Below are positions 1 to 64,000 of a stretch of 64,000 nt of DNA, piece by piece. The notes under the pieces were generated by a model. The model had not been told where the DNA came from and searched no databases. It worked only from the letters and a program-made list of their open reading frames with translations. Source of the stretch: an uncultured Opitutales bacterium (GTDB taxonomy: Bacteria > Verrucomicrobiota > Verrucomicrobiia > Opitutales > Intestinicryptomonadaceae); assembly GCA_900547395.1 (NCBI GenBank), contig URGP01000007.1, positions 45,707-109,706 on the forward strand. Direction: 5' to 3'. The first letter of the stretch is position 1; every line of letters starts with the position of its first letter. Both the position numbers and the translations under genes were made by a program.

Positions 1-2
1 CG

Positions 3-275
3 GTTATGCTTGAAGCATTGGGGCAGCTTGCCATCGTGCTTTTGATGAGGGGAGAAATCGACCCTTCGGGCAAAAATGCAAACAAGGAGCGCATATTTTT
101 CACTTCGGCGGACGGAGTCAGGTGCATGCGCATTTGCAAGCCGGGCGACAGGCTTGAAATGAAGGTTTCAGCCAAAAGAATACGCCATCCGATAGGCATT
201 TTTGAAGGCTCCATATTCGTAAACGGCGAAAAGGCCGCTTATGCCGAAAAAATTTCATTAACATTCGATTTTTAA
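3..275 (+). CDS. FabZ-like 3-hydroxyacyl-ACP dehydratase, 3' part
   Basis: Only the C-terminal part of this gene lies in the window; the reading frame is open to the left edge and the ATG at 6 is internal. The visible part starts with MLEALGQLA, which matches the central helix of hotdog-fold FabZ dehydratases (family pattern PGVLxLEAxxQ), and continues through PGDRLEMKV, the usual strand of the fold. FabZ removes water from 3-hydroxyacyl-ACP in fatty acid elongation. It ends 4 bases before a FabB-type synthase, which fits a fatty acid operon. The catalytic His is upstream of the window, so activity cannot be judged. A more specialised hotdog dehydratase is possible. Confidence 0.7.
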   Translation, partial: VMLEALGQLAIVLLMRGEIDPSGKNANKERIFFTSADGVRCMRICKPGDRLEMKVSAKRIRHPIGIFEGSIFVNGEKAAYAEKISLTFDF

Positions 276-279
276 AAAT

Positions 280-1539
280 ATGTCAAAAAACGTTGTAATA
301 ACAGGGCTTGGATTTATAACGAGCATAGGCAATTCCAAAGGGGAAGTCTTAAACAGCCTCAAAAATTCAATTTCGGGCATAGAGCTTTACGATGGGTTTG
401 CGGGGGACAAAATTCCCGTGAAATGCTTGGGAACAATCAAGGGCTTCAATACCGAAAACTTTGACTATGAAGACTGGATCTATCCCGAACAGTATTCGGT
501 AAGAAGGGAAGTCATGCGCGGATTTTCCCCGCACTGCCTTTACGCGTATTGTGCAATGAAGCAGGCGATAGAAGATGCAAACCTTTCCGAAAGCGACATC
601 TCAAACGTTGAAACAGGCATGTACACGGCATCTGCAGGCTCTACCTCCATGCTTGTTGACAACATGGCGCGGCTCGACAAGTTCGGTGTAATGCGCTGTT
701 CCCCGATGGGCGTTGTTTCCTCGGTTGTAGGCACTCTTTCTTTTAATTTGGTTTCGGCTTTTAAAATCAAGGGAGCAAGCTGCGGCTTTGCCTCGGCGTG
801 CGCAAGCTCTTCGCACGCGATGGGTTTTGCTTTCGACGAAATTTCAAGCGGACGCCAAAAGCGCATGTTCGTGGTTGGCGGAGAGGACGGAAACGCGCGC
901 ACAATCCTGCCTTTTGCGGGCATGAGGGCGCTTTCTTGCAACAAAGACCCGTCAAAGGCTTCCCGCCCCTACGACAAGCACAGGGACGGCTTTGTCGGAA
1001 CAGGCGGGGCAACTGTCTTGGTTTTGGAAGAAGAAGAAACGGCAAAGATGCGCGGCGCGAAAGTCTATGCGAAGTTTTTGGGCTGGGGGCAGGCGAGCGA
1101 CGGATACAATGTCGCAATTCCTCATCCGCAGGGCGAGGGGCTTGCAAACGCAATGCGCTTTGCGTTCTCATCTACGGGGGTAAAACCCGAAGATGTCGGC
1201 TACATAAACACCCACGGCACGTCCACTCCAATCGGCGACACTGCGGAGCTTAAAGCTATCGCAAGCGTATTCGGCGAAAGTCCGAAAACGCCTATCAGCT
1301 CGACAAAATCCCTGACGGGGCACGGCTTGTCTTTGGCGGGCGCGATGGAATCCGGCTTTTGCGCTCTCATGTTGGACGAAGGATTTATTGCGGCTTCCGC
1401 AAACATCGAAGAATTGGACGAAGCGGCAAAGCCTTTCAACATCGTTCAAAAAAGAATTGACGAAAATCCGAAAATCGCGCTGTCGCTAAGCAGCGGATTT
1501 GGCGGGGCAAACACAGCTTTATTGTTTGAAAAAGCCTAA
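280..1539 (+). CDS. fabB: Beta-ketoacyl-ACP synthase I-type (FabB-like)
   Basis: A 419-residue condensing enzyme that joins malonyl-ACP to a growing acyl chain. The nucleophile is Cys174 in SACASSSHA, followed by the two thiolase-fold His motifs NTHGTSTPIGD and KSLTGHGLSLAGAME. The C-terminus (GFIAASANIEELDE, then SSGFGGANTAL) resembles FabB of enterobacteria more than FabF, so the KAS I name is preferred. It follows the FabZ-like gene by 4 bases. FabB enzymes often serve unsaturated fatty acid synthesis with FabA, but the upstream gene reads as FabZ-like, so the exact chain specificity is unknown. Confidence 0.8.
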   Translation: MSKNVVITGLGFITSIGNSKGEVLNSLKNSISGIELYDGFAGDKIPVKCLGTIKGFNTENFDYEDWIYPEQYSVRREVMRGFSPHCLYAYCAMKQAIEDANLSESDISNVETGMYTASAGSTSMLVDNMARLDKFGVMRCSPMGVVSSVVGTLSFNLVSAFKIKGASCGFASACASSSHAMGFAFDEISSGRQKRMFVVGGEDGNARTILPFAGMRALSCNKDPSKASRPYDKHRDGFVGTGGATVLVLEEEETAKMRGAKVYAKFLGWGQASDGYNVAIPHPQGEGLANAMRFAFSSTGVKPEDVGYINTHGTSTPIGDTAELKAIASVFGESPKTPISSTKSLTGHGLSLAGAMESGFCALMLDEGFIAASANIEELDEAAKPFNIVQKRIDENPKIALSLSSGFGGANTALLFEKA

Positions 1540-1543
1540 GTTC

Positions 1544-2833
1544 ATGATTTGGATTTATCGAATTTTGTTTCTGCCCATAATGGCGGTTTTAATGCCTTAT
1601 TATGCAATGCGCATGATAAAAAGGGGCGGGTATGGAAAGGATTTTTCGCACCGTTTCGGATTTTTGAAAAATCTTTCGTTCCCTGAAAAAGGTAAAAAAC
1701 GAATTTGGATTCAGGCGGTGAGCGTCGGGGAAGTGGAGGCTCTTTCAAGCATGCTAAAACTTCTTCATGAAGACGGCGGTTTTGAGGTCGTGGTAACCAC
1801 AACTACTTCCACAGGCTATAAAATCCTGCGCGAAAAGTACGCAAAATACTGTTATTACGTCGGGATTTTCCCGTTTGACTTTTGGCTTTCAAACGCGCTT
1901 GCATGGCGCAGAATAAAACCCGACATGTGCGTCCAGATGGAAGGCGAATTGTGGCCCGAGCATCTGCACAGGGCAAAGTCGAAAAAAAAGCCGCTTTTGC
2001 TTTTGAACGCAAGGCTTTCCGACAGGAGCTTTAAGAGGTATTCCAAGGCGGGCTTTTTTGCGCGGCGCATTTTTAACAAGTTCGATGCAATCGCCTGCGG
2101 AAGTGAATTTGACGCCGCCAGATTTTTAAAGCTTGGCGCAAAACCCGAAATCGTTTCTTCCACCGGCAACATAAAATTCGACGCCTCAAATTCCGCGCCT
2201 CTTTCCGAAAGTGAACGCGATGCGCTTAAATCTGAAATGGGCTTTGAAAACGATTCACTTGTCCTGCTCGGCTCATCGACTTGGGCGGGCGAAGAGGAAA
2301 TGCTTTTGGAAGCTCTGTCGGAAATCCGCCAAAAAACGGGAATAGACGCGCGCCTGCTGCTTGTTCCGCGTCATGCCGAGCGCAGGGAGGAAGTCCGCAG
2401 GCTTTTGCAGGGCGGCGTTTTGCCTTTCAATTTCAGGACGGAGAAGCAGAATGCCCCGGGCGGGACTTTGGTTTATGTCGCCGACACGACGGGCGAGCTT
2501 GCGCGCCTTACGCAGGTTGCCGATTTTGCCTATGCGGGCAAGTCGATGCCGCCTAACGACGGTGGGCAGTCTCCGCTCGATTGCGCCGCGGCGGGCGTTG
2601 CAATCGTTTACGGTCCGAACATGACAAACTTTAAAAAGATGTGCGAATCATTGGAAGAAGCTAAGGCGTCGATAAAAGTTTCCGATAAAAAAAATGCTAA
2701 GGATGCCCTTTTAAAACTCGCAAAGGACGTTGCCCTTAGAAAGCAAATCGGCTTGAACGCATTGAACTGGCACCATGCAAATTCGGGTGCGAGCGTGCGG
2801 GCTTTTGCGCTTATAAAAAAATTCTCCAAGTAG
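1544..2833 (+). CDS. waaA: 3-deoxy-D-manno-octulosonic acid (Kdo) transferase
   Basis: A 429-residue GT30-family glycosyltransferase that adds Kdo from CMP-Kdo to the lipid A precursor at the inner membrane. It has the N-terminal membrane anchor (MIWIYRILFLPIMAVL), the SVGEVEA motif, EGELWPEHL (canonical ESELWPN), NARLSDRS and TGNIKFD, all hallmarks of WaaA/KdtA. The ATG at 1544 is preferred over a TTG at 1499 that would overlap fabB; translation from 1544 begins with the expected anchor. With kdsC near 46 kb it shows that the cell makes Kdo-containing lipopolysaccharide. The number of Kdo residues added cannot be read from the sequence. Confidence 0.9.
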   Translation: MIWIYRILFLPIMAVLMPYYAMRMIKRGGYGKDFSHRFGFLKNLSFPEKGKKRIWIQAVSVGEVEALSSMLKLLHEDGGFEVVVTTTTSTGYKILREKYAKYCYYVGIFPFDFWLSNALAWRRIKPDMCVQMEGELWPEHLHRAKSKKKPLLLLNARLSDRSFKRYSKAGFFARRIFNKFDAIACGSEFDAARFLKLGAKPEIVSSTGNIKFDASNSAPLSESERDALKSEMGFENDSLVLLGSSTWAGEEEMLLEALSEIRQKTGIDARLLLVPRHAERREEVRRLLQGGVLPFNFRTEKQNAPGGTLVYVADTTGELARLTQVADFAYAGKSMPPNDGGQSPLDCAAAGVAIVYGPNMTNFKKMCESLEEAKASIKVSDKKNAKDALLKLAKDVALRKQIGLNALNWHHANSGASVRAFALIKKFSK

Positions 2834-2834
2834 A

Positions 2835-3683
2835 ATGGCAAAAATTTTCAAGTTTCTCAAATACCTGCTTCTCGTGCTTTTTGCCGCTCTTGTTGCGGAT
2901 ATGTTTATTTACGAGCCGTATTTTGCTCTGCATACGTCAAAATCGGTAATTTATTCAAAAAAATGGACAAAAGAACTTGAAAACATAAAAATTGCCGTAA
3001 TTTCCGACTTTCACGCGGGCGCGTTCTTTTACGACAAATGGCGCATGAGAAAGACTGTCGAGCTTGTTAATAAAGAAAAGCCCGACTTGATACTGCTCTT
3101 GGGGGACTACTTTAACAGGCATTTTTACAATACTTCCATGGACTATGAGAGGTTTGCCGAATATATTTTGGAAATGGAAGCCCCTCTCGGTAAATTCGCG
3201 ATTACGGGCAACCACGACACCGATATGGGCACGGAAAAAATCGAGGAGCAGATTTCCCGCGCGGGCGTTAAGTTCTTGCGAAACAAATCCGCGAAGGTGG
3301 AGACCAAAAACGGAGATTTTTATATAGCGGGCATACCCGATTTCGGCACCGATATTTTCAATTTACAAAAAACTTTTGATGAAGTTCCCGAAGGTGCGCC
3401 CTGCATTTTTCTTACCCACGACCCCTCGATTTTTCCCGCGCTTCCGCGCAAGGCGTCCGTAACTTTTGCGGGGCATACGCACGGAGGGCAGTTCAGAATT
3501 CCATTTTACGGACCCGTCTTAAAGAATGTCATTTCCCTTTACACTGAATTTTCAAGCGACGGGCTGTTGGTAAACCACCGCGACGATCCGATTTTCATTA
3601 CGAGGGGGATAGGTACAAGCTCGATACCCGCAAGGCTTTTTTGCACGCCGCAAATTGAAATAATCACCATAAAAGCTTATTGA
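2835..3683 (+). CDS. Membrane-anchored metallophosphoesterase (YkuE/LpxG-like)
   Basis: A 282-residue calcineurin-like phosphoesterase with one N-terminal membrane helix (about residues 5-25). Metal-binding motifs are all present: SDFHAG, GDYFN, GNHD, and near the end GHTHGGQ. The family includes YkuE and chlamydial LpxG, the UDP-2,3-diacylglucosamine hydrolase that replaces LpxH/LpxI. It begins one base after the waaA stop, so a lipid A role is a reasonable inference, but a general phosphodiesterase is also possible. The last 45 codons are repeated in a diverged form directly downstream (3718-3882). Confidence 0.75.
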   Translation: MAKIFKFLKYLLLVLFAALVADMFIYEPYFALHTSKSVIYSKKWTKELENIKIAVISDFHAGAFFYDKWRMRKTVELVNKEKPDLILLLGDYFNRHFYNTSMDYERFAEYILEMEAPLGKFAITGNHDTDMGTEKIEEQISRAGVKFLRNKSAKVETKNGDFYIAGIPDFGTDIFNLQKTFDEVPEGAPCIFLTHDPSIFPALPRKASVTFAGHTHGGQFRIPFYGPVLKNVISLYTEFSSDGLLVNHRDDPIFITRGIGTSSIPARLFCTPQIEIITIKAY

Positions 3684-3711
3684 CGCGGCAAAGATTAAGC
3701 TTGAAAAGGGC
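3547..3711 (+). repeat. Tandem duplication, copy 1 (inside the metallophosphoesterase gene)
   Basis: This 165-base segment covers the last 45 codons of the phosphoesterase gene plus 28 bases after its stop. It is repeated at 3718-3882 with an offset of 171 bases. Six single-base differences separate the copies, and all six are silent third-position changes in the phosphoesterase frame. Confidence 0.95.
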
Positions 3712-3713
3712 AG

Positions 3714-3854
3714 ATGCAATTTTCAAGCGACGGGCTGTTGGTAAACCACCGCGACGACCCGATTTTCATTACGAGGGGGATAGGCACAAGTTCGATACCT
3801 GCAAGGCTCTTTTGCACGCCGCAAATAGAAATAATCACCATAAAAGCTTATTGA
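3714..3854 (+). pseudogene. Orphan C-terminal fragment of the metallophosphoesterase
   Basis: An open frame of 46 codons starting at an ATG created at the duplication edge. It encodes the same C-terminal residues as the intact gene (GLLVNHRDDPIFITRG through IITIKAY). It lacks all metal-binding motifs and cannot be an active enzyme. It is best read as a leftover fragment, possibly of another allele, between the intact gene and gatC. Confidence 0.7.
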
Positions 3855-3882
3855 CGCGGCAAAGATTAAGCTTGAAAAGGGC
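3718..3882 (+). repeat. Tandem duplication, copy 2 (diverged remnant)
   Basis: Second copy of the phosphoesterase 3' end. Differences from copy 1, in frame, are GAT/GAC, GGT/GGC, AGC/AGT, CCC/CCT, CTT/CTC and ATT/ATA, with no amino-acid change. The stop codon and the 28 bases after it are identical in both copies. Confidence 0.95.
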
Positions 3883-3909
3883 GGCGGCAATCTTAAAAAT
3901 AAGCGTCTT

Positions 3910-4206
3910 ATGGACAAAAATGGAGCAATAGACATTTCTTATGTCGCCAACTTGGCGCGCATAGAGCTTACGGACGAAGAAAAAGAGGTTTTTTCGCGCC
4001 AGCTCGGTCAAATTTTAACGTATTTTGAAAAGCTTTCAAAAGTCGATGTTTCAAATGTAGAGCCGAGCGCACACGCGCATGCAATTTACAATGTGTGGCG
4101 CGACGACATTGAAGGACCGATGCTCTCGGTGGAGCAGGCTCTTATGAACGCTCCCAAGAAAAGGGAAAACCAGATAGTTGTTCCAAAAGTTGTTGACGAA
4201 GCGTAG
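3910..4206 (+). CDS. gatC: Asp/Glu-tRNA amidotransferase subunit C
   Basis: A 98-residue small subunit of the GatCAB amidotransferase, which converts misacylated Glu-tRNA(Gln) or Asp-tRNA(Asn) to the amide form. The start DISYVANLARIELTDEE and the stretch YFEKLSKVDVSNVEP match GatC, including the conserved VxxLARLxLxxEE helix. It is followed 14 bases later by gatA and then gatB, the usual order C-A-B. GatC holds the A and B subunits together and has no catalytic residues. Confidence 0.93.
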   Translation: MDKNGAIDISYVANLARIELTDEEKEVFSRQLGQILTYFEKLSKVDVSNVEPSAHAHAIYNVWRDDIEGPMLSVEQALMNAPKKRENQIVVPKVVDEA

Positions 4207-4220
4207 AAAGGAAGTTTTTG

Positions 4221-5684
4221 ATGGATATTTTTTATAAAGACGCCGCGGAGCTTTCGTCAATGCTTTCAAAGGGCGAAATCTCATCTTTGGAGCTTACAAA
4301 AGCGGTAATTGAAAGAACTGACAGCGTTGAGCCGAAGGTCGGAGCATTTCTTTTTCAAGATCCCGAAGACGCGCTTGAAATGGCGAAAAAGTCCGACGAG
4401 CGCAGGGCTAAAGGGGAAACTTTGGGAGCACTTGACGGCATTCCCGTTTCCTTAAAGGACATTGTGGCGGTCGAAAACAAGCCGCTTACCTGCGCAAGCA
4501 AAATGCTTGAGCATTATGTAAGCCCGTACACGGCAACGAGCGTCAAAAATTTGCAAAATAACGGCGCGGTTCTCTGGGGCAGGCTCAACATGGACGAGTT
4601 TGCAATGGGCTCTTCCTGCGAAAACAGCGCGTTTAAGAGTACCCGCAACCCTTGGGATGTTTCGAGAGTCCCGGGAGGGTCGAGCGGAGGAAGCGCGGCT
4701 GCCGTTTCGGCGGGCGAAACCATTATTGCGCTTGGCTCCGACACGGGCGGTTCGATACGCCAGCCTGCCGCATTCTGCGGGGTTGTCGGCATAAAGCCGA
4801 CTTACGGACTGGTAAGCCGCTACGGGCTTGCGGCGTTTGCCTCTTCTTTGGACCAAATCGGCTCTTTTTCAAGGACTGTCCGCGACGGCGCGCTGTTTTT
4901 GAAAGCTGTTGCTTCTTACGACAGGCTCGACTCAACGAGCGTGAAAATCGACATTCCCGATTACGCATCGACGCTTTCCGTAGATTCCTTGAAAGGGAAA
5001 AAAATCGGCATTCCGAAGGAATACTTTGTTGACGGAATGGATTTGGAAGTCCGGGCGGCAGTTGAAAAGGCTGTTGCACACTGCAAGGGTCTCGGGGCGG
5101 AAATCGTTGAAATATCGCTTCCACACACCGACTTGGCAATACCCGTTTACTACATCATTGCGACCGCCGAAGCTTCTTCAAACTTGGCGCGATACGACGG
5201 CATACGCTACACGCACCGCTCCGACAAGGCGCATGACGTGGTTGACCTTTACTTCAAGTCGAGGGCGGAAGGCTTTGGCGAGGAAGTAAAGCGCAGGATT
5301 ATTTTGGGAAGCTATGTTTTAAGTTCGGGCTACTACGACGCATATTACCTCCGCGCCCAAAAAGTCCGCACGCTCATTCGCAACGACTTTTCGGAAGCGT
5401 TTAAAACCGTCGATGTAATCGCAGCTCCCACGACTCCCGCCTGCGCTTTCAAGGCAGGCGAAAAGTCGGGCGACCCGCTTTCGATGTACTTAAACGACAT
5501 CTTTACCATAAACGTAAATCTGGCAGGTTTGCCCGGAATGTCTCTTCCTTGCGGATTTAATTCGGAGGGAATGCCAATCGGCTTGCAGCTAATCGGCAAG
5601 GCTTTCGACGAGCAAAATCTGCTTTCCTACGCCTACGCCTACGAGCAGACGGCAGGCTTCCTGGGCAGAAATCCCGCACTTTAA
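4221..5684 (+). CDS. gatA: Asp/Glu-tRNA amidotransferase subunit A
   Basis: A 487-residue amidase-signature glutaminase that releases ammonia from glutamine for GatB. The Ser-cisSer-Lys triad is visible: Lys in VSLKDIV, the cis-Ser and nucleophile in GGSSGGSAA and GSDTGGSIRQPA. The ATG at 4221 is chosen over TTG 4218 because a good ribosome binding site (AAAGGAAG) lies 8 bases upstream of it. It sits between gatC and gatB in one operon. Length is normal for the family. Confidence 0.95.
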   Translation: MDIFYKDAAELSSMLSKGEISSLELTKAVIERTDSVEPKVGAFLFQDPEDALEMAKKSDERRAKGETLGALDGIPVSLKDIVAVENKPLTCASKMLEHYVSPYTATSVKNLQNNGAVLWGRLNMDEFAMGSSCENSAFKSTRNPWDVSRVPGGSSGGSAAAVSAGETIIALGSDTGGSIRQPAAFCGVVGIKPTYGLVSRYGLAAFASSLDQIGSFSRTVRDGALFLKAVASYDRLDSTSVKIDIPDYASTLSVDSLKGKKIGIPKEYFVDGMDLEVRAAVEKAVAHCKGLGAEIVEISLPHTDLAIPVYYIIATAEASSNLARYDGIRYTHRSDKAHDVVDLYFKSRAEGFGEEVKRRIILGSYVLSSGYYDAYYLRAQKVRTLIRNDFSEAFKTVDVIAAPTTPACAFKAGEKSGDPLSMYLNDIFTINVNLAGLPGMSLPCGFNSEGMPIGLQLIGKAFDEQNLLSYAYAYEQTAGFLGRNPAL

Positions 5685-5697
5685 AAAACTTTTCATT

Positions 5698-7161
5698 ATG
5701 GAATACGAACCAGTAATAGGTCTTGAAGTACACGTTCAGCTGAACACCAAAACAAAGATGTTCACAAGCGCGCCATACCGTTTCGGGGAAGAGCCAAACA
5801 CTCTGACCGACCCCGTCGTGATGGCTTTGCCGGGCGTCCTTCCCGTCTTGAATTACGCCGCAATTTACGACACGATGAAAGTCGGGCTTATGTTCGGCTG
5901 TGAAATTCCCGAAATAACCAAGTGGGACAGAAAAAACTATTTTTATCCCGACAGCCCGAAAAACTACCAGCTTTCGCAGTACGACCAGCCTTTGTGCCAG
6001 GGCGGCGCGGTTGAAATCGAGCTTGCGAGCGCGTCTCGCGGCGAGATGGGCGCGCACCGCTTTGTGAAGCTTACCCGCATACACTTGGAAGAGGACGTCG
6101 GCAAGCTCACCCACTGCGCAAACGACTCCCTTGTTGACTACAACCGCGCGGGAACTCCGCTTATGGAAATCGTTTCAGAGCCGGATATGTTCAGCTCCGA
6201 AGACGCTTTCGCCTACTTGAATTCGCTAAAACAAACCATATCGGGCTTGGGCGTCAGCGAATGCGACATGGAAAAGGGGCAGATGCGCTGCGACGTCAAC
6301 ATTTCTCTGCGCCCCAAAGGTTCTGAAAAGCTTGGCGTAAAGGTAGAGCTTAAAAATTTAAACTCGATTTCAGGCGTCAAAAACGCCATTGAATACGAAA
6401 TCCGCCGCCAGACGGACGCGCTCAACAAAAACATCGAAATCGTGCAGGAAACGAGGCGGTGGGACGCTTCGCTAAACGTAAGCCAGTCGATGCGCGGCAA
6501 GGAAAACGCCCACGACTACCGCTACTTCCCCGAACCCGATTTGATGCCCGTAAAAATCGACCGCGCCCTTGTCGAAAAAATAAAGTCGGAGCTTCCCGAA
6601 GCCCCGTACGACATTCAGCGCAGGTATATGAAAGATTTCGGACTGCCTTATTCAATCACGAGCGTAATGTGCCTTGACTACGACATGTGCGCATACTTTG
6701 AAAAGGCGGTATCAGTTTACAACAACCCGAAAGCAATCGCAAACATCATCGTAAACGACATTTTGCGCGAGCTTTCCGCGATGGCGGAATTTGGCGAAAC
6801 GCGCCCGCCTTTTGGCGAATGCAAGATTGCACCCGCAAACCTTGCGGAGCTTGTAAAAATTGTTGACGGCGGCAAGATTTCAAAATCGCAGTCAAAAGAA
6901 GTTTTTGCGGAAATGTTCGCCTCTTCAAAATCTGCAAGCCAAATCGTAAAGGAAAAGGGCTTGGAGCAGAACAGCGACGCAGGCGAGCTTGAAGGCTTCT
7001 GCAAGGACGCAATCGCGGCGAATCCGAAAGCGGTCGGAGAGTTCAAGGCGGGCAACGCAAAGGCTTTGAACGCTTTGGTCGGCCCCGTCATGAAAGCTTC
7101 CAAAGGCAAGGCAAATCCCGCAATGCTGATGTCAATATTCAAAAAACTTTTGTCTGAATGA
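5698..7161 (+). CDS. gatB: Asp/Glu-tRNA amidotransferase subunit B
   Basis: A 487-residue kinase-like subunit that phosphorylates the misacylated tRNA and transfers ammonia from GatA. It begins with YEPVIGLEVHVQLNTKTKMF, the family signature, and keeps DYNRAGTPLMEIVSEPD and the YRYFPEPDL motif; the C-terminal YqeY-like tail (residues about 340-487) is present. The stop overlaps the start of the next gene by 4 bases (ATGA), indicating translational coupling with the protease gene downstream. Confidence 0.95.
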   Translation: MEYEPVIGLEVHVQLNTKTKMFTSAPYRFGEEPNTLTDPVVMALPGVLPVLNYAAIYDTMKVGLMFGCEIPEITKWDRKNYFYPDSPKNYQLSQYDQPLCQGGAVEIELASASRGEMGAHRFVKLTRIHLEEDVGKLTHCANDSLVDYNRAGTPLMEIVSEPDMFSSEDAFAYLNSLKQTISGLGVSECDMEKGQMRCDVNISLRPKGSEKLGVKVELKNLNSISGVKNAIEYEIRRQTDALNKNIEIVQETRRWDASLNVSQSMRGKENAHDYRYFPEPDLMPVKIDRALVEKIKSELPEAPYDIQRRYMKDFGLPYSITSVMCLDYDMCAYFEKAVSVYNNPKAIANIIVNDILRELSAMAEFGETRPPFGECKIAPANLAELVKIVDGGKISKSQSKEVFAEMFASSKSASQIVKEKGLEQNSDAGELEGFCKDAIAANPKAVGEFKAGNAKALNALVGPVMKASKGKANPAMLMSIFKKLLSE

Positions 7162-8408
7162 TTTTAACAAATTTAGTGTTTTTTACAATCGCCTTGCTTC
7201 TTTTGATGTTTTTAGCGGACACATGGCTTGACGCTTTGAACGCGAAGGAAGTCCGCGCAAACAGGGAGTCTGTTCCCGAAGCTTTTGCAGAGATTATCGA
7301 CGAAGCCGACTATCAAAAGAGCGCGAGGTACACTCTCGACAAAATTTCGTATTCGATTTACGAAAGGCTGTTCGGGCTTGTGCTGATTGTCGCTGTTTTG
7401 ATTTTCGGGGTTTATCCGATATTGTTCAGGTTTTTCACGGGCATTTTCGGAAGCGGCGTATGGGCGCAGTCGGCGGCTCTTTTGCTGTCGTCCATAATTT
7501 TAAGCCTGTTTTCTCTTCCTTTCGACTGGTACGGGCAGTTTGTCTTGGAACAAAAGTACGGCTTCAACAAATCCACGACCTCGCTTTGGATTGCCGACAA
7601 GTTTAAGGAAACCGCAATCTCGCTTGTGATTGGGATACCGCTTTTGGCTCTCCTTTTGTGGTTCTTTGGCGCAATGCCGAACACTTGGTGGATTTTGGGC
7701 TTTTGTGTTATTGCGGTATTTCAGGTGGTTATGCTGATTGTTTATCCGCGGGTGATTTTGCCGCTTTTTAACAAGCTTTCGGAGCTTGAAGAGGGGGAGC
7801 TTAAAACGCGGCTTTTAAATATGGCAGACCGCGCGGGCTTTAAGGCGAGCGCAATTTATGTAATCGACGGAAGCAAGCGCAGCAGCCACTCGAACGCGTT
7901 TTTCACGGGGTTTGGCAAGTTCAGAAAAATCATACTTTTCGACACTTTGATTAGCCAGCTTTCTCCTGAACAGATAGAGGCGGTGTTGGCGCATGAAATC
8001 GGGCATTACAAGCGCGGGCATATTCCCAAAATGATAGTCTCAAACTTTGTCATGATGTTTGCGGGTTTGGGTCTTGTTGCCTATTTTGCGAAGTGCGATT
8101 GGTTTTACAGGGGATTCGGCTTTGACATTCAAGACGGAATGGCGGCGGCTCTTTTAATATTTCTAATCGTGGTTTCTCCCATAAATTTTTGGCTGACGCC
8201 CGTGAAAAACGCCGTTTCGCGCAGGTATGAATATCAGGCGGACGCTTTTGCAAAGAAAGTTTGCGGCGGGGAAAAGCCGCTTGTGGAGGCTCTTCGCAAG
8301 CTGCACACGAAAAATTTGAGCAATTTGACTCCGCACAGGCTCTACTCCGCCTTTCATTATTCGCACCCGACTTTGATTGAGCGCGAAAAGGCGTTGAAAT
8401 CGGAGTAG
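7158..8408 (+). CDS. M48 family membrane metalloprotease (Ste24/CAAX protease 1-like)
   Basis: A 416-residue integral membrane zinc protease. Several hydrophobic segments lie in the first 200 residues and after the active site. The zinc-binding helix is AHEIGHYKRGH, and a downstream YEYQADAFA provides the third ligand Glu, as in Ste24-type M48A proteases. In bacteria these enzymes act in membrane protein quality control rather than prenyl processing. The gene overlaps gatB by 4 bases. No substrate can be inferred. Confidence 0.88.
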   Translation: MILTNLVFFTIALLLLMFLADTWLDALNAKEVRANRESVPEAFAEIIDEADYQKSARYTLDKISYSIYERLFGLVLIVAVLIFGVYPILFRFFTGIFGSGVWAQSAALLLSSIILSLFSLPFDWYGQFVLEQKYGFNKSTTSLWIADKFKETAISLVIGIPLLALLLWFFGAMPNTWWILGFCVIAVFQVVMLIVYPRVILPLFNKLSELEEGELKTRLLNMADRAGFKASAIYVIDGSKRSSHSNAFFTGFGKFRKIILFDTLISQLSPEQIEAVLAHEIGHYKRGHIPKMIVSNFVMMFAGLGLVAYFAKCDWFYRGFGFDIQDGMAAALLIFLIVVSPINFWLTPVKNAVSRRYEYQADAFAKKVCGGEKPLVEALRKLHTKNLSNLTPHRLYSAFHYSHPTLIEREKALKSE

Positions 8409-8482
8409 GCAAAAAAAAGCGGCGCGGCGTTTTTTCGCTTGCGGCTTTCGGCGGACAGGATAATTTTAAAATTGAAAGCTTT

Positions 8483-9241
8483 ATGGCGAAATTGGCGGAC
8501 ATAGCGGAATTTATAAATTCATATTTGAGGGTGGGGGATTTTAAAGATTTCCCCGGCTCTTACAACGGCGTTCAATTTGAAAATTCGGGAGAAGTTTCAA
8601 AAATAGCGTCGGCGGTCGATTGCGGCATTGAGGAAGTCAAGGCAGCAAGGAAAATCGGGGCAAATCTGCTTCTTGTCCACCACGGGATGTTTTGGACTGC
8701 GCCTATTCCGATTGTGAAGTCGAACTACGAGAAGGTAAAAAATCTTGTGGAGGGCGACATCGCGGTTTACTCGTGCCATTTGCCGCTCGACGCCCACAGG
8801 CAAATCGGCAATTCCGCGCTCATCGCAAAAAGTCTCGGGCTTGAAATTTCAGGCGGCTGTTTCAATTTGGACGGAGAGGATATCGCGGTCGTTGCAAAAC
8901 TTGGCGGCATTGGCAGGGCGGAGCTTGCGCGGAGGCTGAAAAAACTCTTCCCCGATACCTACAAGGGCTTTGAATTCGGCTCCGAAAATCCAAATGAAAT
9001 CGTAATTTGTTCGGGGAGCGGTTCGACGTCTGTTTTGCACCTTTTGGACGAGGGCTTTGACACTCTTGTTTGCGGCGAGTTGAAGCAGGGGCAGTATGTG
9101 TACGCGCAGGAAAGCAAAATAAATGTTTATCCGTGCGGGCATTACGCCACGGAATGTTGCGGAATAAAGGCCTTGGCTCATCTTGTTGCGGAAAAGTTCT
9201 CTCTTGAACATGAATTCATAAAATCTCAAAATCCTCTTTAA
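8483..9241 (+). CDS. Nif3-like dinuclear metal centre protein
   Basis: A 252-residue member of the Nif3/YbgI (DUF34) family, which forms toroidal hexamers with a two-metal centre; some members are annotated GTP cyclohydrolase I type 2 but the function is not settled. Metal ligands are visible in LLVHHGMFW, YSCHLPLDAH and, near the end, GHYATE. It is the short form without the inserted PII-like domain. It stands 1 base upstream of aroQ. Confidence 0.88.
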   Translation: MAKLADIAEFINSYLRVGDFKDFPGSYNGVQFENSGEVSKIASAVDCGIEEVKAARKIGANLLLVHHGMFWTAPIPIVKSNYEKVKNLVEGDIAVYSCHLPLDAHRQIGNSALIAKSLGLEISGGCFNLDGEDIAVVAKLGGIGRAELARRLKKLFPDTYKGFEFGSENPNEIVICSGSGSTSVLHLLDEGFDTLVCGELKQGQYVYAQESKINVYPCGHYATECCGIKALAHLVAEKFSLEHEFIKSQNPL

Positions 9242-9242
9242 A

Positions 9243-9671
9243 ATGAAAAAAATAGCATTGATAAACGGCGCAAATTTAAATCGGCTCGGCGTGCGCGAGC
9301 CTGAAATTTATGGTAGCGCGACTCTCAAAGACTTGGAAAATTCGGTTGTTTCACTCGGAAAAGAGCTTGGGGTTGAAGTTTCCTGCTTCCAGTCGAACAT
9401 CGAAGGGAAAATTTTAAATAAAATCGCGGAATTTGCGGACGGCGGCTTTTACGGGGCGATAATAAATCCCGGGGCATTCACCCATACAAGCGTCGCATTG
9501 CGGGACGCCATTGCGGGGTCGGGATTAAAGTTTGTGGAAGTCCATATTTCAAACATCCACAAGCGCGAGGATTTCCGCCACAATTCGTTTACCGCAGCCG
9601 TTTGCGAAGCCCAGATTTGCGGCATGGGCTTTGAAGGCTATTTGGCGGCTCTTAGATTTCTTGCAAAATAA
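9243..9671 (+). CDS. aroQ: Type II 3-dehydroquinate dehydratase
   Basis: A 142-residue enzyme of the shikimate pathway that converts 3-dehydroquinate to 3-dehydroshikimate. Family motifs are clear: NGANLNRLGVREPEIYGS with the catalytic Tyr, FQSNIEG, INPGAFTHTSVALRDA, and EVHISNIHKREDFRHNS with the catalytic His and Arg. One small change from the usual is NGANLN where most have NGPNLN. It follows the Nif3-like gene directly and precedes the helicase gene by 5 bases. Confidence 0.95.
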   Translation: MKKIALINGANLNRLGVREPEIYGSATLKDLENSVVSLGKELGVEVSCFQSNIEGKILNKIAEFADGGFYGAIINPGAFTHTSVALRDAIAGSGLKFVEVHISNIHKREDFRHNSFTAAVCEAQICGMGFEGYLAALRFLAK

Positions 9672-9676
9672 AGCCG

Positions 9677-11695
9677 ATGCCAGCTTTCATAGACTTTAAA
9701 AAAGAATTAAATCCCGACCAGTATGCGGCTGTCACGGCACCTGCGGATATTCCCGCATTGGTGCTTGCGGGCGCGGGGTCGGGAAAGACGCGCACGCTGA
9801 CTTACAGGGTTGCGCATTTTGTGGGGGAGTGCGGCATTTATCCGCAGGAGCTTTTGCTTTTGACTTTCACAAACAAGGCGGCTAACCAGATGCTTGAAAG
9901 GGTAAACGCTCTCACAGGCGTCGAAACATGGAAGTTTTGGGGCGGCACTTTCCATTCGATAGGCAACAAATTTTTGCGCAAGGAAGGTGAGGCAATCGGC
10001 ATCAAGCCGGATTTTACAATCGCCGATGCCGAGGATTCCGAAAAGCTTTTAAAGCACTGCGTTGAGGAGGTTTCGCCCACTTTTTTCAAGAAGAAGGAAA
10101 ATCCGCGCGCGGCTCTCTTAAAGGAAATCATAAGCTATTCGCGCAACACCTGCATGTCTATTGAAGACGCCATGCGCGATAGGTTTTCATGGATTGAAAC
10201 ACCGCCTGAGGACATAGAAAAAATCGCCCGCGCTTATGAAAATCGGCGCAGAGAAGGCTTGATTTGCGATTTTGACGATTTGCTTGAATTGTGGCATAGG
10301 CTTCTTTTGGAAGCCCCGTCGGTTTGCGAGCGTTATGGCGCGCGCTTTAAAAACGTGCTGGTTGACGAATACCAGGACACAAACACCCTCCAATGCAAAA
10401 TACTGGATTTGCTTTGCAAGTCGGGCAGGATAAGCGCGGTCGGCGACGACGCCCAGTGCATTTATTCTTGGAGAGGGGCGAACATCGAAAACATTTTGCG
10501 TTTCAAAAAACGCTATCCGAATGGTTCCATTTACAAGGTTGGCTTAAATTACCGAAGCACTCCGCAAATTCTAAATTTTGCAAACAGCATTCTTGAGGGC
10601 TTTGAGGCGGGCGAGGAGTTTAAAAAGAGCCTTACGGCGTCTCGCGCCGACGCCCATAAGCCCGTTATAATACGCGCGATGGATTCGCAGTCGCAGGCGC
10701 GCTTGGTCGCCGACTATATTGAGGAGCTTACTTGCGGGGCGCATCCGCCTTACAAGCTTTCAGACATAGCAATTTTGTACCGCGCCCATTTTCAGGCGAT
10801 GGATATGCAGCTTCAAATGCAGTACCGCAACATTCCTTTTGCAATCACAAGCGGCTTGAAATTCTTTGAGCAGGCGCACATAAAGGACGCGGTTTCGCAG
10901 ATAAAATTTGCGGCAAACCCGAGGGACTTCGTATCATTTGCGAGGTTTGTGAAGTTTCTGCCCAAAATCGGAGATAAAACCGCGCAGAAGATTTACGAAA
11001 AAGCCGTGTCGGTTGCCGAAAAATCGAAGATTTCCATTATCGAGGCAATGGCGGCAAAAGAGGTATTGGCGAAAGTCCCCGAGGCGGCGCGTTCGATTTT
11101 CCCGAGCGTTGCGGCGGGGCTTTTGGACGTCAGCCTTGCCGTCAGAAAGTCGCGCGCGCAAAATCTTCCCGCCGCCGACTTGTTTGAAAAGAGCGTTCCC
11201 GCCATGAAGCCCAAGGACATGGTGAGAACCGTTTGCGATTCATGGTATTCGGACTGCATGAAAAATACCTATGAGGATTGGCAGGACAGGGTGAAGGATT
11301 TTGATTCCCTTTATGAATACGCTTCCAGATTTCCCGACATAGACATGTTTTTGGCGAGCGCGTCTTTGGAAATATCGGAAGGAGCGGGGCGTGACGAAAA
11401 GCAGGCATTCGGCGACAGAGCAAGCCTTATGACAGTGCATCAGGCAAAGGGCTTGGAGTTTCCCGTGGTTTTCATAATAGGAGCCGCGGAGGGAATGTTC
11501 CCGCTTGAAAGGTGCATCGAAGAGGGCGACGTGGAGGAGGAGCGCAGGCTGTTTTATGTGGCGAGCACGCGCGCTAAAGACCTGCTTGTCATAACATATC
11601 CGAGGGTCACTTTCGGCAAGGGACATTCCGACTTGCGCGAGCCGAGCCGTTTTTGGCACGACATCGACAGTGATTTATATGAAAGAAATTATTGA
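9677..11695 (+). CDS. UvrD/Rep/PcrA-type DNA helicase
   Basis: A 672-residue superfamily 1A ATP-dependent 3'-5' helicase. Motifs in order: Q motif LNPDQYAAV, Walker A LAGAGSGKTRTL (about residues 30-41), motif Ia LTFTNKAA, Walker B VDEYQDTN, motif III GDDAQCIYSWRGA, motif IV LNYRSTPQIL, motif V TVHQAKGLEFPVVF and motif VI RRLFYVASTRAK. It is shorter than typical UvrD (about 720 residues). The probable role is DNA repair or replication restart. UvrD, Rep and PcrA cannot be told apart from this sequence alone. Confidence 0.9.
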   Translation: MPAFIDFKKELNPDQYAAVTAPADIPALVLAGAGSGKTRTLTYRVAHFVGECGIYPQELLLLTFTNKAANQMLERVNALTGVETWKFWGGTFHSIGNKFLRKEGEAIGIKPDFTIADAEDSEKLLKHCVEEVSPTFFKKKENPRAALLKEIISYSRNTCMSIEDAMRDRFSWIETPPEDIEKIARAYENRRREGLICDFDDLLELWHRLLLEAPSVCERYGARFKNVLVDEYQDTNTLQCKILDLLCKSGRISAVGDDAQCIYSWRGANIENILRFKKRYPNGSIYKVGLNYRSTPQILNFANSILEGFEAGEEFKKSLTASRADAHKPVIIRAMDSQSQARLVADYIEELTCGAHPPYKLSDIAILYRAHFQAMDMQLQMQYRNIPFAITSGLKFFEQAHIKDAVSQIKFAANPRDFVSFARFVKFLPKIGDKTAQKIYEKAVSVAEKSKISIIEAMAAKEVLAKVPEAARSIFPSVAAGLLDVSLAVRKSRAQNLPAADLFEKSVPAMKPKDMVRTVCDSWYSDCMKNTYEDWQDRVKDFDSLYEYASRFPDIDMFLASASLEISEGAGRDEKQAFGDRASLMTVHQAKGLEFPVVFIIGAAEGMFPLERCIEEGDVEEERRLFYVASTRAKDLLVITYPRVTFGKGHSDLREPSRFWHDIDSDLYERNY

Positions 11696-11740
11696 CGAAA
11701 TATTAAAAAGAACTTACAACAAAAAAGAAACATCAATTTT

Positions 11741-12772
11741 ATGTCGTTAATTAACAGATTATCAGCAAGGCTTCAAAACCATCCCAAGAGAGTCGTTTTC
11801 CCCGAAGGCGAAGACGCGAGAATCATAAAGGCGGCGCGCATGTTCGCAAGCCGCAGGCTGGGTGTGCCGATTTTAATCGGAAGTCGCCCGAAAATTGAAG
11901 AACAGGCAAAGTCAATGGAGCTTCCTCTCGACGGAATACGCATACTCGAAATCGATAAAAGCGACGATTTCGGCGATTTGCTGAAAATTCTCAAGGGAAT
12001 GCCAAAATTCAGGCAGATGGAAGTCTCGGACGTTGAACGCTTTTTGCGCAATCCGAATTATTTTGCAACCATGATGCTTGCGACTGCCCGCGCCGACGCG
12101 ATGGTTTCGGGGGTAACCCAGTCTTCCGCAAGCTCGCTTCGTCCCGTCTTCCAGCTTATATCGCTTCAAAAGGGCTTTAAGACGGCGTCTTCAATGATGA
12201 TTGTCGAAACAAACAACGAAAAACTCGGCACCAACGGATTGCTCTTCCTTTCCGACTGCGGCGTCATTCCCGAACCCACGGAAGAACAGCTTGCGGATAT
12301 TGCCATCACCACCGCAAAGCTTGCAAACCACTTGACGGGCGAGCCTTCAAAAGTGGCGATGCTAAGCTTCGTTTCAAAACTTCAAGTGGCAAAGACAAAC
12401 AGCGTGCTGAAAGTCAAGGCGGCGACGGCTCTCGTGCATCAGAGGGCGATGTCGGAAGCCTGCGAAATAGAAGTTGACGGAGAATTGCAGGTTGACTCCG
12501 CGCTCATTCCCGAAGCCGCGAAAGTAAGGGGCATCAATAGCTCCGTTGCCGGCAAGGCGAATGTGCTGATTTTCCCCGACTTGAATTCGGGCAACATATC
12601 TTCAAAATTTTTGAGCATTGTCGGATGCAGAACTTACGGGCAGATTGTGACGGGGCTTGTAAAGCCCTTTGCGGAAGTTCCGCGAAGCGCGCTTACCGAA
12701 GATATTTTCGGCGCGGCGGTCATTGTTGCGGCGCAGGCTGTTGACATGAAGTACTTGTATCCCGATTCCTAA
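11741..12772 (+). CDS. pta: Phosphate acetyltransferase
   Basis: A 343-residue enzyme that interconverts acetyl-CoA and acetyl phosphate, usually paired with acetate kinase in fermentation. It has FPEGEDARIIKAA at the start and the family stretches MVSGVTQSS, SDCGVIPEPT, AMLSF and NVLIFPDLNSGNI. It is the short class I form that lacks the N-terminal DRTGG regulatory region. No ackA lies next to it. A hairpin terminator follows at 12793. A phosphate butyryltransferase is less likely because of the full Pta signatures. Confidence 0.9.
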   Translation: MSLINRLSARLQNHPKRVVFPEGEDARIIKAARMFASRRLGVPILIGSRPKIEEQAKSMELPLDGIRILEIDKSDDFGDLLKILKGMPKFRQMEVSDVERFLRNPNYFATMMLATARADAMVSGVTQSSASSLRPVFQLISLQKGFKTASSMMIVETNNEKLGTNGLLFLSDCGVIPEPTEEQLADIAITTAKLANHLTGEPSKVAMLSFVSKLQVAKTNSVLKVKAATALVHQRAMSEACEIEVDGELQVDSALIPEAAKVRGINSSVAGKANVLIFPDLNSGNISSKFLSIVGCRTYGQIVTGLVKPFAEVPRSALTEDIFGAAVIVAAQAVDMKYLYPDS

Positions 12773-12792
12773 AAAGTTTATCATTATTTTTT

Positions 12793-12828
12793 GCGGCATT
12801 CGCGCGTTGGTGCGGTGCCGCTTTTTTT
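12793..12828 (+). terminator. Rho-independent terminator after pta
   Basis: GCGGCA at 12793-12798 pairs with TGCCGC at 12816-12821, followed by seven T. It separates pta from the beta-galactosidase gene. Confidence 0.75.
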
Positions 12829-12927
12829 GTGTTGTCGGAATTGCCGCGCCTTTGGTTTTTTTATTGAAGTTTGCGGCGTTTAATGGCATATTTAAATAAT
12901 TATCTTAACTTAACTGAAAATTAAACC

Positions 12928-15900
12928 ATGAAAAAGTTATTGTTTTTATTGTTGGCGGGGGGATTCGCCTTTACGGGGTCTTTTGCAAAAAATGCTGATT
13001 TTCTCGATAGTAAATTCGTTTTTGAAGACATCGAAACTTTTAAGATTAACAAGGAAGAACCGCGCGCGTTCTTTATTTCTTATCCAAACTTTGAGCTTGC
13101 CGCAAAACCGATTTCGGCGGCCGACATCGGGAAAATTTACGACACCCCGAATTATATGCTCTTAAACGGCGATTGGAAATTTCTTTTTCTTGAAAACGAA
13201 AAGCTCTTTAAAAGCGAATATGTTTCGGCAACTTTTGACGACTCCAAATGGGATATTTTGGACGTGCCCGATACTTGGCAAGCCAAGGGCTATGACAGGA
13301 TTTTTTACAACAACACGACTGCAGAGTTTCAGTTCCACAAAGACGGCTCTTGGATAAAAGGCTATGGCGACGACGGCAAGGAAAACCCGAGTGAAGCCAT
13401 CTTAAACCCTGTAATTCCCGAAGAGCACCGCGAAGTTGCAGTTTATCGCCGCGATTTCAATCTGCCTGAAAACTGGAATGGGCGCGCGGTATTTATTCGC
13501 TTTAACGGTGTGCGTACGGGCTTTAAGGTTTTTGTTAACGGAAAGTTTGCGGGATATGCAGAAGATTCTTTCACCCCGTCTGAATTTAACATAACGCCGC
13601 TTTTGAAAAAGGGCAAGAATTCTGTCGCTGTGGAAGTCTTCAAATATTCCACGGGCGGATTTTTTGAAATGCAGGACATGCCGCACATGTCGGGCATAAT
13701 CCGCGACGTCATGCTGATTTCGCGCCCCGAAACTTACATTCGCGATTATTATGCTCCTGTGTTTTTCTCAGAGGATTTGTCTTCGGCAAAAATAAAGTTG
13801 GAGACGTTTATAAAAAATCTTTCGGAAAAATCGGCGTCGGGACTCGTTTTGAAAGCCGACATAATTGACGAACAGGGCAACAAATTAAATTCCAAAACTT
13901 TGCTTGAAAAGAAAATACCGCAAATACAAACTTCAAAAGAAATAAAAATATCAGCCGATATTGGCGCGAAAAATTTTAAGCTGTGGTCGCCCGACAAACC
14001 GAATTTGTACGCCATTTTAATTACGCTTTCCGATGCGGAAGGCAAAACGCTTGAAACCGTCAGGGCGGATTTTGCTTTCAGGAAATTTGAGGTCAGGGGT
14101 ACGGGTATTTTCTTGAATAACCGGCCTGTGCTTTTCAAGGGGGTAAACCGCCACGACTGGTCTCCCGACAAGGGCAAAACTTGCGAATTTAAATGGCAAA
14201 AGCGCGACGTCGAGCTTATGAAGCGCATCAATATCAACGCAGTACGCACTTCCCACTATCCCAACGACGACACTTTTTACATGCTCTGCTCCCGCTACGG
14301 TTTGATGGTCTTGGACGAGTGCAACCAAGAGCAACACGGTTATAGAAACACGGGTCCGCTTGATTTTGACAAATTCATTCCCGCGAGCGTTGACAGAATG
14401 CGCAATATGGTTTTCCGCGACAGGAATATTCCGTGCGTTATGATATTTTCAGTGGGCAACGAATCTGCGGGGCGCATTGTGAAGGGGCATGGAGAAATGG
14501 CGAAAGTCGTGCGGGACAACGCCCCGTTGCACTATGTGCATTCCGAAGCCGAAGTTTGGCATAAAATGAACGGCGAAGACAAGGGATTCTCCGATTTCGC
14601 ATCTCCAATGTATGGCGGCGTTGACAGAATGAACGAATATTTGCGCAAGATTCAAAAGAAAGTGCCGTTTTTCTTTTGCGAGTACGCGCACGCGATGGGA
14701 AATTCCATTGGCAACTTGAAAGGCAAGTGGGATTTAATAAGAACTAATGCCGACTGTCTGCACGGCGGTTTTATTTGGGACTGGGTTGACCAGTCGCTTT
14801 ATTTGCCGCGCGAAGACGGTTCGGGAAAGCTATATCTCTCGGACGGGCGCGATTGGAAGACATCTCCGTCCGCGGGCAATTTCTGCTCAAACGGCATAGT
14901 CCGCGCCGACAGAACTTTCTTTGCCAAGTATCACGAAGTGGGGCGCGTTTACCAAGACATTCAGGTTTCGCGCCCGAATGGCGAAAACCCGAAGCTAATC
15001 AAAATTTCAAATGAATTTTTCGACACGAATTTAAACGAGTTCGACGCAAAAATAGTTGTTGAATGCAACGGTAAGCAGGTCTTTGAAAAAACGCTTGATG
15101 CCATCGACTTGCCTGCGGGAAAATCGACAGAAATTGAATTAGACATTCCCGAATTTGGCGGCGGCGGAGAATATTTTTACTCAGTGGTTTTTACGCGCAA
15201 GGCGGATACTTTGTTCGCAAAGAAAGGCGATAAAGTTTCAAGCACCCAGTTTAAGCTGAAAGGCGGCGAGCCTTTGAAAGAAATGAAAATCGCAAACCGC
15301 GGCAAAATCGAAGTTTCAAAAAATGGCGATGCCGTGTTGGTGAAGGCGGGGAATTATGTTTACGAATTCGACGCTGAAAACGCCTGCTTGAAAAGCTTGA
15401 AGCGCGGCAGGGATTTCATTATAACTTCGCCCGTTCTTTTTGACATTTCAACCGCCTACATCGACAACGAAAGGCGCGGAGAAGTTGCAAGGGAATGGAG
15501 CGGCAGAAATCTTGGAAAATTGAAGCACATTAAGCCGTCTTTAAAAATAGAAAAGCAGGGCTTAAATGCGGCAAGAATCACATGCTCTGAAATTCTCGCA
15601 AACAATGACGGCGAAGGCTTTGCAAATGAGTTTGTATATACGATTTTGCCTGACGGAACTATGCAGGTTGTTGCAACTTGCCAAAAGATAAATGAAACGC
15701 CACGGAATTTAAACGTGGCAAGAATAGGCTTAAAAATGGGGCTTAATCCGAAACTCGAAAATGTAAAGTATTTCGGGCGCGGCGGCTTTGCAAATTACGA
15801 GGACAGGAAAGAAGCGGCGGATGTCGGGCTTTACTCCTTGAAGGTAAAAGACTTTATGGAAGACTATTCCTTGCCGCAGGATACGGGCAACCGCGAAGAA

Positions 15901-16680
15901 GTCCGCCAAATGAAAGTTACCGATGAAAACGGCTTGGGCATTATTGTTTCCGCTGTCGAAAAACCATTGCCGATGGCGATATTGCCCTACACTCAGGAAG
16001 AACTTTTAAGCGCAAAGCATCCGCACAACTTAAAAGAGCCGACGCAAAACGAGCTGAGAATTGCATGGAGGGTAAGGGGGCTTGGCAACAATGCCTGCGG
16101 TCCATCTACGCGCAATCAGTTTAAGCCTGATTTCAAGGGGGCTGTTTCCTGGACTTTCGTCTTGAAGCCGGTAAGCTCGAAGGCGCAGAAAGCGGACGGA
16201 ATTTTCCCGAAACAGTATTCTTACAAGCCACTTGAAAACGCTGAAAATTTGTTAGTTGAAGAGCTTATGCCAAAGCCTTTGGGCAGGTGGGTTTCGGAAA
16301 ATGCGAAAGTTTCGTATTCTTCCATTGACGAAAAATGGTCTCCCAAAAAGGACAATTTGATGAGTTCGGGGGACGGCGTTTTCTCTTTCCACACGCTTAA
16401 AGAGAGAAATCCGCATTTGACGGTCGAGCTTGAACGCGCGGAGGAAATCGTTTCTGTTGAAATTGTAAACCGGGCAGACGCCCAGGGCGACAGAACCACG
16501 CGCCTTAGAATGTTTGTTTCCGAAAACGGCAGGGACTGGAAACGCGTATGGTCTTGCGAGGACTACAAAAGCAAGTGGATTGTGAATTTTGAAAATCCGA
16601 TTAGGGCGAAATATGTAAGGCTTATGCTCGACAAAACGGAAATATTCCATTTAAAGCGGCTTAGAATATTTGCCAAATAG
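12928..16680 (+). CDS. Secreted GH2 beta-galactosidase with C-terminal F5/8-type domain
   Basis: A 1250-residue glycoside hydrolase family 2 enzyme of the large LacZ type. A signal peptide (MKKLLFLLLAGGFAFTGSFA) sends it to the periplasm or outside. The sugar-binding domain (NGDWKF, DVPDTWQ), the TIM barrel with FKGVNRHDW, the acid/base Glu512 in GNESAG, and the nucleophile Glu585 in FCEYAHAMGNS are all present. The last 150 residues (from about 1100) resemble a discoidin or F5/8 type C carbohydrate-binding module. It stands alone and points to use of plant or host glycans. Exact substrate is unknown. Confidence 0.88.
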   Translation: MKKLLFLLLAGGFAFTGSFAKNADFLDSKFVFEDIETFKINKEEPRAFFISYPNFELAAKPISAADIGKIYDTPNYMLLNGDWKFLFLENEKLFKSEYVSATFDDSKWDILDVPDTWQAKGYDRIFYNNTTAEFQFHKDGSWIKGYGDDGKENPSEAILNPVIPEEHREVAVYRRDFNLPENWNGRAVFIRFNGVRTGFKVFVNGKFAGYAEDSFTPSEFNITPLLKKGKNSVAVEVFKYSTGGFFEMQDMPHMSGIIRDVMLISRPETYIRDYYAPVFFSEDLSSAKIKLETFIKNLSEKSASGLVLKADIIDEQGNKLNSKTLLEKKIPQIQTSKEIKISADIGAKNFKLWSPDKPNLYAILITLSDAEGKTLETVRADFAFRKFEVRGTGIFLNNRPVLFKGVNRHDWSPDKGKTCEFKWQKRDVELMKRININAVRTSHYPNDDTFYMLCSRYGLMVLDECNQEQHGYRNTGPLDFDKFIPASVDRMRNMVFRDRNIPCVMIFSVGNESAGRIVKGHGEMAKVVRDNAPLHYVHSEAEVWHKMNGEDKGFSDFASPMYGGVDRMNEYLRKIQKKVPFFFCEYAHAMGNSIGNLKGKWDLIRTNADCLHGGFIWDWVDQSLYLPREDGSGKLYLSDGRDWKTSPSAGNFCSNGIVRADRTFFAKYHEVGRVYQDIQVSRPNGENPKLIKISNEFFDTNLNEFDAKIVVECNGKQVFEKTLDAIDLPAGKSTEIELDIPEFGGGGEYFYSVVFTRKADTLFAKKGDKVSSTQFKLKGGEPLKEMKIANRGKIEVSKNGDAVLVKAGNYVYEFDAENACLKSLKRGRDFIITSPVLFDISTAYIDNERRGEVAREWSGRNLGKLKHIKPSLKIEKQGLNAARITCSEILANNDGEGFANEFVYTILPDGTMQVVATCQKINETPRNLNVARIGLKMGLNPKLENVKYFGRGGFANYEDRKEAADVGLYSLKVKDFMEDYSLPQDTGNREEVRQMKVTDENGLGIIVSAVEKPLPMAILPYTQEELLSAKHPHNLKEPTQNELRIAWRVRGLGNNACGPSTRNQFKPDFKGAVSWTFVLKPVSSKAQKADGIFPKQYSYKPLENAENLLVEELMPKPLGRWVSENAKVSYSSIDEKWSPKKDNLMSSGDGVFSFHTLKERNPHLTVELERAEEIVSVEIVNRADAQGDRTTRLRMFVSENGRDWKRVWSCEDYKSKWIVNFENPIRAKYVRLMLDKTEIFHLKRLRIFAK

Positions 16681-16685
16681 TTTGC

Positions 16686-16724
16686 AAAAAAAATTCGCTT
16701 AACAAATTTAAGCGAATTTTTTTT
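16686..16724. terminator. Bidirectional terminator between the beta-galactosidase gene and glnN
   Basis: A perfect 16-base inverted repeat (16686-16701 with 16709-16724) has A-runs on one side and T-runs on the other, so it can stop transcription of both converging genes. Confidence 0.85.
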
Positions 16725-16737
16725 GAAGTTTTATGAA

Positions 16738-18864
16738 TTAGTATATGAACAAAAGCTCGCGGTATTTTGGAAGCGGCCAGAGAGAGTCTTCCACAATTCC
16801 TTCCGCCTTGTCCACGCATTTGCGAAGATGCGCCATTTTCTCTTTTATCTTTTCTATGTCGGCCTTCTTTTCAAATTCCGCCTCGAGAGATTTTGTGGCG
16901 TTTAGAACTTCGGAAAGCGAGTCTGCCGCGCATTTGCCGATTTCATCGGTTGCCGCGTTTTTCCAAGGCGAATTTGCTGCGGAGGAGAGCTTTGACAAAT
17001 AGGCGGATATCGCGGGTATTATCATGGTGCGCGAAATGTTTATAGAAAGCCCCGCCTCGATTAGAACTTTTCGGGTAAATTCCTCAATAAACACTTCGTA
17101 GCGCGAAACCATTTCCACCCTGTTTAGCACTCCGTACTTTTCAAACATCGCGATGTTCTTCTCGTCAAGGAGCGGCTTTAAGGCTTCGGGAGTCGTGCGC
17201 AAGTTCGGAAGCCCTCTGCGCTTTGCTTCTTCCTTCCATTCCTCTTTGTAGCCGTCTCCGTTGAAAATAATTCTTTTATGCGCTTTTATGATTTCGCTCA
17301 GCTTCTTTTGCAGCCCCTTTTGGAATTCTTCTTTCGGCAGGCTTTCAAGGTAAGTTGAAATTTCGTCGAAAGCTTCGGCGACAATCGTGTTTAGCATTAT
17401 GTTCGGATTTGCGCACGACTGCGAAGAGCCCGCCGCGCGGAATTCAAACTTGTTGCCCGTGAACGCGAACGGGCTTGTGCGGTTGCGGTCGGTGACGTCT
17501 GCGGGCAGAGCGGGCAGGGTATCGACGCCGACTTTTATTTGGCTTCCGTGCTTGCTCGATTTTGCCTCGCCTTTTTCAAGCTGTTCGATGATGTCGGTAA
17601 GCTGGTCGCCCAAAAAGATTGAAATGATTGCAGGAGGAGCTTCGTTTGCGCCCAGACGGTGGTCGTTCCCCGCGTTTGCGGTTGAGCTTCTAAGAAGGTC
17701 GGCATGTTCGTCAACCGCCTTTATTATCGCGCATAGAACCGTAAGGAATATCGCGTTTTCGTGCGGGTTATTGCCGGGGTTTAGCAGGTTTTTTTCGCCT
17801 ACTGAAATCGACCAGTTGTTGTGCTTGCCCGATCCGTTTACGCCTTCAAACGGCTTTTCATGCAGAAGGCAGACCAAGTCGTTGCGGTCTGCAATCTTTT
17901 GCAGGGTTTCCATCGTCACCATATTGTGGTCAACTGCAACGTTAAGCTCCTCGAATACGGGGGCGATTTCAAACTGCGCGGGGGCGACTTCGTTGTGGCG
18001 GGTTTTTGCGGGAATGCCCATGCGCCACAATTCCTTTTCGACTTCGCTCATGAAGTTTAGTATGCGCGGCTTTATCGCGCCAAAGTAGTGGTCTTCGAGC
18101 TGCTGGTGCTTTTGCGGGGGCGCGCCGAAAAGCGTTCTTCCCGTTTGCATCAAGTCGGGGCGCAACATGTAAAGAGCCTTGTCTATTAAGAAATATTCCT
18201 GTTCAGCGCCGAGAGTTACCGACGGCTTTGCATCGCTTTCTTCCCCGAAGCATTTTAAAAGGCGTTTTGCCTGCTGACCCAAAACCTGCATTGAGCGCAG
18301 CAGGGGCGTTTTTTTGTCGAGGACAACTCCTGTGTACGAGCAGAATGCGGTGGGTATGCAAAGGGTTGCAACTTTGCCAGTGCGCTTTATGAATGCGGGG
18401 GATGTCGGGTCCCAGGCGGTGTAGCCCCTCGCTTCAAAAGTGGAGCGCAATCCGCCGGAGGGAAAACTCGAGGCGTCGGGCTCTCCAACTATCAAGTTTT
18501 TACCTGAAAAGCGCGTGATGGCGTTGCCGATTTCCCCGCTCGGGTCGAGGAATGAATCGTGCTTTTCCGCGCTCAGCCCGTTGAGCGGCAGAAACCAATG
18601 CGTGTAGTGCGTGACGCCTCTTTCCATCGCCCATTTTTTCATTGCGTGAGCGACGTCGTTTGCTATTGAAGAATCAATCGGAGTTCCCGCGTTTATGGTT
18701 TCCACCAGCTTTTTGTAGGCGGGGCGGGGCAGATACTGTTCCATTGCCCTTATGCCGAATACGTCTTTGCCGTATTCTTTGTCTATTTCGTACTGCGGAG
18801 TATTGTCGCTGCATTCGACTTTTCGTTCGGCAATTTTTGCTATCGCTAATTTTCTGCTGTTCAT
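16738..18864 (-). CDS. glnN: Glutamine synthetase type III
   Basis: A 708-residue glutamine synthetase of the large GSIII type, which makes glutamine from glutamate and ammonia. It has the GSIII motif PFEGVNGSGKHNNWS, the substrate loop TLGAEQEYFLID, and GNDHRLGANEAPPAI. The length and motifs are specific to GSIII and unlike GSI (about 470 residues). It is transcribed alone from the minus strand. GSIII is common in Bacteroidetes, Verrucomicrobia and cyanobacteria. It is relevant to the ammonia supply discussed for CarA below. Confidence 0.95.
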   Translation of the reverse strand: MNSRKLAIAKIAERKVECSDNTPQYEIDKEYGKDVFGIRAMEQYLPRPAYKKLVETINAGTPIDSSIANDVAHAMKKWAMERGVTHYTHWFLPLNGLSAEKHDSFLDPSGEIGNAITRFSGKNLIVGEPDASSFPSGGLRSTFEARGYTAWDPTSPAFIKRTGKVATLCIPTAFCSYTGVVLDKKTPLLRSMQVLGQQAKRLLKCFGEESDAKPSVTLGAEQEYFLIDKALYMLRPDLMQTGRTLFGAPPQKHQQLEDHYFGAIKPRILNFMSEVEKELWRMGIPAKTRHNEVAPAQFEIAPVFEELNVAVDHNMVTMETLQKIADRNDLVCLLHEKPFEGVNGSGKHNNWSISVGEKNLLNPGNNPHENAIFLTVLCAIIKAVDEHADLLRSSTANAGNDHRLGANEAPPAIISIFLGDQLTDIIEQLEKGEAKSSKHGSQIKVGVDTLPALPADVTDRNRTSPFAFTGNKFEFRAAGSSQSCANPNIMLNTIVAEAFDEISTYLESLPKEEFQKGLQKKLSEIIKAHKRIIFNGDGYKEEWKEEAKRRGLPNLRTTPEALKPLLDEKNIAMFEKYGVLNRVEMVSRYEVFIEEFTRKVLIEAGLSINISRTMIIPAISAYLSKLSSAANSPWKNAATDEIGKCAADSLSEVLNATKSLEAEFEKKADIEKIKEKMAHLRKCVDKAEGIVEDSLWPLPKYRELLFIY

Positions 18865-19057
18865 TTTTTGTTTCTGTTAAAAATTTTTTCGGCGCGGAAA
18901 TTTTGTCCGCAACGATTATTTTATACATTCTTTATAAGAGAGTTTTTTCATTTTTAAAGTATAAAAAACAAGCCGTTTTGTTTTTTTGGCTGGACTTTTA
19001 AATCTTATTGGATTTTTATTTTATTCCTAATTTCTGTTTAGAAGGATTTACTAAATT

Positions 19058-19924
19058 ATGAAAAACATGCTAAAAACTACACTATTTGCGGGCGTTGCAG
19101 CAATGCTCGCTCCGTTTACGTTCGCGGCTGACGCCGCCCAACCCGCGGCACAACAGCCGCAGCAGGCTGAAAAAAGCTTCTTGAGCGCAGACAAGTTCTC
19201 CGCTTCTGTTTCTTTCGCCTATGAAAGCAACTATGTTTTCCGCGGCATCAGGGAAGCGCAAGACTCTCTCCAGCCCGAAGTTGAAGTTGCATACGCCATT
19301 ACAGACGCTCTCGGCGCGTATATCGGCGTTTTCAACAACTCTCCTCTGGACGACAACTATACTGAAACCGACATCAACCTCGGCATGACATACCAGGTTG
19401 CGGCGTTTACGTTTGACTTGGGCTACACGCTCTACTGGAACACCTCTTTGGGCGCAAAGAAAGCCTGCAAGTTCGACACAACAAACGAACTCAAAGTCGG
19501 CGTTTCTTACGACACAAGCGAACTCTTGGGCGACTTTGCTGTAACTCCGAGCCTCTATTACTATTACGACTTTGACATGGAATGCAATACGGTTGAAGTT
19601 TCTTTGGACTATTCTGCTCCGATTTCAAAGTGGATTTTGGGCGAAGGCAAAGATTTCTTGTCATTGGACACTTCAATCTATTACGGATACAGAAACGGCA
19701 GCCGCTTTAAGACTGACAATGTTGTTTACCACGACTCGAACGGCTACAGCTATGTCGGCATCAACGCCGATCTCGTTTTGCGCGTGAATGAAATTTGCGC
19801 TTTGTCTTTCGGCGTTCGCTGGGCAAATGTAAATGCGCACTCTTCTGCCGCGACAGAAACCCGCCCCTTCGGAAAGTATGCCGACACTGTATGGTTTGGC
19901 ACTTCCATGACAATGGGCTTCTAA
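19058..19924 (+). CDS. TorF-family outer membrane protein
   Basis: A 288-residue predicted beta-barrel with a signal peptide ending near ADA. After the Ala/Gln-rich linker, the mature part opens with SVSFAYESNYVFRGI, the hallmark of TorF-like porins, and ends in a Phe after GTSMTMGF, as outer membrane proteins do. Alternating hydrophobic strands fill the rest. The ribosome binding site AGAAGGA lies before the ATG at 19058. Its transport substrate is unknown. It stands alone with its own terminator. Confidence 0.8.
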   Translation: MKNMLKTTLFAGVAAMLAPFTFAADAAQPAAQQPQQAEKSFLSADKFSASVSFAYESNYVFRGIREAQDSLQPEVEVAYAITDALGAYIGVFNNSPLDDNYTETDINLGMTYQVAAFTFDLGYTLYWNTSLGAKKACKFDTTNELKVGVSYDTSELLGDFAVTPSLYYYYDFDMECNTVEVSLDYSAPISKWILGEGKDFLSLDTSIYYGYRNGSRFKTDNVVYHDSNGYSYVGINADLVLRVNEICALSFGVRWANVNAHSSAATETRPFGKYADTVWFGTSMTMGF

Positions 19925-19981
19925 TTTAAGCGACATAATATCGCGCGGCGCATCGCTTTTAAGCGTTGTCCGCGTTGCAAT

Positions 19982-20020
19982 AAAAAAGGCGGTTGGGATA
20001 CATTCCCTGCCGTCTTTTTT
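19982..20020 (+). terminator. Terminator after the TorF-like gene
   Basis: A hairpin with A-run, GGCGG and GGGA on the left and TCCC, CCGTC and T-run on the right, containing one G-U pair, lies 58 bases after the stop. Confidence 0.7.
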
Positions 20021-20045
20021 AATTTTTTTTGTGTTTTGGGGACAA

Positions 20046-20077
20046 AAAAAGCGGAGAAGTAAAATTCTCCGCTTTTT
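20046..20077 (-). terminator. Terminator of the hibernation factor gene
   Basis: AAAAAGCGGAGAA pairs with TTCTCCGCTTTTT around a 6-base loop, 13 bases beyond the stop codon on the minus strand. Confidence 0.8.
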
Positions 20078-20090
20078 GTTAAACTAATTA

Positions 20091-20468
20091 TTATCTTGCG
20101 CCTGCTTTTACGGCGTTTGGAATATTATTTGAAATATCGACATTCTTGACTTGCTTTGTCTTGACCTTGACCAATCTGCGGGCGCGGCGGATTTTGCGGT
20201 CAAGCTTGTCGGCAAGCTCGTTTATGGACTTGTACATGTCGCTTGAAGCGATGCTTATCACCATGTCGGGACCTTCAATTTCAATTCGCCCTTTCGCAAT
20301 GAATTCGTCTTCATGGTTGCGGTTCGGGCTGTACTCCAAGTCAATTCTTAGTCTTATGATTTTTTCCTGGTGCTTGAAAAGTTTTTCCATCTTTGAATAG
20401 ACTTCCTGCTTCAATGAGTCTGTCAATTCGAGGTTCTGTCCGGAGATGATGATTTCGTTGTTGTTCAT
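20091..20468 (-). CDS. hpf: Ribosome hibernation promoting factor (HPF/RaiA family)
   Basis: A 125-residue protein of the HPF/RaiA/YfiA family that binds the decoding centre and keeps ribosomes inactive in slow growth. Family features are IISGQNLELTDSLKQEVYSKMEKL at the N-terminus (sigma-54 modulation fold), the strand EIEGPDMVISIASSDMY, and the helix SINELADKLDRKIRR. The length falls between short HPF (about 95) and long HPF (about 180), with no long C-terminal dimerisation domain. It is a single gene with a strong terminator. Confidence 0.9.
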   Translation of the reverse strand: MNNNEIIISGQNLELTDSLKQEVYSKMEKLFKHQEKIIRLRIDLEYSPNRNHEDEFIAKGRIEIEGPDMVISIASSDMYKSINELADKLDRKIRRARRLVKVKTKQVKNVDISNNIPNAVKAGAR

Positions 20469-20527
20469 GTTTTCCTTTCTGTTATGGCTTGATGCCGTGA
20501 TGAAATTGTGAAATTATCTTTGCCAAT

Positions 20528-21412
20528 ATGAATATCGGCAATTCGCAAAAGAAAATAAAGAGCTCCGTAAAAGAAAATCGCAAAACGAGGAAAATTCTCG
20601 AACACTTGTCCCGAAACTACAATGCCGTCATCTTGACGGGAGGAAGTTCGGGAATAGGTCGCTCTTTTCTTGAACTGGTTTATAGATTACCAAAAAATAT
20701 TTTAATATGCAACATTTCTCGTTCGGAAAGTGAAAAATTTTTTGAAAGGGAAAACGTTTTCGACTTTAAATGCGACTTATCTTGCTTATCGCAAATAGAT
20801 TGCGCATTTGGTGGGATTTTAGAAAAAATCAAAAAAAACGCCGAAAAAAACGCAGATTTCCCGAAAAACAGAAAAATTCTGCTCATAAACAATTCGGGAT
20901 TTGGCGGATACGGGCTCTTCCCCGAGCCGAATTTGGAGCATAACGCAAACATGATAGACGTAAACGTCCGCGCCCTGACTTACCTCAGCGGAAAATTTAT
21001 CGGCTTAATCCGCGAAAACGGCGGCGGAATCATAAATGTTGCAAGCACCGCGGCGTGGCAGCCGTGCCCGTATTTGAGCGTTTACGGGGCGACGAAGTCT
21101 TATGTCATGAATTTTTCCCTCGCGCTTGACTATGAATTGCGCAAGTTCGGGGCGACCTGCCTTTGTCTTTGCCCGGGTCCGACGACGTCGAATTTTTTCA
21201 GGCGCGCGGGGTTTGACAAACGTCCGTTGAAGTCGAATTTCGGGCATGGGCCTGAACAAGTCGCGGAAGCCGCCCTGTACGCTTTTTGCGCCGGAAAAAA
21301 TTTAAAGGTTGTAGGATTGTTAAATTCTGTGCTAACATTCATAAATTATTTAATACCGCGAAGCGTAATGGCAAAAATTGCGGGTGCGATTTTGGCCAAA
21401 GTTCGCCAATAA
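20528..21412 (+). CDS. SDR family NAD(P)-dependent oxidoreductase
   Basis: A 294-residue classical short-chain dehydrogenase. The Rossmann motif is TGGSSGIGRS, followed by NNSGFGG, the catalytic Ser in NVASTAAW, and YGATKSYV with the Tyr-x-x-x-Lys pair. The C-terminus has a hydrophobic stretch (VLTFINYLIPRSVMAKIAG), typical of the YqjQ/DltE-like group that associates with membranes. It precedes gpsA by 16 bases and may share its operon. Substrate unknown. Confidence 0.85.
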   Translation: MNIGNSQKKIKSSVKENRKTRKILEHLSRNYNAVILTGGSSGIGRSFLELVYRLPKNILICNISRSESEKFFERENVFDFKCDLSCLSQIDCAFGGILEKIKKNAEKNADFPKNRKILLINNSGFGGYGLFPEPNLEHNANMIDVNVRALTYLSGKFIGLIRENGGGIINVASTAAWQPCPYLSVYGATKSYVMNFSLALDYELRKFGATCLCLCPGPTTSNFFRRAGFDKRPLKSNFGHGPEQVAEAALYAFCAGKNLKVVGLLNSVLTFINYLIPRSVMAKIAGAILAKVRQ

Positions 21413-21428
21413 ATTAAAAATACCGATT

Positions 21429-22418
21429 ATGGCAAAGTTTCAAAAAGTTGCAGTGTTGGGCGCGGGCGCGTGGGGAAGCTCGCTTGCAATTATTCTTTCA
21501 AAAAACATACAGAATGTTTCCGTTTGGGCAAGAGAACCCGAAGTTGTGGATTCCGTAAAAAAATCGCGGACGAACTCGCTTTTTCTTCCCGATATCGAAA
21601 TTCCTGAAAATGTGGCGTTCACAAACAATCCGCAGGAAGCCATAGAAAATTCCGAGCTTTTGGTTTGGGGCGTTCCCATACAGTATCTCGACGCAACCGC
21701 CAAGAAATTTTCGCCCTTCGTTAAAGATGGCGCAATTATGATAAATGCGGGCAAGGGCATTGAAATCGGCACTTGGCGCAGGCCTTCGCAAGTTCTTAAA
21801 GCGTGCGTTGCCCATTCGGGGGCTTGCGGCTCCATTATGGGGCCTAACATTGCTTTTGAAGTGGCAAAGGGCAAGTATGCGGAAGCAGTTGTCGCCCTTG
21901 AAGACAGGGTTTCTGCCGAAATGGCGGCAGAGGCTTTCACGACCCCGACTTTCAATGTGCGTCCCACTCAGGACGTTGTCGGCGTGGAAGTGGGTGCGGC
22001 ATTGAAAAACATCGTGGCTCTTGCCGCGGGTTTTTGCGACGGCATGAATTTGGGCGCGAACACGAAGGCAATCATTATGGCGCGCGGATTTCAGGAAATC
22101 TACCGCGCATCGGCTTCTCTTGGCGCGTGGAGCGATTCTTTCATAAAGGAATCTGCAATATTGGGGGACGTTCTCACAACTTGCATGAGCCCCGATTCGC
22201 GCAATCGCAGGACTGGCGAACAGCTCGGAAAGGGCGCGAGCGTTGAGGCGGCTTTGGCGGCGTTAAACGGCAGGGTTTGCGCGGGTTTGGAGACCATTCA
22301 AATTTGCAGGATGTTTGAGAAAAACGGCTTGAAACTGCCGATAATGTCAACCTTGTGCGATTTGTCGGAAGGCAAAATCGACCGCGCTACCTGTTTAAAG
22401 CGTATGCTTTGCGCGTAG
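21429..22418 (+). CDS. gpsA: Glycerol-3-phosphate dehydrogenase [NAD(P)+]
   Basis: A 329-residue enzyme that reduces dihydroxyacetone phosphate to sn-glycerol-3-phosphate for phospholipid synthesis. Visible motifs are VLGAGAWGSSLA (dinucleotide binding), SGPN-like MGPNIAFEVAKG, and the catalytic Lys region EVGAALKNIVALAAG. ATG 21429 is preferred over the upstream ATG 21378, which overlaps the SDR gene, since the Rossmann strand starts five residues after it. coaE follows after 22 bases. Confidence 0.93.
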   Translation: MAKFQKVAVLGAGAWGSSLAIILSKNIQNVSVWAREPEVVDSVKKSRTNSLFLPDIEIPENVAFTNNPQEAIENSELLVWGVPIQYLDATAKKFSPFVKDGAIMINAGKGIEIGTWRRPSQVLKACVAHSGACGSIMGPNIAFEVAKGKYAEAVVALEDRVSAEMAAEAFTTPTFNVRPTQDVVGVEVGAALKNIVALAAGFCDGMNLGANTKAIIMARGFQEIYRASASLGAWSDSFIKESAILGDVLTTCMSPDSRNRRTGEQLGKGASVEAALAALNGRVCAGLETIQICRMFEKNGLKLPIMSTLCDLSEGKIDRATCLKRMLCA

Positions 22419-22440
22419 CAGGTTTACGCGCGCTTTTTCC

Positions 22441-23010
22441 ATGAAAAAAGTTTTGATTGCTCTAACGGGGTCGATAGGCGCGGGCAAGAGTGCCTTGGGC
22501 AAGGCGTTTGAAGAGTGCGGCGCATGTGTTTTGGACGCCGACAAGCTTTCAAAGCGCGTTTTGTTTGAAGACGAAAGCGCGGTAAAGGAAGTTTACGCGC
22601 TTTTTAAGGAAGATGGGTTTACAGACGGAAAGCCCGATGCAAAGAAGATTGCAAGCATTGTGTTTTGCGACGCCCGAAAGCTTGCCTTGCTTGAAAACAT
22701 CATACATCCGCGCGTAGAAAAACTTTGGAAGGACGCTTGCAAGAGCGGCGTTTGCGTGGTTGAAGTTCCGCTTCTTTTTGAAAAAAATCTTGAAAAGGAA
22801 TTCGATTTTTGCATTACTGTTTTTTGTAGCGAGGATTTGCGGAGGAGAAGGCTCTTGAAAAGAGGTCTTTCGGAGCGTGAAATTGACAGGCGCGATTCAT
22901 TTCAAATGCCGCAATCCGATAAAGTCGCCCGTTCGCACGCCGCGTTTTTCAATGACGGCGACGCCTCTTTTTTAAAGGCTCAGGCGGAGTTGTTTTTGGC
23001 GCGCCTTTAA
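22441..23010 (+). CDS. coaE: Dephospho-CoA kinase
   Basis: A 189-residue kinase for the last step of coenzyme A synthesis, phosphorylating the 3'-OH of dephospho-CoA. It has the P-loop LTGSIGAGKSALG, the substrate motif DADKLS, IIHPRVEKLW, and VVEVPLLFE in the expected order. It lies between gpsA and rho, all on the plus strand. Length is normal. Confidence 0.92.
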   Translation: MKKVLIALTGSIGAGKSALGKAFEECGACVLDADKLSKRVLFEDESAVKEVYALFKEDGFTDGKPDAKKIASIVFCDARKLALLENIIHPRVEKLWKDACKSGVCVVEVPLLFEKNLEKEFDFCITVFCSEDLRRRRLLKRGLSEREIDRRDSFQMPQSDKVARSHAAFFNDGDASFLKAQAELFLARL

Positions 23011-23045
23011 TATTTTCAATCTGTTTTGTTTAAAATAAGTTTTTT

Positions 23046-25238
23046 ATGGACGAAATAAATCCCGAACAAGAAGCAATCGGCGAAACAATGCCGCAACCGG
23101 CCCCAAAAAAGAGAAGAGGGCGCAAACCAAAAGCACTGAAAGAAGCGGAGCTTGCCGCCGAACTCGCATTGAAGTCGGAATCCGCTCCTGCCGAAGAAGA
23201 CATTGCGCGGGAAAAAGATGCAAAGGAGCCTTTAATCGAACCCCGTTCGGAAGAAGAGTCGCCCTCTGAAATTTCCGAACCTGAAACGCAGGACGCCTAC
23301 GACGAAGAGGCGGAGTACGAATCTTACAGCCGCCGTAACCGCGAGCGCGAAAACAACATTAGAAACGACGAGTTTTCTTTCACGGGCGGAAGCGAATACG
23401 AGGAGCCCGAATCGGAAGAAAACAGCGATGGCGACGAAATCCCCACGCATTTTTCCACCGAGCTTGCCGACTTGGAGCAGGATTCCTACCGAAATCGGGA
23501 AGACGATTTAGACGATGCCGCAGAAGAGGCGGAAAGTCATCCGCAACAGCAGTTCCGCCAGTATCAAAACAACAGGAGCCAAAACAACCGCAACAAGTTT
23601 AACCGCAACCAGCGCAATCAGCCGCGCCAAAATTTCAACGCTCAGCGCGGTCAGCAAAACCAGCGTTCCCAGCAGAATTTGCGCAACGCTCAAAATTCGC
23701 GCAGTCAGCAAAACCAGCGCAATTCCCAAAACCAGCGCGCTCAGCAGAAAAACACCCGCAAGTGGATGAAATTCGGCGACCGCGATATTCAGGAATCTTT
23801 TAATCCCGAAGCCTATTCGGACTTTGCAGAAATTGGAAATTCCGAAAAATTGAGGGAGTTTGTCGAAAATAATATAACAGAAGAGACGCCGATTTTCGAC
23901 TATTCGTCTTTTTACGGGCTTTCAAGAAACGAGCTTCAGCAAAAGCTTGACGAAATCGGTGTTGAATTTGACAGATTTTCGGGTGTGGACGCTATGTTTG
24001 TTTCATTTTTGAAGCATGTGCGCGGCAAGCACGGCGCAATTTCAGTCGAGGGCATTTTGGACGTGTTTGAGGGAGGCTTGGGAGGCGCGATATGTTTTGC
24101 ATGCGACAGCTACAAGTTGAAAAAATACTGCGTTTTCGTTCCGCAAAAAGTAATTGAGCAAAACGGCTTGCTGCGCGGATGCAAAGTCAAGGGGCTTGCT
24201 GTTGTTCAGGACCGTTCGGCGGATGAGGCAAACGGCGGAGTTTCGAAAAACGCCTTGGAGTCGGAAGCTTCGATTGCGGAACCCAAAGAGGAATATCCCG
24301 TAAAGGCTCCCGTTTTGGTAAAGGTTGAAAGCGTGATGGATATGGACGTTGAAGATGCCCGCGCGCTCACTCCTTTTAACGAGCTTACTCCGTACTATCC
24401 CACACGCAGAATCATTCTTGAAGCCGAACCGAATTGCGGATGGGACAATTTGTCGATGAGGGTTGTCGATTTGCTTGCGCCTATCGGCTTTGGTCAGAGG
24501 GCTTTGATTGTTGCACCTCCCAGAACGGGCAAAACCGTCCTCATGCAGGGCATGGCAAAGTCTATACGCAGAAATGTCCCCGACGCGCATTTGATTGTTT
24601 TAATGGTTGACGAACGCCCCGAAGAAGTGACGGATTTCAAAAGGAGCGTTGACGCCGAAATAATTGCGTCCACTTTTGATGAAGATGCGTTCAGCCATGT
24701 GCATGCCGCTGAAATGGTCATAAGCAAGGCTCGCAGAATGGTGGAGGCGGGAAAGGACGTCATAATTCTTTTAGACTCCATAACGCGCCTTGCAAGAGCC
24801 TATAACGCACTTATGCCGAACAGCGGCAAGATAATGTCTGGCGGCGTTGAAGCAGGCGCGCTTCAAAAGCCGAAGAGATTTTTCGGCTCTGCCAGAAACA
24901 TCGAAGGCGGCGGCTCGCTCACCATTATCGGCACTGCACTCGTTGAAACAGGCTCGAAAATGGACGAAGTCATATTCGAGGAGTTCAAGGGAACAGGCAA
25001 TTTAGAGCTGCATTTGGACAGGTCTTTGGTGGAAAAGAGGATTTTCCCCGCGCTTAACATCGAAAAAAGCGGAACGCGAAAGGAGGAACTGCTCTACCAT
25101 CCCGATGAAATGAGCAAGATTTACCAGCTCAGAAGGGCGATGAAAGGCGTTCCGAGCGCGGAATCAATGGAGCTTTTGCTGCAAAGATTAAAAAAAGTGA
25201 AAACAAATGTTGAATTTCTCGTAGGAATCAATAGATAG
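23046..25238 (+). CDS. rho: Transcription termination factor Rho with long disordered N-terminus
   Basis: A 730-residue Rho, about 310 residues longer than the E. coli protein. Residues 1-165 are acidic and Pro/Glu-rich; about 172-238 are almost only Asn, Gln, Arg and Ser in short repeats ([19 protein letters not shown] and similar). The Rho core follows: Rho_N helix domain ([16 protein letters not shown]), RNA-binding cold-shock domain ([16 protein letters not shown]), Walker [12 protein letters not shown] near residue 495, [10 protein letters not shown], and the Q/R loops up to [18 protein letters not shown]. Such N-terminal insertions occur in Bacteroidetes and Verrucomicrobia and are known in one gut Bacteroides to form condensates. 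Confidence 0.95.
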
Positions 25239-25281
25239 TATATCTGTTTACTCTATTTCATCTATTCACAAGAACAAATAT

Positions 25282-26985
25282 ATGACATCGGCGGACGATT
25301 TTATTATCCAATTATTGTCGGACAAAGGTTTGGTTAGTGCGGATGTAATAAGCGGCGCGCGGTCCCAGCTCGAAGGGGAAGGGGTTGGCGTTGACGTTAT
25401 TGACTCCCGCATAATCGACCTGCTTGTCGAAAAAAAATACACTCGTTTTGAAGACATTGTGCATGCGCTAAGCGAAGAATTCGGAATTCCCGAAATCGAC
25501 TTGAACGATTTGCGCATTGAAGACGATGTAAAGAAGCTCCTTCCAAAGGAAGAAGCCTTAAAGTACGGAGTGTTCCCTATTTCCGTGCATGAGGGGCAGC
25601 TCGAAATCGCAATAAGCGACCCTCTCAACGTAAACGCTTCCGACGATATAAGCCACTTGGTGGGAATGCCGCTTGACATGCGCCTTGCGTCTCCCGACGC
25701 AATCAAAAGGGCTATTGAGGAGCATTACGGCTCGTCCACTTACGATGGAATGTTTGAGGGCGTTGGCGATTCTTCAGACGGCGGCATTGCAATAGAAGAG
25801 GGGGCAAGCGAAGAGGAAGCCCCGATTATCCGTTATGTACATAAGCTCATAACCGAGGCGGTTCGCCGCAGGGCGTCCGACATTCACTTGGAGCCTCTTG
25901 AAAAGCGTTTCAGAGTCCGCTACCGCATCGACGGCGTTTTGATCGAAGTTGAAAATCCGCCGAAGCGTTTGCAGCCTTCTATTATTTCCCGCCTGAAGCT
26001 GATGGCAAACATTTCCATTGCGGAAAAGAGAATTCCGCAAGACGGGCGCATTCAAATCGCGTACGAAAAGAAAGACATCGACTTGCGCGTTTCGAGTCTG
26101 CCCACCGTTTACGGGGAATCCATCGTCATGCGTATTCTCGACAAGGAAGGCTTGCGTTTGGGCTTGCCCGAGCTTGGCTTTTTCTCTGACGACCAAACTG
26201 TTTTCGAGCGCGTGGTCAGCATGGCGGACGGCATATTCTTGGTAACAGGTCCGACGGGTTCAGGCAAATCCACAACGCTCTATTCTGCAATCAATTTCTT
26301 AAACCACCCCGACAGAAAAATCATCACGGTTGAAGACCCTGTCGAATACCAGATGTCGGGCGTAAACCAAGTACAGGTTAAGCGCGAGGTAGGCATGACT
26401 TTTGCGGCGGCTCTGCGCTCAATGTTGCGCCAAGCGCCAAACATAATAATGGTTGGCGAAATTCGCGACTTGGAAACAGCTGAAATTGCAATCAATGCTT
26501 CTCTTACGGGGCACATGGTGTTCTCCACACTCCACACGAACGATGCGGCAAGTGCGGTGACGCGTCTTGTCGATATCGGCGTAAAGCCGTTCCTTGTGTC
26601 GGCTTCTTTGCGAGCCGTTTTGGCGCAGCGTCTCGTAAGAAAAAGCTGCGCTCAGTGCAAGGAAAGCTATATTCCCGATTCCAAGGTTTTGCAGGCTTTG
26701 AACATCAATGAAATCGAAGCCGCCAAGATGTCGTTTATGAAGGGCAGGGGATGCCCCAAGTGCAACGGCATCGGCTACAAGGGTCGAATGGGATTGTTTG
26801 AAATCTTCCTCGTAAACGAAGAATTGCAGCAAATGGTTTATGAAGGCAGAACTTTGGTTGAAATCCGCCAAAAGGCGCGCGAACTCGGCATGAGAACAAT
26901 GCGCGAAGACGGCATTCGCAAAATTTCGAGCGGGCTTACCACTCCTGACGAAGTTCTGAAAGTCACAATGAACGAGGCTGATTAA
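25282..26985 (+). CDS. Type IV pilus/type II secretion assembly ATPase (GspE/PilB), first copy
   Basis: A 567-residue secretion ATPase. The N-terminal MshEN/T2SSE_N domain is followed by the catalytic core with [25 protein letters not shown], Walker [14 protein letters not shown], Asp box EDPVEYQ, Walker [14 protein letters not shown] and the His box [11 protein letters not shown]. The C-terminal zinc motif is CAQCKESY followed by [12 protein letters not shown]. The length and zinc motif mark it as an assembly (PilB) enzyme rather than a PilT retraction ATPase. A paralogue follows 21 bases downstream. Confidence 0.92.
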
Positions 26986-27006
26986 AAATAGCAAAGGAAT
27001 TTCAAA

Positions 27007-28692
27007 ATGTTTGAAGACCACAATAGCACCGTTTACGAAATAATGCTTGCGTCCAATTTGATAGACAAGGCGCAGCTTGACGATTTAAATCAAACGCACG
27101 TCGATACAGGCAAGTCGCTTGCCGATGTAATCATAGGTTCGGGTTTGGTTGAAAAAAATGCCTTTTTGCAGGCAATCGCGGACAATTTGAGCTATGAATA
27201 CATGCCTGCTCTTCCCTCCGACATTCCTCAGGAAGTTTCCAAGCAAATTAGGGCGCAGGTAGCGAGAATGTACGGGGTTGTCCCGCTTGAATGCACCGAC
27301 ACCACGATAAAAGTTCTGGCAATGGATCCCTTCAACAACTCCATTGTTGACGACTTGACATTCTCTTTGAACAAGGATGTTTCGATTGTCGTGGCAGATC
27401 CCGCGGCGGTTGAAAATCTGTTAAAACAGATTTATGGGGAAGAAGATTCGAGCATAGACGAGCTTCTTTCCGAAATTTCAGGGGTTAATTTCGGCGAAGG
27501 CGATATGTCCGAAAACGACATATCCAACATGGCGAACGAAACGCCGATTATCAGGTTCGTAAACCTCGTTTTGCAGCAGGCAATTCGCGACAAGGCGTCC
27601 GACATACACTTCGAGCCTTTTGAGGACTGCTTCCGCATACGCTACCGTATCGACGGCGCGCTCTACGAAATGGCTCCTCCTCCCAAAAGCCTGGCATTGC
27701 CCGTTATTTCCCGCGTCAAGGTTTTGGCTAATTTGAACATCGCCGAAACCCGCATTCCGCAGGACGGCAGAATTAAAATGTCGATTTCGGGAAGACCGAT
27801 TGACTTGCGCGTATCTACTCTTCCGACGCAGTTCGGCGAATCCGTGGTGCTTCGTATTCTCGACAAGTCCGTCGTAAACCTCGACCTCGATATGCTCAGC
27901 ATGTCCGACGAAGTAAAGTCGAACATTCGCAGGCTTGTAAATCTGCCAAACGGAATTTTCATCGTAACAGGCCCTACGGGTTCAGGTAAGACTACAACGC
28001 TTTACTCCGCATTGCGCGAAGTCAACACCGTTGACGTCAAGATTTTGACGGCTGAAGACCCTGTCGAATACGAAATCGACGGCATCATGCAGGTTCAAAT
28101 CAACCACCATGTGGGCTTGGACTTCGCAAGCGCATTGCGCTCCTTCCTGCGTCAGGACCCCGACAAGATAATGGTCGGCGAAATCCGCGACTTGGAAACT
28201 GCGCAGATTGCGGTTCAAGCGTCCCTCACGGGGCACGTCGTTTTGGCGACTTTGCACACAAACGACTCTCCGGGCGCGGTGACAAGACTTATGGATATGG
28301 GGCTTGAACCTTATCTTATCGCGGCTTCTCTTGAAGGCGTTTTGGGTCAGCGTTTGGTTAGAAAAATATGCCCGTCATGCAAGACGGCTTACGAACCCGA
28401 CCAGGAGCTTATCGACATGCTCGGCGTTGACCCGATAGAAATTGCCGACAAGCAGTTTTTCTTCGGCAAGGGATGCCCCGAATGCGCAAACTCCGGCTAC
28501 CGCGGCAGACAGGGCTTGTTCGAGCTTCTTTTGGTAAACGACGCGCTGCGCCAGCTCATCACCGCCCGCGCTCCGACTCTTGTCTTGAAGCAAAAGGCAA
28601 TAGAACTCGGAATGCGCACTTTGCGCGACGACGGCTTGCGCGCTATATTCGACGGCGCGACGACGGTTGAAGAAGTTTTGAAGTACACCTAA
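27007..28692 (+). CDS. Type IV pilus/type II secretion assembly ATPase (GspE/PilB), second copy
   Basis: A 561-residue paralogue of the preceding ATPase with the same plan: N-terminal domain, [25 protein letters not shown], Walker [36 protein letters not shown], and zinc motif CPSCKTAY then [12 protein letters not shown]. The two differ throughout, so the duplication is old. It is followed 18 bases later by the membrane platform gene. The two ATPases may serve different stages or different machines, or form a mixed hexamer; this is open. Confidence 0.92.
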
Positions 28693-28710
28693 TTTCAATA
28701 AAGGCACATT

Positions 28711-29940
28711 ATGGCAAAATTCAGATATATAGGAAAAAACAAGGACGGCAAAGAGGTAAACGACGTCATTGAAGCTTCGAGCGAAGCCAATGCCCGTATG
28801 CAGCTTGGTTCGAGCGGCATAAAAGTCGCCCGAATCGCCGAACTTACGGAAGGCGAATTGGCAAAGAAACCAAAAAAAGCGTTGTTCGGTACGGGTGTCT
28901 CAAACGAAAATGTGACAATATTTTCGCGACAGCTTGCGACGCTTTTGAAGGCGGGCTTGCCTCTTTTGCGTTCATTGGAAGTAATCAGCAGACAGGAAAA
29001 GAACCCCTACTTCAAGTCGGTTTTGGAGCAAATCGCCGACAACGTGAGAACGGGTAATAAATTTTCCGACGGCTTGTCGCAGCATCCCAAGATATTCGAC
29101 CACCTCTATGTGAACATGGCGCGCGCGGGTGAAGCGGGCGGCGTATTGGACGTCGTGCTTGACAGAGTCGCGACTTTCCAGGAAAAGGCTCTTAAAATCA
29201 AGAGCAAAGTGAAGGGCGCAATGGTCTATCCTATCGTGATTATGGTTGTTGCGGTCGTCATTGTCAGCGTCTTGATGGTGTTCGTCGTCCCGAAATTCCA
29301 AAAGATTTTCGACGATATGTTAAAGGGCGCGCAAATGCCCGAAATCACCCAAATTGTTATCGGCATTTCAACATTCATGAAAGATAATATTTTGGCGACG
29401 CTCGGCATTATCGTTTTTGCGTTTGTATTCATCAAGATATTCTTCAAAACGAAATTCGGCAAACGCCTCTGGGATATTGCAATCTTGAAACTTCCTAAAA
29501 TCGGCAATCTCGCAATGATGTCAACCGTTGCGCGCTTTACACGCACATTCGGCACTTTGCTGGCTTCGGGCGTTCCAATTCTTGACGCCCTTAAAATCAC
29601 AAGCGGCACCATCAATAATGTTGTCATTACCGACGCTTTGCAAAGAGTCCACGACAGGGTTAGAGACGGCGAAAATCTTGCGGGTCCCTTAGACCAGCAA
29701 AAACTCTTCCCCACAATGGTTACGAGCATGGTTGAAGTCGGCGAAGAAACGGGGCAGCTTGCGGAAATGCTAAACCGTATCGCTGATAATTACGACGAAG
29801 AAGTCGATAACGCGGTCGGAGCGGTAACATCAATCATCGAACCTATAATGATTTTGCTTATGGCGGTTGTTGTCGGTTCCATCGTTATCGCGCTTTTCTT
29901 GCCGCTCATTCAAATCATCCAAACACTTACCGGCGGTTGA
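28711..29940 (+). CDS. Type II secretion/pilus inner membrane platform protein (GspF/PilC)
   Basis: A 409-residue polytopic membrane protein with the double T2SSF domain: each half carries FSRQLATLLKAGLPLLRSL or FTRTFGTLLASGVPILDAL, followed by a membrane hairpin, and one helix closes the C-terminus. It anchors the assembly ATPase in pilus or pseudopilus machines. It starts 18 bases after the second ATPase and ends the operon; a terminator follows at 29967. Confidence 0.92.
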   Translation: MAKFRYIGKNKDGKEVNDVIEASSEANARMQLGSSGIKVARIAELTEGELAKKPKKALFGTGVSNENVTIFSRQLATLLKAGLPLLRSLEVISRQEKNPYFKSVLEQIADNVRTGNKFSDGLSQHPKIFDHLYVNMARAGEAGGVLDVVLDRVATFQEKALKIKSKVKGAMVYPIVIMVVAVVIVSVLMVFVVPKFQKIFDDMLKGAQMPEITQIVIGISTFMKDNILATLGIIVFAFVFIKIFFKTKFGKRLWDIAILKLPKIGNLAMMSTVARFTRTFGTLLASGVPILDALKITSGTINNVVITDALQRVHDRVRDGENLAGPLDQQKLFPTMVTSMVEVGEETGQLAEMLNRIADNYDEEVDNAVGAVTSIIEPIMILLMAVVVGSIVIALFLPLIQIIQTLTGG

Positions 29941-29966
29941 TTTTTTGGAAAAATTCAAAATTTGGG

Positions 29967-29997
29967 AGAGCTTCGTTTTTGCGAAGCTCTTTTTTTA
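29967..29997 (+). terminator. Terminator after pilC/gspF
   Basis: AGAGCTTCG pairs with CGAAGCTCT around a 6-base loop, followed by seven T. Confidence 0.88.
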
Positions 29998-30515
29998 TAA
30001 AAACAGAAAAGGGCAGGGGGCATTCTTTGGTTTTTTCAATGCAGTTTTTGATAGGCTGCAAAGTTTATGTAAAGCACCTTTTTTATGGAATATTATGAAA
30101 TAAAAACTTGGGGATTTAGCCCGAAAAATGGCTATATTGCCAAACGTTTGACCTAAACTAAAAAATCCCTAAGCCTGTTTGCTGTGATTTAACGTTTAGA
30201 GGGATTTTTTACAATATACCAAAATCTCTGCCATATTTTTGAACAAAAAAAGGAACTGCAAGCTCTTTGTAATTTTCCTGCAATAGACTTTGTAAAACTG
30301 TCCTCAAAATCTCTTCCTAAAAGCGATTAAATGATAATTTATGTCAAATAAATCAGCGCGATATATTTTTTGTATTTGTCGCAGATTTTTTGTGAATTTC
30401 ATATTTGAGAATTTTTTTACTTGCAGTGAAAAACCTAATGCACCTTTGATAAAAAAATAAAATATAAAGCTTGCAAGGGAAGAGACAATGTGCATTATAA
30501 AACAAATATTTTTTA
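29998..30515. other. Non-coding spacer with a possible small structured RNA
   Basis: No convincing coding region is seen here. The main structure is at 30107-30210. CTTGGGGATTT (30107-30117) can pair with AAATCCCTAAG (30163-30173), while AAAAAATCCCT (30160-30170) pairs perfectly with AGGGATTTTTT (30200-30210). The two pairings share bases and exclude each other, and the second looks like a terminator. The rest is AT-rich up to the tRNA gene. Confidence 0.35.
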
Positions 30516-30603
<88 letters not shown>

Positions 30604-30615
30604 GTTTTTAAGCGT

Positions 30616-30653
30616 AAAAGGCAGATTTGCATTAAGTTGCGAATCTGCCTTTT
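30616..30653 (+). terminator. Terminator of tRNA-Ser(UGA)
   Basis: AAAAGGCAGATT pairs perfectly with AATCTGCCTTTT, 12 bases after the tRNA. Confidence 0.8.
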
Positions 30654-31162
30654 GTTGTGTCGGCGCACGGTAAAATGCAAGTGCTTGCAAATCAGTGGGG
30701 TCAACCCCAAAGAGAGTGGATTTTAATGAAAGACGCCGCATAGAACCAAGACCCTCAATCTGTAATTTTGGAAGTTTCGATAACCGTAAGCCATTCGTTG
30801 TATTAGTTTCATTTTCCTGTGGAAGCCTTCGGTTATTCCGTTGTTTTTTGTAAATCTCCACATTCGGATTATCGGCGCAAACCACTCGCTTATTGTCTCT
30901 GCGAGCCTCTCAAACTCTTGTGTCGCTTCGTATTTCATCTGTTTCATCATTGTTTTCAGTTCTCTTACATTCCTTTGCCGTTTGATGTTTCCTGTTCAGC
31001 AACTCGCATAATCGCTCCTTAAACTCGTAGGCTACCTTTATCGCAGGATTATCCTCAAAGAACTTTTTCAGTCTCTGGCGCTCATCGGATTTCAAGCGGT
31101 CTCCTCGTTTCCTTAGCGGATATATCAGTCTCCTGTTCCACTTTACCTCCTCCTGCGCTCCT

Positions 31163-31252
31163 TTGCAATTCAAGCGAAGCGCGAATGAGATTTTGCCGCA
31201 GGCAAAAAACCCGAAGGGCGAGACGGTTTGCGCATGCAAACGCGAGTCAAAA
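31163..31252. repeat. Palindrome-rich insert 2 in the transposase
   Basis: About 90 bases with no counterpart in ISL3 transposases. It holds short hairpins TTTTGCCGCAGGCAAAA (31191-31207) and GTTTGCGCATGCAAAC (31226-31241), and the module CCCGAAGGGCGAGA (31210-31223) that it shares with the other insert in opposite orientation. Confidence 0.7.
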
Positions 31253-31510
31253 CTCCATAAAGTGATACAACACAAGCCTTATTACATGGAACCTGTCCGC
31301 CAATATCTTCGCATTCGGAACGCATCTTCTAACTATGCTTCGGTAGCTGCTGCTTAAATCCATACACACAACTTTTACTCTATCTCTCCCCTTGTAGCTC
31401 ATCAACTTGCTTTCCACTAAGTTGCGCGATTTGCCCTCTATCACATCGTATACCCTGTGATGCGTTAAATCCGATATCGTCGTTGCAAACTTGTAGCCCT
31501 TATGTATGCT

Positions 31511-31615
31511 ATGTTGCACTCGCTCGCTTGGTTTTGCTTCGCAAAATCCGCGCTGTTCTCGCCCTTCGGGTAAAACACTTCGTGTTTTATGCTTCCCAAA
31601 AGCTTGCTTCGCAAC
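31511..31615. repeat. Palindrome-rich insert 1 in the transposase
   Basis: About 105 bases splitting the codons for GIDEYK from HKGYKFATT. It contains hairpins TTTTGCTTCGCAAAA (31532-31546) and AAAACACTTCGTGTTTT (31572-31588), plus TCTCGCCCTTCGGG (31557-31570), the reverse complement of the module in insert 2. The ends are roughly GTTGC and GCAAC. Confidence 0.7.
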
Positions 31616-32246
31616 TTTTGTATTCATCAATACCAATGATTGACGGGCATTCATAGCTTAGTTGCTCCTTGACCTTTATATCAAACCGTTCGTGGATTAC
31701 CCGCTCCACTGTGCTTTGCGATACCCTCAACCTTTTCGATATTTTCTTGTTCGTCGCCCCGTCAAGGTATTTGTCGATGATTTCATCCTTGGCGTTCTCG
31801 GACAACCGCTTGTTGCTTTTCAACCCCCGTATCGGCTCTCGATAAATACTCCCGCATTTCGGACACCGATATCGACGCGCCTTTATTATTACATCGTATA
31901 TCCGTCCGTCTATCGACGCTACTTTAGCTTTCCGATAATAGTGGTCGTAAAATACAACCTTCTTATGCCCGCACCCGCGGCAAGACGGTATACCGTCTTG
32001 TTTGTATTCCAACCTCGCAAAAAAGTCTCGACCTTTCCGCCAACTTCGTATTACTCTATAAAAATTAAATAGCATTAGAGGCATTGTAGGACTTTTGTCC
32101 TCTTTGCCTCCCTTTTTTTCTTCTTCTTTTTTCCTCATCCCAATATCTTTGACGATGAACGAATTTGTCTTGATGAATTTTATCGTTTTAATACCTTTTC
32201 TTATAGGATTTAATTAAGCTATTTGCGATAGATAAAAGGTATCAGA

Positions 32247-33986
32247 ATGGATTTAAGCAGTAAGGTTTCAAATAAGGCGAATTTAATTTGGGCGATTGCC
32301 GACAAGATAACAGGAGTTTACAAACCGCACGAATACGGCAAAGTAATACTGCCCCTTACAGTCATAAAGCGTTTTGATTCTATTTTGGAAGAAACAAAGT
32401 CTGCTGTGCTTGCGGCTAATGAAAAGTACGGCAAAATGGACAACGACATCATGCGTGATAATCTTCTTCGCAAAGCCGCAAAACAGCCTTTTTATAACAC
32501 GAGTAAATTCACGCTTCGCACATTGCTTGATGATCCTGATAATATTGACGACAATTTTGCGGTGTATCTGAATAGTTTTTCGCAAAACGTTTGCGATATT
32601 ATTGAAAAGTTCAAGTTCCAGAAAAACGAACTTCCCACGCTTCGCGAACACCATTTGTTGTTTGCGGTTTTGCAAGAATTTGCCACTGACAAGGCAGATA
32701 TGCATCCGTCTCGCGTAAGCAATATTGAAATGGGTTATATCTTTGAAGAGCTCATTCGCAAATTTTCGGAAAGCCATAACGAAGATGCGGGGCAGCACTA
32801 TACGCCAAGAGAAGTCATTGCGCTTATGGTGCATATACTTTTAAATTTTGACGATGCAATTTTATCGACAAACGATGCGCGCACAATTTACGACCCTGCT
32901 TGCGGTACGGGCGGTATGCTGACAGTTGCAAACGAGTATATAAAAAGCCATAATAGCGAAGCCCGTTTGCTCTGTTTCGGGCAAGAAATAAACGACGAAA
33001 CTTTTGCAATCGCAAAGGCGGATATGCTCATTAAGGGCGAAGATGATGGTCTTATACGCAACGGCAATACGATTTCAGACGATAAATTTCCAAATCAAAC
33101 ATTCAACTACATTATATCAAATCCGCCTTTTGGCAGAGAATGGAAGAATGAAAAAACCAATGTTGAAAAAGAAGCAAAAATAAAAAAGGAAAACGGCGGA
33201 CGCTTTTTTATGGGCTTGCCTTCCATAGGCGATAGCCAGATGTTGTTTTTGTCTAACGCAGTGGCAAAGATGAAGCCTGTTGAAGATGGTGGTAGCCGTG
33301 TAGCGATTGTTCATAACGGTTCTCCGCTTTTCACCGGCGATGCGGGTAGCGGCCCCAGCGATATCCGCAAATATATTTTAGAACACGATTTGCTTGAAGC
33401 TATAATAGCCTTGCCTAACGACATTTTCTACAACACGGGAATTGCAACATACATTTGGATTTTGAGCAATAATAAAGAAAAACGTCGTATTGGCAAAGTT
33501 CAACTTATCAATGCAAATGGACTTTACGAAAAACGCCGAAAGAGTCTTGGTAATAAGCGCAACGATATTCCAAAATCTGCCATCGAAAAAATCGCAAAAA
33601 TCTATGGCGATTTTAAAGAAAACAAGATTAGCAAAATTTTCAAAAATGAAGATTTTGGATACCGCAAAGTTGTTGTTGAACGCCCATTGAAAGATGAAAA
33701 AGGCAAGACCGTTTTGAAGAAAGGTAAACCTCAGCCAGATCCGAAACTGCGCGATACCGAAAATATCCCACTTTCAGAAGACGTTGCCGAATATATGAAA
33801 CGTGAAGTTTTGCCATACGCACCTGACGCTTGGATTGACGAAAGCAAAACAAAAATCGGTTACGAAATTCCATTCACACGCTATTTTTACGAATACACGC
33901 CGCCGACACCATCGGCAGATTTGATGAAAGAAATTCTGCAAATAGAATCCGAACTCAAGGGCTCTATGGAAAGGATTTTCGAGTAA
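32247..33986 (+). CDS. hsdM: Type I restriction-modification DNA methyltransferase subunit
   Basis: A 579-residue N6-adenine methyltransferase. The N-terminal helical domain (NLIWAIADKITGVYKPHEYG) is followed by the AdoMet-binding motif YDPACGTGGM from residue 215 and the catalytic NPPF at residues 292-295. It marks host DNA at the site read by HsdS and forms the M2S core of the restriction complex. It is the first gene of a five-gene cluster (hsdM, hsdS, OLD nuclease, helicase, hsdR) with tiny gaps, 2 bases before hsdS. Confidence 0.95.
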   Translation: MDLSSKVSNKANLIWAIADKITGVYKPHEYGKVILPLTVIKRFDSILEETKSAVLAANEKYGKMDNDIMRDNLLRKAAKQPFYNTSKFTLRTLLDDPDNIDDNFAVYLNSFSQNVCDIIEKFKFQKNELPTLREHHLLFAVLQEFATDKADMHPSRVSNIEMGYIFEELIRKFSESHNEDAGQHYTPREVIALMVHILLNFDDAILSTNDARTIYDPACGTGGMLTVANEYIKSHNSEARLLCFGQEINDETFAIAKADMLIKGEDDGLIRNGNTISDDKFPNQTFNYIISNPPFGREWKNEKTNVEKEAKIKKENGGRFFMGLPSIGDSQMLFLSNAVAKMKPVEDGGSRVAIVHNGSPLFTGDAGSGPSDIRKYILEHDLLEAIIALPNDIFYNTGIATYIWILSNNKEKRRIGKVQLINANGLYEKRRKSLGNKRNDIPKSAIEKIAKIYGDFKENKISKIFKNEDFGYRKVVVERPLKDEKGKTVLKKGKPQPDPKLRDTENIPLSEDVAEYMKREVLPYAPDAWIDESKTKIGYEIPFTRYFYEYTPPTPSADLMKEILQIESELKGSMERIFE

Positions 33987-33988
33987 AT

Positions 33989-35269
33989 ATGAAATCAAGC
34001 GGCATAGAGTGGATTGGCGATATTCCTGATGATTGGAGTATTGTAAAAATAAAACATATAGGAAAATTAATTGGTGGTTCCGGTTTTCCAGAAGAATATC
34101 AAGGCATAAATGGAGAAGAAATACCATTTATAAAAGTAAAATCATTGGTTGAAAATCCAATAACAAGAGAAGGTAAAGATTCTATATCAGAATTAACAAG
34201 ATTAAAACTGAAAGCTGAAAAAATCGTAAAAGGATCTATCGTATTTGCTAAAGTTGGAGCAGCATTGTTGCTTCAACGATTTAGAGTATTGGAATTTGAT
34301 TCTTGCATTGATAATAATATGATGGCATTTGTGCCAATATCCATAAACTCAATATATTTTAAATATGTTACAAGTTTGTTTGATTTCTCTTATTTCGTAA
34401 ATCCAGGAACGGTGCCCTCAATAAACCAAGAACAGGTTGGAAATATAAATATTTCATATCCACCTTTGGTCTCGCAACAAAAGATAGCGGATTATTTGGA
34501 TGAGAAGTGTGGGGAGATTGATAAGACAATCGAAAAGCAGAAAAAAGGTATCGAAAAACTTAAAGCCTATAAGCAATCGCTAATTTCCGAAACTGTCACA
34601 AAAGGCCTCAACAAATCTACCCCTCTCAAACCCAGCGGAATAGATTATATCGGCGATATTCCAACCCATTGGGATGTGAAAAAATTAAAAACATTATTAA
34701 AAGAACCATTAACTTATGGTGCGAATGAAAGTGGTATTTTATTTAATGAAAACGAGCCTAGATACATTAGGATTACAGATATTAAAGACGAACAATCTCT
34801 TCGTGATGACATTCCTCAATCTCTACCAGAAAATAAGGCAAAAGACTATATTCTTCAAAATGATGATATTCTATTAGCAAGAAGTGGTGCAACTGTTGGA
34901 AAAACTTTTATCTATAAATCAGATTTTGGAAGGTGTGCATTTGCAGGATATTTGATACGAGCACGTATGGATGTTTCACAAATGTTACCTATATTCTTTA
35001 TATATTATTCTCTCTCTTTCTGCTATTTTGAATGGAAATCAAGGATATTCATTCAAGCAACAATACAAAATATAGGAGCAAATAAATATAATAATATGGA
35101 GATCCCAACACCTCCAATTTCTGAACAAAATCAAATTGCGGAGTATCTCGATGTAAAATGTTCTGAAATTGATTCTACTATAAATAAAAAACAAAATTTA
35201 ATAGAAAAACTTGACGCATATAAAAAATCCCTTATCTTCGAATACGTAACAGGTAAACAAAAAATTTAG
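33989..35269 (+). CDS. hsdS: Type I restriction-modification specificity subunit
   Basis: A 426-residue DNA recognition subunit with two target recognition domains. Each half begins with the same motif (GIEWIGDIPDDW and GIDYIGDIPTHW) and ends with a long helix that spaces the domains (EIDKTIEKQKKGIEKLKAYK, and EIDSTINKKQNLIEKLDAYK). The two variable domains are clearly AT-rich compared with hsdM. The specificity cannot be predicted. It ends 4 bases before the OLD nuclease gene. Confidence 0.93.
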   Translation: MKSSGIEWIGDIPDDWSIVKIKHIGKLIGGSGFPEEYQGINGEEIPFIKVKSLVENPITREGKDSISELTRLKLKAEKIVKGSIVFAKVGAALLLQRFRVLEFDSCIDNNMMAFVPISINSIYFKYVTSLFDFSYFVNPGTVPSINQEQVGNINISYPPLVSQQKIADYLDEKCGEIDKTIEKQKKGIEKLKAYKQSLISETVTKGLNKSTPLKPSGIDYIGDIPTHWDVKKLKTLLKEPLTYGANESGILFNENEPRYIRITDIKDEQSLRDDIPQSLPENKAKDYILQNDDILLARSGATVGKTFIYKSDFGRCAFAGYLIRARMDVSQMLPIFFIYYSLSFCYFEWKSRIFIQATIQNIGANKYNNMEIPTPPISEQNQIAEYLDVKCSEIDSTINKKQNLIEKLDAYKKSLIFEYVTGKQKI

Positions 35270-35273
35270 ATAT

Positions 35274-36827
35274 ATGGCAGTCACTATAAAAAGAATTGTA
35301 TTAAATAATTTTAAGAAATTTAAAAAACTATCAGTTGATTTCAATGACGGGAAAAATATAATAGTCGGAGACAATGAAACAGGGAAAAGTACTATTTTGA
35401 CGGCTATAGATTTAGTCTTATCTGCTAGTATATCAAAGATTGAACGCTTTGGACTAGAGAATCTTTTCAATAGGAGTGCAATTGATGAGTTTCTTTCGTT
35501 GGAAACTCGTAAGCGAACAATAAATGAACTACCTCATTTATCTATTGATGTATATTTAAATGGCATAACAGACCAGATTTTTGAAGGTAAAAATAACCTT
35601 GAAAAAACGTATGACATAGGAATAAGATTAGATATTTCTCCAAGTGACGATCAAGAGGAAATAATAAATGCGATAATCTCAGGCGATAACAAGACGTTCC
35701 CGTTTGAATACTACAAAATTCAGTTTTTCACATTCGCTGGTAATTCTTATCATAAATTCAATAAGATATTCACAAATATTCTAATAGATAATTCCGACAT
35801 AGACGGAGAATATGCAAAGCGAGAATACATAAAAGGCGTATATTATAAAACGTCACAAATCCAAGATAGAGTAAGACATCAATATAATTTTAGAAATACT
35901 CATGACAATTTTTCGGAAAATTTTTTAAGCGAGATTTCTTCGGGCTCAATTTCGTTTAAAGTTCCCTCTAACAATAAATTTTCGCTAGAGAATCAGCTTC
36001 AAATCTATCATGAAAATGTCAATATAAATAACAAAGGTAAGGGTTATCAAAATTTAATAAAAACTAAATATGCACTACAAAAAACACAAGATACATTAAA
36101 TAAGCTTATACTTATTGAAGAACCTGAGAATCATCTAAGTGCAACTAATATGCTAAAGCTTTTAGATGAGATATCTAAATATACAGACGGGCAGATGTTC
36201 ATTACAACTCATAGCAATATGATAACATCGCGATTGGGACTTGAGAATCTTTTTATATTAAGTGGCATTGACTCTGTAAGTAAACTTTCCGATTTAAAGA
36301 AAGATACGTCAGAATTTTTCATTAAGGCTCCGAACAGCAATATATTGAATTTTGTACTTTCTAAAAAAGTAATTCTTGTTGAAGGGCATGCCGAATATAT
36401 TCTCATGGAAAAATTTATAAAAAGTACATGTGGAAAGATGAATAACGACGTCCAAATTATATCCGTGAATGGATTATCTTTTAAACGTTACTTAGAGATT
36501 GCAAAAATAACTGGGGGGAAAACGGCTGTTATTACTGACAATGATGGTGACTATACCAATAATGTTAAGGAAAAATACTCTGATTATAACAAGTATCCTA
36601 ATATCAAGATATTTTCTCCAGAAGATAATGCTATAACAACGTTTGAAAAAGCTATTTACAAGTGTAATAAAGACTTATGCGAGAATAAATTCGGTGCCGA
36701 AAGGAAAGATGTTGTACATTATATGCTATCAAATAAGTCGGATTGTGCGTTTGAACTCTTAAAGTCTGACGAAACACTAATAGTTCCAGAGTATATTAGA
36801 AATGGTATAACATGGATAAGCGTTTAA
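35274..36827 (+). CDS. OLD-family ATP-dependent nuclease (Gabija GajA-like)
   Basis: A 517-residue protein with an N-terminal ABC-type ATPase and a C-terminal TOPRIM nuclease domain. Seen directly: Walker A GDNETGKST (residues 32-40), Walker B LIEEPENHL with Glu282-Glu283, switch His in TTHSN, TOPRIM Glu370 in LVEGHAEY, and Asp422/Asp424 in TDNDGDY. This layout next to a UvrD-like helicase is that of class 2 OLD proteins, which include GajA of the Gabija anti-phage system. It is AT-rich, overlaps the helicase gene by 16 bases, and lies between hsdS and hsdR. The Gabija name is inferred from family and context; the helicase partner is shorter than usual. Confidence 0.75.
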   Translation: MAVTIKRIVLNNFKKFKKLSVDFNDGKNIIVGDNETGKSTILTAIDLVLSASISKIERFGLENLFNRSAIDEFLSLETRKRTINELPHLSIDVYLNGITDQIFEGKNNLEKTYDIGIRLDISPSDDQEEIINAIISGDNKTFPFEYYKIQFFTFAGNSYHKFNKIFTNILIDNSDIDGEYAKREYIKGVYYKTSQIQDRVRHQYNFRNTHDNFSENFLSEISSGSISFKVPSNNKFSLENQLQIYHENVNINNKGKGYQNLIKTKYALQKTQDTLNKLILIEEPENHLSATNMLKLLDEISKYTDGQMFITTHSNMITSRLGLENLFILSGIDSVSKLSDLKKDTSEFFIKAPNSNILNFVLSKKVILVEGHAEYILMEKFIKSTCGKMNNDVQIISVNGLSFKRYLEIAKITGGKTAVITDNDGDYTNNVKEKYSDYNKYPNIKIFSPEDNAITTFEKAIYKCNKDLCENKFGAERKDVVHYMLSNKSDCAFELLKSDETLIVPEYIRNGITWISV

Positions 36828-37840
36828 TTTTAGCCGTAGCAGGCTCTGGTAAAACTACGTTTATTGTAGATCACATAGAATCTACACAGCGCGTTTTGCT
36901 TATTACATATACAGATAACAATTACAATATATTAATAAAAAAACTCCGTGATAAGTTTCATGTAATACCTAAAAACATATATGTAACAACCTATTTTTCT
37001 TTCTTATACTCTTTTTGTTTTAAGCCATTTTATTTTCTAGACTATCGAACTAAAGGGCTAACTTTTAAACAGGTATCCCAACAAATTTTAAGTATTCCTA
37101 AGAAAAATATTGCTCGTTATATTACAAAATCAAAATATGTATATCATTGTAACTTAGCGGATTTTTTGTTGCGTCATAATATTAACTTGATTATGGAACG
37201 AATTAAGCGACATTACGACTACATATATATTGACGAGGTGCAAGACTTTGCATCGTATGATTTTGACTTTATATTAAAAATTGCAAAATGCGATATTAAT
37301 ATCTTATATTTAGGCGATTTTTATCAACATACTTTTGACACAAGTAATTCGGGTAACAAAGCCAGTAATTTATACAAAAACGGAATTGCTAATTATGAGA
37401 AAAAATTTAATGGAATTTTAAATATTGACAAAGTTACTCTTTCAAAAAGTTATCGTTGCAAAAGAAATATTTGTGATTTCATATCAATGTTAGGTATGAA
37501 AATTCAATCTCATCACGAAGAAGATGCTTGTATTACCCCATTAGAAAAGGAAAATGAGATACTTGATTGCTTAAAAAATGATAATATTGTAAAATTATTT
37601 TATAAAGAATGTCAAAAATATCCTTTTAACTCAAACAATTGGGGTGCTTGTAAAGGTTCTACTTTTGGTGATGTTTGTGTTATAACTACGAAAGACGTTC
37701 ATGCTGCAATAAAAACAAAATTCTTTGAAAATCTTAGCCCAATTACACGTAATAAGTTTTATGTTGCATGTTCAAGAGCAAGTAATAATCTTTTCTTCAT
37801 TGAGGGTTCAAAGGTTAAGTCATTTAAGAAGTCAATATAA
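36812..37840 (+). CDS. Short UvrD-like helicase (GajB-like)
   Basis: A 342-residue superfamily 1 helicase. Motif I is AVAGSGKTT (Lys14), motif II DEVQ at residues 141-144, motif III YLGDFYQHTFDT, motif IV LSKSYRCKRNICDF, and motif VI KFYVACSRASNNL. Known GajB proteins are near 490 residues, so the accessory 1B/2B domains are reduced here. It overlaps the OLD nuclease gene, as in Gabija operons, and is followed 6 bases later by hsdR. It may sense or process DNA ends together with the OLD nuclease. Confidence 0.75.
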   Translation: MDKRLILAVAGSGKTTFIVDHIESTQRVLLITYTDNNYNILIKKLRDKFHVIPKNIYVTTYFSFLYSFCFKPFYFLDYRTKGLTFKQVSQQILSIPKKNIARYITKSKYVYHCNLADFLLRHNINLIMERIKRHYDYIYIDEVQDFASYDFDFILKIAKCDINILYLGDFYQHTFDTSNSGNKASNLYKNGIANYEKKFNGILNIDKVTLSKSYRCKRNICDFISMLGMKIQSHHEEDACITPLEKENEILDCLKNDNIVKLFYKECQKYPFNSNNWGACKGSTFGDVCVITTKDVHAAIKTKFFENLSPITRNKFYVACSRASNNLFFIEGSKVKSFKKSI

Positions 37841-37846
37841 TAAAAT

Positions 37847-40825
37847 ATGAGCCAATTTAACCATAAAGAAATCAAATTAGAAGAAGCGATTGAGGATTTT
37901 TTGTGTTCGGCAAAGGGCGGGTTTATCAAGGGTAATGATAAGTCGTTCAATGCTGTATCGGCTCTTGATGAAAGTGTTTTGATAAAATTTATCAAGAAAT
38001 CCCAGCCAAAGGCTTGGGAGCGTTATCAACTTCTTTATGGTATTGATTCTGAACGCAAGTTTATAAAGCGTTTTTGCGAAGAGGTGGAATCGGACGGATT
38101 AATCAAAGTATTGCGAAATGGCATAAAAGACATGGGAGTTGAATTTAAGGTTGCATATTTCGCGCCGGAAACTTCCAAAAATCCGCAGTTAATTGAGCGT
38201 TTCAAGCACAATGTTTTGCAATGTGCGCGCCAATTCCATTATTCGCCGTCAGACCCCAAGAACACCATTGACATGGTGCTGCTTTTAAACGGCATACCGA
38301 TTGTAGCTCTCGAGCTTAAAGACGAATTTTCAGGGCAAACTGTAGATGACGCTATCAGGCAATACAAGTTAGATCGCAACCACAAAGACCCGATTTTTGC
38401 GTTTAACCGCAGACTTCTTGTTTGTTTTGCCGTAGATTTAGCCAATGTCTTTATGACAACGAAAGTTGCAGGTGTTTCTACTTGTTTTCTCCCGTTTAAC
38501 CAAGGCTCAAATGGCGCCGGCAATGTCGGAGGCAAGGGCAATCCGCCAAATCCTGATAATTTTATGACATCTTATCTTTGGGAAAATGTTCTCCGCAAAG
38601 ACAGGTTGATGGAAATCTTGCAAAAGTTCATTCATTTGGAAAAAAAGCCGGACGGCAAGCAGAACATAATTTTCCCCCGCTATCACCAATTAGACGTTGT
38701 CACAAGGCTTTTGGCAGACGTAAAACAAAATGGCTCAGGCAAAAATTATTTGATTCAGCACAGCGCGGGCAGCGGCAAGTCAAACTCTATCGCATGGCTT
38801 GCTCACAGACTTTCAGGGCTTCACAACAACAATGACGAAAAGATTTTTAATTCTGTAATTATCGTTACAGATAGAAAAGTCTTAGACGCTCAACTGCAAG
38901 ATACCGTTTATCAGTTCGACCACACAAGAGGTGTTGTTCAAAAAATCTACAAAAACGCAAAACAACTCTTAGAGGCAATAAATAACAGAGTTCCTATTAT
39001 CATCACAACTTTACAAAAATTCCCAGTCATATTTGAACAAGTTAAAGCTGGTGACAGAAACTTTGCTGTTATTTGCGACGAAGCTCACTCATCGCAAACA
39101 GGCTTGGCTGCAAAAAAGCTAAAGTTCGCACTTGCCAATATGGAAAAAGAACTTGAAGAAGCTGCAAAAATAGACAGCGAATCGGGCGATGAAAAATGCG
39201 AGTATGACAACAAAATCTTAGAAGAATTGGCATCGCATGGAAATCACAAAAACTTGTCGTTCTTTGCGTTCACCGCAACCCCCAAAGGCAAAACATTGCA
39301 GATGTTCGGCACTCAAATGCAAGACGGCTCATTTAGGGCTTATCACATCTATTCAATGCGTCAGGCAATAGAGGAGGGATTTATTTTAGACGTTCTCAAA
39401 AATTACACAACTTACAAAACTTACTACAAAATCGCAAAAACAGACGAGAACGATCCTGAATTTGACAAGCGCAAGGCTTCGAGGGCTGTTCGTAATTTTC
39501 AGTCATTGCACCCTCACAACATATCGCAAAAAACTGCGATAATGATTGAGCATATTCGCGACATTACCGCAAATAAAATCGGCGGACGGGCAAAAGCAAT
39601 GGTCGTTACCGCATCAAGGCTTCACGCTGTTCGCTATTTTAAAGAGTTCAAGAATTTCATAAAAGACAATGGCTATGATAATCTTGATGTACTTGTGGCG
39701 TTCTCTGGTGAACTCGTCGATGGGGATGTGTCTTATACCGAAGAAAAATGCAATAAGGCAAAATCTGGCGAAACAATAAAAGAAAGCCAGCTTAAAGACT
39801 ATTTTAAGGGCGAAGATTTCAACATACTTATAGTGGCTGAAAAATATCAAACCGGATTCGATGAGCCGCTATTGCATACAATGTTTGTCGATAAGCGTCT
39901 GATCGGCGTGAATGCGGTGCAAACTCTTTCAAGATTAAACCGTACCTGTCCCGGCAAAGAAGATACATTTATCTTGGATTTTGTAAATGAGCCTGAGGAC
40001 ATAAAAGAAGCTTTCAGCCCATTCTATCAGGCAACCGTTCTTCAAGAAGAATCCGACCCAAACCGCATTTACGAGTTGAAGAAAATTTTAGATAACTCTG
40101 CCATCTATACCCGTCAGCAAATTGATGATGTAGCAGAAATTTACTTCAAAGCCGGCCAACAAGAAAAATCTGCTGTCGGGAAAATCCGTTCAATATTAGA
40201 AGATTCCATAAAAATTTACATTGGGCTAAAACGTGACGACAAAGATAAAGTTTTGTCAGCATTGGAATCTTATGTAAGCTTCCACAGCTTCATAACTCAA
40301 ATCTGCAGAATGTACGACAAGGACTTGCTAAAATTCGCAGTATTTGCGAAATTCCTCTTGAAAGTAATTCCACGCGACAAGGCTGAGAAAGTTCAACTCG
40401 ATGACATGATTCTTCTTGAATACTACAAAAATGAAAAGAAGTACGGCGGAAGCATAGCACTTGAAAATAAAGATGGCAATGTAATGCCAATGACAGGCGC
40501 CGGCAAAAAATCAGAACCTAAAAAAGATAAACTTTCGCTAATTGTTGACGATATCAACAAGCAATTCGGAACTCGTTTTACCGAAATGGATAAGGTCTTA
40601 AAACAAATTGAAAACGACCTTGTAAACGATCCCGAGCTGCAAAAGTTTGCCAAAAGCGATAGGGAAACCATCAGGATTGTTTACGATAAGCTTTTCCCTG
40701 AAAGACTCGCAACTCGCTACGCAAACAATGAGGAATTTTTCAGCAGAATGTGTGGCGACAAAAAGTTTATGGAAGACATTATGGCGCGTCTTTTCCCGAT
40801 AGTTTTGCAAAGGCTGATAAAGTAA
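37847..40825 (+). CDS. hsdR: Type I restriction endonuclease subunit R
   Basis: A 992-residue motor and nuclease subunit. The N-terminal PD-(D/E)xK nuclease is seen in DMVLLLNGIPIVALELKDEF; the superfamily 2 motor has Walker A SAGSGKSNS (Lys311), DEAH box ICDEAHSSQTG, FTATP, and the late motif VQTLSRLNRTCPG. The C-terminal helical region binds the methylase core. It is complete and last in the five-gene cluster, so the type I system appears intact. Length matches the common 1000-residue HsdR. Confidence 0.95.
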   Translation: MSQFNHKEIKLEEAIEDFLCSAKGGFIKGNDKSFNAVSALDESVLIKFIKKSQPKAWERYQLLYGIDSERKFIKRFCEEVESDGLIKVLRNGIKDMGVEFKVAYFAPETSKNPQLIERFKHNVLQCARQFHYSPSDPKNTIDMVLLLNGIPIVALELKDEFSGQTVDDAIRQYKLDRNHKDPIFAFNRRLLVCFAVDLANVFMTTKVAGVSTCFLPFNQGSNGAGNVGGKGNPPNPDNFMTSYLWENVLRKDRLMEILQKFIHLEKKPDGKQNIIFPRYHQLDVVTRLLADVKQNGSGKNYLIQHSAGSGKSNSIAWLAHRLSGLHNNNDEKIFNSVIIVTDRKVLDAQLQDTVYQFDHTRGVVQKIYKNAKQLLEAINNRVPIIITTLQKFPVIFEQVKAGDRNFAVICDEAHSSQTGLAAKKLKFALANMEKELEEAAKIDSESGDEKCEYDNKILEELASHGNHKNLSFFAFTATPKGKTLQMFGTQMQDGSFRAYHIYSMRQAIEEGFILDVLKNYTTYKTYYKIAKTDENDPEFDKRKASRAVRNFQSLHPHNISQKTAIMIEHIRDITANKIGGRAKAMVVTASRLHAVRYFKEFKNFIKDNGYDNLDVLVAFSGELVDGDVSYTEEKCNKAKSGETIKESQLKDYFKGEDFNILIVAEKYQTGFDEPLLHTMFVDKRLIGVNAVQTLSRLNRTCPGKEDTFILDFVNEPEDIKEAFSPFYQATVLQEESDPNRIYELKKILDNSAIYTRQQIDDVAEIYFKAGQQEKSAVGKIRSILEDSIKIYIGLKRDDKDKVLSALESYVSFHSFITQICRMYDKDLLKFAVFAKFLLKVIPRDKAEKVQLDDMILLEYYKNEKKYGGSIALENKDGNVMPMTGAGKKSEPKKDKLSLIVDDINKQFGTRFTEMDKVLKQIENDLVNDPELQKFAKSDRETIRIVYDKLFPERLATRYANNEEFFSRMCGDKKFMEDIMARLFPIVLQRLIK

Positions 40826-41040
40826 AATAGATTAGGTAGAATTCAAATAATTTAAAATTTTACATGTTGTACGGATTGAAAATCTATATGGATTTTTTTC
40901 AAATAGTATTAAAAATAAACCGCATCCGAACATGTAATTAAAAAAGTAATTTGTGGACGGATTGGTGCGGTTGAAATAAGCGCAAGGTGTAAACGGGGAT
41001 TATCGCAATGATGTTGGGGCGGGGCACAGGTATTATGCAA
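40826..41040. other. Non-coding spacer with imperfect inverted repeats
   Basis: No gene is seen. TTTTACATGTTGTACGGAT near 40857-40875 is matched by CCGCATCCGAACATGTAA (40920-40937) in reverse complement with a gap, and CCGCATCCG also pairs with CGGATTGGTGCGG (40958-40970). It may be a weak terminator of the hsd cluster or a remnant of a mobile element end. Confidence 0.3.
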
Positions 41041-41070
41041 AAAATCCCGACGCCAATGCCTCGGGATTTT
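41041..41070 (-). terminator. Terminator of tRNA-Leu
   Basis: AAAATCCCGA and TCGGGATTTT form a perfect 10-base stem directly past the 3' end of the minus-strand tRNA-Leu. Confidence 0.85.
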
Positions 41071-41072
41071 TA

Positions 41073-41157
41073 TGCTTAAGACGGGACTTGAACCCGTACG
41101 ACTGTTTAAAGTCAGCGGATTTTAAGTCCGCAGCGTCTACCATTCCGCCACTCAAGC
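41073..41157 (-). tRNA. tRNA-Leu (anticodon UAA)
   Basis: An 85-base class II tRNA on the minus strand. The acceptor stem is GCTTGAG with CTTAAGC (one G-U pair), the anticodon loop CTTAAAA gives TAA, and a long variable arm and T-arm GGTTCAAGTCC follow. The 3' CCA is not encoded, unlike in the two tRNA-Ser genes of this window. Confidence 0.93.
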
Positions 41158-41348
41158 GTTAAAACAGAATCGCGTTTTCGCGATTATTAAAATGAGAAAT
41201 CTACATTATATTGAGAATTTGTCCATACTTTTTTTGTTTTAAGCGAATTTTCCTTGTTTGCATCGGGTTTTATATTTTGTTTGATTATTGTTTTAGGTAT
41301 GGGTTTGTTGATTTTTAGTTAGTTATGAAATTTTTTACGAAATAAGTG

Positions 41349-41376
41349 TTGACAGTAAATCTTTCGGTTTTAAACT
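41349..41376 (+). promoter_or_regulatory. Possible promoter of the PEP-CTERM gene
   Basis: TTGACA at 41349-41354 and TAAACT at 41371-41376 with a 16-base spacer, 30 bases before the ATG at 41406. A second TATAAT lies at 41390-41395 without a clear -35. Confidence 0.4.
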
Positions 41377-41405
41377 TAATTTCAAATCTTATAATTTAAA
41401 TACTT

Positions 41406-44197
41406 ATGAAAAATTTAACACTAACCTCATTATCTACCCTTGTCGCATTTGCGGCTATCCCTTCTTTTGCTCAGGTTTACGACTGGAAGTTTGAAACTTC
41501 GGAGCCTACCGATATAAATTGGTCGGACATTGAATGGTCAAAAACTGAAACCACGCAACCTCGCGACAGGTTTTTTTGAATCTCAACAATTCCACTTCTT
41601 CCACTGTTAAAATTGTCGGCGGAGAGACTGTCAATATGCTCGAAGACGCTTCGATGTATTTGCAAAATAACACAAAGCTTGTCATTGGCGATACAGAAGG
41701 AGATCAGATTTCAACATTGCATTTTGTAGCAACAGGCTCGAAAGATACGTTTTTGGAAATAACGGGGAGTTCGAGTGTTGTAGTGAACAAAAACGGTGTT
41801 TTGACGATGGATGCCAATCGTCCAATTCGTTGGTGGAGTCCTTCTAACACTGTTGCTGATGATTTTGTGGCATTCTTGGTGGACGGCGGTACGGTTAACG
41901 GCAGTGTTAATGTCGGAACGGTCCAAAACAATGTCGGCAAGGTCAATGCGGTATTCCAAAATGGTGCGACTCTCAACCGAAATACAGAAGTTAATCCATT
42001 GGGAATGAATGGCAAGGGTACGCTCACTTTTGATAATTCCACTTACAATGTTTGGAACATAAACAATCTCGGCACAAACAACGGCTGGGGTAATCACGTT
42101 ATGAATACCGGAGCTGATAATCAAGACTATCAGAATTCGGTTGTCATTACAAATGGTTCAGTTTGGAACGGTGCCGGTGTTCTTACTTTGGGGGGTGACG
42201 GCAAGGCTACCGGTGTAACTTATTACGACTTTTCTTCCGATATTACAAATTCCGGAATGTCCGGTGCGGATTTGACTTTGCAAGTCGGCAGGGCAACGAG
42301 CGAAGAAAGTTTCTTTAAATTCGCAATCACAAACGGCGGTAAAGTTTCGGCAAAGAATGTTGTATTGGGCGCACAGGATAACCCAAAGAGCCAGCACACG
42401 ATGGGGTCTTTCACCTTTGAAATGGAAGGCGACAGTGCCGACAATATGGCAAGGTTTGCCGCTTTTGGTCAAACCATTTGGAATCTTGCCCGCACAAATG
42501 CAGACAGCACTTGGAATACGAACTTCTTGATGAAGGGCAATGCAAAGTACCAGACAGTCGGTTCATTTGATGTTGCAAGAAATGAGGATTTCGGCGGCAC
42601 TGCCAACTTCATTATGAGCGGAGACAACAATATATTCCAAATTGGCGGCAATTTTAATGTTAAGGGCGGCTGGAATCATACAAATGTTTCTGAAGCGGAA
42701 ATCAACATTTCAATTGCCGATGCCACAAATTCGACATTCCAGACAAACGGCATGAATGTTTATTCGCACGGCAACAGCAGAATAGACATTGATTTCTTGG
42801 GAAGCACGAATACTCTTTCGTTTACAAATTCCGACTTCAATATGCATTCGTCTAAAATCGAGGGCGATTCTGTCGCATCGGTTGAAATCGGCGTTGCAAC
42901 ATTTACGTCGGTCAAGAATTTCCGTTTGACAAACAATGCTTCCGGTCAGCAGGAATTGGTGTTCTCAAACGGGGTAAACGCAACGTTAAACAGCGCAAGC
43001 TTCTCACAGTCGGATATTGAAGGCGGAGATGCAGTTAGCTACTATGTTGTAAAAGACGGCGCAACGCTTACAACTAATGCAGACAATGGATACAGTACTC
43101 AGAATGGTGCTATGCGTTCGGGCGAAGTCGGCATCAAGCTCTTGGGCGACGGCTCTTCTTTCATTTCAAAAGGACAGATGAACATCCATCCCGGCAATGA
43201 AGGCAATACGGGCGGTACTTACGCAATCAGAATGCTTGGCACGAACGGACTTTTTGAAGCCCAAAAGAATTTGCACTTAAGTGGCTTGTTTCAGGGCGAC
43301 AATGCAATGTACTTGTTTGAAATGCAAGGTTCCGGCAACACTGCAAATATAAACACATTCAATTTGGGCAACAACAATTCGACTGCCGGCACATACCGCT
43401 TCTATTCCAAGAGCGATTCTGCGGAAAAGAAGAATAATCTCATCGTTACAAATACGACGATTGCATTGGAAGGTCAGATGGTCGAATCTACTGCTGTTCG
43501 CGAATTCATTATGGCTGGCAACACCACCTTGCGCACAAGCGAAGGCGGCGGCGTTGTAATGAAAGTTCACGAATACGGCGGCAAGGATTACTTGGGCGGA
43601 ACAGGACTTTTTGAAGTTCGCGGTTCGGGCAACGACGCTTTGTTTACTGAGCTTAAATTCGGCAACGGCATCGCTTCGAGCGGAACTGCAATAATGCGCA
43701 TTGTCGGCGGCGGTTCTTCCATTGAAACAAGAACTTTCAGAATGATGAGCGGCGCGTGGACTTCTCTTGATGAGCGCATTGGCGGCGTTTTAGAATATAA
43801 ATTCGACGATACGGGTATTTCCGCAATCAAGATTACAAACAATATCGATAACTCTTTCAACGGAATTTTGAGCGTCGATTTTACGGGAATGTCGGGCAAT
43901 TACGAGAACGAACGTTTTGTTTTGATTTCGAGCGCGGACGGCAACCTTGAAAACAAAATCGCTGAATATTGGTATAGTTTTGAATATGATGAAGTCTTGG
44001 ACCAGATGGAAGTCATAACCAGAGGCTTGGATAACGAATCTTATATCTTTGCGGTTGAAGACAGCCTCGAAAACGAAGGATACAAAGATTTTGTTGTTTA
44101 CTATACGGGATCTTCCGTAATTCCTGAACCTTCCACATATGCGGCGATTTTCGGGGCATTGGCTCTCGCGTTTGCGGCGTATCGCAGAAGAAAGTAA
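41406..44197 (+). pseudogene. PEP-CTERM surface protein, frameshifted after the signal peptide
   Basis: A large exported protein in two frames. Frame one (41406-41579) encodes a signal peptide (MKNLTLTSLSTLVAFAA, cut after SFA) and about 35 more residues, stopping at TGA directly after a run of seven T (41571-41577). The body (in frame from 41573 to 44197, about 870 residues) is rich in Asn, Ser, Thr and Gly with repeating beta-helix-like strands, and ends with VIPEPSTYAAIFGA, a membrane helix and YRRRK, the PEP-CTERM sorting tag. One extra T in the run would join both parts. It may be a real frameshift, phase variation, slippage during expression, or a read error. No function beyond surface display is evident. 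Confidence 0.75.
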
Positions 44198-44223
44198 TTT
44201 TATAAATTGCAAGAAAATCAATG

Positions 44224-44257
44224 GAAGACTGTCTTTTCGGGCAGTCTTCTTTTTTTA
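44224..44257 (+). terminator. Terminator after the PEP-CTERM gene
   Basis: GAAGACTG pairs with CAGTCTTC around a 10-base loop and is followed by a T-run. Confidence 0.8.
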
Positions 44258-44394
44258 GCTTATATTTTGGGATTATGGGATTTTATATATTTTACATTGC
44301 GAAAAAACATATTTTGCGGCTAATTAAAATCTTCGTCTTGTGTCGCCTGAACTTGACTTGTTTTGGGATAGGGTTTTTATTTGTATGAAGTTTT

Positions 44395-45474
44395 ATGGCA
44401 ATTTTAGACTGGTTTAAAAATCTGTTTTTTGGCGCGTCCGAGCCTTTTTCGGATGCCGGCACGTTTTTTGTCTGGGAGCCTTGTTCGAAGTCGCATTCCG
44501 AGGTTGTGCCAGGCTATGCAAAATATTTGCTTGATTTGGGTTATAAGGTTTCCGTCATTGTAAATCCCGAAAAGCTGAAAGAGGGTGTGTTTTGCAGGTT
44601 TTCAGACCCGAATTTGATTTTAAACAGCATCAGCCGCTCAAAGGCAAAAAAGTTCTTTTCAAAAATGGGCTTGTCAAACGCCAAAGGCATTTTGGTGACA
44701 ACGGTCGGCAAGCTCTCGAACGGCAGGGATTATAACGGCGCGTACGAGTTTTTTGCGAAGAAGCTCCCCGGACAGAAAACCCTGTTTGTCGAGCACGAAA
44801 TAAAGCCTGCGGTCGATGGCGGAACTTGGGACGAAAATATCATAACCCTGCGCAAGCCCGACTACAAGGGCGCAAAGAGCGTTGTGGTAAACCCGCATTA
44901 CTTTGGAAATGTACGCATAACGAATAAAAGCGAAGACATCGTAAAATTCATTGTCGTTGGCGCGTTGCAGGATAAGCGCAGGGATTGTTCCATAATTCTT
45001 AGCGCGTTTGAAAAGCTTATAGACCGCGGCATAACGAACGTGAAGCTTATCGCGGTGGGGAAGGGGGCAGTGAATTTGCCCGAAAAAATAAAGCCCTATG
45101 TTGAGCTTAAAGGCTCGCTTCCGTTTAAAGATATGTATGATGAAGTTGAAAAGGCGGATTTCTTTTTGACTTCTTACGAGCCTGATTTCGCGCCGCATTT
45201 GCGCTACATAACAACCGGCACGAGCGGCGCGTTTCAGCTTGTTTACGGCTTTTTGAAGCCCGTTGTAATTCAGGAGAAATTCGCGCCGATAAACGGGTTT
45301 AACGACAAAAACTCCGTCATATATTCAGATTCTTCAAGTTATTCCGAAGCCTTGGAGCGGTGCGTAAAAATGTCCGCGGGCGAATATGGCAAAATGCAGG
45401 CAAATTTGAAAGCTCTGGCGGATGAAATTTATGCGCAGTCTTTGCTTGCCCTTAAAGAGCTGATTGAAAAATAA
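44395..45474 (+). CDS. Putative GT-B fold glycosyltransferase
   Basis: A 359-residue protein of the general GT4-like layout. The N-terminal half has a SHSEVVPGYAKYLLDLGYKV pattern as in glycosyltransferases that act on a sugar acceptor. The C-terminal half has IVVGALQDKRRDCSIILSAF and a stretch LKGSLPFKDMYDEVEKADF, typical of the nucleotide-sugar binding domain, then an acidic region near FKPV-like FLKPVVIQEKF. No close family was recognised, and sugar and acceptor are unknown. It is a single gene with no operon partners. Confidence 0.55.
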   Translation: MAILDWFKNLFFGASEPFSDAGTFFVWEPCSKSHSEVVPGYAKYLLDLGYKVSVIVNPEKLKEGVFCRFSDPNLILNSISRSKAKKFFSKMGLSNAKGILVTTVGKLSNGRDYNGAYEFFAKKLPGQKTLFVEHEIKPAVDGGTWDENIITLRKPDYKGAKSVVVNPHYFGNVRITNKSEDIVKFIVVGALQDKRRDCSIILSAFEKLIDRGITNVKLIAVGKGAVNLPEKIKPYVELKGSLPFKDMYDEVEKADFFLTSYEPDFAPHLRYITTGTSGAFQLVYGFLKPVVIQEKFAPINGFNDKNSVIYSDSSSYSEALERCVKMSAGEYGKMQANLKALADEIYAQSLLALKELIEK

Positions 45475-45510
45475 TGTTTTGAATACTGTGCGCCGCCAAG
45501 TTTCGCGCGG

Positions 45511-45738
45511 CTATCTCACCGATATGTTTTGCTTTTGAGCCTCGTTTATTACCTGGTTTTTGAAAGTGTTGTTTATTTGGCAGTGCTCGCACTGCTGGGA
45601 TATTTCAATGCGGGCGGCTATAAAGGCGGAAAGATTGCCCGCGTACCATTTGTTTGCCAGTTTTTGCGCGATTTCAAGAGAGTGCGGACTTAAAATAATA
45701 GTTTTGCGAACCCACATTTCATTATTTGTCTTTTTCAT
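45511..45738 (-). CDS. Small ribbon-helix-helix-like protein
   Basis: A 75-residue protein. The stretch RKTIILSPHSLEIAQKLANK followed by NLSAFIAARIE looks like a strand-helix-helix DNA-binding fold of the CopG/Arc type. Two Cys (CEHC) follow. No partner toxin or second gene is next to it. It may be a transcription regulator or an orphan antitoxin. Function not established. Confidence 0.5.
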   Translation of the reverse strand: MKKTNNEMWVRKTIILSPHSLEIAQKLANKWYAGNLSAFIAARIEISQQCEHCQINNTFKNQVINEAQKQNISVR

Positions 45739-45878
45739 AATGCCTATGTTTTAGTTTATTATGATTTTTTCAACAAAATTATCTTGTAATGATATAAAAT
45801 AATAATTTATTACTAAATGATTGTGCAATAATTTTTTAAAGCCGAAAAATATTTTTTATGCCGCGGATTTTGCAAAAA

Positions 45879-45905
45879 AAAACCTGCCTCAATGCGGCAG
45901 GTTTT
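45879..45905 (-). terminator. Terminator of kdsC
   Basis: AAAACCTGCC pairs with GGCAGGTTTT, 23 bases past the kdsC stop on the minus strand. Confidence 0.8.
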
Positions 45906-45927
45906 CAAATTCGATTGTTCTTGCGCC

Positions 45928-46407
45928 TTATGCGAGACCTTTCTCAAAAATCAGCTCTATAAATTCTCTGACAGCCCCTTCGCCGCCCTTTTTGGAAAGC
46001 TTTATGATGTTTGGAATTTCCGCGATTTTTTTTACGGCGTCGGCGGGGCAGGCTTTAAGCCCGACGGCGGACAGAAGCTCGAAATCGTTTATGTCGTCCC
46101 CGACGTAGGCGACTTCATCGAGGCTTATGCCGATTTCCCCGCAAAGTTCCGTAATTGTTTCGATTTTGGGGCGTTTGCCCTGAAACAGATAGTCGATTTC
46201 AAGCTTTTTTGCCCTGCGGCTTACAATTTCGGTATTTTCGGAAGTTATGATTGCAGTTTTTACGCCTTTTGCCTGGATGAGCTTTATGCCCATTCCGTCG
46301 CGCGTGTTAAACTTCTTAAATTCGTCGCCGTTTGCGCAGTAATACATTCCCGCGTCCGTCAGTGTCCCGTCAACGTCGGTTGCAAATAGTTTTATTTTTT
46401 GAGCCAT
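45928..46407 (-). CDS. kdsC: 3-deoxy-D-manno-octulosonate 8-phosphate phosphatase
   Basis: A 159-residue HAD-family phosphatase (YrbI type) that makes Kdo from Kdo-8-phosphate, the step before CMP-Kdo. Motif I is ATDVDGTLTD, then ITSENTEIV, Lys in FQGKRPK, and motif IV YVGDDINDFELL. The ATG at 46407 is chosen, since longer forms run into the terminator hairpin of valS and add a non-homologous head. It works with waaA (1.5-2.8 kb) in lipopolysaccharide core synthesis. Confidence 0.92.
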   Translation of the reverse strand: MAQKIKLFATDVDGTLTDAGMYYCANGDEFKKFNTRDGMGIKLIQAKGVKTAIITSENTEIVSRRAKKLEIDYLFQGKRPKIETITELCGEIGISLDEVAYVGDDINDFELLSAVGLKACPADAVKKIAEIPNIIKLSKKGGEGAVREFIELIFEKGLA

Positions 46408-46444
46408 AAATTTTTGTTTTGTTAAAATAGCGGTGTTTGCGAAA

Positions 46445-46474
46445 AAAAATCCGCACTGTTTTGCGCGGATTTTT
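46445..46474 (-). terminator. Terminator of valS
   Basis: AAAAATCCGC pairs with GCGGATTTTT in the gap between valS and kdsC, so the two minus-strand genes are probably separate transcripts. Confidence 0.75.
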
Positions 46475-46483
46475 ACGATGCCT

Positions 46484-49177
46484 TTAAAGATTTGCCAAGA
46501 GCTTTTCGATTTCCGCAAGTTTTTCTTGGTATTGGGAGAGCTGTTTTTTTGCCCCTTCAATCACGTTTGCGGGTGCTTTTGAAACGAAGGCTTCGTTTGA
46601 AAGGCGCGCGTTCGTGCTTTTTATAAGGCTTTCAAGCTTTTCCTTTTCCTTGCCGAGGCGTTTCTTTTCGGCATCGGCATCGACAGAGTTCGACAAGTCC
46701 AAATAGATTGTGCCGAGGGCGCAGATTGTCGCGGGGCAATCAGAAACTTCCGCCTTGATTTCAATGGAAGCGGCTCCCGCAATCTTTTTCAGTTTTTCGG
46801 AGTTTTCAGCCACGATTTTCGATTTTTCTTTATCCGACGAGAAATAAAGCTTTACGTCGCGCTTGCTTGCAAGCTTGTACTGCGCTTTCAAAGCGCGCGC
46901 TTTTGTTGCGAAATCGCGCAAGCCTTCGGTTGTTTTAAGGGCGTTTTCGTCAGCCTTTATGCCGAGGGAGGCAAGCTTTTCTTCAAAATGCGGATTTTCG
47001 TTTTGGATGAAATCTCCGTCTTTGCCAAATCCCATGGAGTGCCACAATTCTTCCGTTATAAACGGCATGAACGGGTGGAGCATCAAAATCAACGAGCGCA
47101 GGCACAAGTCTTGGACTGCCAAAACCGTCTGCTTTGCGCTTTCGTCGGAGAGGCGGGATTTTGAGACTTCCAAGTACCAGTCGCAGAAATCCGTCCAGAA
47201 GAATGAATAGAGCCGCTGGGTGATTGAGTTGAACTGGTATTCTTCGTAGTCCTTGTCGATGGACTTGGAGGCGTTTATAAGGCTTGTCAAAACCGCAAGG
47301 TCGTCGGAGTCGAGCTTTGACTTGTCAATGCGCGAAACGATTTTTTCAACCGACGAATTATCCGCGATTTCTCCCGACATTTGGCGGAAGCGGCAGGCGT
47401 TCCAAAGCTTGTTGCAGAAGTTTCTGCCAAGCTCGACGCGCTCTTCGCTAAACAGAATGTCCTGTCCTTGCGGCGCGCAGTTCATTACGCCGAAGCGAAG
47501 CCCGTCAGCTCCATACTTTGCGATAATTTCGAGCGGGTCGGGCGAATTGCCGAGGCTCTTTGACATTTTGCGCCCCTGCATGTCGCGTATGATTCCCGTG
47601 AAATATACGTTCTTGAACGGGATTTTATGCGCATCGTCCCCGTCCATAAATTCCAAGCCCGCCATAATCATGCGCGCGACCCAGAAGAAAATGATGTCGG
47701 GCCCCGTCACAAGGTCGCTTGTCGGATAGAAGTATTTAAGCGACTTGTCTTCCATCGCCTTTTTGTCGGGCCAGCCCATTGTAGCGAAAGGCCAAAGCCA
47801 TGAGCTTGCCCAAGTGTCGAGAGAATCTTCGTCTTGAACCCAATTTTCCGCGTCGGCAGGGGGATTTACTCCCACATAGACGTGTTCCGGGTTTTTAAGG
47901 TCGATTTTTTCAACGCCTTTTTTGTACCATACGGGGATTCGGTGCCCCCACCATATTTGGCGCGAAATGCACCAGTCGCGAATGTTGTCGAGCCAGTGAG
48001 TGTAGGTCTTTTCCCATCTTTGGGGCCAGAATTTTATAAGCCCGCTTTCAACCGCTTTCTTGGCTTCTTCGATTTTGGGATACTTCAAGAACCATTGGTC
48101 TGAAAGGCGCGGCTCGATTGGAACATCGCCCCTTTCGGAATATCCGACGTTGTGTTCATAGTCCTGAACTTCTATTAAAAGCCCCAAGTCCTTTAATTTT
48201 TGGACTGCAAGTTTGCGGGCGTCCTCGCGGTTTAAGCCCTTGAAGTCATCGCCTGCGAGTTCGTTCATCGTCGCGTCTGGGTTCATTATGTCGATGATTT
48301 CGAGATTGTGCCGCTGTCCTATTTCAAAGTCGGCGGGGTCGTGGGCGGGGGTGATTTTGAGCGCGCCTGTGCCGAACGACATGTCAACATATTTGTCGCC
48401 GATGATTTTGATTTTTGCGCGGGGGAAAGGACGCCAGCAATGCTTGCCGATTAAGTGCGCATAGCGTTCATCGTCGGGGTTGACTGCGACTGCGGTGTCG
48501 CCCATTATGGTTTCGGGGCGCGTTGTGCAGATTTCCAAGTACTTTCCCGGCTCTTCCGCGATTTCATACTTCATCTTGTAGAATTTGCCCGCTTCGTGCT
48601 TCATTATCACTTCCTCGTCGGAGAGGGCGGTCAAGTTTACGGGGCACCAGTTTACCATGCGCTTGCCGCGGTAAATGTATCCCTGCTTGTAAAGCTTTAC
48701 GAATGCCGTAAGCACTGCTTCGGAGTAGTCGTCGTCGAGAGTGTGCACAAGCCTCGACCAGTCGCAGCTTGCGCCGAGTTTTTTAAGCTGCTCTATTATT
48801 ATGCCGCCGTGCTTGTCGCGCCAGTCTTTCGCGCGCTCGATGAATTTTTCGCGACCGAGCTTTCTTGCGGACGTTCCTTCCTGCCTTAAAACTTTTTCGA
48901 CTTTTGTCTGGGTTGCGACACCCGCGTGGTCCGTTCCGGGAATCCAAATCGCAGACTTGCCAAGCTGGCGGGCGCGCCTTATTAAAATATCTTGAATGGT
49001 GTTGTTTAAAACGTGTCCCATCGTCAGCACGCCCGTTACGTTCGGGGGGGGGATTACAATGGAATACGCTTCTTTCGAGGAGTCGGGTCTGCCTTCAAAG
49101 CAGCCTTCCGCGACCCATTTCGCGTACCATTTGTTTTCTACTTCCGAGGGATTGTATGCTTTTGATATTTCGCTCAT
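46484..49177 (-). CDS. valS: Valyl-tRNA synthetase
   Basis: An 897-residue class I synthetase that charges tRNA-Val. The HIGH-type motif is PPPNVTGVLTMGHVLN, KMSKS is present as RKMSKSLGNSPDP, and the editing domain carries TTRPETIMGDTAVAV. The C-terminal coiled-coil arm (DAEKKRLGKEKEKLESLIKS) typical of ValS closes the protein. The ATG at 49177 (MSEISKAYNPSEVENKWY) is chosen, since the upstream ATG adds a head of ten residues with no family match. Confidence 0.96.
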   Translation of the reverse strand: MSEISKAYNPSEVENKWYAKWVAEGCFEGRPDSSKEAYSIVIPPPNVTGVLTMGHVLNNTIQDILIRRARQLGKSAIWIPGTDHAGVATQTKVEKVLRQEGTSARKLGREKFIERAKDWRDKHGGIIIEQLKKLGASCDWSRLVHTLDDDYSEAVLTAFVKLYKQGYIYRGKRMVNWCPVNLTALSDEEVIMKHEAGKFYKMKYEIAEEPGKYLEICTTRPETIMGDTAVAVNPDDERYAHLIGKHCWRPFPRAKIKIIGDKYVDMSFGTGALKITPAHDPADFEIGQRHNLEIIDIMNPDATMNELAGDDFKGLNREDARKLAVQKLKDLGLLIEVQDYEHNVGYSERGDVPIEPRLSDQWFLKYPKIEEAKKAVESGLIKFWPQRWEKTYTHWLDNIRDWCISRQIWWGHRIPVWYKKGVEKIDLKNPEHVYVGVNPPADAENWVQDEDSLDTWASSWLWPFATMGWPDKKAMEDKSLKYFYPTSDLVTGPDIIFFWVARMIMAGLEFMDGDDAHKIPFKNVYFTGIIRDMQGRKMSKSLGNSPDPLEIIAKYGADGLRFGVMNCAPQGQDILFSEERVELGRNFCNKLWNACRFRQMSGEIADNSSVEKIVSRIDKSKLDSDDLAVLTSLINASKSIDKDYEEYQFNSITQRLYSFFWTDFCDWYLEVSKSRLSDESAKQTVLAVQDLCLRSLILMLHPFMPFITEELWHSMGFGKDGDFIQNENPHFEEKLASLGIKADENALKTTEGLRDFATKARALKAQYKLASKRDVKLYFSSDKEKSKIVAENSEKLKKIAGAASIEIKAEVSDCPATICALGTIYLDLSNSVDADAEKKRLGKEKEKLESLIKSTNARLSNEAFVSKAPANVIEGAKKQLSQYQEKLAEIEKLLANL

Positions 49178-49350
49178 TTTGCTTATAAAATAAAGAATAC
49201 TAAACAAAAGCGATGTTAAAATAAGTCAAACAATTAAAGCCTGTTTGGGCAAAAATTTGCGTTTTTCAGGGAAAAATTCGCGATTTTGCTTAAATCGAGC
49301 TTTTTTGCGTTGAGTCCGCGTTTTATTTTTGGCAAATTTCCGCAAATAAA

Positions 49351-50142
49351 ATGAATGATATTTTGGAAAAATTGGACGAGGTTTGGGGCGAAATCCGCAA
49401 AGAGGCGGAATCCGTTGCCGAAAAAGAACCCGCGTTGACTTCGCTTTTTGAAGATGTGATTTTAAGTCGCGCCACTTTGTTTGAGGCAATAGGGTGCAGA
49501 ATTGCCCGCAAATTCGCCGCAAAGGCAATGCCCGAAAGCCTTGTTCGGGAAATTTTTGTTTATGTATGCTCCAGAAACGAGGACGTCCGCAGGAACATTT
49601 TGCGCGACATAGTGGCAATTTACGACCGCGACCCCGCCTGCTCAAGCTATCTCGAACCCGTCATGTATTTCAAGGGCTTTCAGGCGATTTGCGTGCATCG
49701 AATGGCGCATGTTTTGTGGAATGCGGGGCGAAGGCACCTCGCTTTGTATTTCCAAAGCCTTTCTTCTGAAATCTACGGCGTTGACATTCATCCTGCGGCG
49801 AAATTCGGGGGCGGCATACTGCTCGACCACGCTACAAGCTTTGTCGCGGGCGAAACGAGCGTTGTCGAAGACGACGTTTCCATCTTGCACGAGGTCACTT
49901 TGGGCGGCACAAGCACCGAGTGCGGCGACAGGCATCCGAAAGTCCGCTCTGGCGTTTTGATTGGCGCGGGCGCGAAGCTTTTGGGCAACATCGAAATAGG
50001 CATGGGCGCGAAAATAGGGGCGGGCAGTGTCGTCTTGTGCGACGTTCCCGCGCATACCACCGTGGCAGGCGTTCCCGCCAAAAGCATATGCTCTTCAAAG
50101 GAGACAATGCCGTCTTTAAACATGAACCAGCATCTCGAATAA
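49351..50142 (+). CDS. cysE: Serine O-acetyltransferase
   Basis: A 263-residue enzyme that makes O-acetylserine, the first step of cysteine synthesis. The N-terminal helical SATase domain (DILEKLDEVWGEIRKEAES) is followed by the left-handed beta-helix with FQAICVHRMAHVLW, GVDIHPAAKFGGGILLDHAT, VTLGGTS and VGAG-like LIGAGAKLLGNIEIG. The order and length are typical of full CysE with feedback-sensitive tail. It stands alone with a terminator. Confidence 0.92.
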   Translation: MNDILEKLDEVWGEIRKEAESVAEKEPALTSLFEDVILSRATLFEAIGCRIARKFAAKAMPESLVREIFVYVCSRNEDVRRNILRDIVAIYDRDPACSSYLEPVMYFKGFQAICVHRMAHVLWNAGRRHLALYFQSLSSEIYGVDIHPAAKFGGGILLDHATSFVAGETSVVEDDVSILHEVTLGGTSTECGDRHPKVRSGVLIGAGAKLLGNIEIGMGAKIGAGSVVLCDVPAHTTVAGVPAKSICSSKETMPSLNMNQHLE

Positions 50143-50170
50143 TTCGGCATAATTTTCTGATTTGCAATTT

Positions 50171-50210
50171 ATCCGCCATTTTGCCCGTTTGGGGCTTTGG
50201 CGGATTTTTT
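50171..50210 (+). terminator. Terminator after cysE
   Basis: ATCCGCC (50171-50177) pairs with GGCGGAT (50199-50205), followed by T-run; the 21-base loop is long. Confidence 0.6.
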
Positions 50211-50285
50211 ATATTCGGGAATTGCCGCAAAATGAATTGTTTTTTCTTGCTTAAAACGCCGCGCAAACTTTATTGTTTTTTTGTT

Positions 50286-51656
50286 ATGTTTAAGCGTTTG
50301 ATTTTTTTAGTCTCCCTTTTTTTGATGGCTTCTTCCGTTTTGTTTGCGGAGCAGCTCAAGAGGGCGAAGTATGTTTTTTTGTTTATAGGAGACGGAATGT
50401 CCCTTCCGCAGCGCATGATTGCGCAGAACTACTTAAAGAGTTTGGGCGGGGATGATTTGCTCATAAATTCGCTTCCCGTGCAGTCCATAACTTTCACTAA
50501 GTCTGCCGACTCTTTGATTACCGACTCCGCCGCGAGTGCGACTGCCATTGCCTGCGGGAAAAAAACCAAAAACCATTACATTGGCGTCGATTCAAACGGA
50601 AATCCGCTGACATCAACCGCGTATGTGGCGAAAAAGTCGGGCAGAAAAGTCGGAATTATAACCTCCGTCACCTTGACTCACGCGACGCCCGCCGCTTTTT
50701 ACGCCCATAATTCAAACAGGGGCAACGAGTATGAAATTGCTCTCGATTTGGTAAATTCGGGTTTTGATTATTTTGCGGGCGGAGGAATTGCCCAACATGA
50801 CAACAAAAATGCCAAGTCTTTCAAAGGCGACATTTATTCGCTTGCGAAAAATTCAGGCTACTCCGTTTTTGTGGGGGAAAAAGAATTTTCCGAAATATCG
50901 GGGCAAAAAAAGGTGATTGCGGTTGAAAACAAAGCTTGGGCGATGCCTTATTTCATCGATAAAAAGGACGGGCTTCGCCTTGCGGACTTCACCCGCAAGG
51001 GCATCGAGCTTTTAGACAACCCGAAGGGATTTTTCATGATGGTAGAAGGCGGCAAAATCGACTGGATGTGCCACGCAAACGATGTAGCAACCACGATTGG
51101 CGAAATCTTGGAGTTTGACAGGGCGGTTGGCGAAGCCTTTGCGTTTGCAAAAAAGCATCCGAAAGAAACGCTGATTGTAATAACGGGAGACCACGAAACG
51201 GGCGGGCTTACTCTTGGCTTTGCGGGCACGGGCTACAAGCTCTATCCCGAAAGGCTGAAAAACCAGACTTGCTCTTACGACTCTTTTAAAAACAAAATAA
51301 AAGATTTCGTAAAATCAAATTCCGAAGCGGTTTTTGACGATATTAAGCCTATAATTGAAAAAAGCTTCGCTCTAAAATTTGGCGCGCCCAAAGATGAGCC
51401 AATGCGCCTTTCGACTGCTGAAACGAACGAATTGAAGTCGGCTTTTGAGCGTTTGAAAAAAAATCCCGATTCTTCCGCACTTGCCAATTCCGCCCTTCGG
51501 ATTTTCAACAACAAGGCTGGAATTGCTTGGACTTCAAACGCGCACACAGCCCTGCCGGTCGCGACTTCCGCTTATGGGGTGAACTCCTCGATTTTTAGCG
51601 GAATGTTCGACAATACCGACATAGCGAAAAATTTAAAGGCAGTCTTGGAAAAATAG
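50286..51656 (+). CDS. Alkaline phosphatase (PhoA family), exported
   Basis: A 456-residue metal-dependent phosphomonoesterase. A signal peptide (MFKRLIFLVSLFLMASSVLFA) precedes the catalytic domain. Metal and active-site motifs are FIGDGMSLPQ, nucleophile Ser81 in TDSAASATA, EGGKIDWMCHAND and ITGDHETGGLTLG; the final His motif is WTSNAHTALPV. The ATG at 50286 is chosen because it begins the signal peptide; earlier frame-open codons lie inside the cysE terminator region. It is followed directly by the YibE/F gene. Confidence 0.9.
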   Translation: MFKRLIFLVSLFLMASSVLFAEQLKRAKYVFLFIGDGMSLPQRMIAQNYLKSLGGDDLLINSLPVQSITFTKSADSLITDSAASATAIACGKKTKNHYIGVDSNGNPLTSTAYVAKKSGRKVGIITSVTLTHATPAAFYAHNSNRGNEYEIALDLVNSGFDYFAGGGIAQHDNKNAKSFKGDIYSLAKNSGYSVFVGEKEFSEISGQKKVIAVENKAWAMPYFIDKKDGLRLADFTRKGIELLDNPKGFFMMVEGGKIDWMCHANDVATTIGEILEFDRAVGEAFAFAKKHPKETLIVITGDHETGGLTLGFAGTGYKLYPERLKNQTCSYDSFKNKIKDFVKSNSEAVFDDIKPIIEKSFALKFGAPKDEPMRLSTAETNELKSAFERLKKNPDSSALANSALRIFNNKAGIAWTSNAHTALPVATSAYGVNSSIFSGMFDNTDIAKNLKAVLEK

Positions 51657-52775
51657 ATGTCGCGTAAGATAAAGGCGCATGATTTTATTTCCGTAATTGT
51701 TTTTGCGGGAGTTTGTGTTTTTCTGTATTTTTTGGATTTATATCCAAGCGGGGAAGACGGGTTTGGGCAGAAATGCAGCGCAAAGGTCGTTAAAGTTGAC
51801 AATTCTTCGATTGACGAAATCGGGATTTTGAAGAAGGGCTACCAGTCTCTCAAAGTTGAAATTCTCGGCGGTTCCTTCAAGGGGGAAATTTTTGAGGCAC
51901 GCAACATTTTGCGCGCTCAGATGGATCTTGACAAAATGTTCAAGGAGGGGGACATAGTGTGGGTTTCGATTTTGAACGGCTCAGACCCCAAGGTTGACGC
52001 TATAAACGCGCAAGATTATTACAGGAAGGATTTGACAATATGGCTCTTTTTAATCTTTGCCGTGTTGCTTGTGATTTTCGGGGGATTTGTCGGGTTTAAG
52101 GCATTGGTTTCGTTTGCGCTTGCCTGCTTTGTCATTTGGAAGCTTGTTGTTCCGCTTTGCCTTATGGGGTACAGCGCGATATGGGTTTCGCTTTTTGCGG
52201 TGTTTATTTTGACGGGGGCGATTTTGTTTTTGGTTGCGGGATTTACGCGCAAAGGGCTTACTGCGTTTGTCGGGGCCATGGCGGGAATTTTTGCAAGTTG
52301 CGTGATGGCGTCAGTCTTTACAAAATTATTTTCGATAAACGGGGCGGTTATGCCGTTTTCGCAAGCCTTGCTTTATTCGGGCTTTGAGCATTTGAACTTG
52401 TCGGAGCTTTTTATTGGCGGGATATTCTTGTCCTCATCGGGGGCGGTGATGGATTTAAGCATGGACGTTGCCGCAGGAATGCAGGAAGTTTATTTGCGCG
52501 ACAAATGCATTTCTTTTAAGGAGCTTGTGTCGGCGGGATTTCGCATGGGAAGAAGCGTTGTGGGTACGATGTCAACCACTCTTTTGTTGGCATACGCGGG
52601 TGGGTATTTGACGCTTATGATGGCTTTTTTGGCTCAGGGCACAAGTCCCGACGATTTCATAAACAATCCCTATGTGGCTTCCGAGTGCGTAAAAACGATA
52701 GTAGGCTCTTTCGGTTTGGTTTTGGTTGCGCCGCTAACCGCGCTTGCGGGCGGATTTCTTATAAGAAAGCCTTAG
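51657..52775 (+). CDS. YibE/F family membrane protein
   Basis: A 372-residue integral membrane protein that starts with the stop of the phosphatase gene. The YibE/F domain is recognised by DVNAQDYYRKD-like DAINAQDYYRKDLTIWLF, and repeated helices, then FLSSSGAVMDLSMDVAAGMQEV and MGRSVVGTMSTTLLLAYAGG. The family is widespread and of unknown function, sometimes linked to metal or nucleotide transport by guess only. About eight membrane segments are visible. Confidence 0.85.
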   Translation: MSRKIKAHDFISVIVFAGVCVFLYFLDLYPSGEDGFGQKCSAKVVKVDNSSIDEIGILKKGYQSLKVEILGGSFKGEIFEARNILRAQMDLDKMFKEGDIVWVSILNGSDPKVDAINAQDYYRKDLTIWLFLIFAVLLVIFGGFVGFKALVSFALACFVIWKLVVPLCLMGYSAIWVSLFAVFILTGAILFLVAGFTRKGLTAFVGAMAGIFASCVMASVFTKLFSINGAVMPFSQALLYSGFEHLNLSELFIGGIFLSSSGAVMDLSMDVAAGMQEVYLRDKCISFKELVSAGFRMGRSVVGTMSTTLLLAYAGGYLTLMMAFLAQGTSPDDFINNPYVASECVKTIVGSFGLVLVAPLTALAGGFLIRKP

Positions 52776-52897
52776 CTGAAAAATTCCATCCACGCGATAA
52801 GCGCAAACTGCATTATTACCATAATTGCGACAAGCGTGTAGCAGAATATGAAAAAATAACTGCGGCGCATTTTGCGTTCTTTTACTGTTTGAGACAT
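52772..52897 (-). CDS. Small single-pass membrane protein
   Basis: A 41-residue frame starting with MSQTVKERKMRRSYF and one membrane helix (FIFCYTLVAIMVIMQFALIA). It begins 20 bases after the amgK stop on the minus strand and may be co-transcribed. It is not homologous to anything recognised and could be a chance frame, but the positive-inside start and single helix are typical of real small membrane proteins. Confidence 0.4.
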   Translation of the reverse strand: MSQTVKERKMRRSYFFIFCYTLVAIMVIMQFALIAWMEFFS

Positions 52898-52916
52898 GGA
52901 ATGGAAGTTTTGGCTT

Positions 52917-53870
52917 TTATTTCGTTTCTTCAAGCTTTTTTTGCGCAATTTCGGCAATTTCAAAAGTTTTGGCAAGATTTGCGTTTCTTGCGCATTCCTT
53001 TAAATTTTTCAGCGCGGGGGTGATGTAGTTTAAGTATTCGGGCTTGTTTTTGACGCCGCTTAGGTAGGCGTACGCTCCAAGAGCTTGCATGAGCCTTTGC
53101 GAAGACGCCGCATAAAAGGCGTTTTTGTCGAAAGCAATTTTGCGCGTTTCGCAGTAAAAATTGGCAAGCTCTTCGCGGAGTTCGCCTGCCATCTTTTCGC
53201 AGTAGGGGTCGAACAAAAGAGAGCCCAAGTCGTACCAAAACGAGCCTAAGCGCATTCCTTGAAAATCGATGAAAAACACATTTTCGCCATTTACAATCAC
53301 GTTTTGCGACTGTAAATCGCGGTGTATCAAAGTCTGTTCTTTAAGTATTGGGCTGATTTTCTTCCACTCTTCAAGAGGCTTTTCCAAGTTCAGTTTTAAT
53401 CGGTTTTCAATCAGGTTTTCAAAAAAATAATTTCTCTCCCATTCGTAAAGGCTTTCGTCAAAGCCTGCCATGAGTTTTACGGGATTTTTTAAGTGCGCTT
53501 TCGTGGCTTCTTCGTGCAGGATTGCGGCGTTTAAAAGGGCTTTTTTGTAGAATTTCGACATTTCGGATTTTTCCGCGGTTTTGCAGAAATCGAGCAGGTC
53601 GGTTTTGCCAACGTCCTGCATTACAAGCATTCTTTTATGCTTGTCGTGAAAATGTATTTTGGGGACGCTCACGCCGTTTCGGGATAGAAATTCGGCGATG
53701 TCGGCGTACAGAAAGTTTTCCTCTTTTTCTCCCGAATACTCGCAGAAAATGAGACTGCCCAAATTCTTGTCGGAAAATCTGAAAAATGCGCGCGCGCTTC
53801 CCCCTTTTTGGATTTTTTCAAAACCGCCAAGCATCTCAAACCCAATAGACTTCAAAAAATCAGCATTCAT
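52917..53870 (-). CDS. amgK: Amino sugar kinase (AmgK-like)
   Basis: A 317-residue kinase of the aminoglycoside phosphotransferase fold. The catalytic loop is IHRDLQSQNVIV and the metal-binding motif IDFQGMRLG, as in AmgK, which phosphorylates N-acetylmuramic acid (and GlcNAc) at the anomeric position. It overlaps the uridylyltransferase gene murU by 4 bases (ATGA), the arrangement seen in peptidoglycan recycling operons of Pseudomonas. Together they give UDP-MurNAc without the MurA/MurB steps. Confidence 0.85.
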   Translation of the reverse strand: MNADFLKSIGFEMLGGFEKIQKGGSARAFFRFSDKNLGSLIFCEYSGEKEENFLYADIAEFLSRNGVSVPKIHFHDKHKRMLVMQDVGKTDLLDFCKTAEKSEMSKFYKKALLNAAILHEEATKAHLKNPVKLMAGFDESLYEWERNYFFENLIENRLKLNLEKPLEEWKKISPILKEQTLIHRDLQSQNVIVNGENVFFIDFQGMRLGSFWYDLGSLLFDPYCEKMAGELREELANFYCETRKIAFDKNAFYAASSQRLMQALGAYAYLSGVKNKPEYLNYITPALKNLKECARNANLAKTFEIAEIAQKKLEETK

Positions 53871-54562
53871 TTTATTTTTTCGTATTCCGACGGAGTGCCT
53901 ATGTCCGTCCAGTTTGAATTGTCCTCGTATGCTTCGACGGAGTTTTCGTCGAGCTTTATCATTTCAAGAAGGGATTTTACTGTTGAAAATTTCTTTTGCG
54001 GTGTGTTCTTTACGATGTCCAAAAATTCTTTTTTGCAGGCAAAAATTCCCGTAAACTGCATAAGTTTATCATATCTTGCGCCGATTTCAAAACGCATATC
54101 CGAAACGCAGCCGTTTTTTACCGCCACGTTTTTGTTTGCGCCTTCGCTTCTCAAAATAAGAGAGGCGGATTTTTTGCTTTCTTCAAAATGCCTTATGAAT
54201 TTTGAAATGTCGCCTTCCCAAAAAATGTCGCCGTTATAGACCAAAATTCCGCTTTCGTGGCAAAAGAGCGGAAGTATGTTTTTTAAGCCTCCGCCCGTGT
54301 CGAGCAATTCAGGCTCGTTTACAAATGTAATTTTTGCTCCGCCGTAATATGGAGACGCAAAATATTCCAAATATTTTTGCGGGGCGTGGTGGGTGTTTAT
54401 GATTATGTTTTTTATCTCCGCCGCCGCCAGCTTTTCAAAAATATGCTCGATTAGCGGCTTTCCCTTCACTTTGAGCATAGGCTTAGGGGTGTCTGCCGTG
54501 AGAGGGCGCAGGCGCGTTCCAAGTCCCGCTCCGAGAACAAATGCCGTTTCCAATTTTGCCAT
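53867..54562 (-). CDS. murU: N-acetylmuramate 1-phosphate uridylyltransferase (MurU-like)
   Basis: A 231-residue nucleotidyltransferase. The signature is VLGAGLGTRLRPLTADTPKPM, followed by LIEHIFEKL and YNGDIFW for metal binding. It forms UDP-MurNAc from MurNAc-1-phosphate and UTP. The ATG at 54562 is chosen as it is five residues before the signature strand. It sits upstream of amgK with overlapping stop and start, supporting a joint recycling role. A plain sugar nucleotidyltransferase is the alternative. Confidence 0.85.
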   Translation of the reverse strand: MAKLETAFVLGAGLGTRLRPLTADTPKPMLKVKGKPLIEHIFEKLAAAEIKNIIINTHHAPQKYLEYFASPYYGGAKITFVNEPELLDTGGGLKNILPLFCHESGILVYNGDIFWEGDISKFIRHFEESKKSASLILRSEGANKNVAVKNGCVSDMRFEIGARYDKLMQFTGIFACKKEFLDIVKNTPQKKFSTVKSLLEMIKLDENSVEAYEDNSNWTDIGTPSEYEKIK

Positions 54563-54684
54563 TTGGTAAGTCTTTTTTATAAAGGCGTTTTTTTCAAGCA
54601 ATTTTAAACGATTATGATATTTTGTTTTGTTGACATATCTTAAAAAGCCTTTAAGTTTTACCGTTTAAAATTTATATTGCATTT

Positions 54685-56331
54685 ATGATTACTTGGATAC
54701 AGGTTTTACTTCAAAAGCACCATAAAATTATTTTTTCTGTGCTGCTTTTCGTGATTATCATAGCTTTCGTGTTTACGATTGGCTCTTCCATTCCGTTCTT
54801 CGGCGGCAACGAAGCGTCGGCGACGGTAAACAGAAAGAATTTTTACGGCTACAATCTCGACGACCAGTACCAGATGGCGCAGCTCCAGCGTCAGGCTGTT
54901 TTGGATTTGCGCCTTTCGGACGCGAGGATTGACCAGAATTCGCTTACGGAAGCAATGCTTAAAAGCGCGTATTTGGGCTATGCCGCGAAAAAAATGTGCG
55001 TAAACCGCATTTCAAATTCAGAATTTGAAGCTTTTGTAAAGTCTTTGCCCAAGTTCCAAAAAGACGGCAAGTTTGACGCCGCCGCATGGAAGGAATTTTC
55101 AACCGCGTTTACAAAGAGCATGGCACTTGACGAAGACAAGTTCGCGGCGATGATGGCTTCTGTCGCGGTTGTGCGCTCGATGGAAAAGCTTTTTGCGGGT
55201 CCGGGCTATGTGTCCGACGTTGAAGTTTCGCGCTTTTACGAAGAGCAAAACGGCGTTTGGAATGTTTTGGTCGCGTCTTTAAATTACGAAAAATTCAATC
55301 CTAAGACAAAGGCGACAGAGGAAGAATTGCAGAAGTATTTTGAGCTTAACAAGGAGTCATTCAGAGTTCCCGCCGCGGTTGCTTTGGATGTCGCGTTCAT
55401 TCCCGCAAAGGATTTTGCGGTTGCAGATGAAAATTTCAGCGAAGAAGAAATCGAAAAGTTTTACCGCTCCACAATCCGCAAGTATTTGACACAGGACGAG
55501 AAGGGCATTAAAGCCAAGGACTTGAAGGACGTAAAGGCGGAGGTCGTGAAGGACTTGAAAAATGCAAATGCGGTAAACCGCGCTCTTTCCAAGGCTGACG
55601 AAATTTTGACCGGTATTTACGATTCCGACGTCAAGTTTGCTTCGGCAGAGTTTAAGAAAATTCTGTCGGACGCCAAGCTCGACTTGAAATCCCTGCCTTT
55701 GGTTCGCCCCGACGAAAAGAAGCCCGACGGCATTCCCGCCGAAGTGTTTGACGCAGGCTTTGAGCTTAACGAACAGAAGTTTTACTGCGATCCCGTTGCC
55801 GCCGAAGACGGGGCGTACTTGGTGTTCTTCCGCGAAAGCAAGGCGTCTTATCTGCCCGAATTTGCGCAGGTTAAAGCGGAAGTGGAGCGCGCTTATTTGG
55901 CTCAGAAAAAATCCGAATTGTTCTCCAAAAAAGGGCAGGATTTCGCCGAAAAAATGAAGGCTTCCAAAGCCGATGCCAAGGCATTTGAATCGGCGGCGAA
56001 AGCGGACGGCTTTGAAGTAAAGGACATTGAAAAGTTCTCGTTTGCAAATCCGATGTCGATGGGCATGGAAAACGCGAAGTTTTACGGAGCATTGGCAAGA
56101 ACTTTGCCCATGATGAAGGCGGGCGAAGTTTCGCCTATGGTTACTTTGTCGGGCGAAGGTTTTGTTGTTTTTGCAAAGTCTTTTGCTGCTCCCGATAAAA
56201 ACGCTTCAAAAGCCGAAATCGAAAAGCTTGCCCAACGCGCCCGCGCGGAATTTTCGCAAGTTTCTTCGGGCTTTATCATAAACCACTACATAAATGCGGG
56301 AATGCCCAAAAGCGCGGTTCCCGAAGAATAG
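54685..56331 (+). CDS. PpiD/SurA-like periplasmic folding factor
   Basis: A 548-residue protein with one N-terminal membrane anchor (FSVLLFVIIIAFVFTIGSS), a SurA_N-type helical chaperone domain (LDDQYQMAQLQRQAVLDL), and a parvulin-like region near residues 320-400. The layout is that of PpiD, which helps newly exported proteins leave the translocon. The parvulin part is poorly conserved and may lack isomerase activity. It has its own terminator. Confidence 0.8.
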   Translation: MITWIQVLLQKHHKIIFSVLLFVIIIAFVFTIGSSIPFFGGNEASATVNRKNFYGYNLDDQYQMAQLQRQAVLDLRLSDARIDQNSLTEAMLKSAYLGYAAKKMCVNRISNSEFEAFVKSLPKFQKDGKFDAAAWKEFSTAFTKSMALDEDKFAAMMASVAVVRSMEKLFAGPGYVSDVEVSRFYEEQNGVWNVLVASLNYEKFNPKTKATEEELQKYFELNKESFRVPAAVALDVAFIPAKDFAVADENFSEEEIEKFYRSTIRKYLTQDEKGIKAKDLKDVKAEVVKDLKNANAVNRALSKADEILTGIYDSDVKFASAEFKKILSDAKLDLKSLPLVRPDEKKPDGIPAEVFDAGFELNEQKFYCDPVAAEDGAYLVFFRESKASYLPEFAQVKAEVERAYLAQKKSELFSKKGQDFAEKMKASKADAKAFESAAKADGFEVKDIEKFSFANPMSMGMENAKFYGALARTLPMMKAGEVSPMVTLSGEGFVVFAKSFAAPDKNASKAEIEKLAQRARAEFSQVSSGFIINHYINAGMPKSAVPEE

Positions 56332-56346
56332 TTTTTTAGTTTTTTC

Positions 56347-56375
56347 AAGCCCCGTTTTTTTTCGGGGCTTTTTTT
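56347..56375 (+). terminator. Terminator after the PpiD-like gene
   Basis: AAGCCCCG pairs with CGGGGCTT around an 8-base T-rich loop, with T-run. Confidence 0.85.
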
Positions 56376-56554
56376 GTGCCCGCAAGTTTTTCGTGAAAAA
56401 ATTATTTTTTGAGGAGTATAATTCCATTTTTGTAAAAACATTACAATTTTGTAAGTTTTTCAAAAAATTAAGACATATTTGTATTAGTGTGTTGACATTG
56501 TTTTAAAAAGCTTTCCAATACATTTTTCAACGGAATTATAAGCGTTGAAAAAAT

Positions 56555-59500
56555 ATGGCAAAACGTACAGATATTAAAAGTATATTGATTGTAGGCTCAG
56601 GGCCTATCGTAATCGGCCAAGCTTGCGAATTTGACTATTCGGGAAGCCAAGCCTGCAAAGCATTGAGAGAGGAAGGGTACAAGGTAATTCTTGTAAATTC
56701 AAATCCCGCCACAATTATGACCGACCCCCAGATGGCGGACGTAACCTACATTGAGCCTCTCACTCCCGAATCATTGGAAAAAATCATCGCAAAAGAACGC
56801 CCCGACGCGCTTTTGCCGACTTTGGGCGGGCAGACAGGCTTAAATCTTTCCACGGAACTCTACCGCATGGGCATTCTCGAAAAGTACGGCGTGGAAATGA
56901 TTGGCGCAAAGGCGGAAGCCATCGAGAAGGGCGAAGACCGCGAAAAATTCCGCGAAGCGATGATAAAAATCGGTCTGGACGTGCCTAAGAGCGCGGTTGT
57001 CCATACTATGGAAGAGGCGGTAAGCTGGATTGAAGAGCACAAGCGTTATCCTGTAATTATAAGACCGAGTTTTACTTTGGGCGGCACGGGCAGCGGCATT
57101 GCCTACAACCGCGATGAATTTGAAAGAATGGTTGCATTCGGCTTGGAAGCCTCTCCCGTCACTGAAATTTTGATTGAAGAAAGCCTTATCGGCTGGAAGG
57201 AAATCGAAATCGAAGTAATGCGCGACAAAAAAGACCAGTGCATCGTAATTTGCTCCATTGAAAATTTCGACCCAATGGGCGTCCATACGGGCGACTCAAT
57301 CACCATTGCCCCCGCGCTAACTTTGACGAACAAAGAATACCAGCTTATGCGTGACGCCTCTTTTGCAATCATTCGCGAAATCGGCGTTGAATCGGGCGGC
57401 TCCAACATCCAGTTTGCGGCTGATCCCAAGACGGGCAGGATTGTCATTATCGAAATGAATCCGCGCGTATCGCGCTCTTCTGCTTTGGCTTCAAAAGCAA
57501 CGGGCTTTCCGATTGCAAAGATGGCGGCAAAACTCGCGGTCGGCTACACGTTGGACGAGCTTAAAAACGACATTGTAAAGACAATTCCCGCAAGCTTTGA
57601 GCCTACGGTTGACTACATCGTCGCAAAATATCCGCGCTTTGCATTTGAAAAGTTCGTGGGCGCGGACGATACTTTGACAAGCTCCATGAAATCCGTCGGC
57701 GAAGTTATGTCGATTGGCAGGACTTTCAAGGAGGCAATTCAAAAGGCAATCCGCTCCTTGGAAATCGGCGCGCGCGGCTTGGGCGGCGGCGGAAAGTTCG
57801 GAGGCTTTGAAGTTTCGGACATTTCTGAAATCACAAAGAATTTGGTTCGTCCGACGGCAAACAGAATGTTTTATATCCGCTACGCGCTTTTGGCGGGAAT
57901 GACCGAGGAGCAAATTTGCGAGCTTACCAATATCGACCCGTGGTTCATACGCCAAATATCAGAAATTGTCGAAACCGAAAAGAATTTGCGTAAATCGGGT
58001 CTTTTGAACATGACAAAAGAGCTTTTGCAGGAGGCAAAATCTTCGGGCTTTACCGACTTGCAGATAGCCGACATCTGTTCCACGAAAATCCGCAACATCA
58101 AAAAATTGCGCGAAGAATGGGGCATCAACACTGTTTACAGGCTTGTTGACACTTGCGCGGGAGAATTCAGCGCGGTAAATCCGTATTACTATTCCACCTA
58201 CGGCGCGGAAAGCGAAATCAAGCATTCCGACAAGAAGAAAATCATGATTATCGGCGGCGGTCCGAACAGAATAGGGCAGGGCATCGAGTTCGACTATTGC
58301 TGCGTCCACGCCTCGTTTGCGCTCCGCGAAGCCGGATACGAAACAATCATCGTAAATTCAAATCCCGAGACCGTTTCAACCGACTACGACACTTCCGACA
58401 AGCTCTTCTTCGAGCCTCTCACTCTTGAAGACGTTTTGGAAGTTTACAAGCAGACAAATTGCGACGGCGCAATCGTCCAGCTCGGCGGGCAGACTCCGCT
58501 AAACTTGGCGAGCGAATTGAAGGCAAACGGCGTAAACATCATCGGGACTTCCCCTGAATCCATCGATGCCGCCGAAGACCGCGAAATATTCAAGGAAATT
58601 CTCGACAAGCTCCATTTGAAGCAGCCCGTAAACGCGACTGCAATGAATCCCGAGCAGGCTTACGAACTTGCGGGCAAGATTGGTTTCCCGATTTTGTTAA
58701 GACCAAGCTTCGTTTTGGGCGGAAGAGGCATGTTCATAGTCTATAACATGGACGACATGAAAAAGGTAATCCGCGAGGCTTTTGAAGCGGCGCCAGGCAA
58801 GCCTGTCCTTCTTGACAAATTCCTTGAAGACGCAATCGAGCTTGACGTTGACGCAATTTCAGACGGCGAAACAACCGTTGTTGGCGGAATGCTTGAACAC
58901 ATCGAGTACGCGGGCGTGCATTCGGGCGACGCGGCAATGGTGCTTCCCCCGCACACGCTCTCCGAAAAAATGCTTGAAGAGGTGCGGCAGGCAACTTACG
59001 CCCTCGCAAAGGAATTGAAGGTTGTCGGGCTTATGAACATACAGTTTGCGATAAAGGACAACGAGCTTTATTTGCTCGAAGTAAATCCGAGGGCATCGCG
59101 CACTGTTCCGTTCTGCTCGAAAGTAATCGGTGTTCCGCTTGCGAAAATCGGCGCGCGCGTAATGGCCGGCGAAAAGCTGAAAGACTTGGGCTTTACAAAG
59201 GAAGTGAAAGTTCCTTTTGTCGCCGTAAAGGAATCGGTGTTCCCGTTTGTGCGCTTCAGGGGCGCAACAATTATGCTAAGTCCCGAAATGCGCTCCACGG
59301 GCGAAGTAATGGGCTTGGGTCCCGACTTGCTGACTGCCTTTGCAAAGAGTCAGGACGCCGCCCAGCCTTCTCTTCCAAAGTCGGGCAACGCATTCTTGTC
59401 GGTTAAAGACCACGATAAGCCGATGGCTTTGGAAATTGCAAAGAGGCTTGTTGCTCTCGGCTTTAAGCTTTTCTCGACTTCGGGAACGGCGAAGCTTCTT

Positions 59501-59800
59501 TCTGAAAACGGAATACCCGTAACCCGCACATACAAGTTGAACGAAGGGGCGCGCCCGAACGTCATCGACATGATTAAAAACGACGAAATGGACTTAATCA
59601 TAAACACTCCGTCCGGAATGACTCCGCGCCTTGACGAAAACAAAATCCGCCAGGAGGCATTGCTTAAAAAAGTTTGCACAATGACTACAATGATGGCGGC
59701 AAACGTCGCGGTAAAGGGCATCGAGGCAATGCGCGAAAAGGAAATGAGCGTGCAGTCTTTGCAAGATTATATGAAAATGGTTAACGGTTCAAAGGAATAA
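56555..59800 (+). CDS. carB: Carbamoyl-phosphate synthase large subunit
   Basis: A 1081-residue synthetase with two ATP-grasp halves. Each half starts with a Rossmann-like motif ([20 protein letters not shown] and [20 protein letters not shown]), and has RPSF plus ENP-type [19 protein letters not shown] and [13 protein letters not shown]. The C-terminal MGS-like allosteric domain ([17 protein letters not shown]) is present. It makes carbamoyl phosphate for pyrimidines and arginine from bicarbonate, ATP and ammonia. It precedes carA, the reverse of the usual carA-carB order. Confidence 0.96.
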
Positions 59801-59804
59801 TTTT

Positions 59805-60923
59805 ATGGGTAAGGCAATTTTGGCATTCGCCGACGGAACAGTGTTTACAGGCTCTTCGTTCGGCGCAAAGACAACCAGAGTGGGCAAGGCTGCCTTCAAC
59901 AGCGCGGTTATGGGCTATCAGGAGCTTATAAGCGACCCCGCAAGCGCAGGGCAAATCATGGTGCTTACCGCGGTTGAAGTCGGCAACTACGGCGTAAATT
60001 CAGCCGACGCGCAGAGCGGCAGGGTTTGGATTGAAGGCTTGGCTGTTATGCGCAACAGCTCCATTGTAAGCAACTGGAGAAGCGAAGGGTCATTGAACGA
60101 TTATCTCGTTTCAAACGGCATTCCGGGCATTGAAGGCTTGGATACCCGCGCAATCGCAATGAAAATTGTGCGCGGCGGCGCAATGGGCGCGTGCCTCTCA
60201 ACCGAAGATATTTCGGAAGACAAGGCGGTTGAGCTTGCGAAGTCGTGGAATGGCTTTGTCGGCAAGGATTTTGGTGCGTCCTGCAAGTCTCAATACAAGT
60301 TTGACGATTCAAACATTGCTCCGTTTTCGGTAAGCGGCACCGATATTTACAAGTCTGTCCGCAAAACGCCCCTGAAAAAATGCGCAGTCATTGATTTGGG
60401 CGCGGCAAATTCAATTTTGCAGACGCTCGCGTACAACGGCTTTGACTTGCAGGTTTTCCCGTCAAGCGCGGAAGTTTCGGAAATCGAGGCGTCAAATCCC
60501 GACTGCGTGTTTGTTTCAAGCGGAGCGGGTTTGGTTTGCGCCTCTGTTTTGGAAAACATAAAGGCTCTTCAAAAGAAATATCCCGTTTTGGGCATCGGCT
60601 TGGGGCATTTGGCGATTGCCATGGCAAACGGCGCGAAAATCCGCGAACTGAAATTCGGGCGCAAAAACAGCCAGCCTGTAAAGAATGTCGCAACCGATTT
60701 AGTGAGGGTTTCGGCGCACAACATAGATTTTGTGGTTGATGAAAATTCGCTCGAAGGCACAGGTTTGGAAGTTTCATATGTCAATATAGACGACAATTCC
60801 ATCGCGGGGCTTAAAAGCGAAAACACGATGTCGGTTATTTTCTATCCCGAAGGCACGAAAGGCCCTAAAAATTCAGATTCGGTTTACGAGGAATTTTATA
60901 AATTCGTTTCCGAAAAGCGTTAA
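59805..60923 (+). CDS. carA: CarA-like small subunit with degenerate glutaminase site
   Basis: A 372-residue homologue of the carbamoyl-phosphate synthase small subunit. The N-terminal domain is well kept (AFADGTVFTGSSFGA, MGYQELISDPASAGQI, GLDTRAIAMKIV). The C-terminal class I glutaminase domain is not: the nucleophile motif is GIGLGH (usual GICLGHQ), so Cys is Gly at residue 265; the catalytic His motif is FYPEG (usual FHPEA), His being Tyr at residue 347; and the oxyanion loop NGPGDP reads SSGAGLV. The frame is intact and starts 4 bases after carB, so a structural role with ammonia as nitrogen source is likely. Glutamine use should be lost, as in mammalian CPS I. Confidence 0.9.
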   Translation: MGKAILAFADGTVFTGSSFGAKTTRVGKAAFNSAVMGYQELISDPASAGQIMVLTAVEVGNYGVNSADAQSGRVWIEGLAVMRNSSIVSNWRSEGSLNDYLVSNGIPGIEGLDTRAIAMKIVRGGAMGACLSTEDISEDKAVELAKSWNGFVGKDFGASCKSQYKFDDSNIAPFSVSGTDIYKSVRKTPLKKCAVIDLGAANSILQTLAYNGFDLQVFPSSAEVSEIEASNPDCVFVSSGAGLVCASVLENIKALQKKYPVLGIGLGHLAIAMANGAKIRELKFGRKNSQPVKNVATDLVRVSAHNIDFVVDENSLEGTGLEVSYVNIDDNSIAGLKSENTMSVIFYPEGTKGPKNSDSVYEEFYKFVSEKR

Positions 60924-60940
60924 TTTTTTTATTGCAAATC

Positions 60941-60973
60941 AAAAACGCCCCCTGAAACGGGGGCGTTTTTTTT
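60941..60973 (+). terminator. Terminator after carA
   Basis: AAAAACGCCCCC pairs with GGGGGCGTTTTT, followed by further T. Confidence 0.9.
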
Positions 60974-60981
60974 GCATCGAA

Positions 60982-60996
60982 GCGTAAATTTTACGC
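60982..60996. promoter_or_regulatory. Perfect palindrome upstream of the hopanoid operon
   Basis: GCGTAAATTTTACGC is a perfect inverted repeat around one central base, just upstream of the two TetR-type operators. It could be a further binding site; its role is unknown. Confidence 0.4.
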
Positions 60997-61005
60997 GTTA
61001 AAAAA

Positions 61006-61021
61006 GTGAACGATTGTTCAC
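61006..61021. promoter_or_regulatory. TetR-type operator O1 of the shc operon
   Basis: GTGAACGATTGTTCAC has 6-base inverted arms around a 4-base centre, flanked by A and T runs. It is the reverse complement of O2 and lies 31 bases (about three turns) from it, centre to centre. Confidence 0.75.
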
Positions 61022-61029
61022 TTTTTTAT

Positions 61030-61058
61030 TTGACAAGTGAACAATCGTTCACTTTTAT
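61030..61058 (+). promoter_or_regulatory. Likely promoter of the shc operon
   Basis: TTGACA at 61030-61035 with TTTTAT at 61053-61058 as a weak -10, 17 bases apart. Operator O2 fills the spacer, so a bound repressor would block RNA polymerase. Confidence 0.55.
61037..61052. promoter_or_regulatory. TetR-type operator O2 of the shc operon
   Basis: GTGAACAATCGTTCAC sits between the -35 and -10 boxes, exactly the reverse complement of O1. The matching regulator gene is the last gene of the same operon. Confidence 0.75.
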
Positions 61059-61068
61059 TTCCCGAATA

Positions 61069-63057
61069 ATGGACAGTGTAAAATCAGAAAATTTAAAAGA
61101 ATGTTTGAAACGCGCAATCGACTGGCTTTATAAGAACCAGTACGAAGAGGGATACTGGAATGCCCCTCTTGAAACCAACTGCTGCATGGAAGCGCAGTGG
61201 ATTATGGCTTCGGTTTTCTGCGGCTTTGAAAATCCCAAAAATGCCGCGATTTTGGAGTACATCAAAAACAACCAGAGGCAGGACGGCTCTTGGGACGTCT
61301 ATTTCAACGCCAATAACGGCGACATAAACACGACCGTTGAATGCTATTACGCCCTGCGCATAACGGGGTCTTCTCCCGACGAGCCTTATATGAAGCGCGC
61401 GCGCGAATGGCTTTTGAAGCACGAATGGCAGAAGCACATAAGGGTTTTCACAAAATATTGGCTCGCGCTCTTTGGCGAGTGGGATTGGGACGAAACTCCC
61501 GAACTTCCTCCCGAAATAATATTTCTGCCTAAGTTTCTGCCGATTAACATTTACAGGTTTGCATGCTGGGCGCGCGCGACAATGATGCCGCTTACGATAG
61601 TCCTCTCGCAAAAGCCCGTAAAAATTCTCGATGAAAAATTAAGGTGCGACGAGCTTTTCCCGAACGGCAGAACATACAAGCAGTGGGGATTTTCAAACCG
61701 CGACACAAAATTCTTTTCATGGGAAAATTTCTTTTTGGCAAGCGACAAGCTTTTGCGCGCCTACAATAAATTTCTCGGGTGGAATCCGTTCAGAAAACAG
61801 GCAAAGCGCAAGGTCATGGAATGGATTTTGGAGCACCAGGACGAAGACGGTTATTGGGGAGGCATACAGCCTCCGTGGATTTACGGAATAATCGCAATGC
61901 ACATAAGCGGGTTCGGCTTTACGCAGAAAAATATGGAGCTTGCCTTGAACGCCGTCAATTTGCACTGGTCGGAGCCGAATGAAAAGGGCATACGCATAAA
62001 GGCGAGCGAAAGCCCCGTTTGGGACACGATGCTTGCGCTGAACGCGCTTCTTGACGCGGGCGAAAGCTGGGAAAGCGAGGGAGTCGCAAAGGCTGTCGAT
62101 TATCTTTTGAAAAAGGAAAACGACCATTATGGAGACTGGGCGGTGCTTGTCGGAAACCAGGTTAAGCCGAGCGGATGGTCTTTTGAAAGGGCAAACAAGT
62201 TCTATCCCGACATCGACGACACGGGAGTCGCGATTTGCGCGCTGAAAAAATTCCGCAACATACTGCCCGATGGCGACGTGAGGATTGAAAAAATTGATTC
62301 CGTCATTGAGCGCGCAATAGGCTGGATTTTGGCAATGCAGTCCGAAAACGGCGGCTGGGGCGCATTCGACAAGGACAACAACAAGGAAATCGTGACAAAA
62401 ATCCCGTTTTGCGATTTCGGGGAAGTTTTGGACCCCCCAAGCGCGGACGTCACTGCGCATATTATCGAGGCTCTTAGCATGTGCGGATATTCCAAGGAGC
62501 ATCCTGCAATGAAAAATGCCTTGAAATTTTTGTACGATGAACAGGAAAAAGACGGTTCTTGGTTCGGCAGATGGGGCGTCAACTACATCTACGGGACATG
62601 GTGTGTTTTGACCGCCTTGGCAAGAGTGGGAGAGACGGTCGAAAATCCGCGCGTAAAAAAGGCTCTCGACTGGATTTTGTCAAAGCAAAACGAAGACGGC
62701 GGTTGGGGCGAAACCGCGGAAACTTACATGAGCCCGTCAAGCGCGGGAAAATCGGGAGTTTCGACGGCGTCGCAAACCGCTTGGGCTTTGATTGCGCTCG
62801 GGTCGTTCGGCTATGGTGACGAAGCGTTCGTAAAAGGCATAAAATTTCTGGAAAATTCGCAGACAAAAGAAGGCACTTGGGAGGAATTTGAATTCACTGG
62901 GTCGGGCTTTCCCGGCTACGGCTTGGGGGCGAAAGTCGATTTGCAAAACGGCGCGCCCCTGCCGCAGGGCAAAGAGCTTTCGCGCGGATTTATGCTGCGC
63001 TACGGCTATTACTGCCATTACTTCCCGATTATGGCAATTTCAAAGGGCTTGAAATGA
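61069..63057 (+). CDS. shc: Squalene-hopene cyclase
   Basis: A 662-residue class II triterpene cyclase. The protonating DxDD motif is DIDDT (Asp381, Asp383, Asp384). At least five QW repeats are visible, such as QRQDGSWDV, HQDEDGYWG, QSENGGWGAF, QEKDGSWFG and QNEDGGWGE. It turns squalene into hopene or related hopanoids that stiffen membranes. The ATG at 61069 is chosen because an upstream ATG (61006) lies in operator DNA. Squalene synthesis genes (hpnCDE) are not in the window. The next gene is a TetR regulator that overlaps by 4 bases. Confidence 0.94.
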   Translation: MDSVKSENLKECLKRAIDWLYKNQYEEGYWNAPLETNCCMEAQWIMASVFCGFENPKNAAILEYIKNNQRQDGSWDVYFNANNGDINTTVECYYALRITGSSPDEPYMKRAREWLLKHEWQKHIRVFTKYWLALFGEWDWDETPELPPEIIFLPKFLPINIYRFACWARATMMPLTIVLSQKPVKILDEKLRCDELFPNGRTYKQWGFSNRDTKFFSWENFFLASDKLLRAYNKFLGWNPFRKQAKRKVMEWILEHQDEDGYWGGIQPPWIYGIIAMHISGFGFTQKNMELALNAVNLHWSEPNEKGIRIKASESPVWDTMLALNALLDAGESWESEGVAKAVDYLLKKENDHYGDWAVLVGNQVKPSGWSFERANKFYPDIDDTGVAICALKKFRNILPDGDVRIEKIDSVIERAIGWILAMQSENGGWGAFDKDNNKEIVTKIPFCDFGEVLDPPSADVTAHIIEALSMCGYSKEHPAMKNALKFLYDEQEKDGSWFGRWGVNYIYGTWCVLTALARVGETVENPRVKKALDWILSKQNEDGGWGETAETYMSPSSAGKSGVSTASQTAWALIALGSFGYGDEAFVKGIKFLENSQTKEGTWEEFEFTGSGFPGYGLGAKVDLQNGAPLPQGKELSRGFMLRYGYYCHYFPIMAISKGLK

Positions 63058-63623
63058 AAAACACGAAAGATTTAATACTCGCAAACACTTTCGTATTGCT
63101 CTTAAAAAAAGGCTATGACAGCGTTTCAATAAGCGACATCGCCGCAAAAATCGGCATATCGCGCGGCTTGATTTACAAGTATTTCGACGACAAGTCCGAA
63201 TTGGTTTTCGAGTCGTGCAAGAAATTCTTTTTGGAGGAATTTTTAACGGACGTTGGGGAAATTTCCTTGGAGCAGTGCATAGAGCAGTTCATAAAAAACT
63301 TGAAACGCGTCATTAAAATGCTTTCTGAAATTGCGGGCGAAAAGATAGACGTTCTGAAATATAACCTGCTTTACGCGGAAGTTCTCATGCGGGATTCAAG
63401 GCTGAAAAACTCCGCGCGAGAATGGTCGCTGTTTCTGAAAAAAAATGTGCTAAACAGGGCGAGAAAAAACGGAGAAATAAAAAATATTTCCGATGTGTTT
63501 ATACAAAACGTGTTTTTGGACATACTTGGCAGGGTTTCATGCCTTCACGAAACTTTGCCTGAAAATTGCATAAACTCAATCATAAGCGACATTCGGACTT
63601 TTTATAAACTCATAAGGGCGTAG
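63054..63623 (+). CDS. TetR-family regulator of the shc operon
   Basis: A 189-residue TetR/AcrR-type repressor. The N-terminal helix-turn-helix reads YDSVSISDIAAKIGISRGLI, then YKYFDDKSEL. The C-terminal ligand domain is unlike any recognised member, so the effector is unknown. It overlaps shc by 4 bases and should control the operon through the two palindromes at 61006-61052, forming an autoregulated circuit. Confidence 0.85.
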   Translation: MKNTKDLILANTFVLLLKKGYDSVSISDIAAKIGISRGLIYKYFDDKSELVFESCKKFFLEEFLTDVGEISLEQCIEQFIKNLKRVIKMLSEIAGEKIDVLKYNLLYAEVLMRDSRLKNSAREWSLFLKKNVLNRARKNGEIKNISDVFIQNVFLDILGRVSCLHETLPENCINSIISDIRTFYKLIRA

Positions 63624-63725
63624 ATTTTTTTTGGAAAAACGCAAAATTTTGCTTGCCTAAAACGCCAATATATTGTTTTCTTTCATACTTTCAAATTTGC
63701 TAAAACAGATTTGGAAAAATAAGAC

Positions 63726-63819
63726 GGAGAGGTGGCAGAGTGGCCGAATGCGCTGGTTTGCTAAACCGGTATAGGGCTTTAAAACCCTATCGTGAGTTCG
63801 AATCTCATCCTCTCCGCCA
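63726..63819 (+). tRNA. tRNA-Ser (anticodon GCU)
   Basis: A 94-base class II tRNA with acceptor stem GGAGAGG and CCTCTCC, encoded CCA, anticodon loop TTGCTAA giving GCT, and a long variable arm. Confidence 0.95.
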
Positions 63820-63823
63820 TTTT

Positions 63824-63852
63824 AAAAAGCCGCAATTTTTTGCGGCTTTTTT
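63824..63852 (+). terminator. Terminator of tRNA-Ser(GCU)
   Basis: AAAAAGCCGCAA pairs with TTGCGGCTTTTTT five bases after the tRNA. Confidence 0.88.
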
Positions 63853-63878
63853 GTTTGCAAGTATGAGGTGCAAGAATT

Positions 63879-64000
63879 TCGCTCATCGTCAAAGATAGTG
63901 GGATGAGGGTAGAAGAAATAGAAAAAAAGGGAGGCAAAGAGGACGAAAGTCCTACAATGCCTCTAATGCTATTTAATTTTTATAGAGTAATACGAAGTTG
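63879..64000 (+). mobile_element. Second ISL3-type insertion sequence, left end only
   Basis: The sequence from about 63879 matches the start of the element at 30.7-32.2 kb, in opposite orientation. The end repeat CGCTCATCGTCAAAGATA and the first transposase codons are shared with few differences. The element runs off the window edge. Confidence 0.85.
63903..64000 (+). CDS. ISL3-type transposase, 5' part
   Basis: Reads MRVEEIEKKGGKEDESPT and on to FNFYRVIRS, open to the window end; the other copy starts MRKKEEEKKGGKEDKSPT. About 32 codons are visible, too few to tell whether this copy is intact. Confidence 0.8.
   Translation, partial: MRVEEIEKKGGKEDESPTMPLMLFNFYRVIRS

Follow-up and report, generated by a model that had tools for sequence, protein, structure and literature searches.

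A CarA paralogue lacking its catalytic cysteine in gut Opitutales points to an ammonia-dependent carbamoyl-phosphate synthetase

The carB-carA* unit and its glutaminase site

The window analyzed here is a 64,000-nucleotide stretch of DNA from an uncultured Opitutales bacterium (contig URGP01000007.1), and all positions refer to it. Its forward strand carries carB, encoding the large carbamoyl-phosphate synthetase (CPS) subunit (56555..59800; 1081 aa; 1650 bits with NF003671 and 1503 bits with TIGR01369), followed after 4 nt by a gene for the small subunit (59805-60923; 372 aa, no internal stop). The small-subunit gene has an inactivated glutaminase site and is called carA* here, and the large subunit belongs to the type designated CarB2 below. 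Predicted intrinsic terminators on the same strand lie between an upstream PPIase gene and carB (56347..56370) and behind carA*, where the second one closes the two-gene unit (60949..60973, with a stem at 60949-60963 and then a T run). Both are consensus matches only, and the scan gave 12 matches in the region, close to the 8.7 (sd 3.2) obtained in shuffled sequences. In a plasmid search with the carBA region, matches covered just 4-7% of the query.

A first-pass annotation, made from the letters of the window, had described a Cys-to-Gly change at CarA residue 265, a His-to-Tyr change at residue 347, and an altered loop, all within an intact frame coupled to carB; the window codons confirm each of these changes, and the uninterrupted gene 4 nt behind carB confirms the rest. 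Gly265 (codon GGC, 60597..60599, + strand) stands where E. coli CarA has its nucleophile, Cys269, and Tyr347 (TAT, 60843..60845, +) where it has His353; intact relatives have Cys and His at these positions, respectively. The third triad residue is retained as Glu349 (60849..60851, +; E. coli Glu355), and SSGAGLV (60516..60536, +) stands at the place of the NGPGDP loop. Of the glutamine-contact positions used, Cys269 and His353 are named in PMC6245113.

The protein as a whole is still recognizable as a small subunit. In a domain profile search, it matched CPSase_sm_chain (125 bits) and GATase (70 bits), the architecture expected of a CPS II small subunit (CPSase_sm_chain plus class I GATase), and it exceeded the cut-off of NF009475 (292.2 versus 221 bits). 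It did not reach that of TIGR01368, the model for the glutamine-hydrolyzing CPS small subunit (288.5 versus 307.35 bits), and it departs from that class at both catalytic residues, Cys269 (Gly265) and His353 (Tyr347). It shares with CPS I a glutaminase domain that is retained while its catalytic Cys is replaced. Since Gly has no nucleophile, CarA* would be unable to cut glutamine.

The large subunit has both ATP-grasp halves with their catalytic residues. At positions taken to be catalytic, tunnel, or effector sites, the window CarB has the E. coli residue at 14 of the 15 catalytic positions checked, the exception being H754K; position 754 is altered in every aligned Opitutales CarB covering it, except that of G204. 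The sites checked in CarB2 are the same as in CarB1, the large subunit that goes with intact CarA in related genomes, and most of the presumed effector positions also agree between the two in the alignment.

Relatives of CarA* and the origin of the pair

Both residues are also missing from P0001 (99% identical to the window CarA, 53 members), from P0002 and P0003 (78-81% identical), and from the CarA of L001 (92% identical), a contig of an independent Opitutales metagenome-assembled genome (MAG) from yak caecum whose 4.6 kb are 89.6% identical to the window at the nucleotide level. These independent relatives rule out a sequencing error. Among the 120 nearest proteins listed, seven (P0001-P0006 and P0008) have no Cys.

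A wider set of 262 aligned CarA, of which 30 came from genomes, the window, and E. coli and 232 from two protein listings containing many near copies, included 108 without the Cys, replaced by Gly in 104 and by Asp in 4. The positions other than Cys269 and His353 were chosen as those that we take to contact glutamine. Pro242 and Gly313 (E. coli numbers) were kept in none of the 108 Cys-less proteins, Asn240 in 5, His353 in 83, and Glu355 in 93. Among the 154 Cys-bearing proteins, His353, Glu355, Asn240, and Pro242 were kept in all 154 and Gly313 in 153. These counts point to a joint loss of Cys, Pro242, and Gly313, with a later loss of His in some. One Cys-less-clade protein, P0141, is attributed to a "Bacilli bacterium" MAG and scores with Opitutales; the bin is probably mixed.

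The DNA pattern G[IV]G[LF]GHQ, searched phylum-wide with no positive control, occurred in 33 of 387 genomes (37 places), and none of the 30 places examined was a CarA; GHL, GMQ, and Asp forms are invisible to this pattern, as are the forms of G001 and G017, the two family members recognized in the phylum sample. One locus found through its GVGLGHQ version, L192 (G562, about 1339-1848), encodes a class I amidotransferase-like protein, possibly without the Cys, that is 24-30% identical to CarA over the GATase domain.

In a tree of 47 CarA, the 18 Cys-less proteins formed one clade with support of 89/94, recovered as a single group in 92% of bootstrap trees and placed within the intact CarA from their own Opitutales family, and the 11 CarB2 that accompany Cys-less CarA likewise formed one clade (support 92/100), with the checked catalytic residues unchanged. 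On the simplest reading, carB and carA were duplicated within one Opitutales family, and the copy became the carB2-carA* unit. The trees support a single loss of the Cys near the origin of this unit, nearly always to Gly, and His353 and the glutamine pocket appear to have decayed later and variably, in keeping with the 83 Cys-less proteins that still have the His. The alignment of CarA across relatives proposed in the first-pass annotation thus gave one early loss of Cys and a later, variable loss of His.

Selection on the unit was assessed from dN/dS. Between the window and L001, carA* had a value of 0.094 (N-terminal domain, 0.040; GATase domain, 0.110), which is low and rules out a pseudogene. 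For other CarA* pairs, the values were 0.055, 0.065, and 0.043, the last at high dS; two of five CarA* pairs gave no estimate, dS was near saturation in several, and saturated values were not used. The values for intact CarA ran from 0.047 to 0.102, and because the ranges overlap, CarA* as a whole is not more relaxed than intact CarA. carB2 had 0.024 between the window and L001, within a range of 0.010-0.024 where dS could be estimated. Of the positions that show no variation among E. coli CarA and 27 intact CarA, all 18 Cys-less proteins kept 24 of 37 in the N-terminal domain and 19 of 62 in the GATase part. The CarA* protein is conserved and its glutamine site is not.

Because CarA has lost Cys and His while CarB keeps 14 of 15 catalytic residues, the pair is predicted to be ammonia-dependent. 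We regard it as quite likely, and as the best explanation of the sequences, that the duplicated carB2-carA* unit encodes an ammonia-dependent synthetase, a counterpart of CPS I. CarB2-CarA* is probably an active, ammonia-using carbamoyl-phosphate synthetase, and CarA* is likely retained as a structural or regulatory subunit. The ammonia-dependent enzyme claimed by the first-pass annotation therefore stands as the best reading, with an intact and selected CarA coupled to a CarB that has its catalytic residues. The accompanying idea of a lineage whose single CarA lost the Cys does not stand, since the loss seems to have arisen in a duplicated paralogue and seven relatives keep an intact carA and carB1; the paralogue pair in those seven genomes shows that a loss in the sole carA of one lineage is not the whole history.

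Synthetase genes across the family

We surveyed 19 genomes, all drafts without completeness figures, from the GTDB family that contains G001; this genome, the source of L001, is the window's nearest relative. The PF00988 and PF02787 profiles were run on 16 of them, and G204, G209, and G082 were classified from other searches. Seven genomes combined a Cys-less carB2-carA* pair with intact carA and carB1, and six had the intact set only. In three (G001, G017, and G116, representing two lineages), only carB2-carA* was found, with no intact carA or carB1, and the remaining three had neither set. Of these last, G204 has a distant carA-carB pair (L116) with an intact Cys, 32% and 43% identical to the window's and perhaps acquired from elsewhere, no CarA was found in G209, and G082 is uninformative, having zero matches in any search, translation GTPases included. 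The second carB of G174 is truncated by a contig end.

In the mapped genomes, the intact carA and carB1 lie on contigs other than that of carB2-carA*. In G137, the intact carA is beside ribonuclease H genes and carB1 beside suf genes, with matching neighbors in other genomes. No conserved neighborhood was found around carB2-carA* across the nine Cys-less loci mapped, the exceptions being neighbors common to G166 and G146 and a few common to locus pairs. No carbamate kinase exceeded the cut-off in any of the 19 genomes, eight of which had weak matches (E 9e-6 to 8e-4), and this enzyme was rejected on that ground as an alternative source of carbamoyl phosphate.

The window's genome may also hold an intact carA and carB1, like the seven relatives. 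More generally, these genes might simply be unassembled in the three Cys-less-only genomes and in the window's species, a reading that is compatible with ammonia use and that, although the most credible of the alternatives, we consider unlikely. All the genomes are drafts; G001 is a fragmented MAG of 1.7 Mb whose carB2 runs off a 4.6-kb contig, and its aspartate carbamoyltransferase was found while its ornithine carbamoyltransferase was not. Against missing sequence, two separate loci, carA and carB1, would have to be absent from each of three genomes, and G017 (2.5 Mb) and G116 (2.4 Mb) match the others in size and each encode both carbamoyltransferases with scores over the cut-off. As a rough completeness check, G001, G017, and G116 were each found to have five size classes of GTP_EFTU-domain proteins, although contig ends truncate some of those in G001; G166 and G156 are without some of these classes. 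In G116, a decayed carA fragment (L105:18610-18784) lies about 7 kb from carB2-carA* and also argues against a gap; it covers about residues 90-150, with a broken frame and one stop, and is too short for assignment to either paralogue. The losses in CTP synthase described below, finally, coincide with exactly these three genomes.

Alternatively, CarA* could be a regulatory or decoy paralogue, with the intact CarA serving both CarB copies, CarA* modulating CarB2, and glutamine remaining the donor. This ranks next and strikes us as improbable. In its favor, the 7 of 19 genomes with both sets have an intact carA that adjoins neither carB. The three genomes in which only carA* and carB2 were found speak against it, and in every one of the 10 genomes with carA*, as well as in the window, this gene immediately follows carB2, which fits a dedicated partner.

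CTP synthase and the case for an ammonia-fed pathway

Amidotransferases other than CarA were examined as a control. Pyrimidine synthesis involves a second class I amidotransferase, CTP synthase (PyrG), whose gene lies outside the window; in 3 of the 20 genomes examined, this enzyme has lost catalytic residues. In G017 (L143/L170) and G116 (L147/L172), GLGLGMQ replaces GICLGMQ, a Cys-to-Gly change; in G001 (L139/L176), the Cys is kept, the His is changed to Tyr, and AGSVG replaces PGGFG. Scoring covered 20 of 22 PyrG-bearing genomes, leaving out G249 (partial) and G252 (open-frame filter), and the catalytic residues were broken in all three Cys-less-only genomes and in none of the 17 others. 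Among the 16 family members whose synthetase was classified, the split is 3/3 versus 0/13 (Fisher p 0.0018), although only two separate events lie behind the three cases. The tree built from 49 PyrG requires, on supported branches, two origins of the breakage, one grouping G001 with P0238 and the other G017 and G116 with six metagenome proteins; 7 broken PyrG occurred among the 120 metagenome PyrG listed. The G116 and G001 proteins still pass PyrG models, including the cut-off of TIGR00337, "glutamine hydrolyzing CTP synthase", which does not test single residues.

The other amidotransferases were intact where found. GuaA and HisH are intact in G017, G116, G198, and G146, and neither was found in G001; the N-terminal Cys of GlmS is kept in all five genomes, and in G017, G198, and G146 so is the Cys of a PurF-like protein. 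The class II amidotransferases L186-L188, PurF-like by eye, each have the Cys in ECGI near the start, and L188, scanned against NCBIfam at 1e-60, matched no model.

The cause of the shift is possibly an ammonia-rich gut or an escape from glutamine analogues. The latter would mean that the losses were selected as resistance to compounds, such as acivicin and DON, that alkylate the catalytic Cys, and it concerns the cause and not ammonia use itself. Such analogues inhibit CPS and CTP synthase in trypanosomatids (PMC5803862), and a Cys-to-Gly change would remove the target atom in both enzymes of G017 and G116. We nevertheless find it very unlikely, because the Cys-dependent GuaA, HisH, and GlmS are intact in these two genomes and the G001 CTP synthase keeps its Cys. 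Hardly credible is a loan of ammonia to CarB2 in trans by another glutaminase subunit of the HisH or TrpG type, for which HisH is intact in G017 and G116 and a precedent exists in PabA, one glutaminase shared between synthases.

Under the preferred reading of carB2-carA* as an ammonia-dependent synthetase, CarB2 would make carbamoyl phosphate from bicarbonate, ATP, and ammonia, and CarA* would dock as E. coli CarA does without cleaving glutamine. CarB2-CarA* would be the sole synthetase in G001, G017, and G116, and probably in the window's species, where free ammonia would reach CarB2 directly or via the old tunnel. Its product would feed the pyrimidine pathway and, in G017 and G116, that of arginine as well. 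We infer ammonia as the only nitrogen donor of the pair from the lost residues together with the genomes in which no other synthetase was found. In the two-set genomes, the pair may act alongside the glutamine-dependent enzyme as a second synthetase fed by ammonia, much as CPS I and CPS II coexist in vertebrates. Both ammonia-entry steps of pyrimidine synthesis would thus have come to use free ammonia in place of glutamine, a change that likely took place in a gut rich in ammonia. On balance, we favor a fuller account in which the carAB duplication gave gut Opitutales a CPS I/CPS II-like pair, at least two lineages dropped the glutamine member and independently disabled the glutaminase of PyrG, and nitrogen entry into pyrimidines, with the carbamoyl phosphate for arginine, became ammonia-fed while GMP, histidine, and hexosamine synthesis stayed glutamine-fed.

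E. coli CarA mutants at Cys269 retain ammonia-dependent activity. The types of CPS are reviewed in PMC6022934. In vertebrate CPS I, Ser stands for the catalytic Cys and glutamine is not used, according to PMC4655335. The human enzyme (CPS1, PDB 5DOT/5DOU) is one chain, whereas here the subunits are separate and encoded 4 nt apart; moreover, the replacement here is Gly, the large subunit, CarB2, belongs to the bacterial protein family, and the origin would be a carAB duplication inside one family of bacteria. The glutamine-dependent CPS II of E. coli, by comparison, has the Cys-His-Glu triad in CarA and the gene order carA-carB, as opposed to carB-carA*. Natural shifts to ammonia are likewise described for CPS III of Alcolapia fish, with the triad kept and the glutamine pocket changed (PMC7657897), and for frog CPS I (PMC4655335). 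Both keep the triad, whereas here the Cys itself has been lost, and in the window so has the His.

Glutamine is given as the physiological donor for all bacterial CPS in PMC6245113, which adds that the E. coli enzyme can use ammonia at very high, likely unphysiological levels; E. coli CTP synthase also uses added ammonia (PMC9138612). A natural bacterial ammonia synthetase, if confirmed, would break that rule. It would offer a natural equivalent of vertebrate CPS I, built from two subunits and amenable to production in E. coli, and a direct test of how CPS gains ammonia affinity once its glutaminase dies. The PyrG and CarA pattern, if it holds, would mean that two enzymes of the same pathway had repeatedly lost one catalytic function in a correlated way, and such losses might serve to mark free-ammonia metabolism among gut bacteria. 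Among the matches listed from literature titles and abstracts, a scope with subscription journals largely outside it, there was no natural Cys-less bacterial CarA or PyrG.

The window holds several other features. The type III glutamine synthetase gene that had been cited as a sign of an ammonia-rich setting is present (16738-18864, - strand; GSIII_N, 245 bits), and its bearing on that setting is slight. GatA keeps its Lys and Ser motifs, as we presume these to be defined, and an Rfam scan of the window returned tRNAs only. In the transcription terminator Rho (23046-25238), about 290 additional N-terminal residues precede the part that matches Rho. Two adjoining GspE/PilB-type ATPase genes and then a GspF/PilC gene lie at 25282-29940. 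A type I restriction-modification cluster of HsdM, HsdS, and HsdR spans 32247-40825; the genes between HsdS and HsdR encode an AAA ATPase of OLD-like type and a UvrD/viral-helicase-like protein.
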